Assembly (NCBI GenBank): GCA_964019135.1
Contig: OZ025252.1
Coordinates: 12,044,823 to 12,108,822 of the forward strand
Length of the DNA: 64,000 bases
From: Arenicola marina
Lineage: Eukaryota; Annelida; Polychaeta; Arenicolidae
Direction: 5' to 3'
This document shows, one piece after another, positions 1-64,000 of the stretch (within the stretch, counting starts at the first letter, position 1; every line of letters starts with the position of its first letter). The notes beneath the pieces were generated by a model. The model was not told the DNA's origin. It ran no database searches and saw nothing but the letters and a program-made list of their open reading frames with translations. The translations under genes and the position numbers were made by a program.

Positions 1-1074
1 GTGACACACGTGACACTTACACCCCACTGTCTGGTGACACACGTGACACTTACACCCCACTGTCTGGTGACACACGTGACACTTACACCCCACTGTCTGG
101 TGACACACGTGGCACTTACACCCCATTGTCTGGTGACACACGTGACACTTACACCCCACTGTCTGGTGACACACGTGACACTTACACACCACTGCCTGGT
201 GAAACACGTGACACTTACACCCCATTGTCTGGTGACACACGTGGCACTTACACCCCACTGTCTGGTGACACACGTGACACTTACACACCACTGCCTGGTG
301 ACACACGTGAAACTTACACCCCACTGTCTGGTGACACACGTGACACTTACACCCCACTGTCTGGTGACACACGTGACACTTACACCCCACTGTCTGGTGA
401 CACACGTGACACTTACACCCCACTGTCTGGTGACACACGTGGCACTTACACCCCACGGCCTGGTGACACACGTGACACTTACACCCTACTGTCTGGTGAC
501 ACACGTGACACTTACACCCCACTGCCTGGTGACACACGTGACACTTACACCCCACTGTCTGGTGACACACGTGGCACTTACACCACACTGTCTGGTGACA
601 CACGTGGCACTTAAACCCCACTGTCTGGTGACACACGTGACACTTACACCCCACTGTCTGGTGACACACGTGGCACTTACACCACACTGTCTGGTGACAC
701 ACGTGACACTTACACCCCACTGCCTGGTGACACACGTGACACTTACACCCCACTGCCTGGTGACACACGTGACACTTAAACCCCACTGTCTGGTGACACA
801 CGTGGCACTTACACCCCACTGTCTGGTGAGACACGTGACACTTACAGCCCACTGTCTGGTGACACACGTGACACTTACGCCCTACTGTCTGGTGACACAC
901 GTGACACTTACACCCCACTGCCTGGTGACACACGTGACACTTACACCCCACTGTCTGGTGACACACGTGGCACTTACACCACACTGTCTGGTGACACACG
1001 TGGCACTTAAACCCCACTGTCTGGTGACACACGTGACACTTACACCCCACTGCCTTGTGAGACACGTGACACTT

Positions 1075-2858
1075 ACACCCCCACTGCCTGGTGACACACG
1101 TGACACTTACACCCCACTGCCTGGTGCCACACGTGGCAATTACACCCCATTGTCTGGCGACACACGTGACACTTACACCCCACTGCCTGGTGCCACACGT
1201 GACACTTACACCACACTGTCTGGTGACACACGTGGCACTTAAACCCCACTGTCTGGTGACACACGTGACACTTACACCCCACTGCCTGGTGACACACGTG
1301 ACACTTACACCCCACTGTCTGGTGACACACGTGACACTTACACTCCACTGCCTGGTGACACACGTGACATTTACATCCCACTGCCTGGTGACACACGTGA
1401 CACTTACACCCCACTGTCTGGCGACACACGTGACACTTACACCCCACTGCCTGGTGCCACACGTGACACTTACACCCGACTGCCTGGTGACACACGTGAC
1501 ACTTACACCCCACTGCCTGGTGACACACGTGGCACTTACACCACACTGCCTGGTGACACACGTGGCACTTACACCCCACTGCCTGGTGACACACGTGACA
1601 CTTACACCCCACTGCCTGGTGAAACGCGTGGCACTTACACCCCACGGCCTGGTGAAACACGTGGCATTTACACCCCACTGCCTGGTGACACACGTGGCAT
1701 TTACACCCCACTGCCGGGTGACACACGTGACACTTACACCCCACTGCCTGGTGAAAGGCGTGGCACTTACACCCCACTGCCTGGTGACACACGTGGCACT
1801 TACACCCCACTGCCTGGTGACACACGTGGCACTTACACCCCACTGCCTGGTGACACACGTGACACTTACACCACACTGTCTGGTGACACACGTGGCACTT
1901 AAACCCCACTGTCTGGTGACACACGTGACACTTGCACCCCACTGCCTTGTGAGACACGTGACACTTACACCCCCACTGCCTGGTGACACACGTGACACTT
2001 ACACCCCACTGCCTGGTGCCACACGTGGCAATTACACCCCATTGTCTGGCGACACACGTGACACTTACACCCCACTGCCTGGTGCCACACGTGACACTTA
2101 CACCACACTGTCTGGTGACACACGTGGCACTTAAACCCCACTGTCTGGTGACACACGTGACACTTACACCCCACTGCCTGGTGACACACGTGACACTTAC
2201 ACCCCACTGTCTGGTGACACACGTGACACTTACACTCCACTGCCTGGTGACACACGTGACATTTACATCCCACTGCCTGGTGACACACGTGACACTTACA
2301 CCCCACTGCCTGGTGCCACACGTGACACTTACACCCGACTGCCTGGTGACACACGTGACACTTACACCCCACTGCCTGGTGACACACGTGGCACTTACAC
2401 CACACTGCCTGGTGACACACGTGGCACTTACACCCCACTGCCTGGTGACACACGTGACACTTACACCCCACTGCCTGGTGAAACGCGTGGCACTTACACC
2501 CCACGGCCTGGTGAAACACGTGGCATTTACACCCCACTGCCTGGTGACACACGTGGCATTTACACCCCACTGCCTGGTGACATACGCGACACTTACACCC
2601 CACTGCCTGGTGAAACGCGTGGCACTTACACCCCACGGCCTGGTGAAACACGTGGCACTTACACCCCACTGCCTGGTGAAACACGTGGCACTTACACCCT
2701 TCTGCCTGGTGACACACGTGGCACTTACACCCCACTGCCTGGTGACACACGTGACACTTACACCCCACTGCCTGGTGAAACGCGTGGCACTTACACCCCA
2801 CTGCCTGGTGACACACGTGGCACTTACACCCCACTGCCTGGTGACACACGTGGCACTT
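1075..2858. repeat. Duplicated 892-bp block inside array 1
   Basis: A run of five C instead of four (near 1077 and 1969) marks the starts of two tandem blocks about 892 bp long that share the same order of unit variants. A third partial block begins with the same mark near 3030. The odd 892-bp step (27 units plus one base) explains why open frames shift at these borders. Confidence 0.8.
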
Positions 2859-4192
2859 ACACCCCACTGCCTGGTGACACACGTGGCACTTACAACCCAC
2901 TGTCTGGTGACACACGTGATACTTACACCACACTGTCTGGTGACACACGTGGCACTTAAACCCCACTGTCTGGTGACACACGTGACACTTACACCCCACT
3001 GCCTTGTGAGACACGTGACACTTACACCCCCACTGCCTGGTGCCAGACGTGACACTTACACCACACTGTCTGGTGACACACGTGGCACTTAAACCCCACT
3101 GTCTGGTGACACACGTGACACTTATACCCCACTGCCTGGTGACACACGTGACACTTACACCCCACTGTCTGGTGACACACGTGACACTTACACTCCACTG
3201 CCTGGTGACACACGTGACATTTACATCCCACTGCCTGGTGACACACGTGACACTTACACCCCACTGCCTGGTGCCACACGTGACACTTACACCCGACTGC
3301 CTGGTGACACACGTGACACTTACACCCCACTGCCTGGTGACACACGTGGCACTTACACCACACTGCCTGGTGACACACGTGGCACTTACACCCCACTGCC
3401 TGGTGACACACGTGACACTTACACCCCACTGCCTGGTGAAACGCGTGGCACTTACACCCCACGGCCTGGTGAAACACGTGGCATTTACACCCCACTGCCT
3501 GGTGACACACGTGGCATTTACACCCCACTGCCTGGTGACATACGCGACACTTACACCCCACTGCCTGGTGAAACACGTGGCACTTACACCCTTCTGCCTG
3601 GTGACACACGTGGCACTTACACCCCACTGCCTGGTGACACACGTGGCACTTACACCCCACTGCCTGGTGACACACGTGGCACTTACACCCCACTGTCTGG
3701 TGACACACGTGACACTTACACCCCACTGTCTGGTGACACATGTGGCATTTACACCCCACTGCCTGGTGACGCACGTGACACTTACACCCCACTGTCTGGT
3801 AACACACGTGACACTTACACCCCACTACCTGGTGACACATGTGGCACTTACACCCCACTGCCTAGTGAGACACGTGGCAATCACACCCCACTGCGTGGTG
3901 ACAGGTGGCACTTACACCCCACTGCCTGGTGCCACACGTGGCAATTACACCCCACTGTCTGGTGACACAGGTGGCATCTACAACCTGGTGACACACGTGG
4001 CACTTACACCCCACTGCCTAGTGACACACGTGACACTTACACCCTACTGTCTGGTGACACACGTGACACTTTCACCCCACTGCCTGGTGACACACGTGGC
4101 ACTTACACTCCACTGTCTGGTGACATACGTGGGGCCTAAGCCCCACTGTCTGGTGACACACGTGGCACTTAAACCTCACTGTCTAGTGACAC

Positions 4193-7100
4193 GTGGCACT
4201 TAGACCCCACTGTCTGGTGACACACGTGGCACTTACACCCCACTGCCTGGTGACACACGTGACACTTACACCCCACTGCCTGGTGACACACGTGACACTT
4301 ACACCCCACTGTCTGGTGACACACGTGACACTTACACTCCACTGCCTGGTGACACACGTGACATTTACATCCCACTGCCTGGTGACACACGTGACACTTA
4401 CACCCCACTGCCTGGTGCCACACGTGACACTTACACCCGACTGCCTGGTGACACACGTGACACTTACACCCCACTGCCTGGTGACACACGTGGCACTTAC
4501 ACCACACTGCCTGGTGACACACGTGGCACTTACACCCCACTGCCTGGTGACACACGTGACACTTACACCCCACTGCCTGGTGAAACGCGTGGCACTTACA
4601 CCCCACGGCCTCTTGAAACACGTGGCATTTACACCCCACTGCCTGGTGACACACGTGGCATTTACACCTCACTGCCTGGTGACATACGCGACACTTACAC
4701 CCCACTGCCTGGTGAAACACGTGGCACTTACACCCTTCTGCCTGGTGACAAACGTGGCACTTACACCCCACTGCCTGGTGACACACGTGGCACTTACACC
4801 CCACTGCCTGGTAACACACGTGGCACTTACACCCCACTGCCTGGTGACACACGTGGCACTTACACCCCACTGCCTGGTGACACACGTGACACTTACACCC
4901 CACTGCCTGGTGAAACGCGTGGCACTTACACCCCACGGCCTGGTGAAACACGTGGCATTTACACCCCACTGCCTGGTGACACACGTGGCATTTACACCTC
5001 ACTGCCTGGTGACATACGCGACACTTACACCCCACTGCCTGGTGAAACACGTGGCACTTACACCCTTCTGCCTGGTGACACACGTGGCACTTACACCCCA
5101 CTGCCTGGTGACACACGTGGCACTTACACCCCACTGCCTGGTAACACACGTGGCACTTACACCCCACTGCCTGGTGACACACGTGGCACTTACACCCCAC
5201 TGCCTGGTAACACACGTGACACTTACACCCCACTGCCTGGTAACACACGTGGCACTTACACCCCACTGCCTGGTGACACACGTGGCACTTACACCCCACT
5301 GCCTGGTAACACACGTGGCACTTACATCCTACTGCCTGGTGAAACACGTGACACTTACACCCCACTGCCTGGTGACGCACGTGACACTTACACCCCACTG
5401 CCTGGTAACACACGTGACACTTACACCCCACTGCCTGGTGACACACGTGGCACTTACACCCCACTGTTTGGTGACACACGTGACACTTACACCCCACTGC
5501 CTGGTGACACACGTGGCACTTACATCCTACTGCCTGGTAACACACGTGGCACTTACATCCTACTGCCTGGTGAAACACGTGACACTTACACCCCACTGCC
5601 TGGTGACGCACGTGACACTTACACCCCACTGTCTGGTAACACACGTGACACTTACACCCCACTGTCTGGTGACACATGTGACACTTACACCCCACTGCCT
5701 GGTAACACACGTGACACTTACACCCCACTGTCTGGTGACACATGTGACACTTACACCCCACTGCCTGGTGACACACGTGACACTTACACCCCACTGTCTG
5801 GTGACACACGTGACACTTACACCCCACTGTCTGGTGACACACGTGACACTTACACCCCACTGTCTGGTAACACACGTGACACTTACACCCCACTGTCTGG
5901 TGACACATGTGACACTTACACCCCACTGCCTGGTAACACACGTGGCACTTACACCCCACTGCCTGGTGACACACGTGGCACTTACACCCCACTGCCTGGT
6001 GACACACGTGGCACTTACATCCTACTGCCTGGTGAAACACGTGACACTTACACCCCACTGCCTGGTGACACATGTGGCACTTACACCCCACTGCCTAGTG
6101 AGACACGTGGCAATCACACCCCACTGCGTGGTGACAGGTGGCACTTACACCCCACTGCCTGGTGCCACACGTGGCAATTACACCCCACTGTCTGGTGACA
6201 CAGGTGGCATCTACAACCTGGTGACACACGTGGCACTTACACCCCACTGCCTAGTGACACACGTGACACTTACACCCTACTGTCTGGTGACACACGTGAC
6301 ACTTTCACCCCACTGCCTGGTGACACACGTGGCACTTACACTCCACTGTCTGGTGACATACGTGGGGCCTAAGCCCCACTGTCTGGTGACACACGTGGCA
6401 CTTAAACCTCACTGTCTAGTGACACGTGGCACTTAGACCCCACTGTCTGGTGACACACGTGGCACTTACACCCCACTGCCTGGTGACACACGTGACACTT
6501 ACACCCCACTGCCTGGTGACACACGTGACACTTACACCCCACTGTCTGGTGACACACGTGACACTTACACTCCACTGCCTGGTGACACACGTGACATTTA
6601 CATCCCACTGCCTGGTGACACACGTGACACTTACACCCCACTGCCTGGTGCCACACGTGACACTTACACCCGACTGCCTGGTGACACACGTGACACTTAC
6701 ACCCCACTGCCTGGTGACACACGTGGCACTTACACCACACTGCCTGGTGACACACGTGGCACTTACACCCCACTGCCTGGTGACACACGTGACACTTACA
6801 CCCCACTGCCTGGTGAAACGCGTGGCACTTACACCCCACGGCCTGGTGAAACACGTGGCATTTACACCCCACTGCCTGGTGACACACGTGGCATTTACAC
6901 CTCACTGCCTGGTGACATACGCGACACTTACACCCCACTGCCTGGTGAAACACGTGGCACTTACACCCTTCTGCCTGGTGACAAACGTGGCACTTACACC
7001 CCACTGCCTGGTGACACACGTGGCACTTACACCCCACTGCCTGGTAACACACGTGGCACTTACACCCCACTGCCTGGTGACACACGTGGCACTTACACCC

Positions 7101-10100
7101 CACTGCCTGGTGACACACGTGACACTTACACCCCACTGCCTGGTGAAACGCGTGGCACTTACACCCCACGGCCTGGTGAAACACGTGGCATTTACACCCC
7201 ACTGCCTGGTGACACACGTGGCATTTACACCTCACTGCCTGGTGACATACGCGACACTTACACCCCATTGCCTGGTGAAACACGTGGCACTTACACCCTT
7301 CTGCCTGGTGACACACGTGGCACTTACACCCCACTGCCTGGTGACACACGTGGCACTTACACCCCACTGCCTGGTAACACACGTGGCACTTACACCCCAC
7401 TGCCTGGTGACACACGTGGCACTTACACCCCACTGCCTGGTAACACACGTGACACTTACACCCCACTGCCTGGTAACACACGTGGCACTTACACCCCACT
7501 GCCTGGTGACACACGTGGCACTTACACCCCACTGCCTGGTAACACACGTGGCACTTACATCCTACTGCCTGGTGAAACACGTGACACTTACACCCCACTG
7601 CCTGGTGACGCACGTGACACTTACACCCCACTGCCTGGTAACACACGTGACACTTACACCCCACTGCCTGGTGACACACGTGGCACTTACACCCCACTGT
7701 CTGGTGACACACGTGACACTTACACCCCACTGCCTGGTGACACACGTAGCACTTACATCCTACTGCCTGGTAACACACGTGGCACTTACATCCTACTGCC
7801 TGGTGAAACACGTGACACTTACACCCCACTGCCTGGTGACGCACGTGACACTTACACCCCACTGTCTGGTAACACACGTGACACTTACACCCCACTGTCT
7901 GGTGACACATGTGACACTTACACCCCACTGCCTGGTAACACACGTGACACTTACACCCCACTGTCTGGTGACACATGTGACACTTACACCCCACTGCCTG
8001 GTGACACACGTGACACTTACACCCCACTGTCTGGTGACACACGTGACACTTACACCCCACTGTCTGGTGACACACGTGACACTTACACCCCACTGTCTGG
8101 TAACAGACGTGACACTTACACCCCACTGTCTGGTGACACATGTGACACTTACACCCCACTGCCTGGTAACACACGTGGCACTTACACCCCACTGCCTGGT
8201 GACACACGTGGCACTTACACCCCACTGCCTGGTGACACACGTGGCACTTACATCCTACTGCCTGGTGAAACACGTGACACTTACACCCCACTGCCTGGTG
8301 ACACATGTGGCACTTACACCCCACTGCCTAGTGAGACACGTGGCAATCACACCCCACTGCGTGGTGACAGGTGGCACTTACACCCCACTGCCTGGTGCCA
8401 CACGTGGCAATTACACCCCACTGTCTGGTGACACAGGTGGCATCTACAACCTGGTGACACACGTGGCACTTACACCCCACTGCCTAGTGACACACGTGAC
8501 ACTTACACCCTACTGTCTGGTGACACACGTGACACTTTCACCCCACTGCCTGGTGACACACGTGGCACTTACACTCCACTGTCTGGTGACATACGTGGGG
8601 CCTAAGCCCCACTGTCTGGTGACACACGTGGCACTTAAACCTCACTGTCTAGTGACACGTGGCACTTAGACCCCACTGTCTGGTGACACACGTGGCACTT
8701 ACACCCCACTGCCTGGTGACACACGTGACACTTACACCCCACTGCCTGGTGACACACGTGACACTTACACCCCACTGTCTGGTGACACACGTGACACTTA
8801 CACTCCACTGCCTGGTGACACACGTGACATTTACATCCCACTGCCTGGTGACACACGTGACACTTACACCCCACTGCCTGGTGCCACACGTGACACTTAC
8901 ACCCGACTGCCTGGTGACACACGTGACACTTACACCCCACTGCCTGGTGACACACGTGGCACTTACACCACACTGCCTGGTGACACACGTGGCACTTACA
9001 CCCCACTGCCTGGTGACACACGTGACACTTACACCCCACTGCCTGGTGAAACGCGTGGCACTTACACCCCACGGCCTGGTGAAACACGTGGCATTTACAC
9101 CCCACTGCCTGGTGACACACGTGGCATTTACACCTCACTGCCTGGTGACATACGCGACACTTACACCCCACTGCCTGGTGAAACACGTGGCACTTACACC
9201 CTTCTGCCTGGTGACAAACGTGGCACTTACACCCCACTGCCTGGTGACACACGTGGCACTTACACCCCACTGCCTGGTAACACACGTGGCACTTACACCC
9301 CACTGCCTGGTGACACACGTGGCACTTACACCCCACTGCCTGGTGACACACGTGACACTTACACCCCACTGCCTGGTGAAACGCGTGGCACTTACACCCC
9401 ACGGCCTGGTGAAACACGTGGCATTTACACCCCACTGCCTGGTGACACACGTGGCATTTACACCTCACTGCCTGGTGACATACGCGACACTTACACCCCA
9501 CTGCCTGGTGAAACACGTGGCACTTACACCCTTCTGCCTGGTGACACACGTGGCACTTACACCCCACTGCCTGGTGACACACGTGGCACTTACACCCCAC
9601 TGCCTGGTAACACACGTGGCACTTACACCCCACTGCCTGGTGACACACGTGGCACTTACACCCCACTGCCTGGTAACACACGTGACACTTACACCCCACT
9701 GCCTGGTAACACACGTGGCACTTACACCCCACTGCCTGGTGACACACGTGGCACTTACACCCCACTGCCTGGTAACACACGTGGCACTTACATCCTACTG
9801 CCTGGTGAAACACGTGACACTTACACCCCACTGCCTGGTGACGCACGTGACACTTACACCCCACTGCCTGGTAACACACGTGACACTTACACCCCACTGC
9901 CTGGTGACACACGTGGCACTTACACCCCACTGTCTGGTGACACACGTGACACTTACACCCCACTGCCTGGTGACACACGTGGCACTTACATCCTACTGCC
10001 TGGTAACACACGTGGCACTTACATCCTACTGCCTGGTGAAACACGTGACACTTACACCCCACTGCCTGGTGACGCACGTGACACTTACACCCCACTGTCT

Positions 10101-10680
10101 GGTAACACACGTGACACTTACACCCCACTGTCTGGTGACACATGTGACACTTACACCCCACTGCCTGGTAACACACGTGACACTTACACCCCACTGTCTG
10201 GTGACACATGTGACACTTACACCCCACTGCCTGGTGACACACGTGACACTTACACCCCACTGTCTGGTGACACACGTGACACTTACACCCCACTGTCTGG
10301 TGACACACGTGACACTTACACCCCACTGTCTGGTAACACACGTGACACTTACACCCCACTGTCTGGTGACACATGTGACACTTACACCCCACTGCCTGGT
10401 AACACACGTGGCACTTACACCCCACTGCCTGGTGACACACGTGGCACTTACACCCCACTGCCTGGTGACACACGTGGCACTTACATCCTACTGCCTGGTG
10501 AAACACGTGACACTTACACCCCACTGCCTGGTGACACATGTGGCACTTACACCCCACTGCCTAGTGAGACACGTGGCAATCACACCCCACTGCGTGGTGA
10601 CAGGTGGCACTTACACCCCACTGCCTGGTGCCACACGTGGCAATTACACCCCACTGTCTGGTGACACACGTGACACTTAC
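4193..10680. repeat. Three tandem 2233-bp higher-order repeats in array 1
   Basis: Blocks beginning at 4193, 6426 and 8659 have the same succession of variant 33-bp units and differ at only a few bases over 2233 bp. Each contains the same landmarks: a unit with GACATACGCGAC, a unit with CTTCTGCCTGG, a run of GGTAACACACG units, the interruption GTGACAGGTGGCACTTACAC, and the ending GACACGTGGCACTTAGAC. The period is exactly 2233 bp between copies 1 and 2 and between 2 and 3. The third copy changes sequence after about 10660. Such uniformity implies very recent amplification or homogenisation; assembly duplication is the alternative. Confidence 0.9.
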
Positions 10681-13600
10681 ACCCCACTGTCTGGTGACAC
10701 ACGTGACACTTACAGCCCACTGCCTAGTGACACACGTGACACTTACACCCCACTGTCTGGTGACACACGTGACACTTACAGCCCACTGCCTAGTGACACA
10801 CGTGACACTTACACCCTACTGTCTGGTGACACACGTGACACTTTCACCCCACTGTCTGGTGACATACGTGGGGCCTAAGCCCCACTGTCTGGTGACACAC
10901 GTGGCACTTAAACGCCACTGCCTGGTGACACACGTGGCACTTACACCCCACTGCCTGGTGACACGTGGCACTTAGACCCCACTGTCTGGTGACACACGTG
11001 GCACTTACACCCCACTGCCTGGTGACACACGTGACACTTACACCCCACTGTCTGGTGACACACGTGACACTTACACCCCACTGTCTGGTGACACACCTGG
11101 CACTTACACCCCACTGTCTGGTGACACACGTAGTACCTAAGCCCCACTGTCTGGTGACACACGTGGTACATAAGCCCCACTGTCTGGGGGCACACGTGAC
11201 ACTTACACCCCACTCCCTGGCGACACACGTGGTACTTACACCATACCGTCTCGTGACATACGTGACACTTACACCCCACTGTCTGGTGACACAGGTGGCA
11301 CTTACACCTTACTGCCTGGTCACACACGTGGCATTTACACCCTGGTGACACACGTGGCATTTACATCCTGGTGACACACGTGGCACTTACACCCCACTGC
11401 CTGGTGACACACGTGGCACTTACACCCCACTGCCTGGTAACACACGTGGCACTTACACCCCACTGCCTGGTGACACACGTGGCACTTACACCCCACTGCC
11501 TGGTAACACACGTGACACTTACACCCCACTGCCTGGTAACACACGTGGCACTTACACCCCACTGCCTGGTGACACACGTGGCACTTACACCCCACTGCCT
11601 GGTAACACACGTGGCACTTACATCCTACTGCCTGGTGAAACACGTGACACTTACACCCCACTGCCTGGTGACGCACGTGACACTTACACCCCACTGCCTG
11701 GTAACACACGTGACACTTACACCCCACTGCCTGGTGACACACGTGGCACTTACACCCCACTGTCTGGTGACACACGTGACACTTACACCCCACTGCCTGG
11801 TGACACACGTAGCACTTACATCCTACTGCCTGGTAACACACGTGGCACTTACATCCTACTGCCTGGTGAAACACGTGACACTTACACCCCACTGCCTGGT
11901 GACGCACGTGACACTTACACCCCACTGTCTGGTAACACACGTGACACTTACACCCCACTGTCTGGTGACACATGTGACACTTACACCCCACTGCCTGGTA
12001 ACACACGTGACACTTACACCCCACTGTCTGGTGACACATGTGACACTTACACCCCACTGCCTGGTGACACACGTGACACTTACACCCCACTGTCTGGTGA
12101 CACACGTGACACTTACACCCCACTGTCTGGTGACACACGTGACACTTACACCCCACTGTCTGGTAACACACGTGACACTTACACCCCACTGTCTGGTGAC
12201 ACATGTGACACTTACACCCCACTGCCTGGTAACACACGTGGCACTTACACCCCACTGCCTGGTGACACACGTGGCACTTACACCCCACTGCCTGGTGACA
12301 CACGTGGCACTTACATCCTACTGCCTGGTGAAACACGTGACACTTACACCCCACTGCCTGGTGACACATGTGGCACTTACACCCCACTGCCTAGTGAGAC
12401 ACGTGGCAATCACACCCCACTGCGTGGTGACAGGTGGCACTTACACCCCACTGCCTGGTGCCACACGTGGCAATTACACCCCACTGTCTGGTGACACAGG
12501 TGGCATCTACAACCTGGTGACACACGTGGCACTTACACCCCACTGCCTAGTGACACACGTGACACTTACACCCTACTGTCTGGTGACACACGTGACACTT
12601 TCACCCCACTGCCTGGTGACACACGTGGCACTTACACTCCACTGTCTGGTGACATACGTGGGGCCTAAGCCCCACTGTCTGGTGACACACGTGGCACTTA
12701 AACCTCACTGTCTAGTGACACGTGGCACTTAGACCCCACTGTCTGGTGACACACGTGGCACTTACACCCCACTGCCTGGTGACACACGTGACACTTACAC
12801 CCCACTGCCTGGTGACACACGTGACACTTACACCCCACTGTCTGGTGACACACGTGACACTTACACTCCACTGCCTGGTGACACACGTGACATTTACATC
12901 CCACTGCCTGGTGACACACGTGACACTTACACCCCACTGCCTGGTGCCACACGTGACACTTACACCCGACTGCCTGGTGACACACGTGACACTTACACCC
13001 CACTGCCTGGTGACACACGTGGCACTTACACCACACTGCCTGGTGACACACGTGGCACTTACACCCCACTGCCTGGTGACACACGTGACACTTACACCCC
13101 ACTGCCTGGTGAAACGCGTGGCACTTACACCCCACGGCCTGGTGAAACACGTGGCATTTACACCCCACTGCCTGGTGACACACGTGGCATTTACACCTCA
13201 CTGCCTGGTGACATACGCGACACTTACACCCCACTGCCTGGTGAAACACGTGGCACTTACACCCTTCTGCCTGGTGACAAACGTGGCACTTACACCCCAC
13301 TGCCTGGTGACACACGTGGCACTTACACCCCACTGCCTGGTAACACACGTGGCACTTACACCCCACTGCCTGGTGACACACGTGGCACTTACACCCCACT
13401 GCCTGGTGACACACGTGACACTTACACCCCACTGCCTGGTGAAACGCGTGGCACTTACACCCCACGGCCTGGTGAAACACGTGGCATTTACACCCCACTG
13501 CCTGGTGACACACGTGGCATTTACACCTCACTGCCTGGTGACATACGCGACACTTACACCCCACTGCCTGGTGAAACACGTGGCACTTACACCCTTCTGC

Positions 13601-15456
13601 CTGGTGACACACGTGGCACTTACACCCCACTGCCTGGTGACACACGTGGCACTTACACCCCACTGCCTGGTAACACACGTGGCACTTACACCCCACTGCC
13701 TGGTGACACACGTGGCACTTACACCCCACTGCCTGGTAACACACGTGACACTTACACCCCACTGCCTGGTAACACACGTGGCACTTACACCCCACTGCCT
13801 GGTGACACACGTGGCACTTACACCCCACTGCCTGGTAACACACGTGGCACTTACATCCTACTGCCTGGTGAAACACGTGACACTTACACCCCACTGCCTG
13901 GTGACGCACGTGACACTTACACCCCACTGCCTGGTAACACACGTGACACTTACACCCCACTGCCTGGTGACACACGTGGCACTTACACCCCACTGTCTGG
14001 TGACACACGTGACACTTACACCCCACTGCCTGGTGACACACGTGGCACTTACATCCTACTGCCTGGTAACACACGTGGCACTTACATCCTACTGCCTGGT
14101 GAAACACGTGACACTTACACCCCACTGCCTGGTGACGCACGTGACACTTACACCCCACTGTCTGGTAACACACGTGACACTTACACCCCACTGTCTGGTG
14201 ACACATGTGACACTTACACCCCACTGCCTGGTAACACACGTGACACTTACACCCCACTGTCTGGTGACACATGTGACACTTACACCCCACTGCCTGGTGA
14301 CACACGTGACACTTACACCCCACTGTCTGGTGACACACGTGACACTTACACCCCACTGTCTGGTGACACACGTGACACTTACACCCCACTGTCTGGTAAC
14401 ACACGTGACACTTACACCCCACTGTCTGGTGACACATGTGACACTTACACCCCACTGCCTGGTAACACACGTGGCACTTACACCCCACTGCCTGGTGACA
14501 CACGTGGCACTTACACCCCACTGCCTGGTGACACACGTGGCACTTACATCCTACTGCCTGGTGAAACACGTGACACTTACACCCCACTGCCTGGTGACAC
14601 ATGTGGCACTTACACCCCACTGCCTAGTGAGACACGTGGCAATCACACCCCACTGCGTGGTGACAGGTGGCACTTACACCCCACTGCCTGGTGCCACACG
14701 TGGCAATTACACCCCACTGTCTGGTGACACACGTGACACTTACACCCCACTGTCTGGTGACACACGTGACACTTACAGCCCACTGCCTAGTGACACACGT
14801 GACACTTACACCCCACTGTCTGGTGACACACGTGACACTTACAGCCCACTGCCTAGTGACACACGTGACACTTACACCCTACTGTCTGGTGACACACGTG
14901 ACACTTTCACCCCACTGCCTGGTGACACACGTGGCACTTACACCCCACTGTCTGGTGACATACGTGGGGCCTAAGCCCCACTGTCTGGTGACACACGTGG
15001 CACTTAAACGCCACTGCCTGGTGACACACGTGGCACTTACACCCCACTGCCTGGTGACACGTGGCACTTAGACCCCACTGTCTGGTGACACACGTGGCAC
15101 TTACACCCCACTGCCTGGTGACACACGTGACACTTACACCCCACTGTCTGGTGACACACGTGACACTTACACCCCACTGTCTGGTGACACACCTGGCACT
15201 TACACCCCACTGTCTGGTGACACACGTAGTACCTAAGCCCCACTGTCTGGTGACACACGTGGTACATAAGCCCCACTGTCTGGGGGCACACGTGACACTT
15301 ACACCCCACTCCCTGGCGACACACGTGGTACTTACACCATACCGTCTCGTGACATACGTGACACTTACACCCCACTGTCTGGTGACACAGGTGGCACTTA
15401 CACCTTACTGCCTGGTCACACACGTGGCATTTACACCCTGGTGACACACGTGGCAT
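8659..15456. repeat. About 4.1-kb super-block duplicated in array 1
   Basis: The segment 8659 to about 11360 recurs at 12722 to about 15456. The offset is 4063 bp at the left border and 4096 bp at the right, the 33-bp difference being one extra unit near 14920-14952. The stretch between them (11371-12721) is the distal part of another 2233-bp block. The tails 10965-11348 and 15061-15444 are base-for-base alike, including the unusual words CGTAGTACCTAAG and CTGGGGGCACACG. Confidence 0.85.
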
Positions 15457-17115
15457 TTACATCCTGGTGACACACGTGGCATTTACACCCTGGTGACACA
15501 CGTGGCATTTACATCCTGGTGACACACGTGGCACTTACACCCCACTGCCTAGTGACACACGTGACACTTACACCCTACTGTCTAGTGACACACGTGACAC
15601 TTACACCCCACTGCCTGGTGACACACGTGACACTTACACCCCACTGTCTGGTGACACACGTGACACTTAGACCCCACTGTCTGGTGACACACGTGACACT
15701 TACACCCCACTGTCTGGTGACACACGTGACACTTACACCCCACTGTCTGGTGACACACGTGACACTTGCACCTTACTCTCTGGTGACATACGTGGGCCCT
15801 AAGCCCCACTGTCTGGTGACACACGTGGCACTTAAACCCCACTGTCTAGTGACACATGGCACTTACACCCCACTGTCTGGTGACACACGTGGCACTTACA
15901 CCCCACTGCCTGGTGACACACGGGACACTTACACCCCACTGTCTGGTGACACACGTGACACTTACACCCCACTGTCTGGTGACACACGTGACACTTACAC
16001 CCCACTGTCTGGTGACACGTGACACTTGCACCCCACTGTCTGGTGACACACGTGGTACCTAAGCCCCACTTTCTGGTGACACACGTGGTACCTAAGCCCC
16101 ACTTTCTGGGGGCACACGTGACACTTGCACCCAACTCTCTGGAGACACACGTGGTACCTAAGCCCCACTCTCTGGTGACACACGTGACACTTACACCCCA
16201 CTGCCTGGTGACACACGTGACACTTACACCCCACTGTCTGGTGACACACGTGACACTTACACCCCACTGTCTGGTGACACACGTGACACTTACACCCCAC
16301 TGTCTGGTGACACACGTGACACTTACACCCCATTGTCTGGTGACACACGTGACACTTACACCCCACTGTCTGGTGACACACGGGACACTTACACCCCACT
16401 GTCAGGTGACACACGTGACACTTACACCCCACTGCCTGGTGACACGTGGCACTTACACCCCACTGTCTGGTGACACACGTGGCACTTACACCCCACTGTC
16501 TGGTGACACACGTGACACTTACACCCCCACTGTCTGGTGACACACGTGACACTTACACCCCACTGCCTGGTTACACACATGACACTTACACCCCACTGTC
16601 TGGTGAGACACGTGACACTTACACCCCACTGTCTGGTGACACACGTGACACTGACACCCCACTGTCTGGTGACACACGTGACACTTACACCCCACTGCCT
16701 GGTGACACACGTGACACTTACACCACACTGTCTGGTGACACGTGGCTCTTGCACCCCACTGTCTGGTGACACACGTGGTACCTAAGCCCCACTGTCTGGT
16801 GACACACGTGGTACCTAAGCCCCACTGTCTGGGGACACACGTGGCGTTGATGCCCAAGTTCCTGCTGTCCTCGTTATCTCTCCAAGTTCCTACGCTTCTC
16901 GTCGTCATGGTAACCACAACCAATTGGCATCTGTTATTTATGGATATCCCCCGTTACCATGTTACAGCTTGTCAGCTGCTCATCTGCTGGAATTACCAAT
17001 CCATTCTCGACGTGGATGCTCCCACATTTTCCTATCACTGATTATCGCCCGCATCACACTGCGGTATCATGGCATTCGTCCGCCTAATGTTATCACCGTC
17101 ATTATTAACTAAACG

Positions 17116-17124
17116 TATATAAGG
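17116..17124 (+). promoter_or_regulatory. TATA-box-like element TATATAAGG
   Basis: TATATAAGG lies just right of array 1, with GAAGGTAATC, a plausible splice donor, about 55 bases downstream near 17177. This would fit a promoter with a short non-coding first exon, or the promoter of a decayed LTR. No coding exon or matching second LTR was seen nearby. Confidence 0.3.
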
Positions 17125-17464
17125 ACTCCGGACCAGTGCTTGCCGTTTTCACTTGCTTATATGCATACTAGTGAAGGTAATCTGTCAACTATCATCAAGT
17201 GATCTACCTCGTGTTCAGGTGTTAATTACATCCTCCAGTGAAGAATTATCAAGTAGGCGCTACTTTTTACCTGTCCATATTTGCGTAAAACGACACAATG
17301 TTTCAATGTAAAACCGCATGCGACGAATAATTAACTATCTGACATTTAAACCAATTTTTTTAATGATTTTCTCTTATTGTTAAACGACTCCAAAATGTTA
17401 AATGATTTTACACCAATATATGGTTAGTTATTTCCCTTATTGACCCAGACGTTCAAATATAGGC

Positions 17465-18614
17465 AGAGGCGTGCATTCAGGTGTGGAAATGGTCCAGTAG
17501 AGGCGTGCATTCAGGTGCGGAAATGGTCCAGTAGAGGCGTGCATTCAGGTGCGGAAATGGTCCAGTAGAGGCGTGCATTCAGGTGCGGAAATGGTCCAGT
17601 AGAGGCGTGCATTCAGGTGTGGAAATAGTCCAGTAGAGGCGTGCATTCAGGTGCTGAAATGGTCCAGTAGAGGCATGCATTCAGGTATAGAAATAGTCCA
17701 GTAGTGGCATGCATTCAGGTGCGGAAATGGTCCAGTAGAGGCGTGCATTCAGGTGTGGAAATGGTCCAGTAGAGGCGTGCATAGAGGTGTAGAAATAGTC
17801 CAATAGTGTCATGCATTCAGGTGCGGAAACGGTCCAGTAGAGGCGTGCATTCAGGTGTGGAAATGGTCTAGTAGAGGCGTGCATTCAGGTGCGGAAATGT
17901 TCCAGTAGAGGCGTGCATTCAGGTGTGGAAATGGTCCAGTAGAGGCGTGAATTCAGGCGTGGAAATGGTCCAGTAGAGGCGTGCATTCAGGTGTAGAAAT
18001 AGTCTGTAGTGGCGTGCATTCAGGTGCGGAAATGGTCCAGTAGAGGCGTGCATTCAAGTGTAGAAATAGTCCAGTAGTGGCGTGCATTCAGGTGCGGAAA
18101 TGGTCCAGCAGAAGCGTGCATTCAGGTGTGGGAATGGTCCAGTGGAGGCGTGCATTCAGGTGTAGAAATAGTCCAGTAGTGGCGTGCATTCAGGTGCGGA
18201 AATGGTCCAGTAGAGGCGTGCATTCAGGTGTAGAAATAGTCCAGTAGTGGCGTGCATTCAGGTGCGGAAATGGTCCAGTAGAGGCGTGCATTCAAGTGTG
18301 GAAATGGTCCAGTAGAGGCGTGCATTCAGGTGTAGAAATAGTCCAGTAGTGGCGTGCATTCAGGTGTGGAAATGGTCCAGTAGTGGCGTGCATTCAGGTG
18401 CGGAAATGGTCCAGTAGAGGCGTGCATTCAGGTGTAGAAATAGTCCAGTAGTGGCGTGCATTCAGGTGTGGAAATGGTCCAGTAGAAGCGTGCATTCAGG
18501 TGTAGAAATAGTCCAGTAGTGGCGTGCATTCAGGTGTGGAAATGGTCCAGTAGAGGCGTGCATTCAGGTGTAGAAATAGTCCAGTAGTGGCGTGCATTCA
18601 GGTATGATCCAGTA
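17465..18614. repeat. 34-bp minisatellite array (array 2)
   Basis: About 33 copies of a 34-bp unit containing GGTCCAGTAGAGGCGTGCAT followed by TCAGGTG. Two main variants exist (CGGAAATGGTCCAGTAGAGG and TAGAAATAGTCCAGTAGTGG). To the right of about 18000 they alternate often, approaching a 68-bp dimer. The last unit decays at GGTATGATCCAGTACC. Confidence 0.95.
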
Positions 18615-21389
18615 CCAGCAGCCGGGTACTAGGCCAGTAACGCCAGTGTTATTACGCATGTAGACACTAATCACTAAACTTTGTCCTGAAGTACTGCAGC
18701 TACCTCAGCAAAATGCGTATGTCTACGATGTTGGTAATTATATGGACGTATATGATGAAAACATATATACGTATTTAGCAGAATAAATGGAATAAAGATT
18801 ATCGTTTAGTAAGTTAGAATCTATGCCTTCTGCGTAGAGTAAATTTAGGAGTATGGTTTTCAAAATAACGCTCAGCAAAGGAAATAGTCATGTAGTTGCA
18901 GTCGTATCTGACTGTGCCTTGACGTAAATGGAATACATTCTTAATAAAGATGGGTACTCATTTGCGCTATTTATTCCTTATTTACACAGGTACAATTTAC
19001 GCTTGGTAACCCATTTTTTACTGTACACAGTCAAATAAAGGGATAATTATAATCATATGCACGTTTTAGGCAAATTGTATCTTAACTGACTATTGCGCAT
19101 TACTCGCCCCTGATCTTTAGACCACGAAGCAATATCATATATGAAATGCTCTCGGAGCACCGGATGTGCTGCAGACATGCACTTAATAATATGCAGAAAT
19201 AAAGATATGTTTGACCTATTGTAAGACGTGCTACGTTGGAACGAACTTCTGCGTTCCCTCTGTCACATAATGCAATGTGTGTCCTCAAGGACAAGCCGCC
19301 GCCACCACGCTGCTATGCAGTGGGCAAGCCCTCGGGCGGAGGGTCACCTGGTGAACATATTGGCCCCATGTGATCGAACCGAGAGAGAACAGCGCCAAGC
19401 GTCACACGCAGGAAGGAGAGACAACCGGTGCCAAACAGGGCGGCTAAGCGAGTGAGCGACAGCAAACGGGATGGCTGGCCTTCGAGCACGGCACATCAAT
19501 CATTACAGTCCTTTGTTTCCCTGCACAACATTCGACCCCCATTCAGCGTGTCCTCGTCACAGTGCATTCGTCTCAGCCCGTCAACCGCATTCGTTACGCC
19601 GTCTACTGCATTGTGGCCACGCCCAGCGTATGTCCCGTAGCCCACCACCCTGCCGCCCATTAGACCTCGACAACGGCCCTCTGTCTCTCAGCCTGCGGGG
19701 CTACACTAACGAGACGTTAAACTGATGCATAGCTGACGAGCCCCGCTGATCACGGAGTCTGCGGCCAGTCAATACTGGTCGCAATACGTTCGCTTTATTG
19801 GTTCGGACGTGGAACGATAGGCCGACATAGCAGGTAATTTGTTGTAAAGAACGACGGATGAAATTAGGTTTGGAGACCGTTGTGTATGGCGTATTGTTTA
19901 TTCCAACAGACTGTTTGATATTAGCTTGTGTCCAAGGCCTGACTCTGACAAACCTGCTTTGCCTTTTTGGGGAGGTAGGAGGCTGGGCTGGGGTGGTGGG
20001 GGTGGGGGGGCACAAGTGAATAGCATGACCCGCAAGGTTCTAACAGGGATGACCAGCGATGGGAGGCACTAGGGTTTCAGACAACTCATGACTGTGTGCG
20101 ACCAATGTTTTAGCCGGCGAGGGTTTGGTGGGGGGGGGGGCTTCCCGTCCTCCCCAGTTTCACAGGCTGTAAGATCCGGACATGGCAGTATTCTGTTGGC
20201 AATATAGGGAGTCGTGAAATAATGTCTGCTATATCCCATGCTGTGTTAATAAAACACAATGAACAATGAATCATGATAACGAGCGTGTACAGGTGTGTAT
20301 AGTGAGAGGGATTGCTCGACATGGCAGCACGGCAGGCACCCAGGAGTTCTCCATATAGGTCGTGGTACGCCGTGGTGTACCACCCAGAGCCTTATTCCCA
20401 GCCCATCGATCCGCTCTCTACATAATGCGGACTGACGTATAATACAGATATACACATAGCTGCATGCACTCTAATTAGTGAGGTATGGGTGGTGGTGCCC
20501 TTCGACTCCAGCCAGCCAGCGGCAGTTACCAAGGTAGCCTACTTCCGGTTATCTCCACACCTGTGGTATATTGAGCACATGGCCAAATGGCGTATATAAA
20601 TATACTACCAGAAAATATGACATTAAGTTGGTAGAAATGTACGAGAATTTCGCCCAACGTCAGGGAATCTTTACCACAAATATACGACAAGCCTGTAGAC
20701 ACCAAACAGCGAGGCGAAGTACATTGCATGCCCCAGATTGACCGCCATCGGTCTACTGACGAGTATAATCACAGGCGTTAGGACGGGTACAACAAGCGTC
20801 ATCAGGTAAGGTCACCCAGTGACTTGGATTTTCCAAACCTCACAAGGTTGCAGTTAACAACGGTAAGTCCGCTTCTCATTAACATGAGGCTAATCCTGCA
20901 TGCATTACGTGTTGACAGCCAGCCAGTTGTCTCGACACGGCTGTTTGCTATAGAAGCACTGTTTCTCTTTGGTTACCTCCAAGTTGTGGGATTGCAAATG
21001 ACAACCGCATTTGGTACATGGTACAAATGACAACGTTTTTCCAGGCTTTAAATAAGAATTATCACTAATATAGTGGATATTCTTGGATTCCCGACCAACA
21101 AGACACAGTGAGCTAATGGTCAGTCTGCAGGCCTACAGTTGTTGGAGGCACGGAACCCTCGGGAAAAACATGGATCGATATTAAAGAAAACGTGATATGT
21201 GGTAGCTCACACCTGCGTAGCTGCAGAAGGATAGAAAAGTATAACGCTACAAGTCACGACAGAGCCTCTGTAATTGAGGCGACTTTCGTAATTATTGGAT
21301 CGTTTGCCGCTAAGATATCATTAATATTTGTCTCCAACAGAAAATACCATTATGAATCATATAAATGTGGGTTTCCACAAGTCTGGTCG
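18615..21389. other. Spacer without recognisable gene
   Basis: Mixed-composition DNA with only short open frames on either strand. A more GC-rich patch at about 19250-19720 and a poly-G run near 20131-20141 stand out. A TATATAAAT word occurs near 20595. No protein family, tRNA or complete mobile element was recognised. Confidence 0.5.
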
Positions 21390-21785
21390 AATCAGAGTAC
21401 CCCTGTGTCTCGATAGTCTCGTGGGAAGAGTAATTTTAGGGAAGAAGCTTGAAGAAAGTTAGTCAAAGTCAAAGTTATCATTAAAATTTGGTTTCTCATT
21501 CAATCTTAATAAGTCTATATTAAAGTCCCCAGAATAATTACCTCACTGTGGTTTCTTTCATAGACATTTAGGGCACGTCCCATATCCTCTGTTAAGATGT
21601 CATAATTGCCATTTGTACCACAGAGAGGCCTGTATATATTTACTATTATGAGTGTCTTTTCTGAGGAATACCCACCTATATCTCAATAAATATACCATCC
21701 CAGATGTCTGACATGACCGGCGGTGTCACTCTAAACCGATATTGTTCATTTCAATAGATTAATAGTCCGCCACGGGTACTTCTAT
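21390..21785 (-). pseudogene. Non-LTR retrotransposon endonuclease (APE-type) remnant
   Basis: Reading the minus strand from 21780 down gives, across frameshifts and stops, RGGLLIY, then GIFIEI, then TLIIVNIYRPLCGTNGNYD, then IILG joined after a one-base loss to GDFNIDLLRLNE, then FFPKITLPTR and GTLI. These match the order of hallmark motifs of the apurinic-like endonuclease domain in CR1/L2/Jockey-type elements: RGG(V)..Y, (I)YRPP, GDFN and P.IT.PTR..TLID. The domain nicks target DNA for target-primed reverse transcription. Here it is dead: in-frame stops, at least two frameshifts, and no reverse transcriptase follows. The 3' continuation (plus-strand 21250-21390) is too decayed to read. Family assignment beyond APE-type non-LTR is uncertain. 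Confidence 0.75.
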
Positions 21786-21799
21786 ATTTACCCTCAGAA

Positions 21800-21990
21800 C
21801 AGGGGCGGATCTAGGAATTTGCCAAGGGCGGGCGGGGGGGGGGGGTGCTCTCTGAAACTTTCGACCGAGGAGTGTGCGCTCTGAAAAACTTGCGACCGGA
21901 GGGGGCGGGGGGGGGCTCGGGAGAAGCTCGACTTTAACAGCGTATGTTCAGGTTCCCAAGGGGGGGGGTTGCTCTCTAAAACTTTAACAT
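21800..21990 (+). mobile_element. Partial hAT-like MITE copy
   Basis: Begins CAGGGGCGGATCTAGG and shares with the complete copy at 55788-55996 the internal words AATTTGCCAAGGG, AAAAACTTGCGACCGG and GTATGTTCAGG in the same order. The right terminal repeat is missing; homology stops after the poly-G run near 21970. It sits directly beside the retrotransposon remnant on its left. Confidence 0.65.
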
Positions 21991-22230
21991 GTATTATCAA
22001 CCGAAATATCTTTACTAGCAGTTCTTTGCCCAAGTCTTGAAACCTAGGTCAAAGAATGATTTTGCATAATTCTAACATTTTATAACATTTCGTCCCCATC
22101 TAGAGTATTAATCATATAAATATTCAGGTTCAACCAGGCTTTGCATGTCAGTCACGTGTTACCAACAAAATTAAGCAGCAACCAAAAAAATATAACACAT
22201 TATATAATGGACATGAAAACAAGAAAGCCC

Positions 22231-25200
22231 CAAACAAATACACCGGTACACCGATAGTAGGCATGTCCTGGGAGCACGAACAAATACACCGGTACCCCGA
22301 TAGTAGGCATGTCCTGGGAGCACGAACAAATACACCGGTACACCGATATTAGGCATGTCCTGGGAGCACGAACAAATACGCCGGTACACCGATAGTAGAC
22401 ATGTACTAGGAGCACGACAAATACACCGGTACCCCGATAGTAGGCATGTCCTGGGAGCACGAACAAATACACCGGTACACCGATAGTAGGCATGTCCTGG
22501 GAGCACGACAAATACACCGGTACCCCGATAGTAGGCATGTCCTGGGAGAACGAACAAATACGCCGGTACACCGATAGTAGACATGTACTAGGAGCACGAC
22601 AAATACACCGGTACCCCGATAGTAGGCATGTCCTGGGAGAACGAACAAATACACCGGTACCCCGATAGTAGGCATGTCCTGGGAGCACGAACAAATACAC
22701 CGGTACACCGATAGTAGACATGTACTAGGAGCACGACAAATACACCGGTACCCCTATAGTAGGCTTGTCCTGGGAGAACGAACAAATACACCGGTACCCC
22801 GATAGTAGGCATGTCCTGGGAGCACGAACAAATACACCGGTACACCGATAGTAGGCATGTCCTGGGAGCACGACAAATACACCGGTACCCCGATAGTAGG
22901 CATGTCCTGGGAGCACGAACAAATACGCCGGTACACCGATAGTAGACATGTACTAGGAGCACGACAAATACACCGGTACACCGATAGTAGGCATGTCCTG
23001 GGAGCACGAACAAATACACCGGTACACCGATAGTAGGCATGTCCTGGGAGCACGAACAAATACACCGGTACCCCGATAGGCATGTCCTGGGAGCACGAAC
23101 AAATACACCGGTACCCTGATAGTAGGCATGTCCTGGGAGAACGAACAAATACACCGGTACCCCGATAGTAGACATGTACTAGGAGCACGACAAATACACC
23201 GGTACACCGATAGTAGGCATGTCCTGGGAGCACGAACAAATACACCGGTACACCGATAGTAGGCATGTCCTGGGAGCACGAACAAATACACCGGTACCCC
23301 GATAGGCATGTCCTGGGAGCACGAACAAATACACCGGTACCCTGATAGTAGGCATGTCCTGGGAGAACGAACAAATACACCGGTACCCCGATAGTAGGCA
23401 TGTCCTGGGACAACGAACAAATACGCCGGTACACCGATAGTAGACATGTACTAGGAGCACGACAAATACACCGGTACACCGATAGTAGGCATGTCCTGGG
23501 AGCACGAACAAATACACCGGTACACCGATAGTAGGCATGTCCTGGGAGCACGAACAAATACACCGGTACCCCGATAGGCATGTCCTGGGAGCACGAACAA
23601 ATACACCGGTACACCGATAGTAGGGATGTCCTGGGAGCATGAACAAATACACCGGTACACCGATAGTAGACATGTACTAGAAGCACGACAAATACACCGG
23701 TACCCCGATAGGCATGTCCTGCGAGCACGAACAAATACACCGGTACACCGATAGTAGGCATGTACTAGGAGCACGACAAATACACCGGTACACCGATAGT
23801 AGACATGTACTAAGAGAACGAACAAATACACCGGTACCCCGATAGTAGGCATGTCCTGGGAGAACGAACAAATACACCGGTACACCGATAGTAGGCATGT
23901 CCTGGGAGCACGAACAAATACACCGGTACACCGATAGTAGACATGTACTAGGAGCACGACAAATACACCGGTACACCGATAGTAGACATGTACTAGGAGT
24001 ACGACAAATACACCGGTACCCCGATAGTAGACATGTACTAGGAGCACGACAACTACACCGGTACCCCGATAGGCATGTACTAGGAGCACGAACAAATACA
24101 CCGGTACACCGATAGTAGGCATGTCCAGGGAGCACGAACAAATACACCGGTACCCCGATAGTAGGCATGTCCTGGGAGCACGAACAAATACACCGGTACC
24201 CCGATAGTAGGCATGTCCTGGGAGCACGAACAAATACACCGGTACACCGATAGTAGACATGTCCTGGGAGCACGAACAAGTACACCGGTACCCCGATAGT
24301 AAGCATGTCCTGGGAGAACGAACAAATACACCGGTGCACCGATAGTAGACATGTACTAGGAGCACGACAAATACACCGGTACACCGATAGTAGAGATGTA
24401 CTAGGAACACGACAAATACACCGGTACACCGATAGTAGGCATGTCCTGGGAGCACGAACAAATCCACCGGTACCCCGATAGTAAGCATGTCCTGGGAGAA
24501 CGAATAAATACACCGGTACCCCGATAGTAGACATGTACTAGGAGCACGACAAATACACCGGTACACCGATAGTAGACATGTACTAGGAGAACGAACAAAT
24601 ACACCGGTACCCCGATAATAGGCATATCCTGGGAGAACGAACAAATACACCGGTACACCGATAGTAGGCATGTCCTGGGAGCACGAACAAATACACCGGT
24701 ACACCGATAGTAGACATGTACTAGGAGCACGACAAATACACCGGTACACCGATAGTAGACATGTACTAGGAGCACGACAAATACACCGGTACCCTGATAG
24801 TAGGCATGTCCTGGGAGAACGAACAAATACACCGGTACACCTGTAGTAGGCATGTCCTGGGAGTACGAACAAATACACCGGTACCCCGATAGTAGACATG
24901 TACTAGGAGCACGACAAATACATCGGTACCCCGATAGGCATGTCCTGGGAGCACGAACAAATACACCGGTACACCTGTAGTAGGCATGTCCTGGGAGTAC
25001 GAACAAATACACCGGTACCCCGATAGTAGACATGTACTAGGAGCACGACAAATACATCGGTACCCCGATAGGCATGTACTAGGAGCACTAACAAATACAC
25101 CGGTACCCCGATAGTAGACATGTACTAGGAGCACGACAACTACACCGGTACCCCGATAGGCATGTACTAGGAGCACGAACAAATACACCGGTACACCGAT

Positions 25201-28200
25201 AGTAGGCATGTCCTGGGAGCACGAACAAATACACCGGTACCCCGATAGTAGGCATGTCCTGGGAGCACGAACAAATACACCGGTACCCCGATAGTAGGCA
25301 TGTCCTGGGAGCACGAACAAATACACCGGTACACCGATAGTAGACATGTCCTGGGAGCACGAACAAATACACCGGTACCCTGATAGTAGGCATGTCCTGG
25401 GAGCACGAACAAATACACCGGTACCCCGATAGCCATGTCCTGGGAGCACGAACAAATACACCGGTACACCGATAGTAGGCATGTCCTTGGAGCACGAACA
25501 AATACACCGGTACACCGATAGTAGGGATGTCCTGGGAGCATGAACAAATACACCGGTACCCCGATAGTAGGCATGTCCTGGGAGCACGAACAAATACACC
25601 GGTACACCGATAGTAGACATGTACTAGGAGGACGACAAATACACCGGTACCCCGATAGTAGGCATGTCCTGGGAGCACGAACAAATACACCGGTACCCCG
25701 ATAGTAGGCATGTCCTGGGAGAACGAACAAATACACCGGTACCCCGATAGGCATGTCCTGGGAGCACGAACAAATACACCGGTACACCGGTAGTAGGCAT
25801 GTCCTGGGAGTACGAACAAATACACCGGTACCCCGATAGTAGACATGTACTAGGAGCACGACAAATACATCGGTACCCCGATAGGCATGTACTAGGAGCA
25901 CGAACAAATACACCGGTACCCCGATAGTAGACATGTACTAGGAGCACGACAACTACACCGGTACCCCGATAGGCATGTACTAGGAGCACGAACAAATACA
26001 CCGGTACACCGATAGTAGGCATGTCCTGGGAGCACGAACAAATACACCGGTACCCCGAAAGTAGGCATGTCCTGGGAGCACGAACAAATACACCGGTACA
26101 CCGATAGTAGACATGTCCTGGGAGCACGAACAAATACACCGGTACCCCGATAGTAGGCATGTCCTGGGAGCACGAACAAATACACCGGTACCCCGATAGG
26201 CATGTCCTGGGAGCAGGAACAAATACACCGGTACCCCGATAGTAGGCATGTCCTTGGAGCACGAACAAATACACCGGTACACCGATAGTAGGGATGTCCT
26301 GGGAGCATGAACAAATACACCGGTACACCGATAGTAGGCATGTCCTGGGAGCACGAACAAATACACCGGTACCCCGATAGTAGGCATGTCCTGGGAGAAC
26401 GAACAAATACACCGGTACCCCGATAGTAGACATGTACTAGGAGCACGACAAATACACCGGTACACCGATAGTAGACATGTACTAGGAGAACGAACAAATA
26501 CACCGGTACCCCGATAGTAGGCATGTCCTGGGAGCACGAACAAATACACCGGTACCCCGATAGTAGGCATGTCCTGGGAGCACGAACAAATACACCGGTA
26601 CCCCGATAGTAGGCATGTCCTTGGAGCACGAACAAATACACCGGTACACCGATAGTAGACATGTCCTGGGAGCACGAACAAATACACCGGTACCCTGATA
26701 GTAGGCATGTCCTGGGAGCACGAACAAATACACCGGTACCCCGATAGCCATGTCCTGGGAGCACGAACAAATACACCGGTACCCCGATAGTAGGCATGTC
26801 CTTGGAGCACGAACAAATACACCGGTACACCGATAGTAGGGATGTCCTGGGAGCATGAACAAATACACCGGTACCCCGATAGTAGGCATGTCCTGGGAGC
26901 ACGAACAAATACACCGGTACACCGATAGTAGACATGTACTAGGAGCACGACAAATACACCGGTACCCCGATAGTAGGCATGTCCTGGGAGCACGAACAAA
27001 TACACCGGTACCCCGATAGTAGGCATGTCCTGGGAGAGCGAACAAATACACCGGTACCCCGATAGGCATGTCCTGGGAGCACGAACAAATACACCGGTAC
27101 ACCGGTAGTAGGCATGTCCTGGGAGTACGAACAAATACACCGGTACCCCGATAGTAGACATGTACTAGGAGCGCGACAAATACATCGGTACCCCGATAGG
27201 CATGTACTAGGAGCACGAACAAATACACCGGTACCCCGATAGTAGACATGTACTAGGAGCACGACAACTACTCCGGTACCCCGATAGGCATGTACTAGGA
27301 GCACGAACAAATACACCGGTACACCGATAGTAGGCATGTCCTGGGAGCACGAACAAATACACCGGTACACCGATAGTAGACATGTACTAGGAGCACGACA
27401 AATACACCGGTACACCGATAGTAGACATGTACTAGGAGCACGACAAATACACCGGTACCCTGATAGTAGGCATGTCCTGGGAGAACGAACAAATACACCG
27501 GTACACCTGTAGTAGGCATGTCCTGGGAGTACGAACAAATACACCGGTACCCCGATAGTAGACATGTACTAGGAGCACGACAAATACATCGGTACCCCGA
27601 TAGGCATGTCCTGGGAGCACGAACAAATACACCGGTACACCTGTAGTAGGCATGTCCTGGGAGTACGAACAAATACACCGGTACCCCGATAGTAGACATG
27701 TACTAGGAGCACGACAAATACATCGGTACCCCGATAGGCATGTACTAGGAGCACGAACAAATACACCGGTACCCCGATAGTAGACATGTACTAGGAGCAC
27801 GACAACTACACCGGTACCCCGATAGGCATGTACTAGGAGCACGAACAAATACACCGGTACACCGATAGTAGGCATGTCCTGGGAGCACGAACAAATACAC
27901 CGGTACCCCGATAGTAGGCATGTCCTGGGAGCACGAACAAATACACCGGTACCCCGATAGTAGGCATGTCCTGGGAGCACGAACAAATACACCGGTACAC
28001 CGATAGTAGACATGTCCTGGGAGCACGAACAAATACACCGGTACCCTGATAGTAGGCATGTCCTGGGAGAGCGAACAAATACACCGGTACCCCGATAGCC
28101 ATGTCCTGGGAGCACGAACAAATACACCGGTACCCCGATAGTAGGCATGTCCTTGGAGCACGAACAAATACACCGGTACACCGATAGTAGGGATGTCCTG

Positions 28201-31200
28201 GGAGCATGAACAAATACACCGGTACCCCGATAGTAGGCATGTCCTGGGAGCACGAACAAATACACCGGTACACCGATAGTAGACATGTACTAGGAGGACG
28301 ACAAATACACCGGTACCCCGATAGTAGGCATGTCCTGGGAGCACGAACAAATACACCGGTACCCCGATAGTAGGCATGTCCTGGGAGAACGAACAAATAC
28401 ACCGGTACCCCGATAGGCATGTCCTGGGAGCACGAACAAATACACCGGTACACCGGTAGTAGGCATGTCCTGGGAGTACGAACAAATACACCGGTACCCC
28501 GATAGTAGACATGTACTAGGAGCACGACAAATACATCGGTACCCCGATAGGCATGTACTAGGAGCACGAACAAATACACCGGTACCCCGATAGTAGACAT
28601 GTACTAGGAGCACGACAACTACACCGGTACCCCGATAGGCATGTACTAGGAGCACGAACAAATACACCGGTACACCGATAGTAGGCATGTCCTGGGAGCA
28701 CGAACAAATACACCGGTACCCCGAAAGTAGGCATGTCCTGGGAGCACGAACAAATACACCGGTACACCGATAGTAGACATGTCCTGGGAGCACGAACAAA
28801 TACACCGGTACCCCGATAGTAGGCATGTCCTGGGAGCACGAACAAATACACCGGTACCCCGATAGGCATGTCCTGGGAGCAGGAACAAATACACCGGTAC
28901 CCCGATAGTAGGCATGTCCTTGGAGCACGAACAAATACACCGGTACACCGATAGTAGGGATGTCCTGGGGGCATGAACAAATACACCGGTACACCGATAG
29001 TAGGCATGTCCTGGGAGCACGAACAAATACACCGGTACCCCGATAGTAGGCATGTCCTGGGAGAACGAACAAATACACCGGTACCCCGATAGTAGACATG
29101 TACTAGGAGCACGACAAATACACCGGTACACCGATAGTAGACATGTACTAGGAGAACGAACAAATACACCGGTACCCCGATAGTAGGCATGTCCTGGGAG
29201 CACGAACAAATACACCGGTACCCCGATAGTAGGCATGTCCTGGGAGCACGAACAAATACACCGGTACCCCGATAGTAGGCATGTCCTGGGAGCACGAACA
29301 AATACACCGGTACACCGATAGTAGACATGTCCTGGGAGCACGAACAAATACACCGGTACCCTGATAGTAGGCATGTCCTGGGAGCACGAACAAATACACC
29401 GGTACCCCGATAGCCATGTCCTGGGAGCACGAACAAATACACCGGTACCCCGATAGTAGGCATGTCCTTGGAGCACGAACAAATACACCGGTACACCGAT
29501 AGTAGGGATGTCCTGGGAGCATGAACAAATACACCGGTACCCCGATAGTAGGCATGTCCTGGGAGCACGAACAAATACACCGGTACACCGATAGTAGACA
29601 TGTACTAGGAGCACGACAAATACACCGGTACCCCGATAGTAGGCATGTCCTGGGAGCACGAACAAATACACCGGTACCCCGATAGTAGGCATGTCCTGGG
29701 AGAGCGAACAAATACACCGGTACCCCGATAGGCATGTCCTGGGAGCACGAACAAATACACCGGTACACCGGTAGTAGGCATGTCCTGGGAGTACGAACAA
29801 ATACACCGGTACCCCGATAGTAGACATGTACTAGGAGCGCGACAAATACATCGGTACCCCGATAGGCATGTACTAGGAGCACGAACAAATACACCGGTAC
29901 CCCGATAGTAGACATGTACTAGGAGCACGACAACTACACCGGTACCCCGATAGGCATGTACTAGGAGCACGAACAAATACACCGGTACACCGATAGTAGG
30001 CATGTCCTGGGAGCACGAACAAATACACCGGTACCCCGAAAGTAGGCATGTCCTGGGAGCACGAACAAATACACCGGTACCCCGATAGTAGGCATGTCCT
30101 GGGAGCACGAACAAATACACCGGTCACCGATAGTAGACATGTCCTGGGAGCACGAACAAATACACCGGTACCCCGATAGTAGGCATGTCCTGGGAGCACG
30201 AACAAATACACCGGTACCCCGATAGGCATGTCCTGGGAGCAGGAACAAATACACCGGTACCCCGATAGTAGGCATGTCCTTGGAGCACGAACAAATACAC
30301 CGGTACACCGATAGTAGGGATGTCCTGGGAGCATGAACAAATACACCGGTACACCGATAGTAGGCATGTCCTGGGAGAACGAACAAATACACCGGTACAC
30401 CGATAATAGACATGTACTAGGAGCACGACAAATACACCGGTACCCCGATAGTAGGCATGTCCTGGGAGCACGAACAAATACACCGGTACCCCGATAGTAG
30501 GCATGTCCTGGGAGAACGAACAAATACACCGGTACCCCGATAGTAGACATGTACTAGGAGCACGACAAATACACCGGTACACCGATAGTAGACATGTACT
30601 AGGAGAACGAACAAATACACCGGTACCCCGATAGTAGGCATGTCCTGGGAGAACGAACAAATACACCGGTACACCGATAGTAGACATGTACTAGGAGCAC
30701 GACAAATACACCGGTACACCGATAGTGGACATGTACTAGGAGCACGACAAATACACCGGTACCCCGATAGTAGGCATGTCCTGGGAGAACGAACAAATAC
30801 ACCGGTACCCCGATAGGCATGTCCTGGGAGCAGGAACAAATACAGCGGTACACCGGTAGTAGGCATGTCCTGGGAGTACGAACAAATACACTGGTACCCC
30901 GATAGTAGACATGTACTAGGAGCCCGACAAATACATCGGTACCCCGATAGGCATGTACTAGGAGCACGAACAAATACACCGGTACCCCGATAGTAGACAT
31001 GTACTAGGAGCACGACAAATACACCGGTACCCCGATAGGCATGTACTAGGAGCACGAACAAATACACCGGTACACCGATAGTAGGCATGTCCTGGGAGCA
31101 CGAACAAATACACCGGTACCCCGATAGTAGGCATGTCCTGGGAGCACGAACAAATACACCGGTACCCCGATAGTAGGCATGTCCTGGGAGCACGAACAAA

Positions 31201-31551
31201 TACACCGGTACACCGATAGTAGACATGTCCTGGGAGCACGAACAAATACACCGGTACCCCGATAGTAGGCATGTCCTGGGAGCACGAACAAATACACCGG
31301 TACCCCGATAGGCATGTCCTGGGAGCACGAACAAATACACCGATACCCCGATAGTAGGCATGTCCTGGGAGCACGAACAAATACACCGGTACCCCGATAG
31401 GCATGTCCTGGGAGCAGGAACAAATACACCGGTACCCCGATAGTAGGCATGTCCTGGGAGCACGAACAAATACACCGTTCCCCCGATAGGCATGTCCTGG
31501 GAGCACAAACAAATACACCGGTACCCCGATAGTAGGCATGTCCTGGGAGCT
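22231..31551. repeat. 46-bp minisatellite array (array 3)
   Basis: Roughly 200 copies of a 46-bp unit including ACAAATACACCGGTACCCCG, then ATAGTAGGCATGTCCTGGGA, then GCACGA. Length variants include units lacking TAG (43 bp) or one A (45 bp). An alternative half reads GACATGTACTAGGAGCACGA. All frames are low in stops on the minus strand, so many overlapping cysteine- and tyrosine-rich frames appear; they cycle through the same peptide and are not genes. The array ends sharply at CTGGGAGCTCACAGGG. Confidence 0.97.
24766..30120. repeat. About 2666-bp higher-order repeat in array 3
   Basis: The order of unit variants over about 24766-27431 recurs at 27432-30097 with a constant 2666-bp offset, checked at three separate landmarks. 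Inside each block a weaker similarity at about 1315 bp is visible, suggesting an older half-size block that was itself doubled. Confidence 0.85.
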
Positions 31552-32124
31552 CACAGGGCTATACATACACTTCGGATTTAAAGATCGATATCCGAACTTA
31601 TATACATAGAATTATAATCGTTATTTTGTAAACATAATCATACACATTATCCTAAACATAATGGCTTCATTTATAGCCGCAAATAAGAGGAAAAAAAGCT
31701 TATATGATATGAGTACAATCCAGAAACCAAGGCAATGTGCTCAGTTGAATAACAAAACAAGGCATTTACAGATAAACTACAATTCGGAAAAATGTTGTTC
31801 CCTCCCCCGCTGGCTCATAGTTCAATAGACAAACACTGTTATCAGTCACCCTTTTTGAGTAAGAATTGCCGTTTTTCCATGCAAAATAAAGCGTTATGAC
31901 ACCCGTGTCTCCTCCCCCCCCCCCCCCCCCCCCCGCCTTTTCAAGTGCCGTCATGATAGGCTTAAGAACGAGCCTTAGCATGGGGCTGATGGATACTGAC
32001 GATACGCTACATACTTGGTCTAATAATCGTTTGGTCTAGATTAGAAATAGGACACTTTAGAAGGACCCTATGTGTGGTTGGTCACGAACCCGTTTACGCC
32101 GGGAAAAGATAAGCCTCATGCAGC
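31552..32124. other. Spacer between array 3 and a MITE
   Basis: AT-rich DNA with a pure C run of about 20 bases near 31915-31934. The open frame spanning that run on the minus strand encodes polyglycine only because of the C run. No gene recognised. Confidence 0.45.
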
Positions 32125-32364
32125 GGCCGTGTTCATAATCTCTTCGCAAGTTACGCACGAAAAGTGCCTTTTCGTCTTAGCCTCACCAGCTCGATGTAGT
32201 GGTGCTCATGATTAAGGAATCCTCTTCAGTTTCACTTTCTTAATTCAGAAAATCCACTTCTTATGTGACTACTTATGTATTCTAAACCCGATAATTGCTC
32301 GACAAATCTTCCACTTAGCGCTAAGTCGAGTGGCGAAACCTAAGTGGCGATTATGAATAAGGCC
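32125..32364. mobile_element. 240-bp MITE with imperfect terminal inverted repeats
   Basis: Left end GGCCGTGTTCATAATC and right end GATTATGAATAAGGCC are inverted repeats with 14 of 16 positions matching. A perfect internal palindrome ACTTAGCGCTAAGT lies near the right end. There is no coding capacity, as expected for a non-autonomous DNA transposon. I could not define a target-site duplication. A second element starts two bases to the right. Confidence 0.5.
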
Positions 32365-32365
32365 C

Positions 32366-32740
32366 CAGGGGCGGATCTAGGGGGGGGGTGGGGGGGTTAA
32401 AGGGGGTTGCAACCCCCCCTGGGGATCTTAAACATACACTGTACAACTCGGGTTCTAAGAGCACCCCCCCGGTCGCAAGTTCTCAGAGAGCACCCCCCCC
32501 CCCGCTTAGTGGGGAAGGGGGGCAGGAGGGTGCATTATCAGCACCGAAAGCTAAATGAAAAGTGAGGGGGCAGACGCATTTAAAACTTGCGACCGCGGGT
32601 GGTTGGGGGTAGGGGGTGGGGGGTGGGGGTGGGGGGAGCTGAACACGTGGCGCCAGTGACGTGCAACCATCCATTTTTTGGGAACATCCACAAAAGTGGG
32701 GCGCAAAGGCCCCAGGTGCCCCCCGCTGACAGCGCTCGAC
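32366..32740. mobile_element. Rearranged hAT-like MITE relative, G/C-run rich
   Basis: Starts CAGGGGCGGATCTAGG exactly like the other CAGGGG elements. It then carries inverted-orientation words of the same family (AACATACACTGT, GGTCGCAAGTTCTCAGAGAG) and later AAAACTTGCGACCG, so it appears to be two copies or an internal rearrangement. No clean right terminus was found. Confidence 0.45.
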
Positions 32741-32860
32741 TATCAATACAAATAGCTCAGTAAATAATACTCCTGTGTCGGTCTAGGTACTTTGCATACA
32801 TAGGAGAGGGGAGGGGGTGGGGGGTTGTCCAGGGCCGAGTTGTCCTCGATTGTCTGGCCG

Positions 32861-35498
32861 GCATTGTCCGGCGGTCGGTGGGCTGCCCGAGGGAGCACTG
32901 GGAGGGGCATTGTTGGGGGGTTGGTGGGCTGCCCGAGGGAGCACTGGGAGGGGCATTGTCCGGGGGTCGGTGGGCTGCCCGAGGGAGCACTGGGAGGGGC
33001 ATTGTCCGGGGGTCGGTGGGCTGACCGAGGGAGCACTGGGAGGGGCATTGTCCGGGGGTTGGTGGGCTGCCCGTGGGAGCACTGGGAGGGGCATTGTCCG
33101 GGGGTTGGTGGGCTGCCCGAGGGAGCACTTGGAGGGGCATTGTCCGGGGGTTGGTGGGCTGCCCGAGGGAGCACTGGGAGGGGCATTGTCCGGCGGTCGG
33201 TGGGCTGCCCGAGGGAGCACTGGCAGGGGCATTATCCGGGGGTTGGTGGGATGCCCGAGGGAGCACTGGGAGGGGCATTGTCCGGGGGTCGGTGGGCTGC
33301 CCGAGGGAGCACTGGCAGGGGAATTGTCCGGGGGTCGGTGGGCTGCCCGAGGGAGCACTGGGAGGGGCATTGTCCGGGGGTCGGTGGGCTGCCCGAGGGA
33401 GCACTGGCAGGGGAATTGTCCGGGGGTCGGTGGGCTGCCCGAGGGAGCACTGGGAGGGGCATTGTCCGGGGGTCGGTGGGCTGCCCGAGGGAGCACTGGG
33501 AGGGGAATTGTCCGGTGGTCGGTGGGCTGCCCGAGGGAGCACTGGCAGGGGAATTGTCCGGGGGTCGGTGGGCTGCCCGAGGGAGCACTGGGAGGGGCAT
33601 TGTCCGGGGGTTGGTGGGCTGCCCGTGGGAGCACTGGGAGGGGCATTGTCCGGGGGTTGGTGGGCTGCCCGAGGGAGCACTTGGAGGGGCATTGTCCGGG
33701 GGTTGGTGGGCTGCCCGAGGGAGCACTGGGAGGGGCATTGTCGGGGGGTCGGTGGGCTGCCCGAGGGAGCACTTGGAGGGGCATTGTCTGGGGGTCGGTG
33801 GGCTGCCCGAGGGAGCACTTGGAGGGGCATTGTCCGGGGGTCGGTGGGCTGACCGAGGGAGCACTGGGAGGGGCATTGTCCGGGGGTCGGTGGGCTGCCC
33901 GAGGGAGCACTGGGAGGGGCATTGTCCGGGGGTCGGTGGGCTGACCGAGGGAGCACTGGGAGGGGCATTGTCCGGGGGTTGGTGGGCTGCCCGTGGGAGC
34001 CCTGGGAGGGGCATTGTCCCGGGGTTGGTGGGCTGCCCGAGGGAGCACTTGGAGGGGCATTGTCCGGGGGTTGGTGGGCTGCCCGAGGGAGCACTGGGAG
34101 GGGCATTGTCCGGCGGTCGGTGGGCTGCCCGAGGGAGCACTGGCAGGGGCATAGTCGGGGGGTCGGTGGGCTGCCCGAGGGAGCACTGGCAGGGGCATTG
34201 TCCGGCGGTCGGTGGGCTGCCCGAGGGAGCACTGGGAGGGGCATTGTCCGGCGGTCGGTGGGCTGCCCGAGGGAGCACTGGCAGGGGCATAGTCGGGGGG
34301 TCGGTGGGCTGCCCGAGGGAGCACTGGCAGGGGCATTGTCCGGCGGTCGGTGGGCTGCCCGAGGGAGCACTGGGAGGGGCATTGTCCGGCGGTCGGTGGG
34401 CTGCCCGAGGGAGCACTGGGAGGGGCATTATCCGGGGGTCGGTGGGCTGCCCGAGGCGGCACTGGGAGGGGCATTGTCCGGCGGTCGGTGGGCTGCCCGA
34501 GGGAGCACTGGGAGGGGCATTGTCCGGGGGTTGGTGGGCTGCCCGAGGCGGCACTGGGAGGGGCATTGTCCGGCGGTCGGTGGGCTGCCCGTGGGAGCAC
34601 TGGGAGGGGCATTGTCCGGGGGTTGGTGGGCTGCCCGAGGGAGCACTGGCAGGGGCATTGTCCGGGGGTCGGTGGGCTGCCCGAGGGAGCACTGGGAGGG
34701 GCATTGTCCGGGGGTCGGTGGGCTGCCCGAGGGAGCACTGGGAGGGGCATTGTCTGGCGGTCGGTGGGCTGCCCGAGGGAGCACTGGGAGGGGCATTGTC
34801 CGGGGGGCGGTGGGCTGCCCGAGGGAGCACTGGGAGGGGCATTGTCCGGGGGTCGGTGGGCTGCCCGAGGGAGCACTGGGAGGGGCATTGTCCGGGGGTC
34901 GGTAGGCTGACCGAGGGAGCACTGGGAGGGGCATTGTCCGGGGGTCGGTGGGCTGACCGAGGGAGCACTGGGAGGGGCATTGTCCGGGGGGCGGTGGGCT
35001 GCCCGAGGGAGCACTGGGAGGGGCATTATCCGGGGGTCGGTGGGCTGCCCGAGGGAGCACTGGGAGGGGCATTGTCCGGGGGTCGGTGGGCTGCCCGAGG
35101 GAGCACTGGGAGGGGCATTGTCCGGGGGTCGGTGGGCTGCCCGTGGGAGCACTTGGAGGGGCATTGTCCGGGGGTCGGTGGGCTGACCGAGGGAGCACTG
35201 GGAGGGGCATTGTCCGGGGGGCGGTGGGCTGCCCGAGGGAGCACTGGGAGGGGCATTGTCCGGGGGTCGGTGGGCTGACCGAGGGAGCACTGGGAGGGGC
35301 ATTGTCCGGGGGGCGGTGGGCTGCCCGAGGGAGCACTGGGAGGGGCATTGTCCGGGGGTCGGTGGGCTGCCCGAGGGAGCACTGGGAGGGGCATTGTCCG
35401 GGGGTCGGTGGGCTGCCCGTGGGAGCACTTGGAGGGGCATTGTCCGGGGGTCGGTGGGCTTACCGAGGGAGCACTGGACTGCGAGGGGCATTGCCCCG
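32861..35498. repeat. G-rich 46-bp minisatellite array (array 4)
   Basis: About 57 copies of a 46-bp unit made of GTCCGGGGGTCGGTGGGCTG then CCCGAGGGAGCACTGGGAGG then GGCATT. Since 46 leaves remainder one on division by three and the unit has almost no stops, frames stay open through all three phases on both strands (817 residues plus, 902 minus). These are artefacts. Variants CGGCGG/CGGGGG, GGGAGG/GGCAGG and TGCCCG/TGACCG are shuffled along the array. It ends in a run of 14 G. Confidence 0.97.
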
Positions 35499-36179
35499 GG
35501 GGGGGGGGGGGGATTTTGTCCTGCTCCCGTTGTCGACGGAAATATAATTCCAATTTTTATTGGTGATGATATACTGTGTCAGCCATCTTCAACATACTGA
35601 ACTGCTTCAACATAAAGTGTTCGTGCCACGATTTTGTTTTGGTCAAAGTTAACTTGGTTTAGGGAAGATAAACAAATAACAATTTGTTTTAATGGGAGTT
35701 CACATTTTCTATTCCACGATATAACTATAAACACGTTCGTCAAAGTAGCAAAAGTGAGGTCCAGCGGGTATATTTCTGGGAGAATTGCATCTGAGCGTCA
35801 TTTGAAAATTTCCCAATGATGTCACAAGATTGACAGGTGAGCTTTGATGCAATTCTTAGACATCTGTGGTCGAGGGCGTGTATTGTTTTTATGATTGAGT
35901 GCGTTTCGTTGAGTTCAAGCCAATGAGCAGACAGAATCTGAGTCTCAATATAAAATCACATGCGTTTGTATTCCTCTTTGACGTCACTTTCCTCGCTCGC
36001 AGAAGTTAAATTGTTAGGTGCGAAAAGAAGTGGAGAAAGTATGCTCTTCTACTATTTGGGGCGTTACAGCTCGATAATATAAGCGTGGAAACACAGAAGA
36101 TTAATATGAACTAAAGTTATTTTATCGTGGCATGAACACTTTAATGGTTCTGTATGAAGATAATATTTTTATATTTGAA
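35499..36179. other. Spacer with isolated CRE-like site
   Basis: AT-rich spacer without recognisable gene. TGACGTCA occurs near 35980, shortly after the TATA-like word CAATATAAAATC near 35948; the order is wrong for a standard core promoter and I draw no conclusion. Confidence 0.35.
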
Positions 36180-36320
36180 AAAAATGCGACCAGATTTCCG
36201 AGTGGATTTTGGCGATAAAACGACCCGACCGAGCGGATTTTGATTGAGAAAAAAGGGCGGGGGGCTTTACCGTGAACCCCCCCCCCCCCAAGCCCAAGTG
36301 CCCCCCGGGGCGACGCCACG
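36180..36320 (+). mobile_element. Fragment related to the element at 58583-58985
   Basis: The words CCGAGCGGATTTTG, GAAAAAAGGGCGGGGGGCTT and TACCGTGAACCCC match CCGAGCGGATTTTGG, GAAAAAGGGAGCGGGCTTTA and CCGCGGACCCC in the larger copy, in the same order and orientation. Only the right part is present. Confidence 0.55.
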
Positions 36321-37903
36321 ACGACGTTAACATTGCTAACGCTACAATGACCAGGCTAAGGGTGATGTCGGTACACTTGCCTGCACTACAACTGTCAGTA
36401 GATTTTGCCTTCCGCCGCAACAGATTCGATTGTTTGTCTCATTTGGTCGCCTATCAACAAAACGAAACACACATTTTGACAAGGTGAAGAACGTGTCAGA
36501 CGTGGGCTTGGCCTTGCCTTGTGTACACACCGTAAACTAGAAACCCGCGCGAGCTGCCTCCAGCAAAAATATATCCTCTCTGTTATCGGTTAATGGTTTA
36601 TTTGTGTCATTTGTGTTGGTGATAAGCACTCTGGTGGGGGAACAATTCCAGTTTATATACCTCATCAGCCTGATGATGGAGGGAATATACAATAATTTAG
36701 CATACTTTGAGTTACCAACTGATATTAATTATTGGCCCCTGCCACAGATATATGTTACTTGTTATTGCATGATGACACTACACTGCGATTCAGGGATCGG
36801 GTGGTTTATTTGACATGTATATGCCTAGCCATCCACGTCGGCAATTACTCTTCTTTGGTGTAGTTTATCCTAATGCACGGTCGTCGTTATGGCTGGGGGT
36901 AAATGACGATCCATAGAAGCAATTAGACGTTTACTCTCATAATATATGACTAAATCATGGTGGACCAGCTAGTATGCAAATATATTGATCTTGCCAGAGC
37001 CCGTTAACGTAATATGTCGACATGCAAGCAACGTTTTTTCCTGAGTGTTATACATTTGACACAGCAACATCGCCTGCTAATAGACTTAGCGCCAAACAAT
37101 CGTATATAAATATGTGATGATAAGTATCTGCGTACTTTGTATTGATGATTGGGTTTATGCATGACCCGTATCAGGTGCTTGGCGACGCCCGTGAGATGAA
37201 TGGCCACTCGCGACTGGACAGCCGAATGAGGCGTATTATAGAATTAATTTTAATTTGTTTGTCATAATGATTGGCGTCGGGCGCCAGACCAGCCAGCTTC
37301 AATATCTGACAGCAAACCTACAGGGTGTCTGAAGTGGGGACACGCGCCGTATATTAAGTAAAGTATCTCCCTCCCCAATATAGGTATTCCTTCCCGCCGG
37401 CTCTCTTGCTTTCTGCAGCTATTGATATATGCATTCCCGGACTCCGTTATGAAACGATGTATGCATTGGTCTGGCATTGCCCGAAAGCAATCGTCGCCCA
37501 CAGAGGCCTATATGTGGCTGGGCTGTGGAGCAATGCAAGGAGCTAGGGCGGAAGCAGTTCGTGCAAGGACGACCTGGCCAGGCTATCGATCGATCTGGCA
37601 GCGGAGGGAGGTTCGCAGGCCTATCGTCTCCACTACATATTGGCGCGCTGCACAGGGACGGCGCTAACGGGCGCACTTAACGCCCGCCATTTTTTAGGTC
37701 AAATCTACTGCAGTTCTTGGGCAATAGTCTTGGTGTGGCGACCTGTGTTAGGTCGACATTCTCTGCTAAGGGATATAAGTGGTGTCTTCTAGTCTTCGAA
37801 CTCGGCTGATTATCGCACAAACCCAGAACCTATTGGATCTACTGGGTCTCCCAGGGGATCAGTGCTGATCTAGCGCCAGCGGAGCCCATAAGGAATATAC
37901 CCA
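36321..37903. other. Spacer without recognisable gene
   Basis: No exon of a known family was recognised. A GC-richer patch at 37440-37670 is open on both strands for about 80 codons, but the two translations lack family motifs and no splice context supports either. Confidence 0.4.
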
Positions 37904-37912
37904 TATATAAAG
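37904..37912 (+). promoter_or_regulatory. TATA box TATATAAAG
   Basis: A near-ideal TATA box 61 bases upstream of the ATG at 37965, with a YY1-like word AAAATGGCGG at 37971-37980 overlapping the second in-frame ATG. YY1 sites at start codons with this phase are typical of animal core promoters. Suggestive, not proof, of a promoter. Confidence 0.4.
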
Positions 37913-37964
37913 CACTGCCTTGGCCCTACGGCAGTCGATGCTTGGACGCACCAACCAGAAACCG

Positions 37965-38057
37965 ATGTTCAAAATGGCGGACGTCAATACAAACGCTCTG
38001 CTTGCATTTGTGATATTTATGTGTGTGCATTTTACAAGGACGACTGCAGCCAATTGA
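37965..38057 (+). CDS. Possible 30-residue ORF with signal-peptide-like core
   Basis: I do not recognise this protein. The frame starts MFKMADVNTN, continues with a hydrophobic stretch ALLAFVIFMCV, and ends HFTRTTAAN before a TGA. It resembles a short N-terminal signal sequence, or the first exon of a secreted or membrane protein. The second ATG (37974) has the better start context. It follows a TATA box by about 60 bases. No clear splice donor lies before the stop, so it would have to be a complete micropeptide or chance. Chance is quite possible at this length. Confidence 0.2.
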   Translation: MFKMADVNTNALLAFVIFMCVHFTRTTAAN

Positions 38058-38280
38058 TGAAGTTCATCTAATGGTTTCTACGCGTGTTCATCTGGCACGG
38101 GACTGAGGACCGTGGCTACCGTAACTGCCTCTATACAACACTGCAGTTTAAATGTGGTAGGACCCAACTTTAAACAGACCTTGCGTCAACTGCTAATGTC
38201 AACTGGCCAACGTTTTTTTTTTACCAGATAGAGTGTACTATTACAAGCGTCAGCAAAATGGGCTTACTTGATAGGCATTT

Positions 38281-39356
38281 ACAGATGATCCTTAACATTC
38301 GTTACTAATTCATGGCGTTTCATAGTGATGCCCCGTTACTACCGATGGCCCTTAACACTGATGACCGTTACTGCCGATGGCCCTTAACATTAATGACCGT
38401 TACTACAGATGGCTCTTGACACTGATGACCGTTACTACCGATGGCTATTAACATTGATGACCGTTACTACCGATGGCCCTTAACATTAATGACCGTTACT
38501 ACCGATGGCCCTTAACATTGATGACCGTTACTACCGATGGCCCTTAACACTGATGACCGTTACTGCCGATGGCCCTTAACATTAATGACCGTTACTACAG
38601 ATGGCTCTTGACACTGATGACCGTTACTACCGATGGCTATTAACATTGATGACCGTTACTGCCGATGGCCCTTAACATTAATGACCGTTACTACAGATGG
38701 CTCTTGACACTGATGACCGTTACTACCGATGGCTATTAACATTGATGACCGTTACTACCGATGGCCCTTAACATTGATGACCGTTACTGCCGATGGCCCT
38801 TAACATTAATGACCGTTACTACAGATGGCTCTTGACACTGATGACCGTTACTACCGATGGCTATTAACATTGATGACCGTTACTACCGATGGCCCTTAAC
38901 ATTAATGACCGTTACTACCGATGGCCCTTAACATTGATGACCGTTACTACCGATGGCTATTAACATTGATGACCGTTACTACCGATGGCTATTAACATTG
39001 ATGACCGTTACTGCCGATGGCCCTTAACATTAATGACCGTTACTACCGATGGCCCTTAACATTAATGACCGTTACTACCGATGGCCCTTAACATTGATGA
39101 CCGTTACTACCGATGGCCCTTAACATTAATGACCGTTACTACCGATGGCCCTTAACATTAATGACCGTTACTACCGATGGCCCTTAACATTGATGACCGT
39201 TACTACCGATGGCTATTAACATTGATGACCGTTACTGCCGATGGCCCTTAACATTAATGACCGTTACTACAGATGGCTCTTGACACTGATGACCGTTACT
39301 ACCGATGGCTATTAACATTGATGACCGTTACTACTGATGGCTATTAACATTGATGA
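38281..39356. repeat. 32-bp minisatellite array (array 5)
   Basis: About 33 copies of a 32-bp unit, ATGACCGTTACTACCGATGG followed by CCCTTAACATTA. Three main variants differ in the second half (GGCCCTTAACATTAATG, GGCTCTTGACACTGATG, GGCTATTAACATTGATG) and recur in a set order, giving a multi-unit higher-order pattern, for example near 38560, 38660, 38785 and 39240. The first unit is degenerate. It has stops in all frames. Confidence 0.95.
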
Positions 39357-41898
39357 CAAATCAAAAATCAAAAAGAATGAGATATTATCAGGCTTACCAG
39401 TCAACCAGGCCAGCAGAAAACTGTCTCAATGATAAATGATACAGATTTTGGCCATTTTCCGAATTTCGTCAAAAATCTAACAAAAATCTAGGGTTTTGAT
39501 TTTAGTGCCAAACCGTTGACGACATGTACGCGAATGCCATAAATAAAACAGCTGGCACAGCAACCTCTAGAGTCGCTAGCACAACTATGATATCGATATA
39601 ACGATTCTGATGTAAGATTTCACTAATTACTATAATTATGATTAAAACATAAAGTAATGCCGTCAATTGTTATTTTTCATTCTTGCATGTGAGGTTTAAT
39701 GCTTTTGCGATCTTCGCTGGGACCTGCTGGGAATGTTAATGTATTTTTACCGCGTTTATACTATACTGCGCGAATGGGCACTGACTGGATGATCGCATAG
39801 GATCTGGCGCACTGGTGCATAGCCGTCACGCACGAGTTGGTGGCCAGAGTCAGGCATCGGACCGTTAAGTCATATTCGGGCATGTAGAGGTCAGTTCAGT
39901 GTCAGTGTCAGACATGCATAGCATGGTAGAACGTAAATTTACCTCTTTTGGAGACGCCGGTCATGCTGTATAAGGCAAGTTTTAGTTGTTGCGTTTAGCT
40001 TTTGGCTCCCGTTTATATGTTAAGAAAACTATTGAAGGTTATAATGAAGATATTTCAATTCCTTCCGTATGGTTAATATTCCACGTAGAGGTGAGGCTTT
40101 CATTCATCGTCTCTAAAGCCATAAGTATTGGTAATGGAGTGGTCATTTATGGCGACCCGTTGGGGCTAAACGGGTCTTGACCCGTTTGGCCCTGCAGAGG
40201 AGGAAATGACAGTGGAGGTGCCCAGCACAGTGTATAAGTATTGCAGATAAACAAACTAGTCTAAGCTGACCACCAGGCGCAACATATAGTTTCATAATTT
40301 AACGGTCCAAGCCGTCGAATCTTTTATTGAGCCATTGTGTTTGCACAGAAACCGCAATACCTGACTCTATTTTCTAGACCTCTATATCTTCGGCTTATAT
40401 CTCAAGTGAGGTCAGAATAGGTTGAAGATCAAAGTCACGGTAACAGTTTTTGATGGGACTACCATTCGAATGCGCAGAAAAGCTTCTTTTTTTGGGAAAA
40501 GATGAAAGGTTGGACGTTTGGCTTTGACCATCGATGATTTTATCACTTGTTATATATGTGTGTTTGCGCTATGAAACTTTAAAGGAAACCATGATACTGG
40601 AAGGGGAACGCCCGTTAATTTTTACCATACTTGTGTTTTCCCACCACTCCATGGTAACGTTCCCGTGATCTCCCGCGCTTGTTTGTTTTAACAGGCACCC
40701 TTGTCATGAAGGGGATACTCGCGCAACGATGACGTCATTGCGCCTACATTCCAACAACCGTCGCTAAAGAAATATCCAGAAAGTGAAGAATCTGTCCGGC
40801 CTCACATCTGGAGAGTTGGTCAAAGAGACGTATGTATGTTTCATCAAGGAAAATAGACGTATGCCCTGTGCCAAATATGTTTGCATGTTGTCAACTAAGG
40901 AACCACATACCTACAAGACAATAATAGCGTACAATTTAGCAATATAGTTTATAGCTGGAAAAACAGCTAACCAATATAATAATACGCAGCAGGGTCTTAT
41001 GTAACAATAAATGTTAGGCTTGCGGTAGCGGGATCACCGTGGCGCCACCTAACAAGTGCTATTTATGTGACCGTTTTTTTTCCACAGTGCCAGCTTGATT
41101 TGTCGCAATATCGCGATATTATTCAAATGTAAATAACAACAAATCATATTAAATACGAAAATCCGGACTTTTAGCCGTCAATTCCGAAAATAAGTGACAA
41201 TACTGAGTTTCCATATGGGGTTCAGGTGGCAGCCTTTCCTTATAAGTATATGACACAGTGCCCCTTGCAAACTGAGCCCGGTTCATCGTTAGATCGTGAT
41301 CGGCGTCATGTCTATATGTCATATGTTTAATAATCTCAAAATAACCGGAGCCTCATTGTGTTAACCATGATGACATAAAAGGCAAATCTTATAGTGCTAT
41401 AGCATACAGAATGAATAAATGAATAAAGCCAATTTCAGTACTGTAGGCGCAAACCCCATGGTACAAGAACAGTTCATAATTATATACATAAAATTTAACA
41501 AAAATAGGGCAAAACGTATTCATAGAAATAGATCACGACACGCCCCACATTTAAATAATTAAATTGAATTATCAGCTGCGAGAAGGTAATTTTGCGTACA
41601 TTGGAGGCTAAATATAATTTCTTTGTTCTTCGACCTTTTGAAGTTACGGTTGAAATAAAATTGTCTTGGCTGGGATTTTCTATGATGGTAGATGCAGCTG
41701 TCGCATGGATTGATATTATTTTATTATTGTTTATTTCGTACCAAAGGATACAGTGAGCACGTATCTTTTTGTATAATGGTGGGTAAGAATATCGCCTTGT
41801 TCTTGCTTGTTTAACATTTTTATTTTTCATATACACTAGGAACCTAAGCATGGTGGAAACATTTAAAATCAACATTCAAGGAGTTAAAATATGATGAA
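39357..41898. other. Spacer with a palindrome and a CRE-like site
   Basis: AT-rich spacer. It contains a direct copy plus an inverted pair of GACCCGTT (40154-40187) and a perfect CRE TGACGTCA at 40730-40737 framed by GCGCAA and TTGCGC. A 126-codon minus-strand frame (41495-41875) is lysine/isoleucine/asparagine rich, has no family motif and lies in AT-rich DNA, so I do not call it a gene. Confidence 0.4.
40154..40187. repeat. Inverted repeat AAACGGGTC / GACCCGTTT
   Basis: AAACGGGTC at 40168-40176 and GACCCGTTT at 40179-40187 form a 9-bp perfect dyad with a two-base centre. A further direct copy of GACCCGTT lies at 40154-40161. Confidence 0.7.
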
Positions 41899-42525
41899 TC
41901 AACCCTTTGGTTTGCCATTATGAGATTTAGAAGCATCCAACTTAGAATCACTTCCCTGGATGGCTAAATTCGATAAAAGTCGCACCACTTCATTGGTATC
42001 CCCAAGGCAGCCTGAAATAAAAGAACACATTCGACAAGATAATTCTAGCGGCACTGGGAAACAATCAGCGATTAGAAGTAACAGCCGTGGGTAAGTGGAG
42101 GCAAATTAAAAATCCTGTGGGCATATCAGTAAACAGTGTCATCTTCTACTAAGTATTCCCCGTGTTTTTTACAATATTTGCAGACCCTTAACTCTCTTGG
42201 TACATTAATATGCCTTAATTCTTCAGTCGCTGGTTAATATACACTACATCTAAATCTCGACAACGCGATTATGTGCTTTAAAACACTCACACAGTCTATG
42301 TAAATTCAATTTCAATAGCACATTTAAATTCCACTGTGCTACAAATCTTACTATTTAAGCGCAATTCCGAGTATCACGCTTGCTGGCCAATGTCCTTGAG
42401 TCTTTGCTTTGCTTCGCTTAAAAATGTCATGTGTCCTACATCTTGCACGATCCAACAATATCCGAATCCTAGCCTAAACAATAACTCTTTGACCTCGGTC
42501 GCCCAGGTTCTTCTGCCAATCCTAT
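41899..42525 (-). pseudogene. Non-LTR retrotransposon ORF2 C-terminal remnant
   Basis: Minus-strand reading from 42520 gives TWATEVKELLFRLGFGYCW and FLSEAKQRLKDIGQQA, then after a stop YSELRLNSKICS. Further on come INVPRELRVCKYCKKHG with VEDDTVY, and finally CSFISGCLGDTNEVVRLL with SNLAIQ, ending in a TGA at 41899-41901. This order (W..EV..LL..LGFGY.W, QRL.D..Q.W, the zinc-binding IP.E.R.C..C.....EDE, then a helical tail) is what I know from C-termini downstream of reverse transcriptase in invertebrate non-LTR elements. TGG-to-TGA at the expected tryptophan and several other stops and frame changes show it is dead. An acceptor-like TTTTATTTCAG at about 42012-42022 initially suggested a host exon; continuity of the retroelement reading across it argues against that. 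Confidence 0.6.
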
Positions 42526-42779
42526 TGAGACATCATATGGTAAGTAGCCTTCGGCATCTATTGGTCATCCATACCCAGTAAATTGCACCACTATTTGTAG
42601 AACTTAAACTTACGTACATATCTTTTACATATCTTTTAACTGCCACATTCAGCCGGAACAATCGAGTTTGAAGCGTGGCTGGGCAGTTTCAGCACTTATT
42701 TACAAAAGTTCGTATGGGCCCTTTTTAATAGCAACACGTGTATTGAAACTCCAAATTTCACTTACATATGTTAAAATAG

Positions 42780-42950
42780 TTTGGCATCCGTCCGTCTGCG
42801 AAAGACGATGGATTTTGCAGCTTTGTTCGATTTCAAGCGATACGATTTGCGTCGCAGCACTTGCGCTTATGGCTGAACAAGCCTATCTGTGACCCACAGA
42901 GCTTCCCGCAGTCGTCGCATCGATGACCTGTCGATAGGTCTTGGTTTGTA
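42780..42950 (-). pseudogene. Retroelement 3' end with CxxC...GL..H...C zinc-binding motif
   Basis: On the minus strand from about 42945: TNQDLSTGHRCDDCGKLC followed by GSQIGLFSHKRKC, ending CDANRIA and a TGA at 42833-42835. The pattern C-x2-C-x3-C-x-S-x2-GL-x2-H-x3-C is one I associate with the extreme C-terminus of RTE-like non-LTR ORFs, and the short 3' segment after the stop (through GACGGACGGATGCC, about 42780) resembles their 3' UTR. Only this tail is present, consistent with 5' truncation on insertion. It appears unrelated to the remnant at 41899-42525, so two insertions lie side by side on the same strand. Confidence 0.5.
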
Positions 42951-43094
42951 CTCGCTGGGTGCTTAAGATAGGTAGCACCATTTTATCAAATAAATTATAC
43001 ATTCTTTTGACATCAGTAAATTTAATCTTTATGACCGTTTGCGGTATAATCACAGCTGCTTAGTGCTGATGCTGTTGATAGTGTATAGAGTGTA

Positions 43095-46000
43095 CAGGCG
43101 ATCCGAGTGACGAACAACATGTACCATACACCATAGCGGTTCTGTCGAGGGCGCGGCGATCCACGCATAAACAACATGTACCATACACCATAGCGGTTCT
43201 GTCGAGGGCGCGGCGATCCACGCATAAACAACATGTATCATACACCATAGCGGTTCTGTCGAGGGCGCGGCGATCCACGCATAAACAACATGTATCATAC
43301 ACCATAGCGGTTCTGTTGAGGGCGCGGCGATCCACCCGTCAACAACATGTACCATACACCATAGCGGTTCTGTTGAGAGCGCGGCGATCCACCCGTCAAC
43401 AACATGTATCATACACCATAGCGGTTCTGTCGAGGGCGCGGCGATCCACGCATAAACAACATGTATCATACACCATAGCGGTTCTGTTGAGGGCGCGGCG
43501 ATCCACGCGTCAACAACATGTACCATACACCATAGCGGCTCTGTTGAGGGCGCGGCGATCCACCCGTCAACAACATGTACCATACACCATAGCGGTTCTG
43601 TTGAGAGCGCGGCGATCCACCCGTCAACAACATGTATCATACACCATAGCGGTTCTGTTGAGGGCGCGGCGATCCACCCGTCAACAACATGTACCATACA
43701 CCATAGCGGTTCTGTTGAGAGCGCGGCGATCCACCCGTCAACAACATGTATCATACACCATAGCGGTTCTGTCGAGGGCGCGGCGATCCACGCGTAAACA
43801 ACATGTATCATACACCATAGCGGTTCTGTTGAGGGCGCGGCGATCCACGCGTCAACAACATGTACCATACACCATAGCGGTTCTGTTGAGAGCGCGGCGA
43901 TCCACCCGTCAACAACATGTATCATACACCATAGCGGTTCTGTCGAGGGCGCGGCGATCCACGCGTAAACAACATGTATCATACACCATAGCGGTTCTGT
44001 TGAGGGCGCGGCGATCCACGCGTCAACAACATGTACCATACACCATAGCGGTTCTGTTGAGGGCGCGGCGATCCACCCGTCAACAACATGTACCATACAC
44101 CATAGCGGTTCTGTTGAGAGCGCGGCGATCCACCCGTCAACAACATGTACCATACACCATAGCGGTTCTGTTGAGAGCGCGGCGATCCACCCGTCAACAA
44201 CATGTATCATACACCATAGCGGTTCTGTCGAGGGCGCGGCGATCCACGCGTAAACAACATGTATCATACACCATAGCGGTTCTGTCGAGGGCGCGGCGAT
44301 CCACGCGTAAACAACATGTATCATACACCATAGCGGTTCTGTCGAGGGCGCGGCGATCCACGCGTAAACAACATGTATCATACACCATAGCGGTTCTGTC
44401 GAGGGCGCGGCGATCCACGCATAAACAACATGTATCATACACCATAGCGGTTCTGTCGAGGGCGCGGCGATCCACGCGTAAACAACATGTATCATACACC
44501 ATAGCGGTTCTGTCGAGGGCGCGGCGATCCACGCATAAACAACATGTATCATACACCATAGCGGTTCTGTCGAGGGCGCGGCGATCCACGCGTAAACAAC
44601 ATGTATCATACACCATAGCGGTTCTGTCGAGGGCGCGGCGATCCACCCGTCAACAACATGTATCATACACCATAGCGGTTCTGTTGAGGGCGCGGCGATC
44701 CACGCGTAAACATGTATCATACACCATAGCGGTTCTGTCGAGGGCGCGGCGATCCACGCGTAAACATGTATCATACACCATAGCGGTTCTGTTGAGGGCG
44801 CGGCGATCCACGCATAAACAACATGTACCATACACCATAGCGGTTCTGTTGAGGGCGCGGCGATCCACGCGTAAACATGTATCATACACCATAGCGGTTC
44901 TGTTGAGGGCGCGGCGATCCACGCATAAACAACATGTACCATACACCATAGCGGTTCTGTCGAGGGCGCGGCGATCCACGCGTCAACAACATGTATCATA
45001 CACCATAGCGGTTCTGTCGAGGGCGCGGCGATCCACCCGTCAACAACATGTATCATACACCATAGCGGTTCTGTTGAGGGCGCGGCGATCCACGCGTAAA
45101 CAACATGTATCATACACCATAGCGGTTCTGTCGAGGGCGCGGCGATCCACGCGTAAACAACATGTATCATACACCATAGCGGTTCTGTTGAGGGCGCGGC
45201 GATCCACGCGTAAACATGTACCATACACCATAGCGGTTCTGTCGAGGGCGCGGCGATCCACGCATAAACAACATGTACCATACACCATAGCGGTTCTGTC
45301 GAGGGCGCGGCGATCCACGCGTCAACAACATGTATCATACACCATAGCGGTTCTGTCGAGGGCGCGGCGATTCACCCGTCAACAACATGTATCATACACC
45401 ATAGCGGTTCTGTTGAGGGCGCGGCGATCCACCCGTCAACAACATGTATCATACACCATAGCGGTTCTGTCGAGGGCGCGGCGATCCACGCGTAAACATG
45501 TATCATACACCATAGCGGTTCTGTCGAGGGCGCGGCGATCCACGCGTCAACAACATGTATCATACACCATAGCGGTTCTGTCGAGGGCGCGGCAATCCAC
45601 CCGTCAACAACATGTATCATACACCATAGCGGTTCTGTTGAGGGCGCGGCGATCCACCCGTCAACAACATGTATCATACACCATAGCGGTTCTGTCGAGG
45701 GCGCGGCGATCCACGCGTAAACAACATGTATCATACACCATAGCGGTTCTGTCGAGGGCGCGGCGATCCACGCATAAACAACATGTATCTTACACCATAG
45801 CGGTTCTGTCGAGGGCGCGGCGATCCACGCGTAAACAACATGTATCATACACCATAGCGGTTCTGTCGAGGGCGCGGCGATCCACGCGTAAAAAACATGT
45901 ATCATACACCATAGCGGTTCTGTCGAGGGCGCGGCAATCCACCCGTCAACAACATGTATCATACACCATAGCGGTTCTGTTGAGGGCGCGGCGATCCACC

Positions 46001-46506
46001 CGTCAACAACATGTATCATACACCATAGCGGTTCTGTTGAGGGCGCGGCGATCCACCCGTCAACAACATGTATCATACACCATAGCGGTTCTGTCGAGGG
46101 CGCGGCAATCCACCCGTCAACAACATGTACCATACACCATAGCGGTTCTGTCGAGGGCGCGGCGATCCACGCGTAAACAACATGTATCATACACCATAGC
46201 GGTTCTGTCGAGGGCGCGGCGATCCACGCATAAACAACATGTATCTTACACCATAGCGGTTCTGTCGAGGGCGCGGCGATCCACGCGTAAACAACATGTA
46301 TCATACACCATAGCGGTTCTGTCGAGGGCGCGGCGATCCACCCGTCAACAACATGTATCATACACCATAGCGGTTCTGTCGAGGGCGCGGCGATCCACCC
46401 GTCAACAACATGTATCATACACCATAGCGGTTCTGTCGAGGGCGCGGCGATCCACCCGTCAACAACATGTACCATACACCATAGCGGTTCTGTCGAGGGC
46501 GCGGCG
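43095..46506. repeat. 57-bp minisatellite array (array 6)
   Basis: About 60 copies of a 57-bp unit: ATGTATCATACACCATAGCG, GTTCTGTCGAGGGCGCGGCG, ATCCACGCGTAAACAAC, with 54-bp variants lacking AAC. Because 57 is a multiple of three, frames of 1090 residues (plus) and 762 residues (minus) stay open with 19-residue peptide repeats. Open frames on both strands point to repeat artefact. Binary variation is concentrated at GTCGAG/GTTGAG, ACGCGTAAA/ACCCGTCAA and GTACC/GTATC. Confidence 0.97.
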
Positions 46507-46945
46507 CAAGCTCCCCGCACGGTGGCGCTACGCAAGCTCCGCTTTTACCGCTGCTGTCGGCCGGGGGGTCAAATTTCAAGATTCTTGAAAAACGGTCAAA
46601 TCAGCTGTAATTTTCTGCTACATTATAGTTTTCAACAATCAAACATAAAAATAACGAGCTTTGCGTATTTAATACAGCAAAACACATCTTGTACCCTTTC
46701 GAAAAAGTTATAATTGTGACAGAACTCTTTCTTTTCATCACATGATTTCATGCGTTATTAGGCTTAGGCTGGGTCCCAGCATTAATTTGTAGAAATGCGC
46801 GACGCATTTTTCCTATCAATCTACGCAGCGTCGCCCTGGCGAGCGAGGGTGGAAATGCATTCAGGACGTAGGCGACAACAGAGATATAATGGAGCCCTAG
46901 CGAAGTGAGTCGAAGGCAGAGAGTGGGCGCGGCGATCCACTCGTA
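46507..46945 (+). mobile_element. Dispersed repeat, plus-strand copy
   Basis: Matches the minus strand at 60250-60582 in order: AAGCTCCCCGCACGGTGG, CTACGCAAGCTCCGCTTTTA, TCAAGATTCTTGAAAAACG, CGAAAAAGTTATAA, CGCCCTGGCGAGC, GCGACAACAGAGAT and GAAGGCAGAGAGTG. This copy has about 100 extra bases (46716-46825) between the two halves. It begins directly at the right edge of array 6. No coding or tRNA-like head was recognised, so the class is unknown. Confidence 0.75.
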
Positions 46946-47056
46946 TTCTCTCAAGACACCCTGACGCAGTAACGCTACTTCAATCGCGTTAAAAACTGCT
47001 CCCTTAAGCGAGAAATCACAACTCCGTTCAAGACACCGCTCCCGCAAGCGATCATC

Positions 47057-47321
47057 TTTATGACCACCCCCACCACCCACTGGAGCCCAACGACCGGGCT
47101 TTCACGCCCGGACTTTCGTGTCATATCTATATGACCACCCCCACCACCCACTGGAACCCAAAGACCGGGCTTTCACGCCTGGACTTTCGTGTCATATCTA
47201 TATGACCACCCCCACCACCCACTGACACCAAAAGACCGGGCGTTCAGGCTCGGACTTTCATGTCATATCTATATGACCACCCCCACCACCCACTGGAACC
47301 CAAAGACCGGGCTTTCAGACG
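47057..47321. repeat. 71-bp tandem repeat, about 3.7 copies
   Basis: Unit starts ATGACCACCCCCACCACCCA and ends TTTCGTGTCATATCTAT. Each unit carries GACCGGGCTTTC; in the first copy CCGGGC and GCCCGG form a 6-bp stem around TTTCAC. A C-rich run follows at 47414-47426. Confidence 0.9.
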
Positions 47322-48385
47322 CGGCGTCTCTTATCTCAAATTCCATAACCCACGATATTGTGGTGTGGTTTTCATTTAGATATGACTCGAAAGTCCAGAA
47401 TTGAGCCTCATGCCCCCCCCCCCCCCATCGTGCTTTGCTGATGTTAGAGATGTTAACTCTCCACTGGCCCACCCGTCAGTCGTCTCGGTTAACTTTTGCC
47501 AAGAAATCTGTCGTTCGCCTCTGTCCATTGGCACGATTAGGTCGGTCATGTAACATGTACGCAAGGACACATGGGGATCAACAAATGATGCACTTGGCCT
47601 GCGCCCACGCCAAGCGTTCGTCGTTCACAAGTAGATTGGAAGCTGGTGGTAAACAGCGTGCGCGAGAGTCCGTGCTTCGAAGGTCCACCACTTGGTTCCT
47701 ATGTTCGTTAAAGAATATAAATCCCCGTTAGAGGGCGCTCTCAATCGCGCACTTTGAAGTTAAGGTGAACAGCAGCGCCCTCTGTGACAGGAAATTCACG
47801 TTTACAAAGGGAGCCAGGCTACATTCACAGTCAAGTTGAGGCTCCCTAAAACCTTTTTGCAAACACATATAAATGAGAAATACTTGTTTGTTGTTTGAAA
47901 TGTGATAGCGAAAGAATTAATCTATATGGAAATGTGATATTTTAACCCCAGTGTTCCTCTTAATCTTTGTGAAAACACCCCGTGGAAAATACAGGCTGGA
48001 ACCGATACCAATCGTGGCGCCATATTTGTCTTGCAAACACAGGACAAAGGAGAAATCTTTTTGATTGTTTGGAAGAATTTTATAGCTAAAAGTTAATTTA
48101 TGCAAAACTGATATCATTCCCAGCTGTGTGCATCCGGATAAGTCTCCCGATGATAGGTCATCTGCTGCTTACTAACGCCTATCATTTTCAATATCTTTTG
48201 GAAGAGAAACACTAGTGGATATAATAAAAGTTATTATATGTTTTCTTTTATGTTCTAATTTGAATCTACAAAATAATGTACAACTATATATTTATTTCAA
48301 CAAGCAAATTATCAAACCTATTAAATAATGATTGTTGCATATGTTGGCATATTCAGTGAGAAGTGAAGGTCGTCTGGAGTCATAG
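47322..48385. other. Upstream region of the globin gene
   Basis: No exon recognised. It contains a poly-C run (47414-47426) and two GCGCCCTCT-type words facing each other at 47727-47742 and 47768-47777, which resemble CTCF cores but are also common in dispersed repeats. Confidence 0.4.
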
Positions 48386-48393
48386 TCTATAAG
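48386..48393 (+). promoter_or_regulatory. Candidate globin TATA element TCTATAAG
   Basis: TCTATAAG lies 66 bases before the globin ATG; a second AT-rich element TATTTATAG follows at 48406-48414. Either could place the transcription start between about 48415 and 48440. Confidence 0.4.
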
Positions 48394-48448
48394 TGTTTTC
48401 CGCTCTATTTATAGCGTAATCAAACTGGTGATACAGGAAGGTGTTGCT

Positions 48449-48456
48449 TGACGTCA
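48449..48456 (+). promoter_or_regulatory. Perfect CRE (TGACGTCA) just before the globin start codon
   Basis: The palindromic ATF/CREB consensus ends two bases before the ATG at 48459. Given the TATA position it would fall in the 5' UTR rather than upstream of the start site. Confidence 0.5.
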
Positions 48457-48458
48457 CA

Positions 48459-51400
48459 ATGGGATGTATCCAAGGCAAGGCTGAGGAGGAGCCAGAGAAG
48501 GACCCACCGCCTATCGGAGCCACAGACGCCCCGCCTAAAACGGTCGACCCTCGTTTGCCGTTCGACAACTACAGACAATTGTTTCAAATGAAGAACTCCT
48601 GGAAAGCTGTCAGTCGTGCCTTGGGAGACACGGCCAAGGACAACTTAATCAGGTGACAAGCTTGTGGTTGTCACTGCTGCCTATGTACGATCTCCTTCCA
48701 TCCAACTAAAAGTCAGGTCAAAAGCATTGCTATGCAAATTATCTCTAAGGCATAAATGTTGCATAACGTTCAATGTAATTCACACAAGTATTAGCATCGT
48801 TAGCTTTATTTCCGAGATTAAAACATTTTGTCCCGATGACTATGGTAATAATTGCCAGAATACCACACTGTGATGCTCCTTGTGATGATGTTGCTAGCCG
48901 AAATATTAATATCCTAGATAATGGAATGCCGTGACTTCCAGCGCCCAGAGCGTCAGAGAGTGGGCCGCCGTGACGCGCCCAGCTACCGTGACGGTAAACC
49001 TCAGTGACCGCCTTGCATGTGCTTGCTTTTAGATTTTTCGCCACCCACCCCGAGCATAAGGCACTCCACAAAAACTTGGTGGCGCTGGAGACAGAAGAGC
49101 AGATGAGAGCCAGTACGGCCTTTGAGAACGCGGCTCTCGCCATCTACGATACATTCGATGAGGCGATGGAGGTTCTCGATAAAGTGGACATGTCTATTGA
49201 TTGCTTCAAGCGGGCTGGGCGGGCCCACGTCAATATCGAAGGATTTAAAGCAGATTATTTCAAGGTAGGTTCTTTTCGTCATATGTCGTAATATAATATG
49301 TATCATAGCAAAGATATTAGTACACCAAGATAGGTCATACGGCGCGCCCATTGTAAAATGTGTAATGCGGCAAGTAGTGGCGCCCTGTTAACGGCCCTGT
49401 TAAAGGCGCCCTGTTAACTAAAAATATGATAATCGCTATTAATCGAGTTGATATAAAGCCTGGTGGTATCCTTTAAAGCTTTCAGGTATATTTGACACTA
49501 AATATGTGCATTTTTTTAGTGTTGATGCGGCAATGATTAGGCCTAGCCGTTAGTGCCACCAAGGCTTTATATAAATATATGTTCCGAGAACGTCATTCAA
49601 TGGCAGTCTACTTTTTGATTTGGGGGTGGGGGGGGGGGGGGGGGGAGCTGTTTTTCCTAACTTGCTGATAATTTTGCTGCTTGTTAGCGATTATAATAAG
49701 ACTACAACTTCGTAATTATTTAGCACAGGTGTCAGTGGGGCGGGTGGGGGGGGCTGGTTTCCCTAACTTGCTGATACTTTTGTTGCTGCTTTTTAGCGAT
49801 TATAATAGAATAAGACTACAACTTCATAATTATTTAGCACAGGTGTTAGGGAAACCAGCAGGTGGGTTCCTACTGTGTTTCGAATAGGCTGTGGGGGACC
49901 CCTACCCCCCCCCCCCCCTTTGATTTACTTTGCCTGATCGATTTTTAAATGCCTTTACTGGCATCAATCGCCCGCTTCGTCGTTGGCGATAATAGAGAAT
50001 TGTCAGCAGTTGTGGAGGTGATAATCGATGCACCATATCCATGACTGATAAAATTAAAGCAAGACGCAGGTTTTATCTTTCTTTTTCCTTGGGGAATCTG
50101 AAAAAACGACGTTTCTGGACATTTCTTTCGCGAATTCGCGCCATTCATGGCAGAACAACGCCATGGCTCACCGCTTGGCGGCGCCACCGGAGAACGATTA
50201 CAAGGAAATCGCCGTATGACCTATCTTGGTGTACTAATATCTTTGATAATAAGTAAAACCTTAAAGAGCGAGCGCAACTATTTTCGGACTGAAAAGTTGT
50301 ACTGGCGACTGCGGACGAAAGAAAACCAGTCAGGGAGAACCGAAACAGTTGCACAGTCAGAACGCCCTCTGCTGAGTGGCAAATTGCAAGGTTGGGATAC
50401 ATAGCGCGGTTTTAGTGTAATGTGAAGTCCTAGCATTTGAGCAATATGTTGATTACCTGTTTAGGGTAGATAATTTAATGATTAAGGACGTGACATAGCG
50501 CATTTTGACCCGTGTCTGGCGGATAATGTTTTGGCGCCGATGACATTTGCTCCAAACTCATCGAGAAAAGTCTGATGGGGCTGTTACGCAAAACAACTGA
50601 AGCTATGCATCTACACACCATTATGGGGTGCCGTAGCGGATTTAATTAAGACTGACACGAGGGATCACTATGGCAAGGCAACTCTCCGTGCATCAAGATG
50701 GCACCATGCCACACACACCCCACCCCTCCAACCGCTGTGTTTTCTGGCTCTTACAACAGCAAACAACACAATCAAATTAGTACATCAGTGGTATCCTCTA
50801 ACAATAATATATGAACTCCCGATCTCGAACCTAAGTGTAACTAGATACTGTAGGTGGCGTGAGCTCTCCGAAAAATGGGTTGGGTCCACTGTGCGTGGCG
50901 TCAGCTCTCCGAAGAATGGGGTGGGTCCACTGTGGGTGGCGTGACCTCTCCGAAGAATGGGGTGGGTCCACTGTGGGTGGGGTGAGCTCTCCGAAGAATG
51001 GGGTGGGTCCACTGCGGGTGGCGTGAGCTCCCCGAAGAATGGGGTGGGTCCACTGTGGGTGGCGTGAGCTCTCCGAAGCATGGGGTGGGTCCACTGTGGG
51101 TGGGGTGAGCTCTCCGAAGAATGGGGTGGGTCCACTGCGGGTGGCGTGAGCTCCCCGAAGAATGGGGTGGGTCCACTGTGGGTGGCGTGAGCTCTCCGAA
51201 GAATGGGGTGGGTCCACTGTGGGTGGCGTGAGCTCTCCGAAGCATGGGGTGGGTCCACTGTGGGTGGGGTGAGCTCTCCGAAGAATGGGGTGGGTCCACT
51301 GTGGGTGGCGTGAGCTCTCCGAAGAATGGGGTGGGTCCATTGTGGGTGGCGTGAGCTCCCCGAAGAATGAGGTGGGTTCACTGCGGGTGGCGTGAGCTCC

Positions 51401-53844
51401 CCGAAGAATGGGGTGGGTCCACTGTGGGTGGCGTGAGCTCCCCGAAGAATGAGGTGGGTTCACTGCGGGTGGCGTGAGCTCTCTGAAGAATGGGGTGGGT
51501 CCACTCTGGGTGGGGTGAGCTCTCTGAAGAATGGGGTGGGTCCACTGTGGGTGGCGTGAGCTCCCCGAAGAATGGGGTGGGTCTACTGTGGGTGGCGTGA
51601 GCTCCCCGAAGAATGGGGTGGGTCCACTGTGGGTGGCGTGAGCTCCCCGAAGAATGAGGTGGGTTCACTGCGGGTGGCGTGAGCTCTCTGAAGAATGGGG
51701 TGGGTCCACTCTGGGTGGGGTGAGCTCTCTGAAGAATGGGGTGGGTCCACTGTGGGTGGCGTGAGCTCCCCGAAGAATGGGGTGGGTCTACTGTGGGCGG
51801 CGTGAGCTCTCCGAAGAATGAGGTGGGTCCACTCTGGGTGAGGTGAGCTCTCCGAAGAATTGGGTGGGTCCACTGTGGGTGTCCTGAGCTCCCCGAAGAA
51901 TGGGGTGGGTCCACTGTGGGTGGCGTGAGCTCTCCGAAGAATGGGGTGGGTCCACTCTGGGTGGGGTGAGCTCCCCGAAGAATGGGGTGGGTTTACTGTG
52001 GGTGGCGTGAGCTCCTCGAAGAATTGGGTGGGTCCACTCTGGGTGAGGTGAGCTCCTCGAAGAATGGGGTGGGTCCATTGTGGGTGGCGTGAGCTTTCCG
52101 AAGAATGAGGTGGGTCCACTGTGGGTGGCGTGAGCTCCCCGAAGAATGAGGTGGGTCCACTGTGGGTGGCGTGAGCTCTCCGAAGAATGAGGTGGGTCCA
52201 CTGTGGGTGGCGTGAGCTCTCCGAAGCATGGGGTGGGTCCACTGTGGGTGGGGTGAGTTCTCCGAAGAATGGGGTGGGTCCACTGTGGGTGGCGTGAGCT
52301 CTCCGAAGAATGGGGTGGGTCCACTGCGGGTGGCGTGAGCTCCCCGAAGAATGGGGTGGGTCCACTGTGGGTGGCGTGAGCTCCCCGAAGAATGAGGTGG
52401 GTTCACTGCGGGTGGCGTGAGCTCTCTGAAGAATGGGGTGGGTCCACTCTGGGTGGGGTGAGCTCTCTGAAGAATGGGGTGGGTCCACTGTGGGTGGCGT
52501 GAGCTCCCCGAAGAATGGGGTGGGTCTACTGTGGGTGGCGTGAGCTCCCCGAAGAATGGGGTGGGTCCACTCTGGGTGGGGTGCGCTCTCTGAAGAATGG
52601 GGTGGGTCCACTGTGGGTGGCGTGAGCTCCCCGAAGAATGGGGTGGGTCCACTCTGGGTGGGGTGCGCTCTCTGAAGAATGGGGTGGGTCCACTGTGGGT
52701 GGCGTGAGCTCTCCGAAGAATGGGGTGGGTCCACTGTGGGTGGCGTGAGCTCTCCGAAGAATGAGGTGGGTCCACTGTGTGTGGGGTGAGCTCCTCGAAA
52801 AATGGGGTGGGTCCACTCTGGGTGGGGTGAGCTCTCCGAAGAATGGGGTGGGTCCACTGTGGGTGGCGTGAGCTCTCCAAAGAATGGGGTGGGTCCACTC
52901 TGGGTGGGGTGAGCTCGTCGAAGTATGGGGTGGGTCCACTGTGGGTGGCGTGAGCTCTCCGAAGAATGGGGTGGGTCCACTGTGTGTGGGGTGAGCTCCT
53001 CGAAAAATGGGGTGGGTCCACTCTGGGTTGGGTGAGCTCTCTGAAGAATGGGGTGGGTCCACTGTGGGTGGCGGGAGCTCTCCGAAGAATGGGGTGGGTC
53101 CACTGTGTGTGGGGTGAGCTCCTCGAAAAATGGGGTGGGTCCACTCTGGGTGGGGTGAGCTCTCCGAAGAATGGGGTGGGTCCACTGTGGGTGGCGTGAG
53201 CTCTCCAAAGAATGGGGTGGGTCCACTCTGGGTGGGGTGAGCTCGTCGAAGTATGGGGTGGGTCCACTGTGGGTGGCGTGAGCTCTCCGAAGAATGGGGT
53301 GGGTCCACTGTGTGTGGGGTGAGCTCCTCGAAAAATGGGGTGGGTCCACTCTGGGTTGGGTGAGCTCTCCGAAGAATGGGGTGGGTCAACTCTGGGTGGG
53401 GTGAGCTCCTCGAAGAATGGGGTGGGTCCACTGTGGGTGGCGTGGGAACACAGACATATTCTTCGGACGTCTACATTTCGAAACATGAGATATGTTTCAA
53501 ACGCATGTGTCCTAAATACAACTTCGAAGGGCATAGAAACAACGTCCGAAATCTATAGCACTGACTAATTAAACATAACATTAGATTCATTCGCTTTAAA
53601 TGTTAACAAAGATACTAATATCTTTAATGTTAAATCAGAGAGTGCCGTTTTGTTGCAATATGATTTCGCTCATACATCATTTCCTTTTCCTTAGGATATG
53701 GAGGATTCCTTTGTGAGAGCGGCAGGGAACACATTGGGTGACCGGTTTAATGACGCCGCGGAACAGAATTTTCACCGGTTGTTTGGCTTCGGCACTACAA
53801 ACATGCTGCAAGGCTACACGGAAGGCGGTGGAAACCAATTGTGA
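48459..53844 (+). CDS. Membrane-anchored (globin-X/neuroglobin-like) globin, three exons
   Basis: Exons 48459-48652, 49033-49264 and 53695-53844 join to 191 codons plus TGA. All splice sites are GT-AG (CAG/GTGACA, TTTTAG/A, AAG/GTAGGT, CCTTAG/G). The introns are in phase 2 within Arg65 and phase 0 after Lys142, the classical globin B12.2 and G7.0 positions. The protein starts MGCIQGK, fitting N-myristoylation on Gly2 and palmitoylation on Cys3 as in globin X. A Pro/Glu-rich extension leads to the A helix (NSWKAV, Trp48) and B helix (NLIRFFATHPE). Proximal F8 histidine is His130 (RAGRAHV). By ungapped comparison with neuroglobin the CD1 position is His77 instead of Phe and E7 is Ala98 instead of His, so ligand chemistry may be unusual. 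The G-H region is normal (LGDRF...QNFHRLFGF). The role is inferred: heme-based redox or signalling at the membrane rather than bulk oxygen storage. The 3' end has AATAAA at 54534 and 54633. Confidence 0.85.
49451..49572. mobile_element. 122-bp foldback element in globin intron 2
   Basis: Left end ATATAAAGCCTGGTGG and right end CCACCAAGGCTTTATAT are inverted repeats with a single one-base gap. Inside, ACACTAAA and TTTAGTGT form a second nested dyad. There is no coding capacity. Most likely a small MITE; target duplication unclear. Confidence 0.6.
49647..49859. repeat. 106-bp tandem duplication with 15-bp terminal inverted repeats
   Basis: Two copies offset by 106 bases share CCTAACTTGCTGAT, TAGCGATTATAATA and AATTATTTAGCACAGGTGT. 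The second copy (49753-49859) is bounded by perfect inverted repeats GCTGGTTTCCCTAAC and GTTAGGGAAACCAGC. A run of about 19 G precedes the first copy, whose left border reads AGCTGTTTTTCCTAAC. Confidence 0.75.
50846..53444. repeat. 41-bp minisatellite inside globin intron 2 (array 7)
   Basis: About 63 copies of a 41-bp unit: CCACTGTGGGTGGCGTGAGC then TCTCCGAAGAATGGGGTGGG then T. Variants are CTGTGGGTGGCG/CTCTGGGTGGGG, CTCTCC/CTCCCC/CTCCTC and AATGGGG/AATGAGG. Blocks of several units recur, for example 52860-53060 and 53170-53350. Long minus-strand frames (up to 588 residues, proline/serine/histidine rich) follow from the lack of stops and are artefacts. The whole array lies within the transcribed globin intron. 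Confidence 0.96.
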
Positions 53845-55678
53845 GGTCGCACACATGAAGATACACATAATTATGTCCAAGCGGGTTTATTTATGCAAAT
53901 GGATCAAAAATGAGGCCACGCCAAACACGACAGTGAGAATACAATGTCACGTGGATTATTTATATATGGAGTATGGCTACTCCAAGATGTCATACATATC
54001 ACAGTTCTTATGGAATGCAACATGTTGTCCAAGTTTTTCACTTTTTCACTATTTGAATTCATGTTTACCCATTAATAAGTATGTATAGCTATCGGTTATT
54101 TAAAAATGAGCTTTCTTTCTTCCTGTTTTGTATATTACCAGGTCTTACAGTAGTTGTTAATGAAGATTTCGCGGCAAAAAAGCTAATTATACTGAAGAAA
54201 TGTGGTATATAAATTATATTGTCTTTTCATTAAGCGTATATGCTCGATATTGTTGCAACATAAATATAGCGGGGACCAAAATATCGTCACAAGGGAAAGA
54301 AATTTGTCTTGTAAATTGTTCATGTCACGTGGGTTGTGATTGGTTTGATATCAATTCACTCCAACTGTAAATTTTTACTTTCCATATAGTGTTTCATTCA
54401 CGTGTACAATGTAAGCAATATACGGTACACATCGTGAACTCGCTAAGGAAAGGTTGGTAAAATATAATGTCATATAATTGACATATTTGGTGATGCACAA
54501 CAAGTTTATTAACTGTACAAGTTAAAATGTAACAATAAACAATATAATATTAACAATCAATGGGGTTGGATACGCTCATTCGTGATTATGCGTAACATTG
54601 AATTTTGCAGCTAACATGACATTTCCTGTATTAATAAAGCACAATGTCCTGGTTAGTATATATATTACTAACCTGTGCATCTATGCATTGACAGTGGGTA
54701 TAGTTGCTATATTTGTCGGACGCTTATATTTGGAATTGCTTCCCCATGAACAAGACAGTGGGGTGACTATTCGTTGATGGCCTCATACCTTCGGCACCAA
54801 GCACCAGCTAATGTGCATCACTTGCTATGTTCGTGAGGGTAACGTTGTGACGACTTCAACATTTAATAAATGATTTGGTCCACAACGCTGCACGGTAACC
54901 TAGACTTCATGTGAGTAATGTACAAATGAAAAATCCAAATCGAAAATAGGTGCACGGTATATATATAGCGTATATTGCAGTAATCCAACAGAAGGTTTGC
55001 GGTGATAGACTATTTTTAGTCTGCATCGCATAATTGCTTCTGGTAAAACATTGAAATGAGATTCCTGCCGCATGTATCGCCTGTTCAAATTCGTGTCATG
55101 TATGTTATGTAAGCAACTCGTGGGTACTCTTTGGCTACACAAGCATAGTGGTCTCCGAGAGAATAAAAAGTTATGAAGAAGAACTTGCGCAAACCTCGTA
55201 CTTGAAAACATCAAAGTATAGCCCAACGAAGTACGTTTATATTGTCATTGTAGACAATAGTATCGTTTCTCGATGGATGTTTCTTCTGCCTTCAGGCTGT
55301 AATATAATTAATCGTTGAAAAATGTGTGTTGCACTTCACCGATTTGCACACTAAGATGATGTTCATGTCATATGAGATGAAACATGATTAAGTAAAAACA
55401 CACAACGGCAGCTGTAACCTATCCTTGTTGCAAATGTCTCTATTGCCACTTTTGTGTTAACACTTCTAACGTAGGTGGTATACAAGTTATATATAGGTAA
55501 CCGCCCTTCTTCCTGCAATACCATATCATTCAAATGGTTGGAAGATGTGGCGGACAGACGTCGATGGCTTCTTTTTTCATTTATTTTTATTTATTTTATT
55601 CTGTTTTCAATTTAATTTACATCATGCAATCACCCGAAACAATACATCATTTAAACATCACTAGACAGTGAGACACAA
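53845..55678. other. Globin 3' flank and spacer
   Basis: AT-rich DNA after the globin stop, with polyadenylation hexamers AATAAA at 54534-54539 and 54633-54638. No further exon recognised. A 108-codon minus-strand frame at 54900-55226 has a faint retroelement-like tail but no decisive motif. Confidence 0.45.
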
Positions 55679-56012
55679 CCACAAAGGACTAATCTCTTCC
55701 AGATAAGGTCACACAAAAATACCACAAAGGACTCTCTTCCAGATAAGGTCACACAAAACAACCACAAAATACTCTCTTCCAGATAAGCAGGGGCGGATCT
55801 AGAATTTGCCAAGGGGGGGTTGCTCTCCGAAAACTTCCGACTGGGGGTGTGGAGTGTGCTGTCTGAAAAACTTGCGACCGGGGGGAGGGGGGGGGGGGTG
55901 GTGTGCTCGGAGAAGCCGGCTTTAACAGTGTATGTTCAGGATTCCAAGCGGGGGGGTGCAACCCCCGTAATCCCCCCCCCCCTAGATCCGCCCCTGATAA
56001 GGTCACACAAAA
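55679..56012. repeat. Three 40-bp tandem units, third interrupted by a MITE
   Basis: Units at 55679-55718, 55719-55758 and 55759-55787 plus 56002-56012 contain CTCTTCCAGATAAGG and GTCACACAAAA. The first two are uninterrupted and show the empty target sequence; the third is split after AGATAAG by the element at 55788-55996. Confidence 0.9.
55788..55996. mobile_element. Complete 209-bp hAT-like MITE with 5-bp target duplication
   Basis: Perfect 15-bp terminal inverted repeats CAGGGGCGGATCTAG and CTAGATCCGCCCCTG are flanked on both sides by ATAAG (55783-55787 and 55997-56001). Two neighbouring repeat units preserve the empty site with a single ATAAG. CAGGG...CCCTG ends and a 5-bp duplication fit the hAT superfamily (hAT5 type); the class is inferred because no transposase is present. 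The interior is G/C-run rich and non-coding. Confidence 0.85.
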
Positions 56013-58300
56013 CAGCCAATTTACTTATTTATCTATCTGTCTGCGAAAATCTAGATTGATAAAATTTTCCAAAAATATTATAAAACCTTCAAATTTAAAT
56101 TTCGGCCCCATATTCCTCATCATTTGAATGAACGTTTTAGCAGTCACCAAAGTGATGTTTGCATACTCTTTAGGTTTAATGGACATTTGAATCCATTGTT
56201 ATATCTTATACGGCCACCTTTAAATGAGAAGACCGTATATTTTTAGAATTCCATAAACATTTAACTAGCATGTTCTGAACACAATTGGTTTATGCTTAAC
56301 GTGACATGCACGGTCCTGCCTTCATGATCTGACAGGCGGGAAAAAACAAAACCGTGGCTCACTCGTGTCAGTCATTCCGTAGCTATCAGTGAGTTATTGC
56401 AATGGTGCGAAGAGAAGATAGCGACTGGTGGGGGGAGGGCAAATGGTTTTTCCGTTCCTCAGGATTTGGCTTGGCATTGCACCGTGAACTGGGAATGGGG
56501 AAGCCTGCCGACGTGATCACGAATTTTCAGTGATCGTAAACTGAGAATTTCATTATTTAATTTAATAACGGAAAATCGCCAATTTATATCATGCATCCGC
56601 CCTTGCTTTGTATGCGGGCAGTTTAAGTCATCGTGATCTGAGAATAAAGTATATATATATTCTTCGTGATCTGGGAAAACGACCCCCGCATTGTGAGGAC
56701 ATGATATAGTACGACAATGACAAAGAAATATGACGTGACGTACGTAACGACTTCAGTCAAAGTCCCTACCCTGATACTATTTATACATTCAGAAAATCGG
56801 CCCTAGCACATGATTATCGTGCATTGTGAATAACTTAAACAAGGCGAATTATTGCTCGTGAAGCCAGCTAGGCTTACGCCTAGTCAACATCGGAATATTT
56901 AATGTCAACTCTCGAGAAAGCGAGTTGCAATGTGTGATCTTGCAGTGAATGCTCAAAACAATTTCAAGCTGTTGAGACTGTTTTCCCATGCTTATATCGT
57001 GTCAGCCCGTTATACTTGACTGGTTAGATACTTAGAAGCATGTTTCACCCAAAACCATTCAAAGGATAAACACTTATCTAATCATTAATGAAATTGTCAC
57101 CGTGGACAACATGTAGGCAGACAATACCGCAGAGTCAAGTTCTCCGAGAAAGGGGTGTGGGGGGGGGGGGGAGGCGGGGACTCCCTATAAATCGCGAATC
57201 CCCGAGAATCATGGAGAGTAATAACGATCCCCCAAAAATGCTAGCAGCCAATCGCGGAGATCGGAAAAGGTATTCACTCCTCTCAAGAAAGGGTCTCCGC
57301 AATCATGAAGCATTGCAGTGGTTGGCCAACTATTCAAGTCATAACTGTAGGACTAGTACATCTAACGAATTTGTGCATTCCAGTCTGGGTTGAAGCTGTT
57401 AAAACTTGCATTTTACTACTTGGATGTTGTCGTAGGTGACTGCACCGTGACAATAGCATGACGCCATGAAGTTATTCCCATTCTGAATCATCGATCCGCG
57501 TGATGAAGCCGCGAGGTGGCGTTATGGCACACAACTCGTTGAAATAGCATGTTAATTAAGAAGCGGATCCATGAAAAGTGAGGCCGCCGGTCAATTTTGA
57601 CAATAGATGTTGACTCTACCGTAGAATTGAAATTACGTTTACTTGTTGCCTCCCAGGCACCCAGTGATTGGATGTCATTCGAAGTCGTCGGGCGATAAGC
57701 AACGTTACAAATACGTTACAAAGACATAAGGTGTAATGCCTTAAATATTGAGGGCCGCTTGTCGAGGCGGAGAAACTAAGACCTACCAGGAAGTGGCAAT
57801 GGCCAGGCTGTCGTTTTACCGCATATCCCCGACACAAATGGAGAAGCAAATAATAAAAATCTCCAAGAAAATGTGAATGAGCGACCAAGCAGCTCAACAA
57901 GGCTAGAAGGCATCAAAGCAGACGATTACCAAGGATGATTCCATGTGATGTTTGGGTTCAGACCGTCGACGGTTTAGTAGGATGTCAAACACCATTCGCT
58001 GGCTATTACACGTTTTAGCGAATTCCGCATTATTTAACGTATCGTCTCAAAGGATAACTTCCGCCGTATTGTTATGCCACAGGGTGGAACGTGTGCGTAA
58101 AAAATGGAGTCATTAACATAGCATTGCAGACGATATCTGAGTGGTTTCATGTAATCCCAAAAGGCATGGATTGGCTTACAATGACGCCATATTACAAATA
58201 TGACTTGTGTAGACTCATGCTTCAAAAGATGGGGTTGGCAACCCACCCGAAGCCAACAAAATACATCTCATGCTGGAAAAGCACCATCAACCTACCCAGC
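56013..58300. other. Spacer with one CTCF-like site
   Basis: Mixed spacer with only short open frames lacking family motifs. A poly-G run lies near 57159-57171 and a CTCF-core-like word at 57509-57520. No gene recognised. Confidence 0.4.
57509..57520 (+). promoter_or_regulatory. CTCF-core-like word CCGCGAGGTGGC
   Basis: Exact match to the first twelve positions of the often-quoted CTCF consensus CCGCGNGGNGGCAG; the last two bases differ. One motif in a spacer can be chance. Confidence 0.3.
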
Positions 58301-58309
58301 AAACACGGA

Positions 58310-58510
58310 ACAATGTTAGTTCCGTGTTATGTTACGGACGAACATTCTCGTAATATTCGCGGAATGTTATTTCTGTGTTATTTCAGGGACGAACATTCCC
58401 TTAATTCGCAGAATGTTACGGACGAACATTCCCGTAATATTCGCTTAGTGTTATTTCCGTGTTACGTTACGGACGAATTACGAGAATGTTTTGCGAATGT
58501 TACGCTTGCA
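58310..58510. repeat. Short mixed direct and inverted repeats around GGACGAACATTC
   Basis: ACGGACGAACATTC, GGGACGAACATTCCC and ACGGACGAATTACG occur four times together with CGGAATGTTA, CAGAATGTTA and GAGAATGTT, which are partly inverted copies. Together they give a 200-bp patch able to form several alternative hairpins. Confidence 0.6.
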
Positions 58511-58582
58511 CGAAAAAAACCTTCGTTTCGAAATTTATAAATGTTACAACATATATGCAGCATATTGTGAAATATGTGGTTG

Positions 58583-58985
58583 TAGGGGCGGATCCAGGAA
58601 TTTGAAAAGGCGGGGGGTGGGGGTCCATTGAGACTTAATTGCGACCTGGGGTGGGGGGCGGAAGGGGGGAGCTCTGAACAAAGATACGACAGGGTCCACT
58701 AATTTTTCGTAAACTTTCATCATAAAGCGGGTTTGCCGGGGAAAAAAATAAACCGAACGGGTGTCTGCATGGAACTGCGACATAGAGCGGGTCAACGGAA
58801 ATAATACCCCTTCCGAGCGGATTTTGGCGGTGAAAAAGGGAGCGGGCTTTACCGCGGACCCCCCCCCCCCCATCCCCCCAACCCAGCAATGTATTAGGTA
58901 ACCCCCCCCCCCATCCCCCCAACCCAGCAATGTATTAGGTACCCCCCCCCCCTTGAACGCATGGGTTTTCTTCGAAGGGATCCAC
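58583..58985 (+). mobile_element. Degenerate CAGGGG-family element
   Basis: Starts TAGGGGCGGATCCAGGAATT, one base off the family terminus, and contains AATTGCGACCTGGGG. It shares CCGAGCGGATTTTGGCGG with the fragment at 36180-36320. Two direct copies of ACCCAGCAATGTATTAGGTA separated by C runs lie at its right end, which closes near GGGATCCACG. Confidence 0.5.
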
Positions 58986-60249
58986 GAACGTGAAACTGAA
59001 GGTAAGTTAGAATATACACAAATCAGCTCTACGATCACATTACAAACAATATCATCAGTTGCTTATGAAGTAAGCAGGATAAGAAATGTGTAACTAGTCT
59101 ATCAGGCCCTTGACGCTGTGAAAATGTGCTGTTCTATCAGTCTACTTCTGTGCATGATCAAATGATCTGGCCAGAACGCAAATCTTATTGGGTTGAGACA
59201 CCAAACTTACTTCCGGTGTTACAGGGCGGGAAAGTGGAACTCTCTATATTATTTACCACATCCAAGTTGAACGCTATGGAAATGAATTGCGACAAATGTT
59301 CTGATAACTGCACTTTTGTATAGAAATAGAGAATTCGCCGCTTGCTGAATTCTCCCTGCATATTGTATTACCTCTTTCCATTTTCCCAGTATATCAGACC
59401 AACATGAGCATAACACCAGATGTAAGCACAATATAAGTATACCCAGAACCAATCACAAATTTGCCGCAAATTGCATCCGCTATTACTTGACCCATTTAAT
59501 AAACCGAGCCTTATAACGAAGATATTTACCCATACAATAGCGGGATACTCCACATATATCCAATATAGACGTATTTATATATACTCTTTTAAAGTTTATT
59601 ATTATGTCGCCCAAAAAAATAATTATAAAGATACCACGTTTTAATTTAGTCCCCCAAATTATTATTCGTGTATCATATTTGTAATATCGAATTATGATGG
59701 TGTCCTTTGTAGATCGTTTGCCCAATTTGACTTCTTAGAGTCTAGTTCTCCACTTTCTTCTCTTCTTGTGTTGAGGTGGCTACCATGCAAGCGACTCATG
59801 TCATAATGGTGGTCTCCTCGGCCAGGGGTATTAAATCTGTTTATTTTTGCTGTATGCTGTATTGTATTTTTGTTTTCTTGCTTGGAATAAATGATGATTC
59901 TCTCTTGCTAAATGGCCAGCAGGAAACAGACTTACTGCGCATCACGCATAACCATCGTTTTCCAGATTGCACACCATATTGATTTTCACACAATCAAATA
60001 ATTTAAGAGCTATTTAAGTTCTCACTTGCTTCAGTCATATCATCCGAGCATCCGCAATACTCCCGCGGTCTTGATACTATGTCGTTGAAATAGGTGATGC
60101 CAAAGTGACAATGCACAAACAACCCTTTATTACATTAATTTGTCTCCTGTATATAATTGCAACATCCACAGCATGGGCTGTGTGTGGACGTAGCAGGCCG
60201 CGTTATCCCACATTTAGACGTGGAACATTGTCCACAAAATGTTTGTAAC
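58986..60249. other. AT-rich spacer
   Basis: No gene recognised. The segment 59790-59900, with CTCGGCCAGGGGTATTAAAT and GGAATAAATGATGATT, resembles the 3' tail of a non-LTR retroelement but lacks a readable C-terminus. Confidence 0.35.
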
Positions 60250-60582
60250 CCCTTTAGTCACTCTCTGCCTCCGCTAAGGCTCCATTGCATCTCTGCTGTC
60301 GCCTACTTTCCTCAATGCATTTTCACACTTGCTCGCCAGGGCGGCGCTGCGCAAATTGAGTTCAGTTACATTTATAACTTTTTCGAAAGGGTACAAGATG
60401 TTGTTCGCTATGTTAAATACATACAGCGCGTTATTTTTATGTGTTATTCTTGAAAATTATAAAGATGCAAGAAATTACAGTTGATTTTTTTATCGTTTTT
60501 CAAGAATCTTGAAATTTGCCCCCCGCGCCGACAGCAGCGGTAAAAGCGGAGCTTGCGTAGCTCCACCGTGCGGGGAGCTTGC
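60250..60582 (-). mobile_element. Dispersed repeat, minus-strand copy
   Basis: Reverse-complement partner of 46507-46945, colinear over both halves and about 100 bases shorter in the middle. With its partner it forms an inverted repeat pair separated by about 13.3 kb that encloses the globin gene. Confidence 0.75.
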
Positions 60583-61377
60583 CTTTGCAGTGTGTTTCAC
60601 AACGTTACTGGTCTTCTCGAAGATGGAGGTCATGTCATTTCACAGTGGCGTGACTTTCCCACGATCGCGCGGCAGCCAATAGGTTGGTGACAGCGAAATG
60701 AAATTGTCCGGCTTCGGCCAGCGGCTCTATTTCATTACCACACATCTCCTGAGTCGTCTCTTGTAGGTCTTCTCCCGGATGCAGGCTAGCTGGCACGATG
60801 TTCGACGGGGGATTGTATTGTTTGTTGTTACTCTGTCACCGAACCAAATGGCTAATGCCTACGTCATATACTCATAAGTCGTTGCACGACGTTTCCGCGC
60901 CACGCATACGCATCCCGATCCGTTAGCGCAGATACGTTAACGTTTCGGTTTGTCACTCTCACGCGGCACAGTCGGTGTTCAGTCGATAATCATAAGGTCG
61001 AAGCGACGGTTACACAAGCAACACACTATAGATGCATATCAACAAGCAGATTTAGGAACAAATCGTGAATATGGAAACACGTTTAAAGGTCTGGCGTGTG
61101 GGGAAAAAACACGGATTGAAATGAAACAGGAAAATAAAAACGTCCACCTTGTTCGGACTCTGACCGGAAACGGGAAGAGCTAGTCCCCGATTAGTTGATA
61201 TTCCATGTATGACTAAAAACTGATCGTACAAAGATAACCGATAATCGACTACACCCCATAAATACGTTTTATCGTAGCAAAAACTCCTTATTCAAGATAT
61301 ACATAACGAAACAAAAGAAAGAGAAAGTCTTTGATAACCCCATCCTGTCCTGTTAGAAACAGCGCAGAGGAATATAG
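60583..61377. other. Spacer without recognisable gene
   Basis: Contains a CCAAT word near 60675 and an E2F-like TTTCCGCGCC near 60890, but no convincing exon follows. The 77-codon frame at 60950-61183 has no family motif. Confidence 0.35.
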
Positions 61378-61491
61378 ATGGACAATGTACAGAAAGAAGC
61401 GTTATTCACAGCCTTGCCAACACGCAACGGTAATAAGTCCCCAGGACCAGATGGGGTTTTTGAATTTGACAGTTTTTTCTGTACTAGTTAA
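61378..61491 (+). pseudogene. Reverse-transcriptase fragment with KSPGPDG motif
   Basis: The frame reads MDNVQKEALFTALPTR, then NGNKSPGPDGVFEFDSFF, then a TAA. (N)KSPGPDG(h)..EF is the entry motif of the reverse transcriptase domain in L1/Tx1-like and related non-LTR elements; ALF..LP..NKSPGPDG fits it closely. An in-frame TAG precedes the ATG and the domain ends after about 10 residues where unrelated sequence begins, so this is a short dead fragment. Confidence 0.6.
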
Positions 61492-61557
61492 TGAAGGAGC
61501 TGGGGTGCTTTTTTGCACTCTTTCTTTTAGTGCACTCCAGCTCGTTCTTTAACGTAC
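61481..61557. ncRNA. 77-bp hairpin of pre-miRNA-like size
   Basis: GTTAATGAAGGAGCTGGGGT and the following GC (61487-61508) pair with GCACTCCAGCTCGTTCTTTA and the following AC (61532-61553): 22 positions with two mismatches and one G-U pair. A bulge then leads to a closing GTAC/GTAC. The loop is about 23 bases. Size and pairing suit a microRNA precursor; a miniature foldback insertion, which would explain the truncation of the adjacent RT fragment, is at least as likely. Confidence 0.35.
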
Positions 61558-61842
61558 TTATAAAATTGTTGTAACAAAACATTAGTTTTGCTCATGATTT
61601 GTGTGGAGCAATTTCCAGGTTTGGATGCTGGCGATAGACTATTAAGTGTGTCAATTGCACTGCACGACTAATACCTTGGTAAGAATTATGTGTAAACAAC
61701 TGTTTGGCTTCTTGTAGGAGATGGGGTCCAATGTTGGTCTGCATAATAAAAATACTGTGCTGTTTGCCGTTTCGGGTTTTGGGGCAAAACTTTTGTGTCT
61801 TATTATTTGGACGTTACGGTGCCTCATGCCAGGACGTCGCCA

Positions 61843-62088
61843 TGACGTGATGACGTCATAGTTTCACAAAGATCATTACTCTGCTATTATGCGTCACACT
61901 TCCGGTATATTTGACGTTGTACATTATATCCAGAGAAAAGTACTACCATGCGGTACCGAAACCTGTGCGTCAAAAATGACGTCGTTGTTAGAGTGAGCCG
62001 ACGTCATTGTGGAATCGATTCCTGTTCACCTACTAAATTAATAGTTTTCATGAATGTAAGTTCATAAGTAACATGAAAAATGACGTCA
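61843..62088. promoter_or_regulatory. Cluster of six CRE-like sites
   Basis: TGACGTGA 61843-61850, TGACGTCA 61851-61858, TGACGTTG 61912-61919, TGACGTCG 61978-61985, CGACGTCA 61999-62006 and TGACGTCA 62081-62088. Two are perfect ATF/CREB palindromes. Density is far above the rest of the spacer. No gene start was identified next to it. Confidence 0.5.
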
Positions 62089-62137
62089 CGTTGAAGTTGC
62101 TGTGGCAACGGAACTAAGCCCAATGATAATGGTTGGA

Positions 62138-62282
62138 TTTCGGTTACAAACACAATTTGTAACCGAAAGACACCATGTAGAGCCAAACAACTTCATTTGG
62201 CTCTCAAAACGACAAGACGATGGCGACTTTTTTTACTGTTGCAGACTGCCGCTAGGTGCGGCGGGGCGCCTCCTGGCGGCAG
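62138..62282. other. Three consecutive stem-loops
   Basis: Stem 1: TTTCGGTTACAAA / TTTGTAACCGAAA, 13 perfect pairs, 5-base loop (62138-62168). Stem 2: AGAGCCAAA / TTTGGCTCT, 9 pairs, 8-base loop (62179-62204). Stem 3: CTGCCGCTAGG / CCTGGCGGCAG, 11 pairs with one G-U, 15-base loop (62246-62282). The last stem overlaps a minus-strand CTCF-like word, CCGCCAGGAGGCGCC. Confidence 0.7.
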
Positions 62283-62349
62283 CTGGGGCCAATCCTACGG
62301 CGGCCGATAGGTGACATGATCTATGGCCCAGCGACAATCTCCTGTTGGG

Positions 62350-62415
62350 GGGCGCCACGGTAGTCACGTGGTTAGCGCAGAGATTGGTATCAGTCGCAGT
62401 CGGTGAATTCCTTCT
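62350..62415 (+). repeat. tRNA-like SINE head
   Basis: TAGTCACGTGGTTAGCGC resembles a tRNA D-arm / A box, and CGGTGAATTCC about 25 bases on resembles a degraded B box. The acceptor stem cannot be paired, so this is at best a decayed tRNA-derived SINE, not a tRNA gene. Confidence 0.3.
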
Positions 62416-62891
62416 CTATACATCTATTGGTTGACGGAATCTCTTCCAAGTGCGTAACCACCCCTCCCGATTCTCTATTGCCTTTTCCCTATCCTATGTC
62501 TTGAGGGGTTAATCTGTGCGTCTGACTGGAACTGACTTTTCTATTGTGTCCTTGTCCGTATTTTCCCTATTTTCTCGACCTCTTTCTCTGTGTGACATGG
62601 TGGTTCTCTCCTCTCCCAGTCTTCTTCCCCTACATTATTGTCTCGTCGTATCCCTCCACCCCCCCCCCCTCCTTCGTTCTTTGATCGCTTTCTCACTGTC
62701 TCTCTTTCGCGTTCTCTCGTCCACTCCAGCTCGGTGTGTCTGCTTCCCTGTCACTGCCACGGTCTCTTTCGCTTTCTTAGAGTCCTTGTGATGTCTCTCG
62801 CTAGACGTCTGCGCCTGTCTCGGTATCTCTATTGATACCGGGCCCAGACGTCCCGATTTCTCCTCGATCATCGCTGCCACTCCCTTAGCTG
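62416..62891. other. Pyrimidine-rich tract flanking array 8
   Basis: A 450-bp plus-strand C/T-rich stretch with TCTC and TTTCTC runs and a C run at about 62660-62669. No coding motif was seen. Confidence 0.6.
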
Positions 62892-64000
62892 GCCCTCGGG
62901 GACACGTCTTCCGGCTGGCAGCGTGTGTCCCTGGGGACTCTTCTTCCGGCTGGCGGCCTGTGTCCCCGGGGACACTTCTTCCGGCTGGCGGCATCTGTTC
63001 CCGGGGACACGTCTTCCGGCTGGTGGCATCTGTTCCCGGGGACACGTCTTCCGGCTGGTGGTATCTGTTCCCGGGGACACGTCTTCCGGCTGGCGGCCTG
63101 TGTCCCCGGCCGGGGACACGTCTTCCGGCTGGCGGCATCTGTTCCCGGGGACACGTCTTCCGGCTGGCGGCATCTGTTCCCGGGGACACGTCTTCCGGCT
63201 GGCGGCCTGTGTCCCCGGCCGGAGACACGTCTTCCGGCTGGCGGCCTGTGTCCCCGGCCGGGGACACGTTTTCCGGCTGGCGGCATCCGTTCCCGGGGAC
63301 ACGTCTTCCGGCTGGCGGCGTGTGTCCCTGGGGACTCTTCTTCCGGCTGACGGCGTGTGTCCCCGGGGACACTTCTTCCGGCTGGCGGCGTGTGTCCCCG
63401 GGAACACTTCTTCCGGCTGGCGGCATCTGTTCCCGGGGACACGTCTTCCGGCTGGCGGCCTGTGTCCCCGGCCGGGGACACTTCTTCCGGCTGGCGGCAT
63501 CTGTTCCCGGGGACTCTTCTTCCGGCTGGCGGCCTGTGTCCCCGGGGACACTTCTTCCGGCTGGCGGCATCTGTTCCCGGGGACACGTCTTCCGGCTGGC
63601 GGCCTGTGTCCCCGGGGACACTTCTTCCGGCTGGCGGCATCTGTTCCCGGGGACACGTCTTCCGGCTGACGGCGTGTGTCCCCGGGGACACTTCTTCCGG
63701 CTGGCGGCGTGTGTCCCTGGGGACTCTTCTTCCGGCTGGCGGCCTGTGTCCCCGGGGACACTTCTTCCGGCTGGCGGCATCTGTTCCTGGGGACACGTCT
63801 TCCGGCTGACGGCCTGTGTCCCCGGCCGGAGACACGTCATCCGGCTTGCGGCCTGTGTCCCCGGCCGGGGACACGTTTTCCGGCTGGCGGCATCTGTTCC
63901 CGGGGACACGTCTTCCGGCTGGCGGCGTGTGTCTCTGGGGACTCTTCTTCCGGCTGGCGGCGTGTGTCCCTGGGGACTCTTCTTCCGGCTGGCGGCCTGT
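62892..64000. repeat. 35-bp minisatellite array (array 8), continues past the window
   Basis: About 30 copies of a 35-bp unit CCCGGGGACACGTCTTCCGG followed by CTGGCGGCATCTGTT. Variants carry GCCTGTGTC or GCGTGTGTC, and 39-bp units have CCCCGGCCGGGG at the junction. Long open frames on both strands are artefacts. The array is still running at base 64000. Confidence 0.96.

Follow-up and report, generated by a model that had tools for sequence, protein, structure and literature searches.

Phenylalanine at CD1 is held to be one of the two near-invariant positions of globins, and the question raised by the locus described here is what a globin may do when this position is occupied by a histidine and position E7 by an alanine. 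A natural protein with such a combination would test whether oxygen storage can be swapped for redox chemistry by means of a single moved histidine; in the literature that we found, moving a histidine to CD1 has been studied in engineered myoglobins. The gene was analyzed within a stretch of 64,000 bases (the window) on contig C5, and the comparisons within the genome refer to the organism's own 867-Mb assembly, that is, to one genome.

The coding sequence, join(48459..48652, 49033..49264, 53695..53844) on the + strand, comprises 576 nt and encodes 191 amino acids plus the stop codon, with no internal stops. Its parts and the residues discussed below are as follows.

48459..48652, + strand: exon 1, encoding the MGC N-terminus, a proline-rich linker and helices A-B up to the split codon 65 (from the frame, GT donor and start context)
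48462..48467, + strand: N-acylation motif of the MGC start (from the sequence and the same MGC start in paralogues)
48653..49032, + strand: intron 1, B12.2, phase 2, GT-AG (position and phase as in paralogues L025/L026)
49033..49264, + strand: exon 2, the heme-pocket exon, from the end of helix B to the start of helix G (alone matches 5ziq, E=4e-10)
49067..49069, + strand: His77 at CD1, codon CAC (by alignment)
49130..49132, + strand: Ala98 at E7, codon GCG (by alignment)
49142..49144, + strand: Ile102 at E11 (by alignment; 5ziq has His in this column)
49226..49228, + strand: His130 at F8, the expected proximal heme ligand, codon CAC (by alignment)
49265..53694, + strand: intron 2, G7.0, phase 0, GT-AG, containing an inverted-repeat element and a 41-bp minisatellite
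53695..53844, + strand: exon 3, encoding helices G-H and the stop codon

The sequence-only reading had described a gene with intact splice sites and frame, classical introns, Trp at A12 and the F8 histidine, and all of this was confirmed, with correct coordinates: intron 1 splits codon 65 and intron 2 follows codon 142, in positions named by alignment as B12.2 and G7.0, the two ancestral globin introns (Ebner et al., PMC3087553), while Trp48 and His130 are read from the sequence and the alignment. The start codon stands in the context CACAATGGG, with A at -3 and G at +4; no further ATG occurs between it and an upstream in-frame TGA ending at 48431, and an AATAAA is located 690 bases downstream of the stop. 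Not one of 20000 base shuffles of the coding sequence was stop-free. Globin (PF00042; 38.9 bits at a cut-off of 22) was the only Pfam family above its cut-off for the window protein, and a tblastn search with this protein found no further globin-like exons within the 64-kb window.

A six-frame scan of the flanking regions 53845-62896 and 35478-43112 gave no match above a Pfam cut-off; its best match, Imm41 (E=0.0017; 18.8 bits, below the cut-off of 26.9), lies inside the minisatellite 38333-39357 and was rejected. Minisatellite arrays, with main units of 32 to 71 bp and two arrays longer than 9 kb, make up about 60% of the window (1-64000), their total of 38568 bases being taken over intervals in which about 220 bases separating two arrays near 32.7 kb are also counted. 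In intron 2, two inverted 51-bp arms (49306-49356 and 50198-50248; 88% complementary, 841 bp apart) look like a terminal-inverted-repeat element, and much of the remaining intron is occupied by 63 copies of the 41-bp minisatellite (50847-53444). Minisatellites at intron-exon borders were described in two amphioxus globin genes (PMC3087553).

The identity of the pocket residues was examined through the alignment register. Both in the phmmer alignment to 5ziq, the best solved relative, and in a 31-row profile built without the window sequence, the posterior of residues 63 (Leu, B10), 77, 98, 102 and 130 is marked with an asterisk. The alignment to 5ziq is gap-free from helix B to CD1, with one 1-residue gap in the C-D loop, and that to myoglobin 5hlq is gap-free over residues 46-105. 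When the window sequence was slid by -5 to +5 residues, the block score was negative everywhere except at shift 0 in four of the four blocks, in a test that favours shift 0 because the window sequence had itself been part of the alignment that supplied the columns. The earlier assignments of His77 instead of Phe to CD1 and of Ala98 instead of His to E7 are borne out by these data, and a shifted C-D region placing a Phe at CD1 is not supported by the sequence alignment; the protein thus departs from a near-invariant, though not absolute, globin trait. Between the E7 column and F8, the window protein, 5ziq and neuroglobin are all aligned without gaps, which supports Ala98 as E7. The next histidine of 5ziq, four residues past the E7 column, might occupy the E7 place spatially, and Ile102 would then be the E7 residue here; as judged from the sequence, the pocket side of helix E is devoid of histidine under either assignment. 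By alignment, no histidine other than His77 occupies a position in the distal pocket; His70 and His73 belong to helix C. A structure prediction for exon 2 only returned a single 70-residue helix (mean pLDDT 79, pTM 0.42) and was uninformative on the pocket.

Such a pocket is rare within the genome. The Pfam Globin search of the own genome gave at least 29 matches, a list that is incomplete, since the window's own exons are missing from it; when aligned with the window protein, all 29 matches carry both Phe at CD1 and His at F8, while His at E7 is found in 28 of the 29, the exception (L028) carrying an in-frame stop. A search of the same genome with the window protein, in which 14 candidates were scored, recovered its own three exons, followed by a locus on C17 (27% identity, E=3e-9); further loci, including those on C1 and C10, came after it with E values of 0.003 or weaker. 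These candidates include no close paralogue. So far as this search with the window protein reaches, the gene is an intact globin found once in the genome, although another kumaglobin-like gene with a different pocket may exist there. Outside this genome, CD1 is Trp or Tyr in 4 of 15 amphioxus globins (PMC3087553), and Ile in GLB-26 of Caenorhabditis elegans (PMC2867796, excerpt); these residues already contradict the statement of one paper that CD1 is Phe in all full-length hemoglobins (PMC4319818, excerpt). In an arthropod survey, all three key residues were kept in 173 of 187 sequences, and one ostracod globin had Met at CD1 (PMC7457136, excerpt). Our literature search for His at CD1 returned no globin paper, which is weak evidence and does not mean absence in print, as truncated hemoglobins do have His at CD1 (20%, next to 15% Tyr; PMC4720485, excerpt).

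As for the relatives of the protein, phmmer retrieved 186 PDB sequences at E up to 10, and the statements below concern the best 60 of these 186. The best solved relative was 5ziq/5zm9 ('Globin protein'; E=4e-23, 37% identity over 98 columns), which we take to be tardigrade kumaglobin. Far weaker matches followed, among them cytoglobin (E=0.00035), myoglobin 5hlq (0.002), neuroglobin (0.0075) and myoglobin 1ofk (0.0077). The third and fifth entries of this list, 5hlq and 1ofk, are presumably the F43H/H64A and F43H/H64L variants of sperm-whale myoglobin, respectively; as other myoglobins come close behind, from an E value of about 0.01 upwards, the rank in itself means little. A PDB profile search based on the three-row alignment A1 yielded nothing new. 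In a tree of 14 rows and 99 columns, the window protein joined 5ziq at 89/85 (88% of bootstrap trees; not starred), the next branch being the pair of paralogues on C10 (L025/L026; 89/88), taken for globin X-like; six GbX-type paralogues, taken for globin X, formed a set of their own at 92/95 (not starred), and the window protein fell outside this globin X clade. With the C10 pair alone starred, the placement is suggestive, and by this sequence comparison the window globin would be related to the globin X-like/kumaglobin lineage. Kumaglobin-near globins are already known from annelids: in Alvinella, five adjacent globins were reported with kumaglobin as the closest known structure (PMC12403961, excerpt).

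Several further features of the globin complement were observed in the course of these searches. Six globin-X-type genes (L001-L003 and L005-L007, on C17, C1 and C11) contain the globin fold in one open frame, with neither the B12.2 nor the G7.0 intron, and may descend from retrocopies. The globin exons of L025 and L026 (C10) are nearly identical to each other, as are those of L021 and L023 (C1, C5); the two pairs represent either recent duplicates or unmerged haplotypes. Ten extracellular-hemoglobin-like matches (L004, L008-L015 and L020) form two clusters at C14:19.06-19.13 Mb and 21.33-21.37 Mb, and two of them, L008 and L014, start with D/ECGPLQRLKVKHQW after a signal-peptide-like stretch, a start that in our view resembles annelid globins.

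The N-terminus of the window protein, MGCIQGK, contains by motif the N-terminal acylation signal of globin X-like proteins, and we assume that its MGC start conforms to the motif rule for a lipid anchor. Membrane attachment had been suggested from this start; the motif is indeed present in the sequence, but it is not special to this gene, being shared by six of the eight globin-X-type paralogues examined (L001, L002, L006, L007 and exon 1 of L025 and L026), whereas L005 begins with MGG and L003 with neither. For L021 and L023, no first exon could be located in the own genome. The frequency of the MGC start among the paralogues makes the anchor a family trait. N-acylation has been described for both globin X and X-like proteins (PMC7771090, PMC3176823, excerpts), and in globin X both Gly2 and Cys3 were required for correct membrane targeting (PMC3176823, excerpt). 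Judging by its first residues, the window globin is probably anchored to the membrane as well.

Considering these features, our preferred reading, to which we assign a rough probability of 0.4, is that the window protein would be a membrane-tethered redox enzyme or sensor of a peroxidase-like or nitrite-reductase-like kind, rather than an oxygen store, with His77 as the distal base. Heme, we infer, would most likely be bound via His130; Trp at A12, Leu at B10, Ile at E11, His at F8 and the classical introns are all consistent with a heme globin. The distal side would be lined, by alignment, with Leu63, His77, Ala98 and Ile102. His77 would be too distant from the iron to bind it tightly and could act as an acid-base or hydrogen-bonding group on a bound peroxide, nitrite or other small ligand, the space vacated at E7 would provide an open channel, and the redox activity or sensing would take place at the membrane. 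This reading was adopted because of what is reported for myoglobin. Nitrite reduction falls about 3-fold when H64A is the sole change but rises to about 8-fold over the wild type in F43H/H64A, and in the ferric form of the double variant nitrite sits between His43 and a water, the loss of His64 opening a channel (PMC7925009, excerpt); in Mn-myoglobin with His64 kept, F43H gives 5-fold higher H2O2 activation (PMC7319466, excerpt). In truncated hemoglobins, too, the CD1 His hydrogen-bonds the ligand (PMC4720485, excerpt).

The chief rival of this proposal, already raised in the sequence-only reading and in our view possible but rather unlikely, is that the C-D corner swings in and His77 becomes the sixth heme ligand, yielding a bis-histidyl (His130-Fe-His77) electron-transfer or sensor globin. 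Kumaglobin is described as hexacoordinated (a title cited in PMC12403961, excerpt), as are GLB-26 and globin X (PMC3520999, PMC3176823, excerpts), so that the window globin could be hexacoordinate like them, and the helix-E histidine of 5ziq aligns with Ile102 here, which may mean that the lineage has exchanged the position of the ligand. However, His43 of F43H/H64A myoglobin touches nitrite and the distal-ligand water, not the iron (PMC7925009, excerpt), and the engineered myoglobins suggest by analogy that a CD1 histidine serves in acid-base or hydrogen-bonding chemistry on the distal side rather than as a sixth ligand. Ranked after the bis-histidyl globin, and a little less probable still, is a relaxed pocket, in which the fold would be kept and heme bound weakly or not at all, the protein being a scaffold at the membrane or a non-heme sensor. 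Neither the CD1 Phe nor the E7 His is present, as such a pocket would allow, and human hemoglobins with a non-aromatic CD1 are usually unstable (PMC3087553); on the other hand, B10 and E11 still carry Leu and Ile, the core still aligns with a globin of known structure, and the kept F8 His counts against relaxation, since a loss of heme binding should let this residue change.

Two more trivial explanations would remove the unusual pocket altogether. That the gene is decaying, or that an allele or an assembly error was read, would agree with its having been found once, in one assembly, and is nevertheless improbable in view of the uninterrupted reading frame, the canonical splice sites at conserved positions, and the at least two base changes that lead from a Phe codon to CAC. 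A misalignment hiding a true Phe at CD1 appears the most improbable of all as far as the aligned sequences tell, for the nearest preceding phenylalanines, 66 and 67, belong to helix B, from which the alignments to both 5ziq and myoglobin run gap-free to a CD1 column with an asterisk posterior at residue 77.

A more far-reaching formulation of the preferred reading, a membrane-tethered redox protein with His77 as distal base, is tentative, and we would put it below that reading itself: a full-length 3-over-3 animal globin in which the distal histidine has naturally moved from helix E to CD1 and E7 has been emptied may have converged independently on the pocket engineered into F43H/H64A myoglobin and on the CD1 His found in some group II truncated hemoglobins, and may work as a membrane-tethered peroxide or nitrite enzyme.

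Compared with known systems, the window protein shares Ala in the E7 column and His at F8 with 5ziq, which differs in having Phe at CD1 and the helix-E His aligned with Ile102. The N-acylated globin X and globin X-like proteins resemble it in the MGC start and long N-terminus, and the C10 pair also in the B12.2 intron, but the paralogues of both types keep Phe at CD1 and His at E7. In amphioxus relatives, CD1 is Trp or Tyr and E7 is Leu, in place of His and Ala (PMC3087553). GLB-26, which is N-myristoylated and hexacoordinate and was proposed to be a heme peroxidase signalling H2O2 (PMC3520999, PMC2867796, excerpts), likewise combines N-terminal acylation, present here as a motif, with a replaced CD1, the residue being Ile there and His here. 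Some group II (O) truncated hemoglobins possess a natural CD1 His (PMC4720485, excerpt), but they have a two-over-two fold and belong to another family, whereas the window protein is full-length, has helix A and matches PF00042 only. The closest counterparts in the pocket itself are the engineered myoglobins: 5hlq (E=0.002) matches the window protein at B10 (Leu), CD1 (His) and E7 (Ala), and of these three positions 1ofk (E=0.0077) differs at E7 alone, where it carries Leu. These proteins are man-made and derived from an oxygen-storage protein of another lineage, have no lipid anchor, and contain Phe at CD4, where the window protein has Leu.
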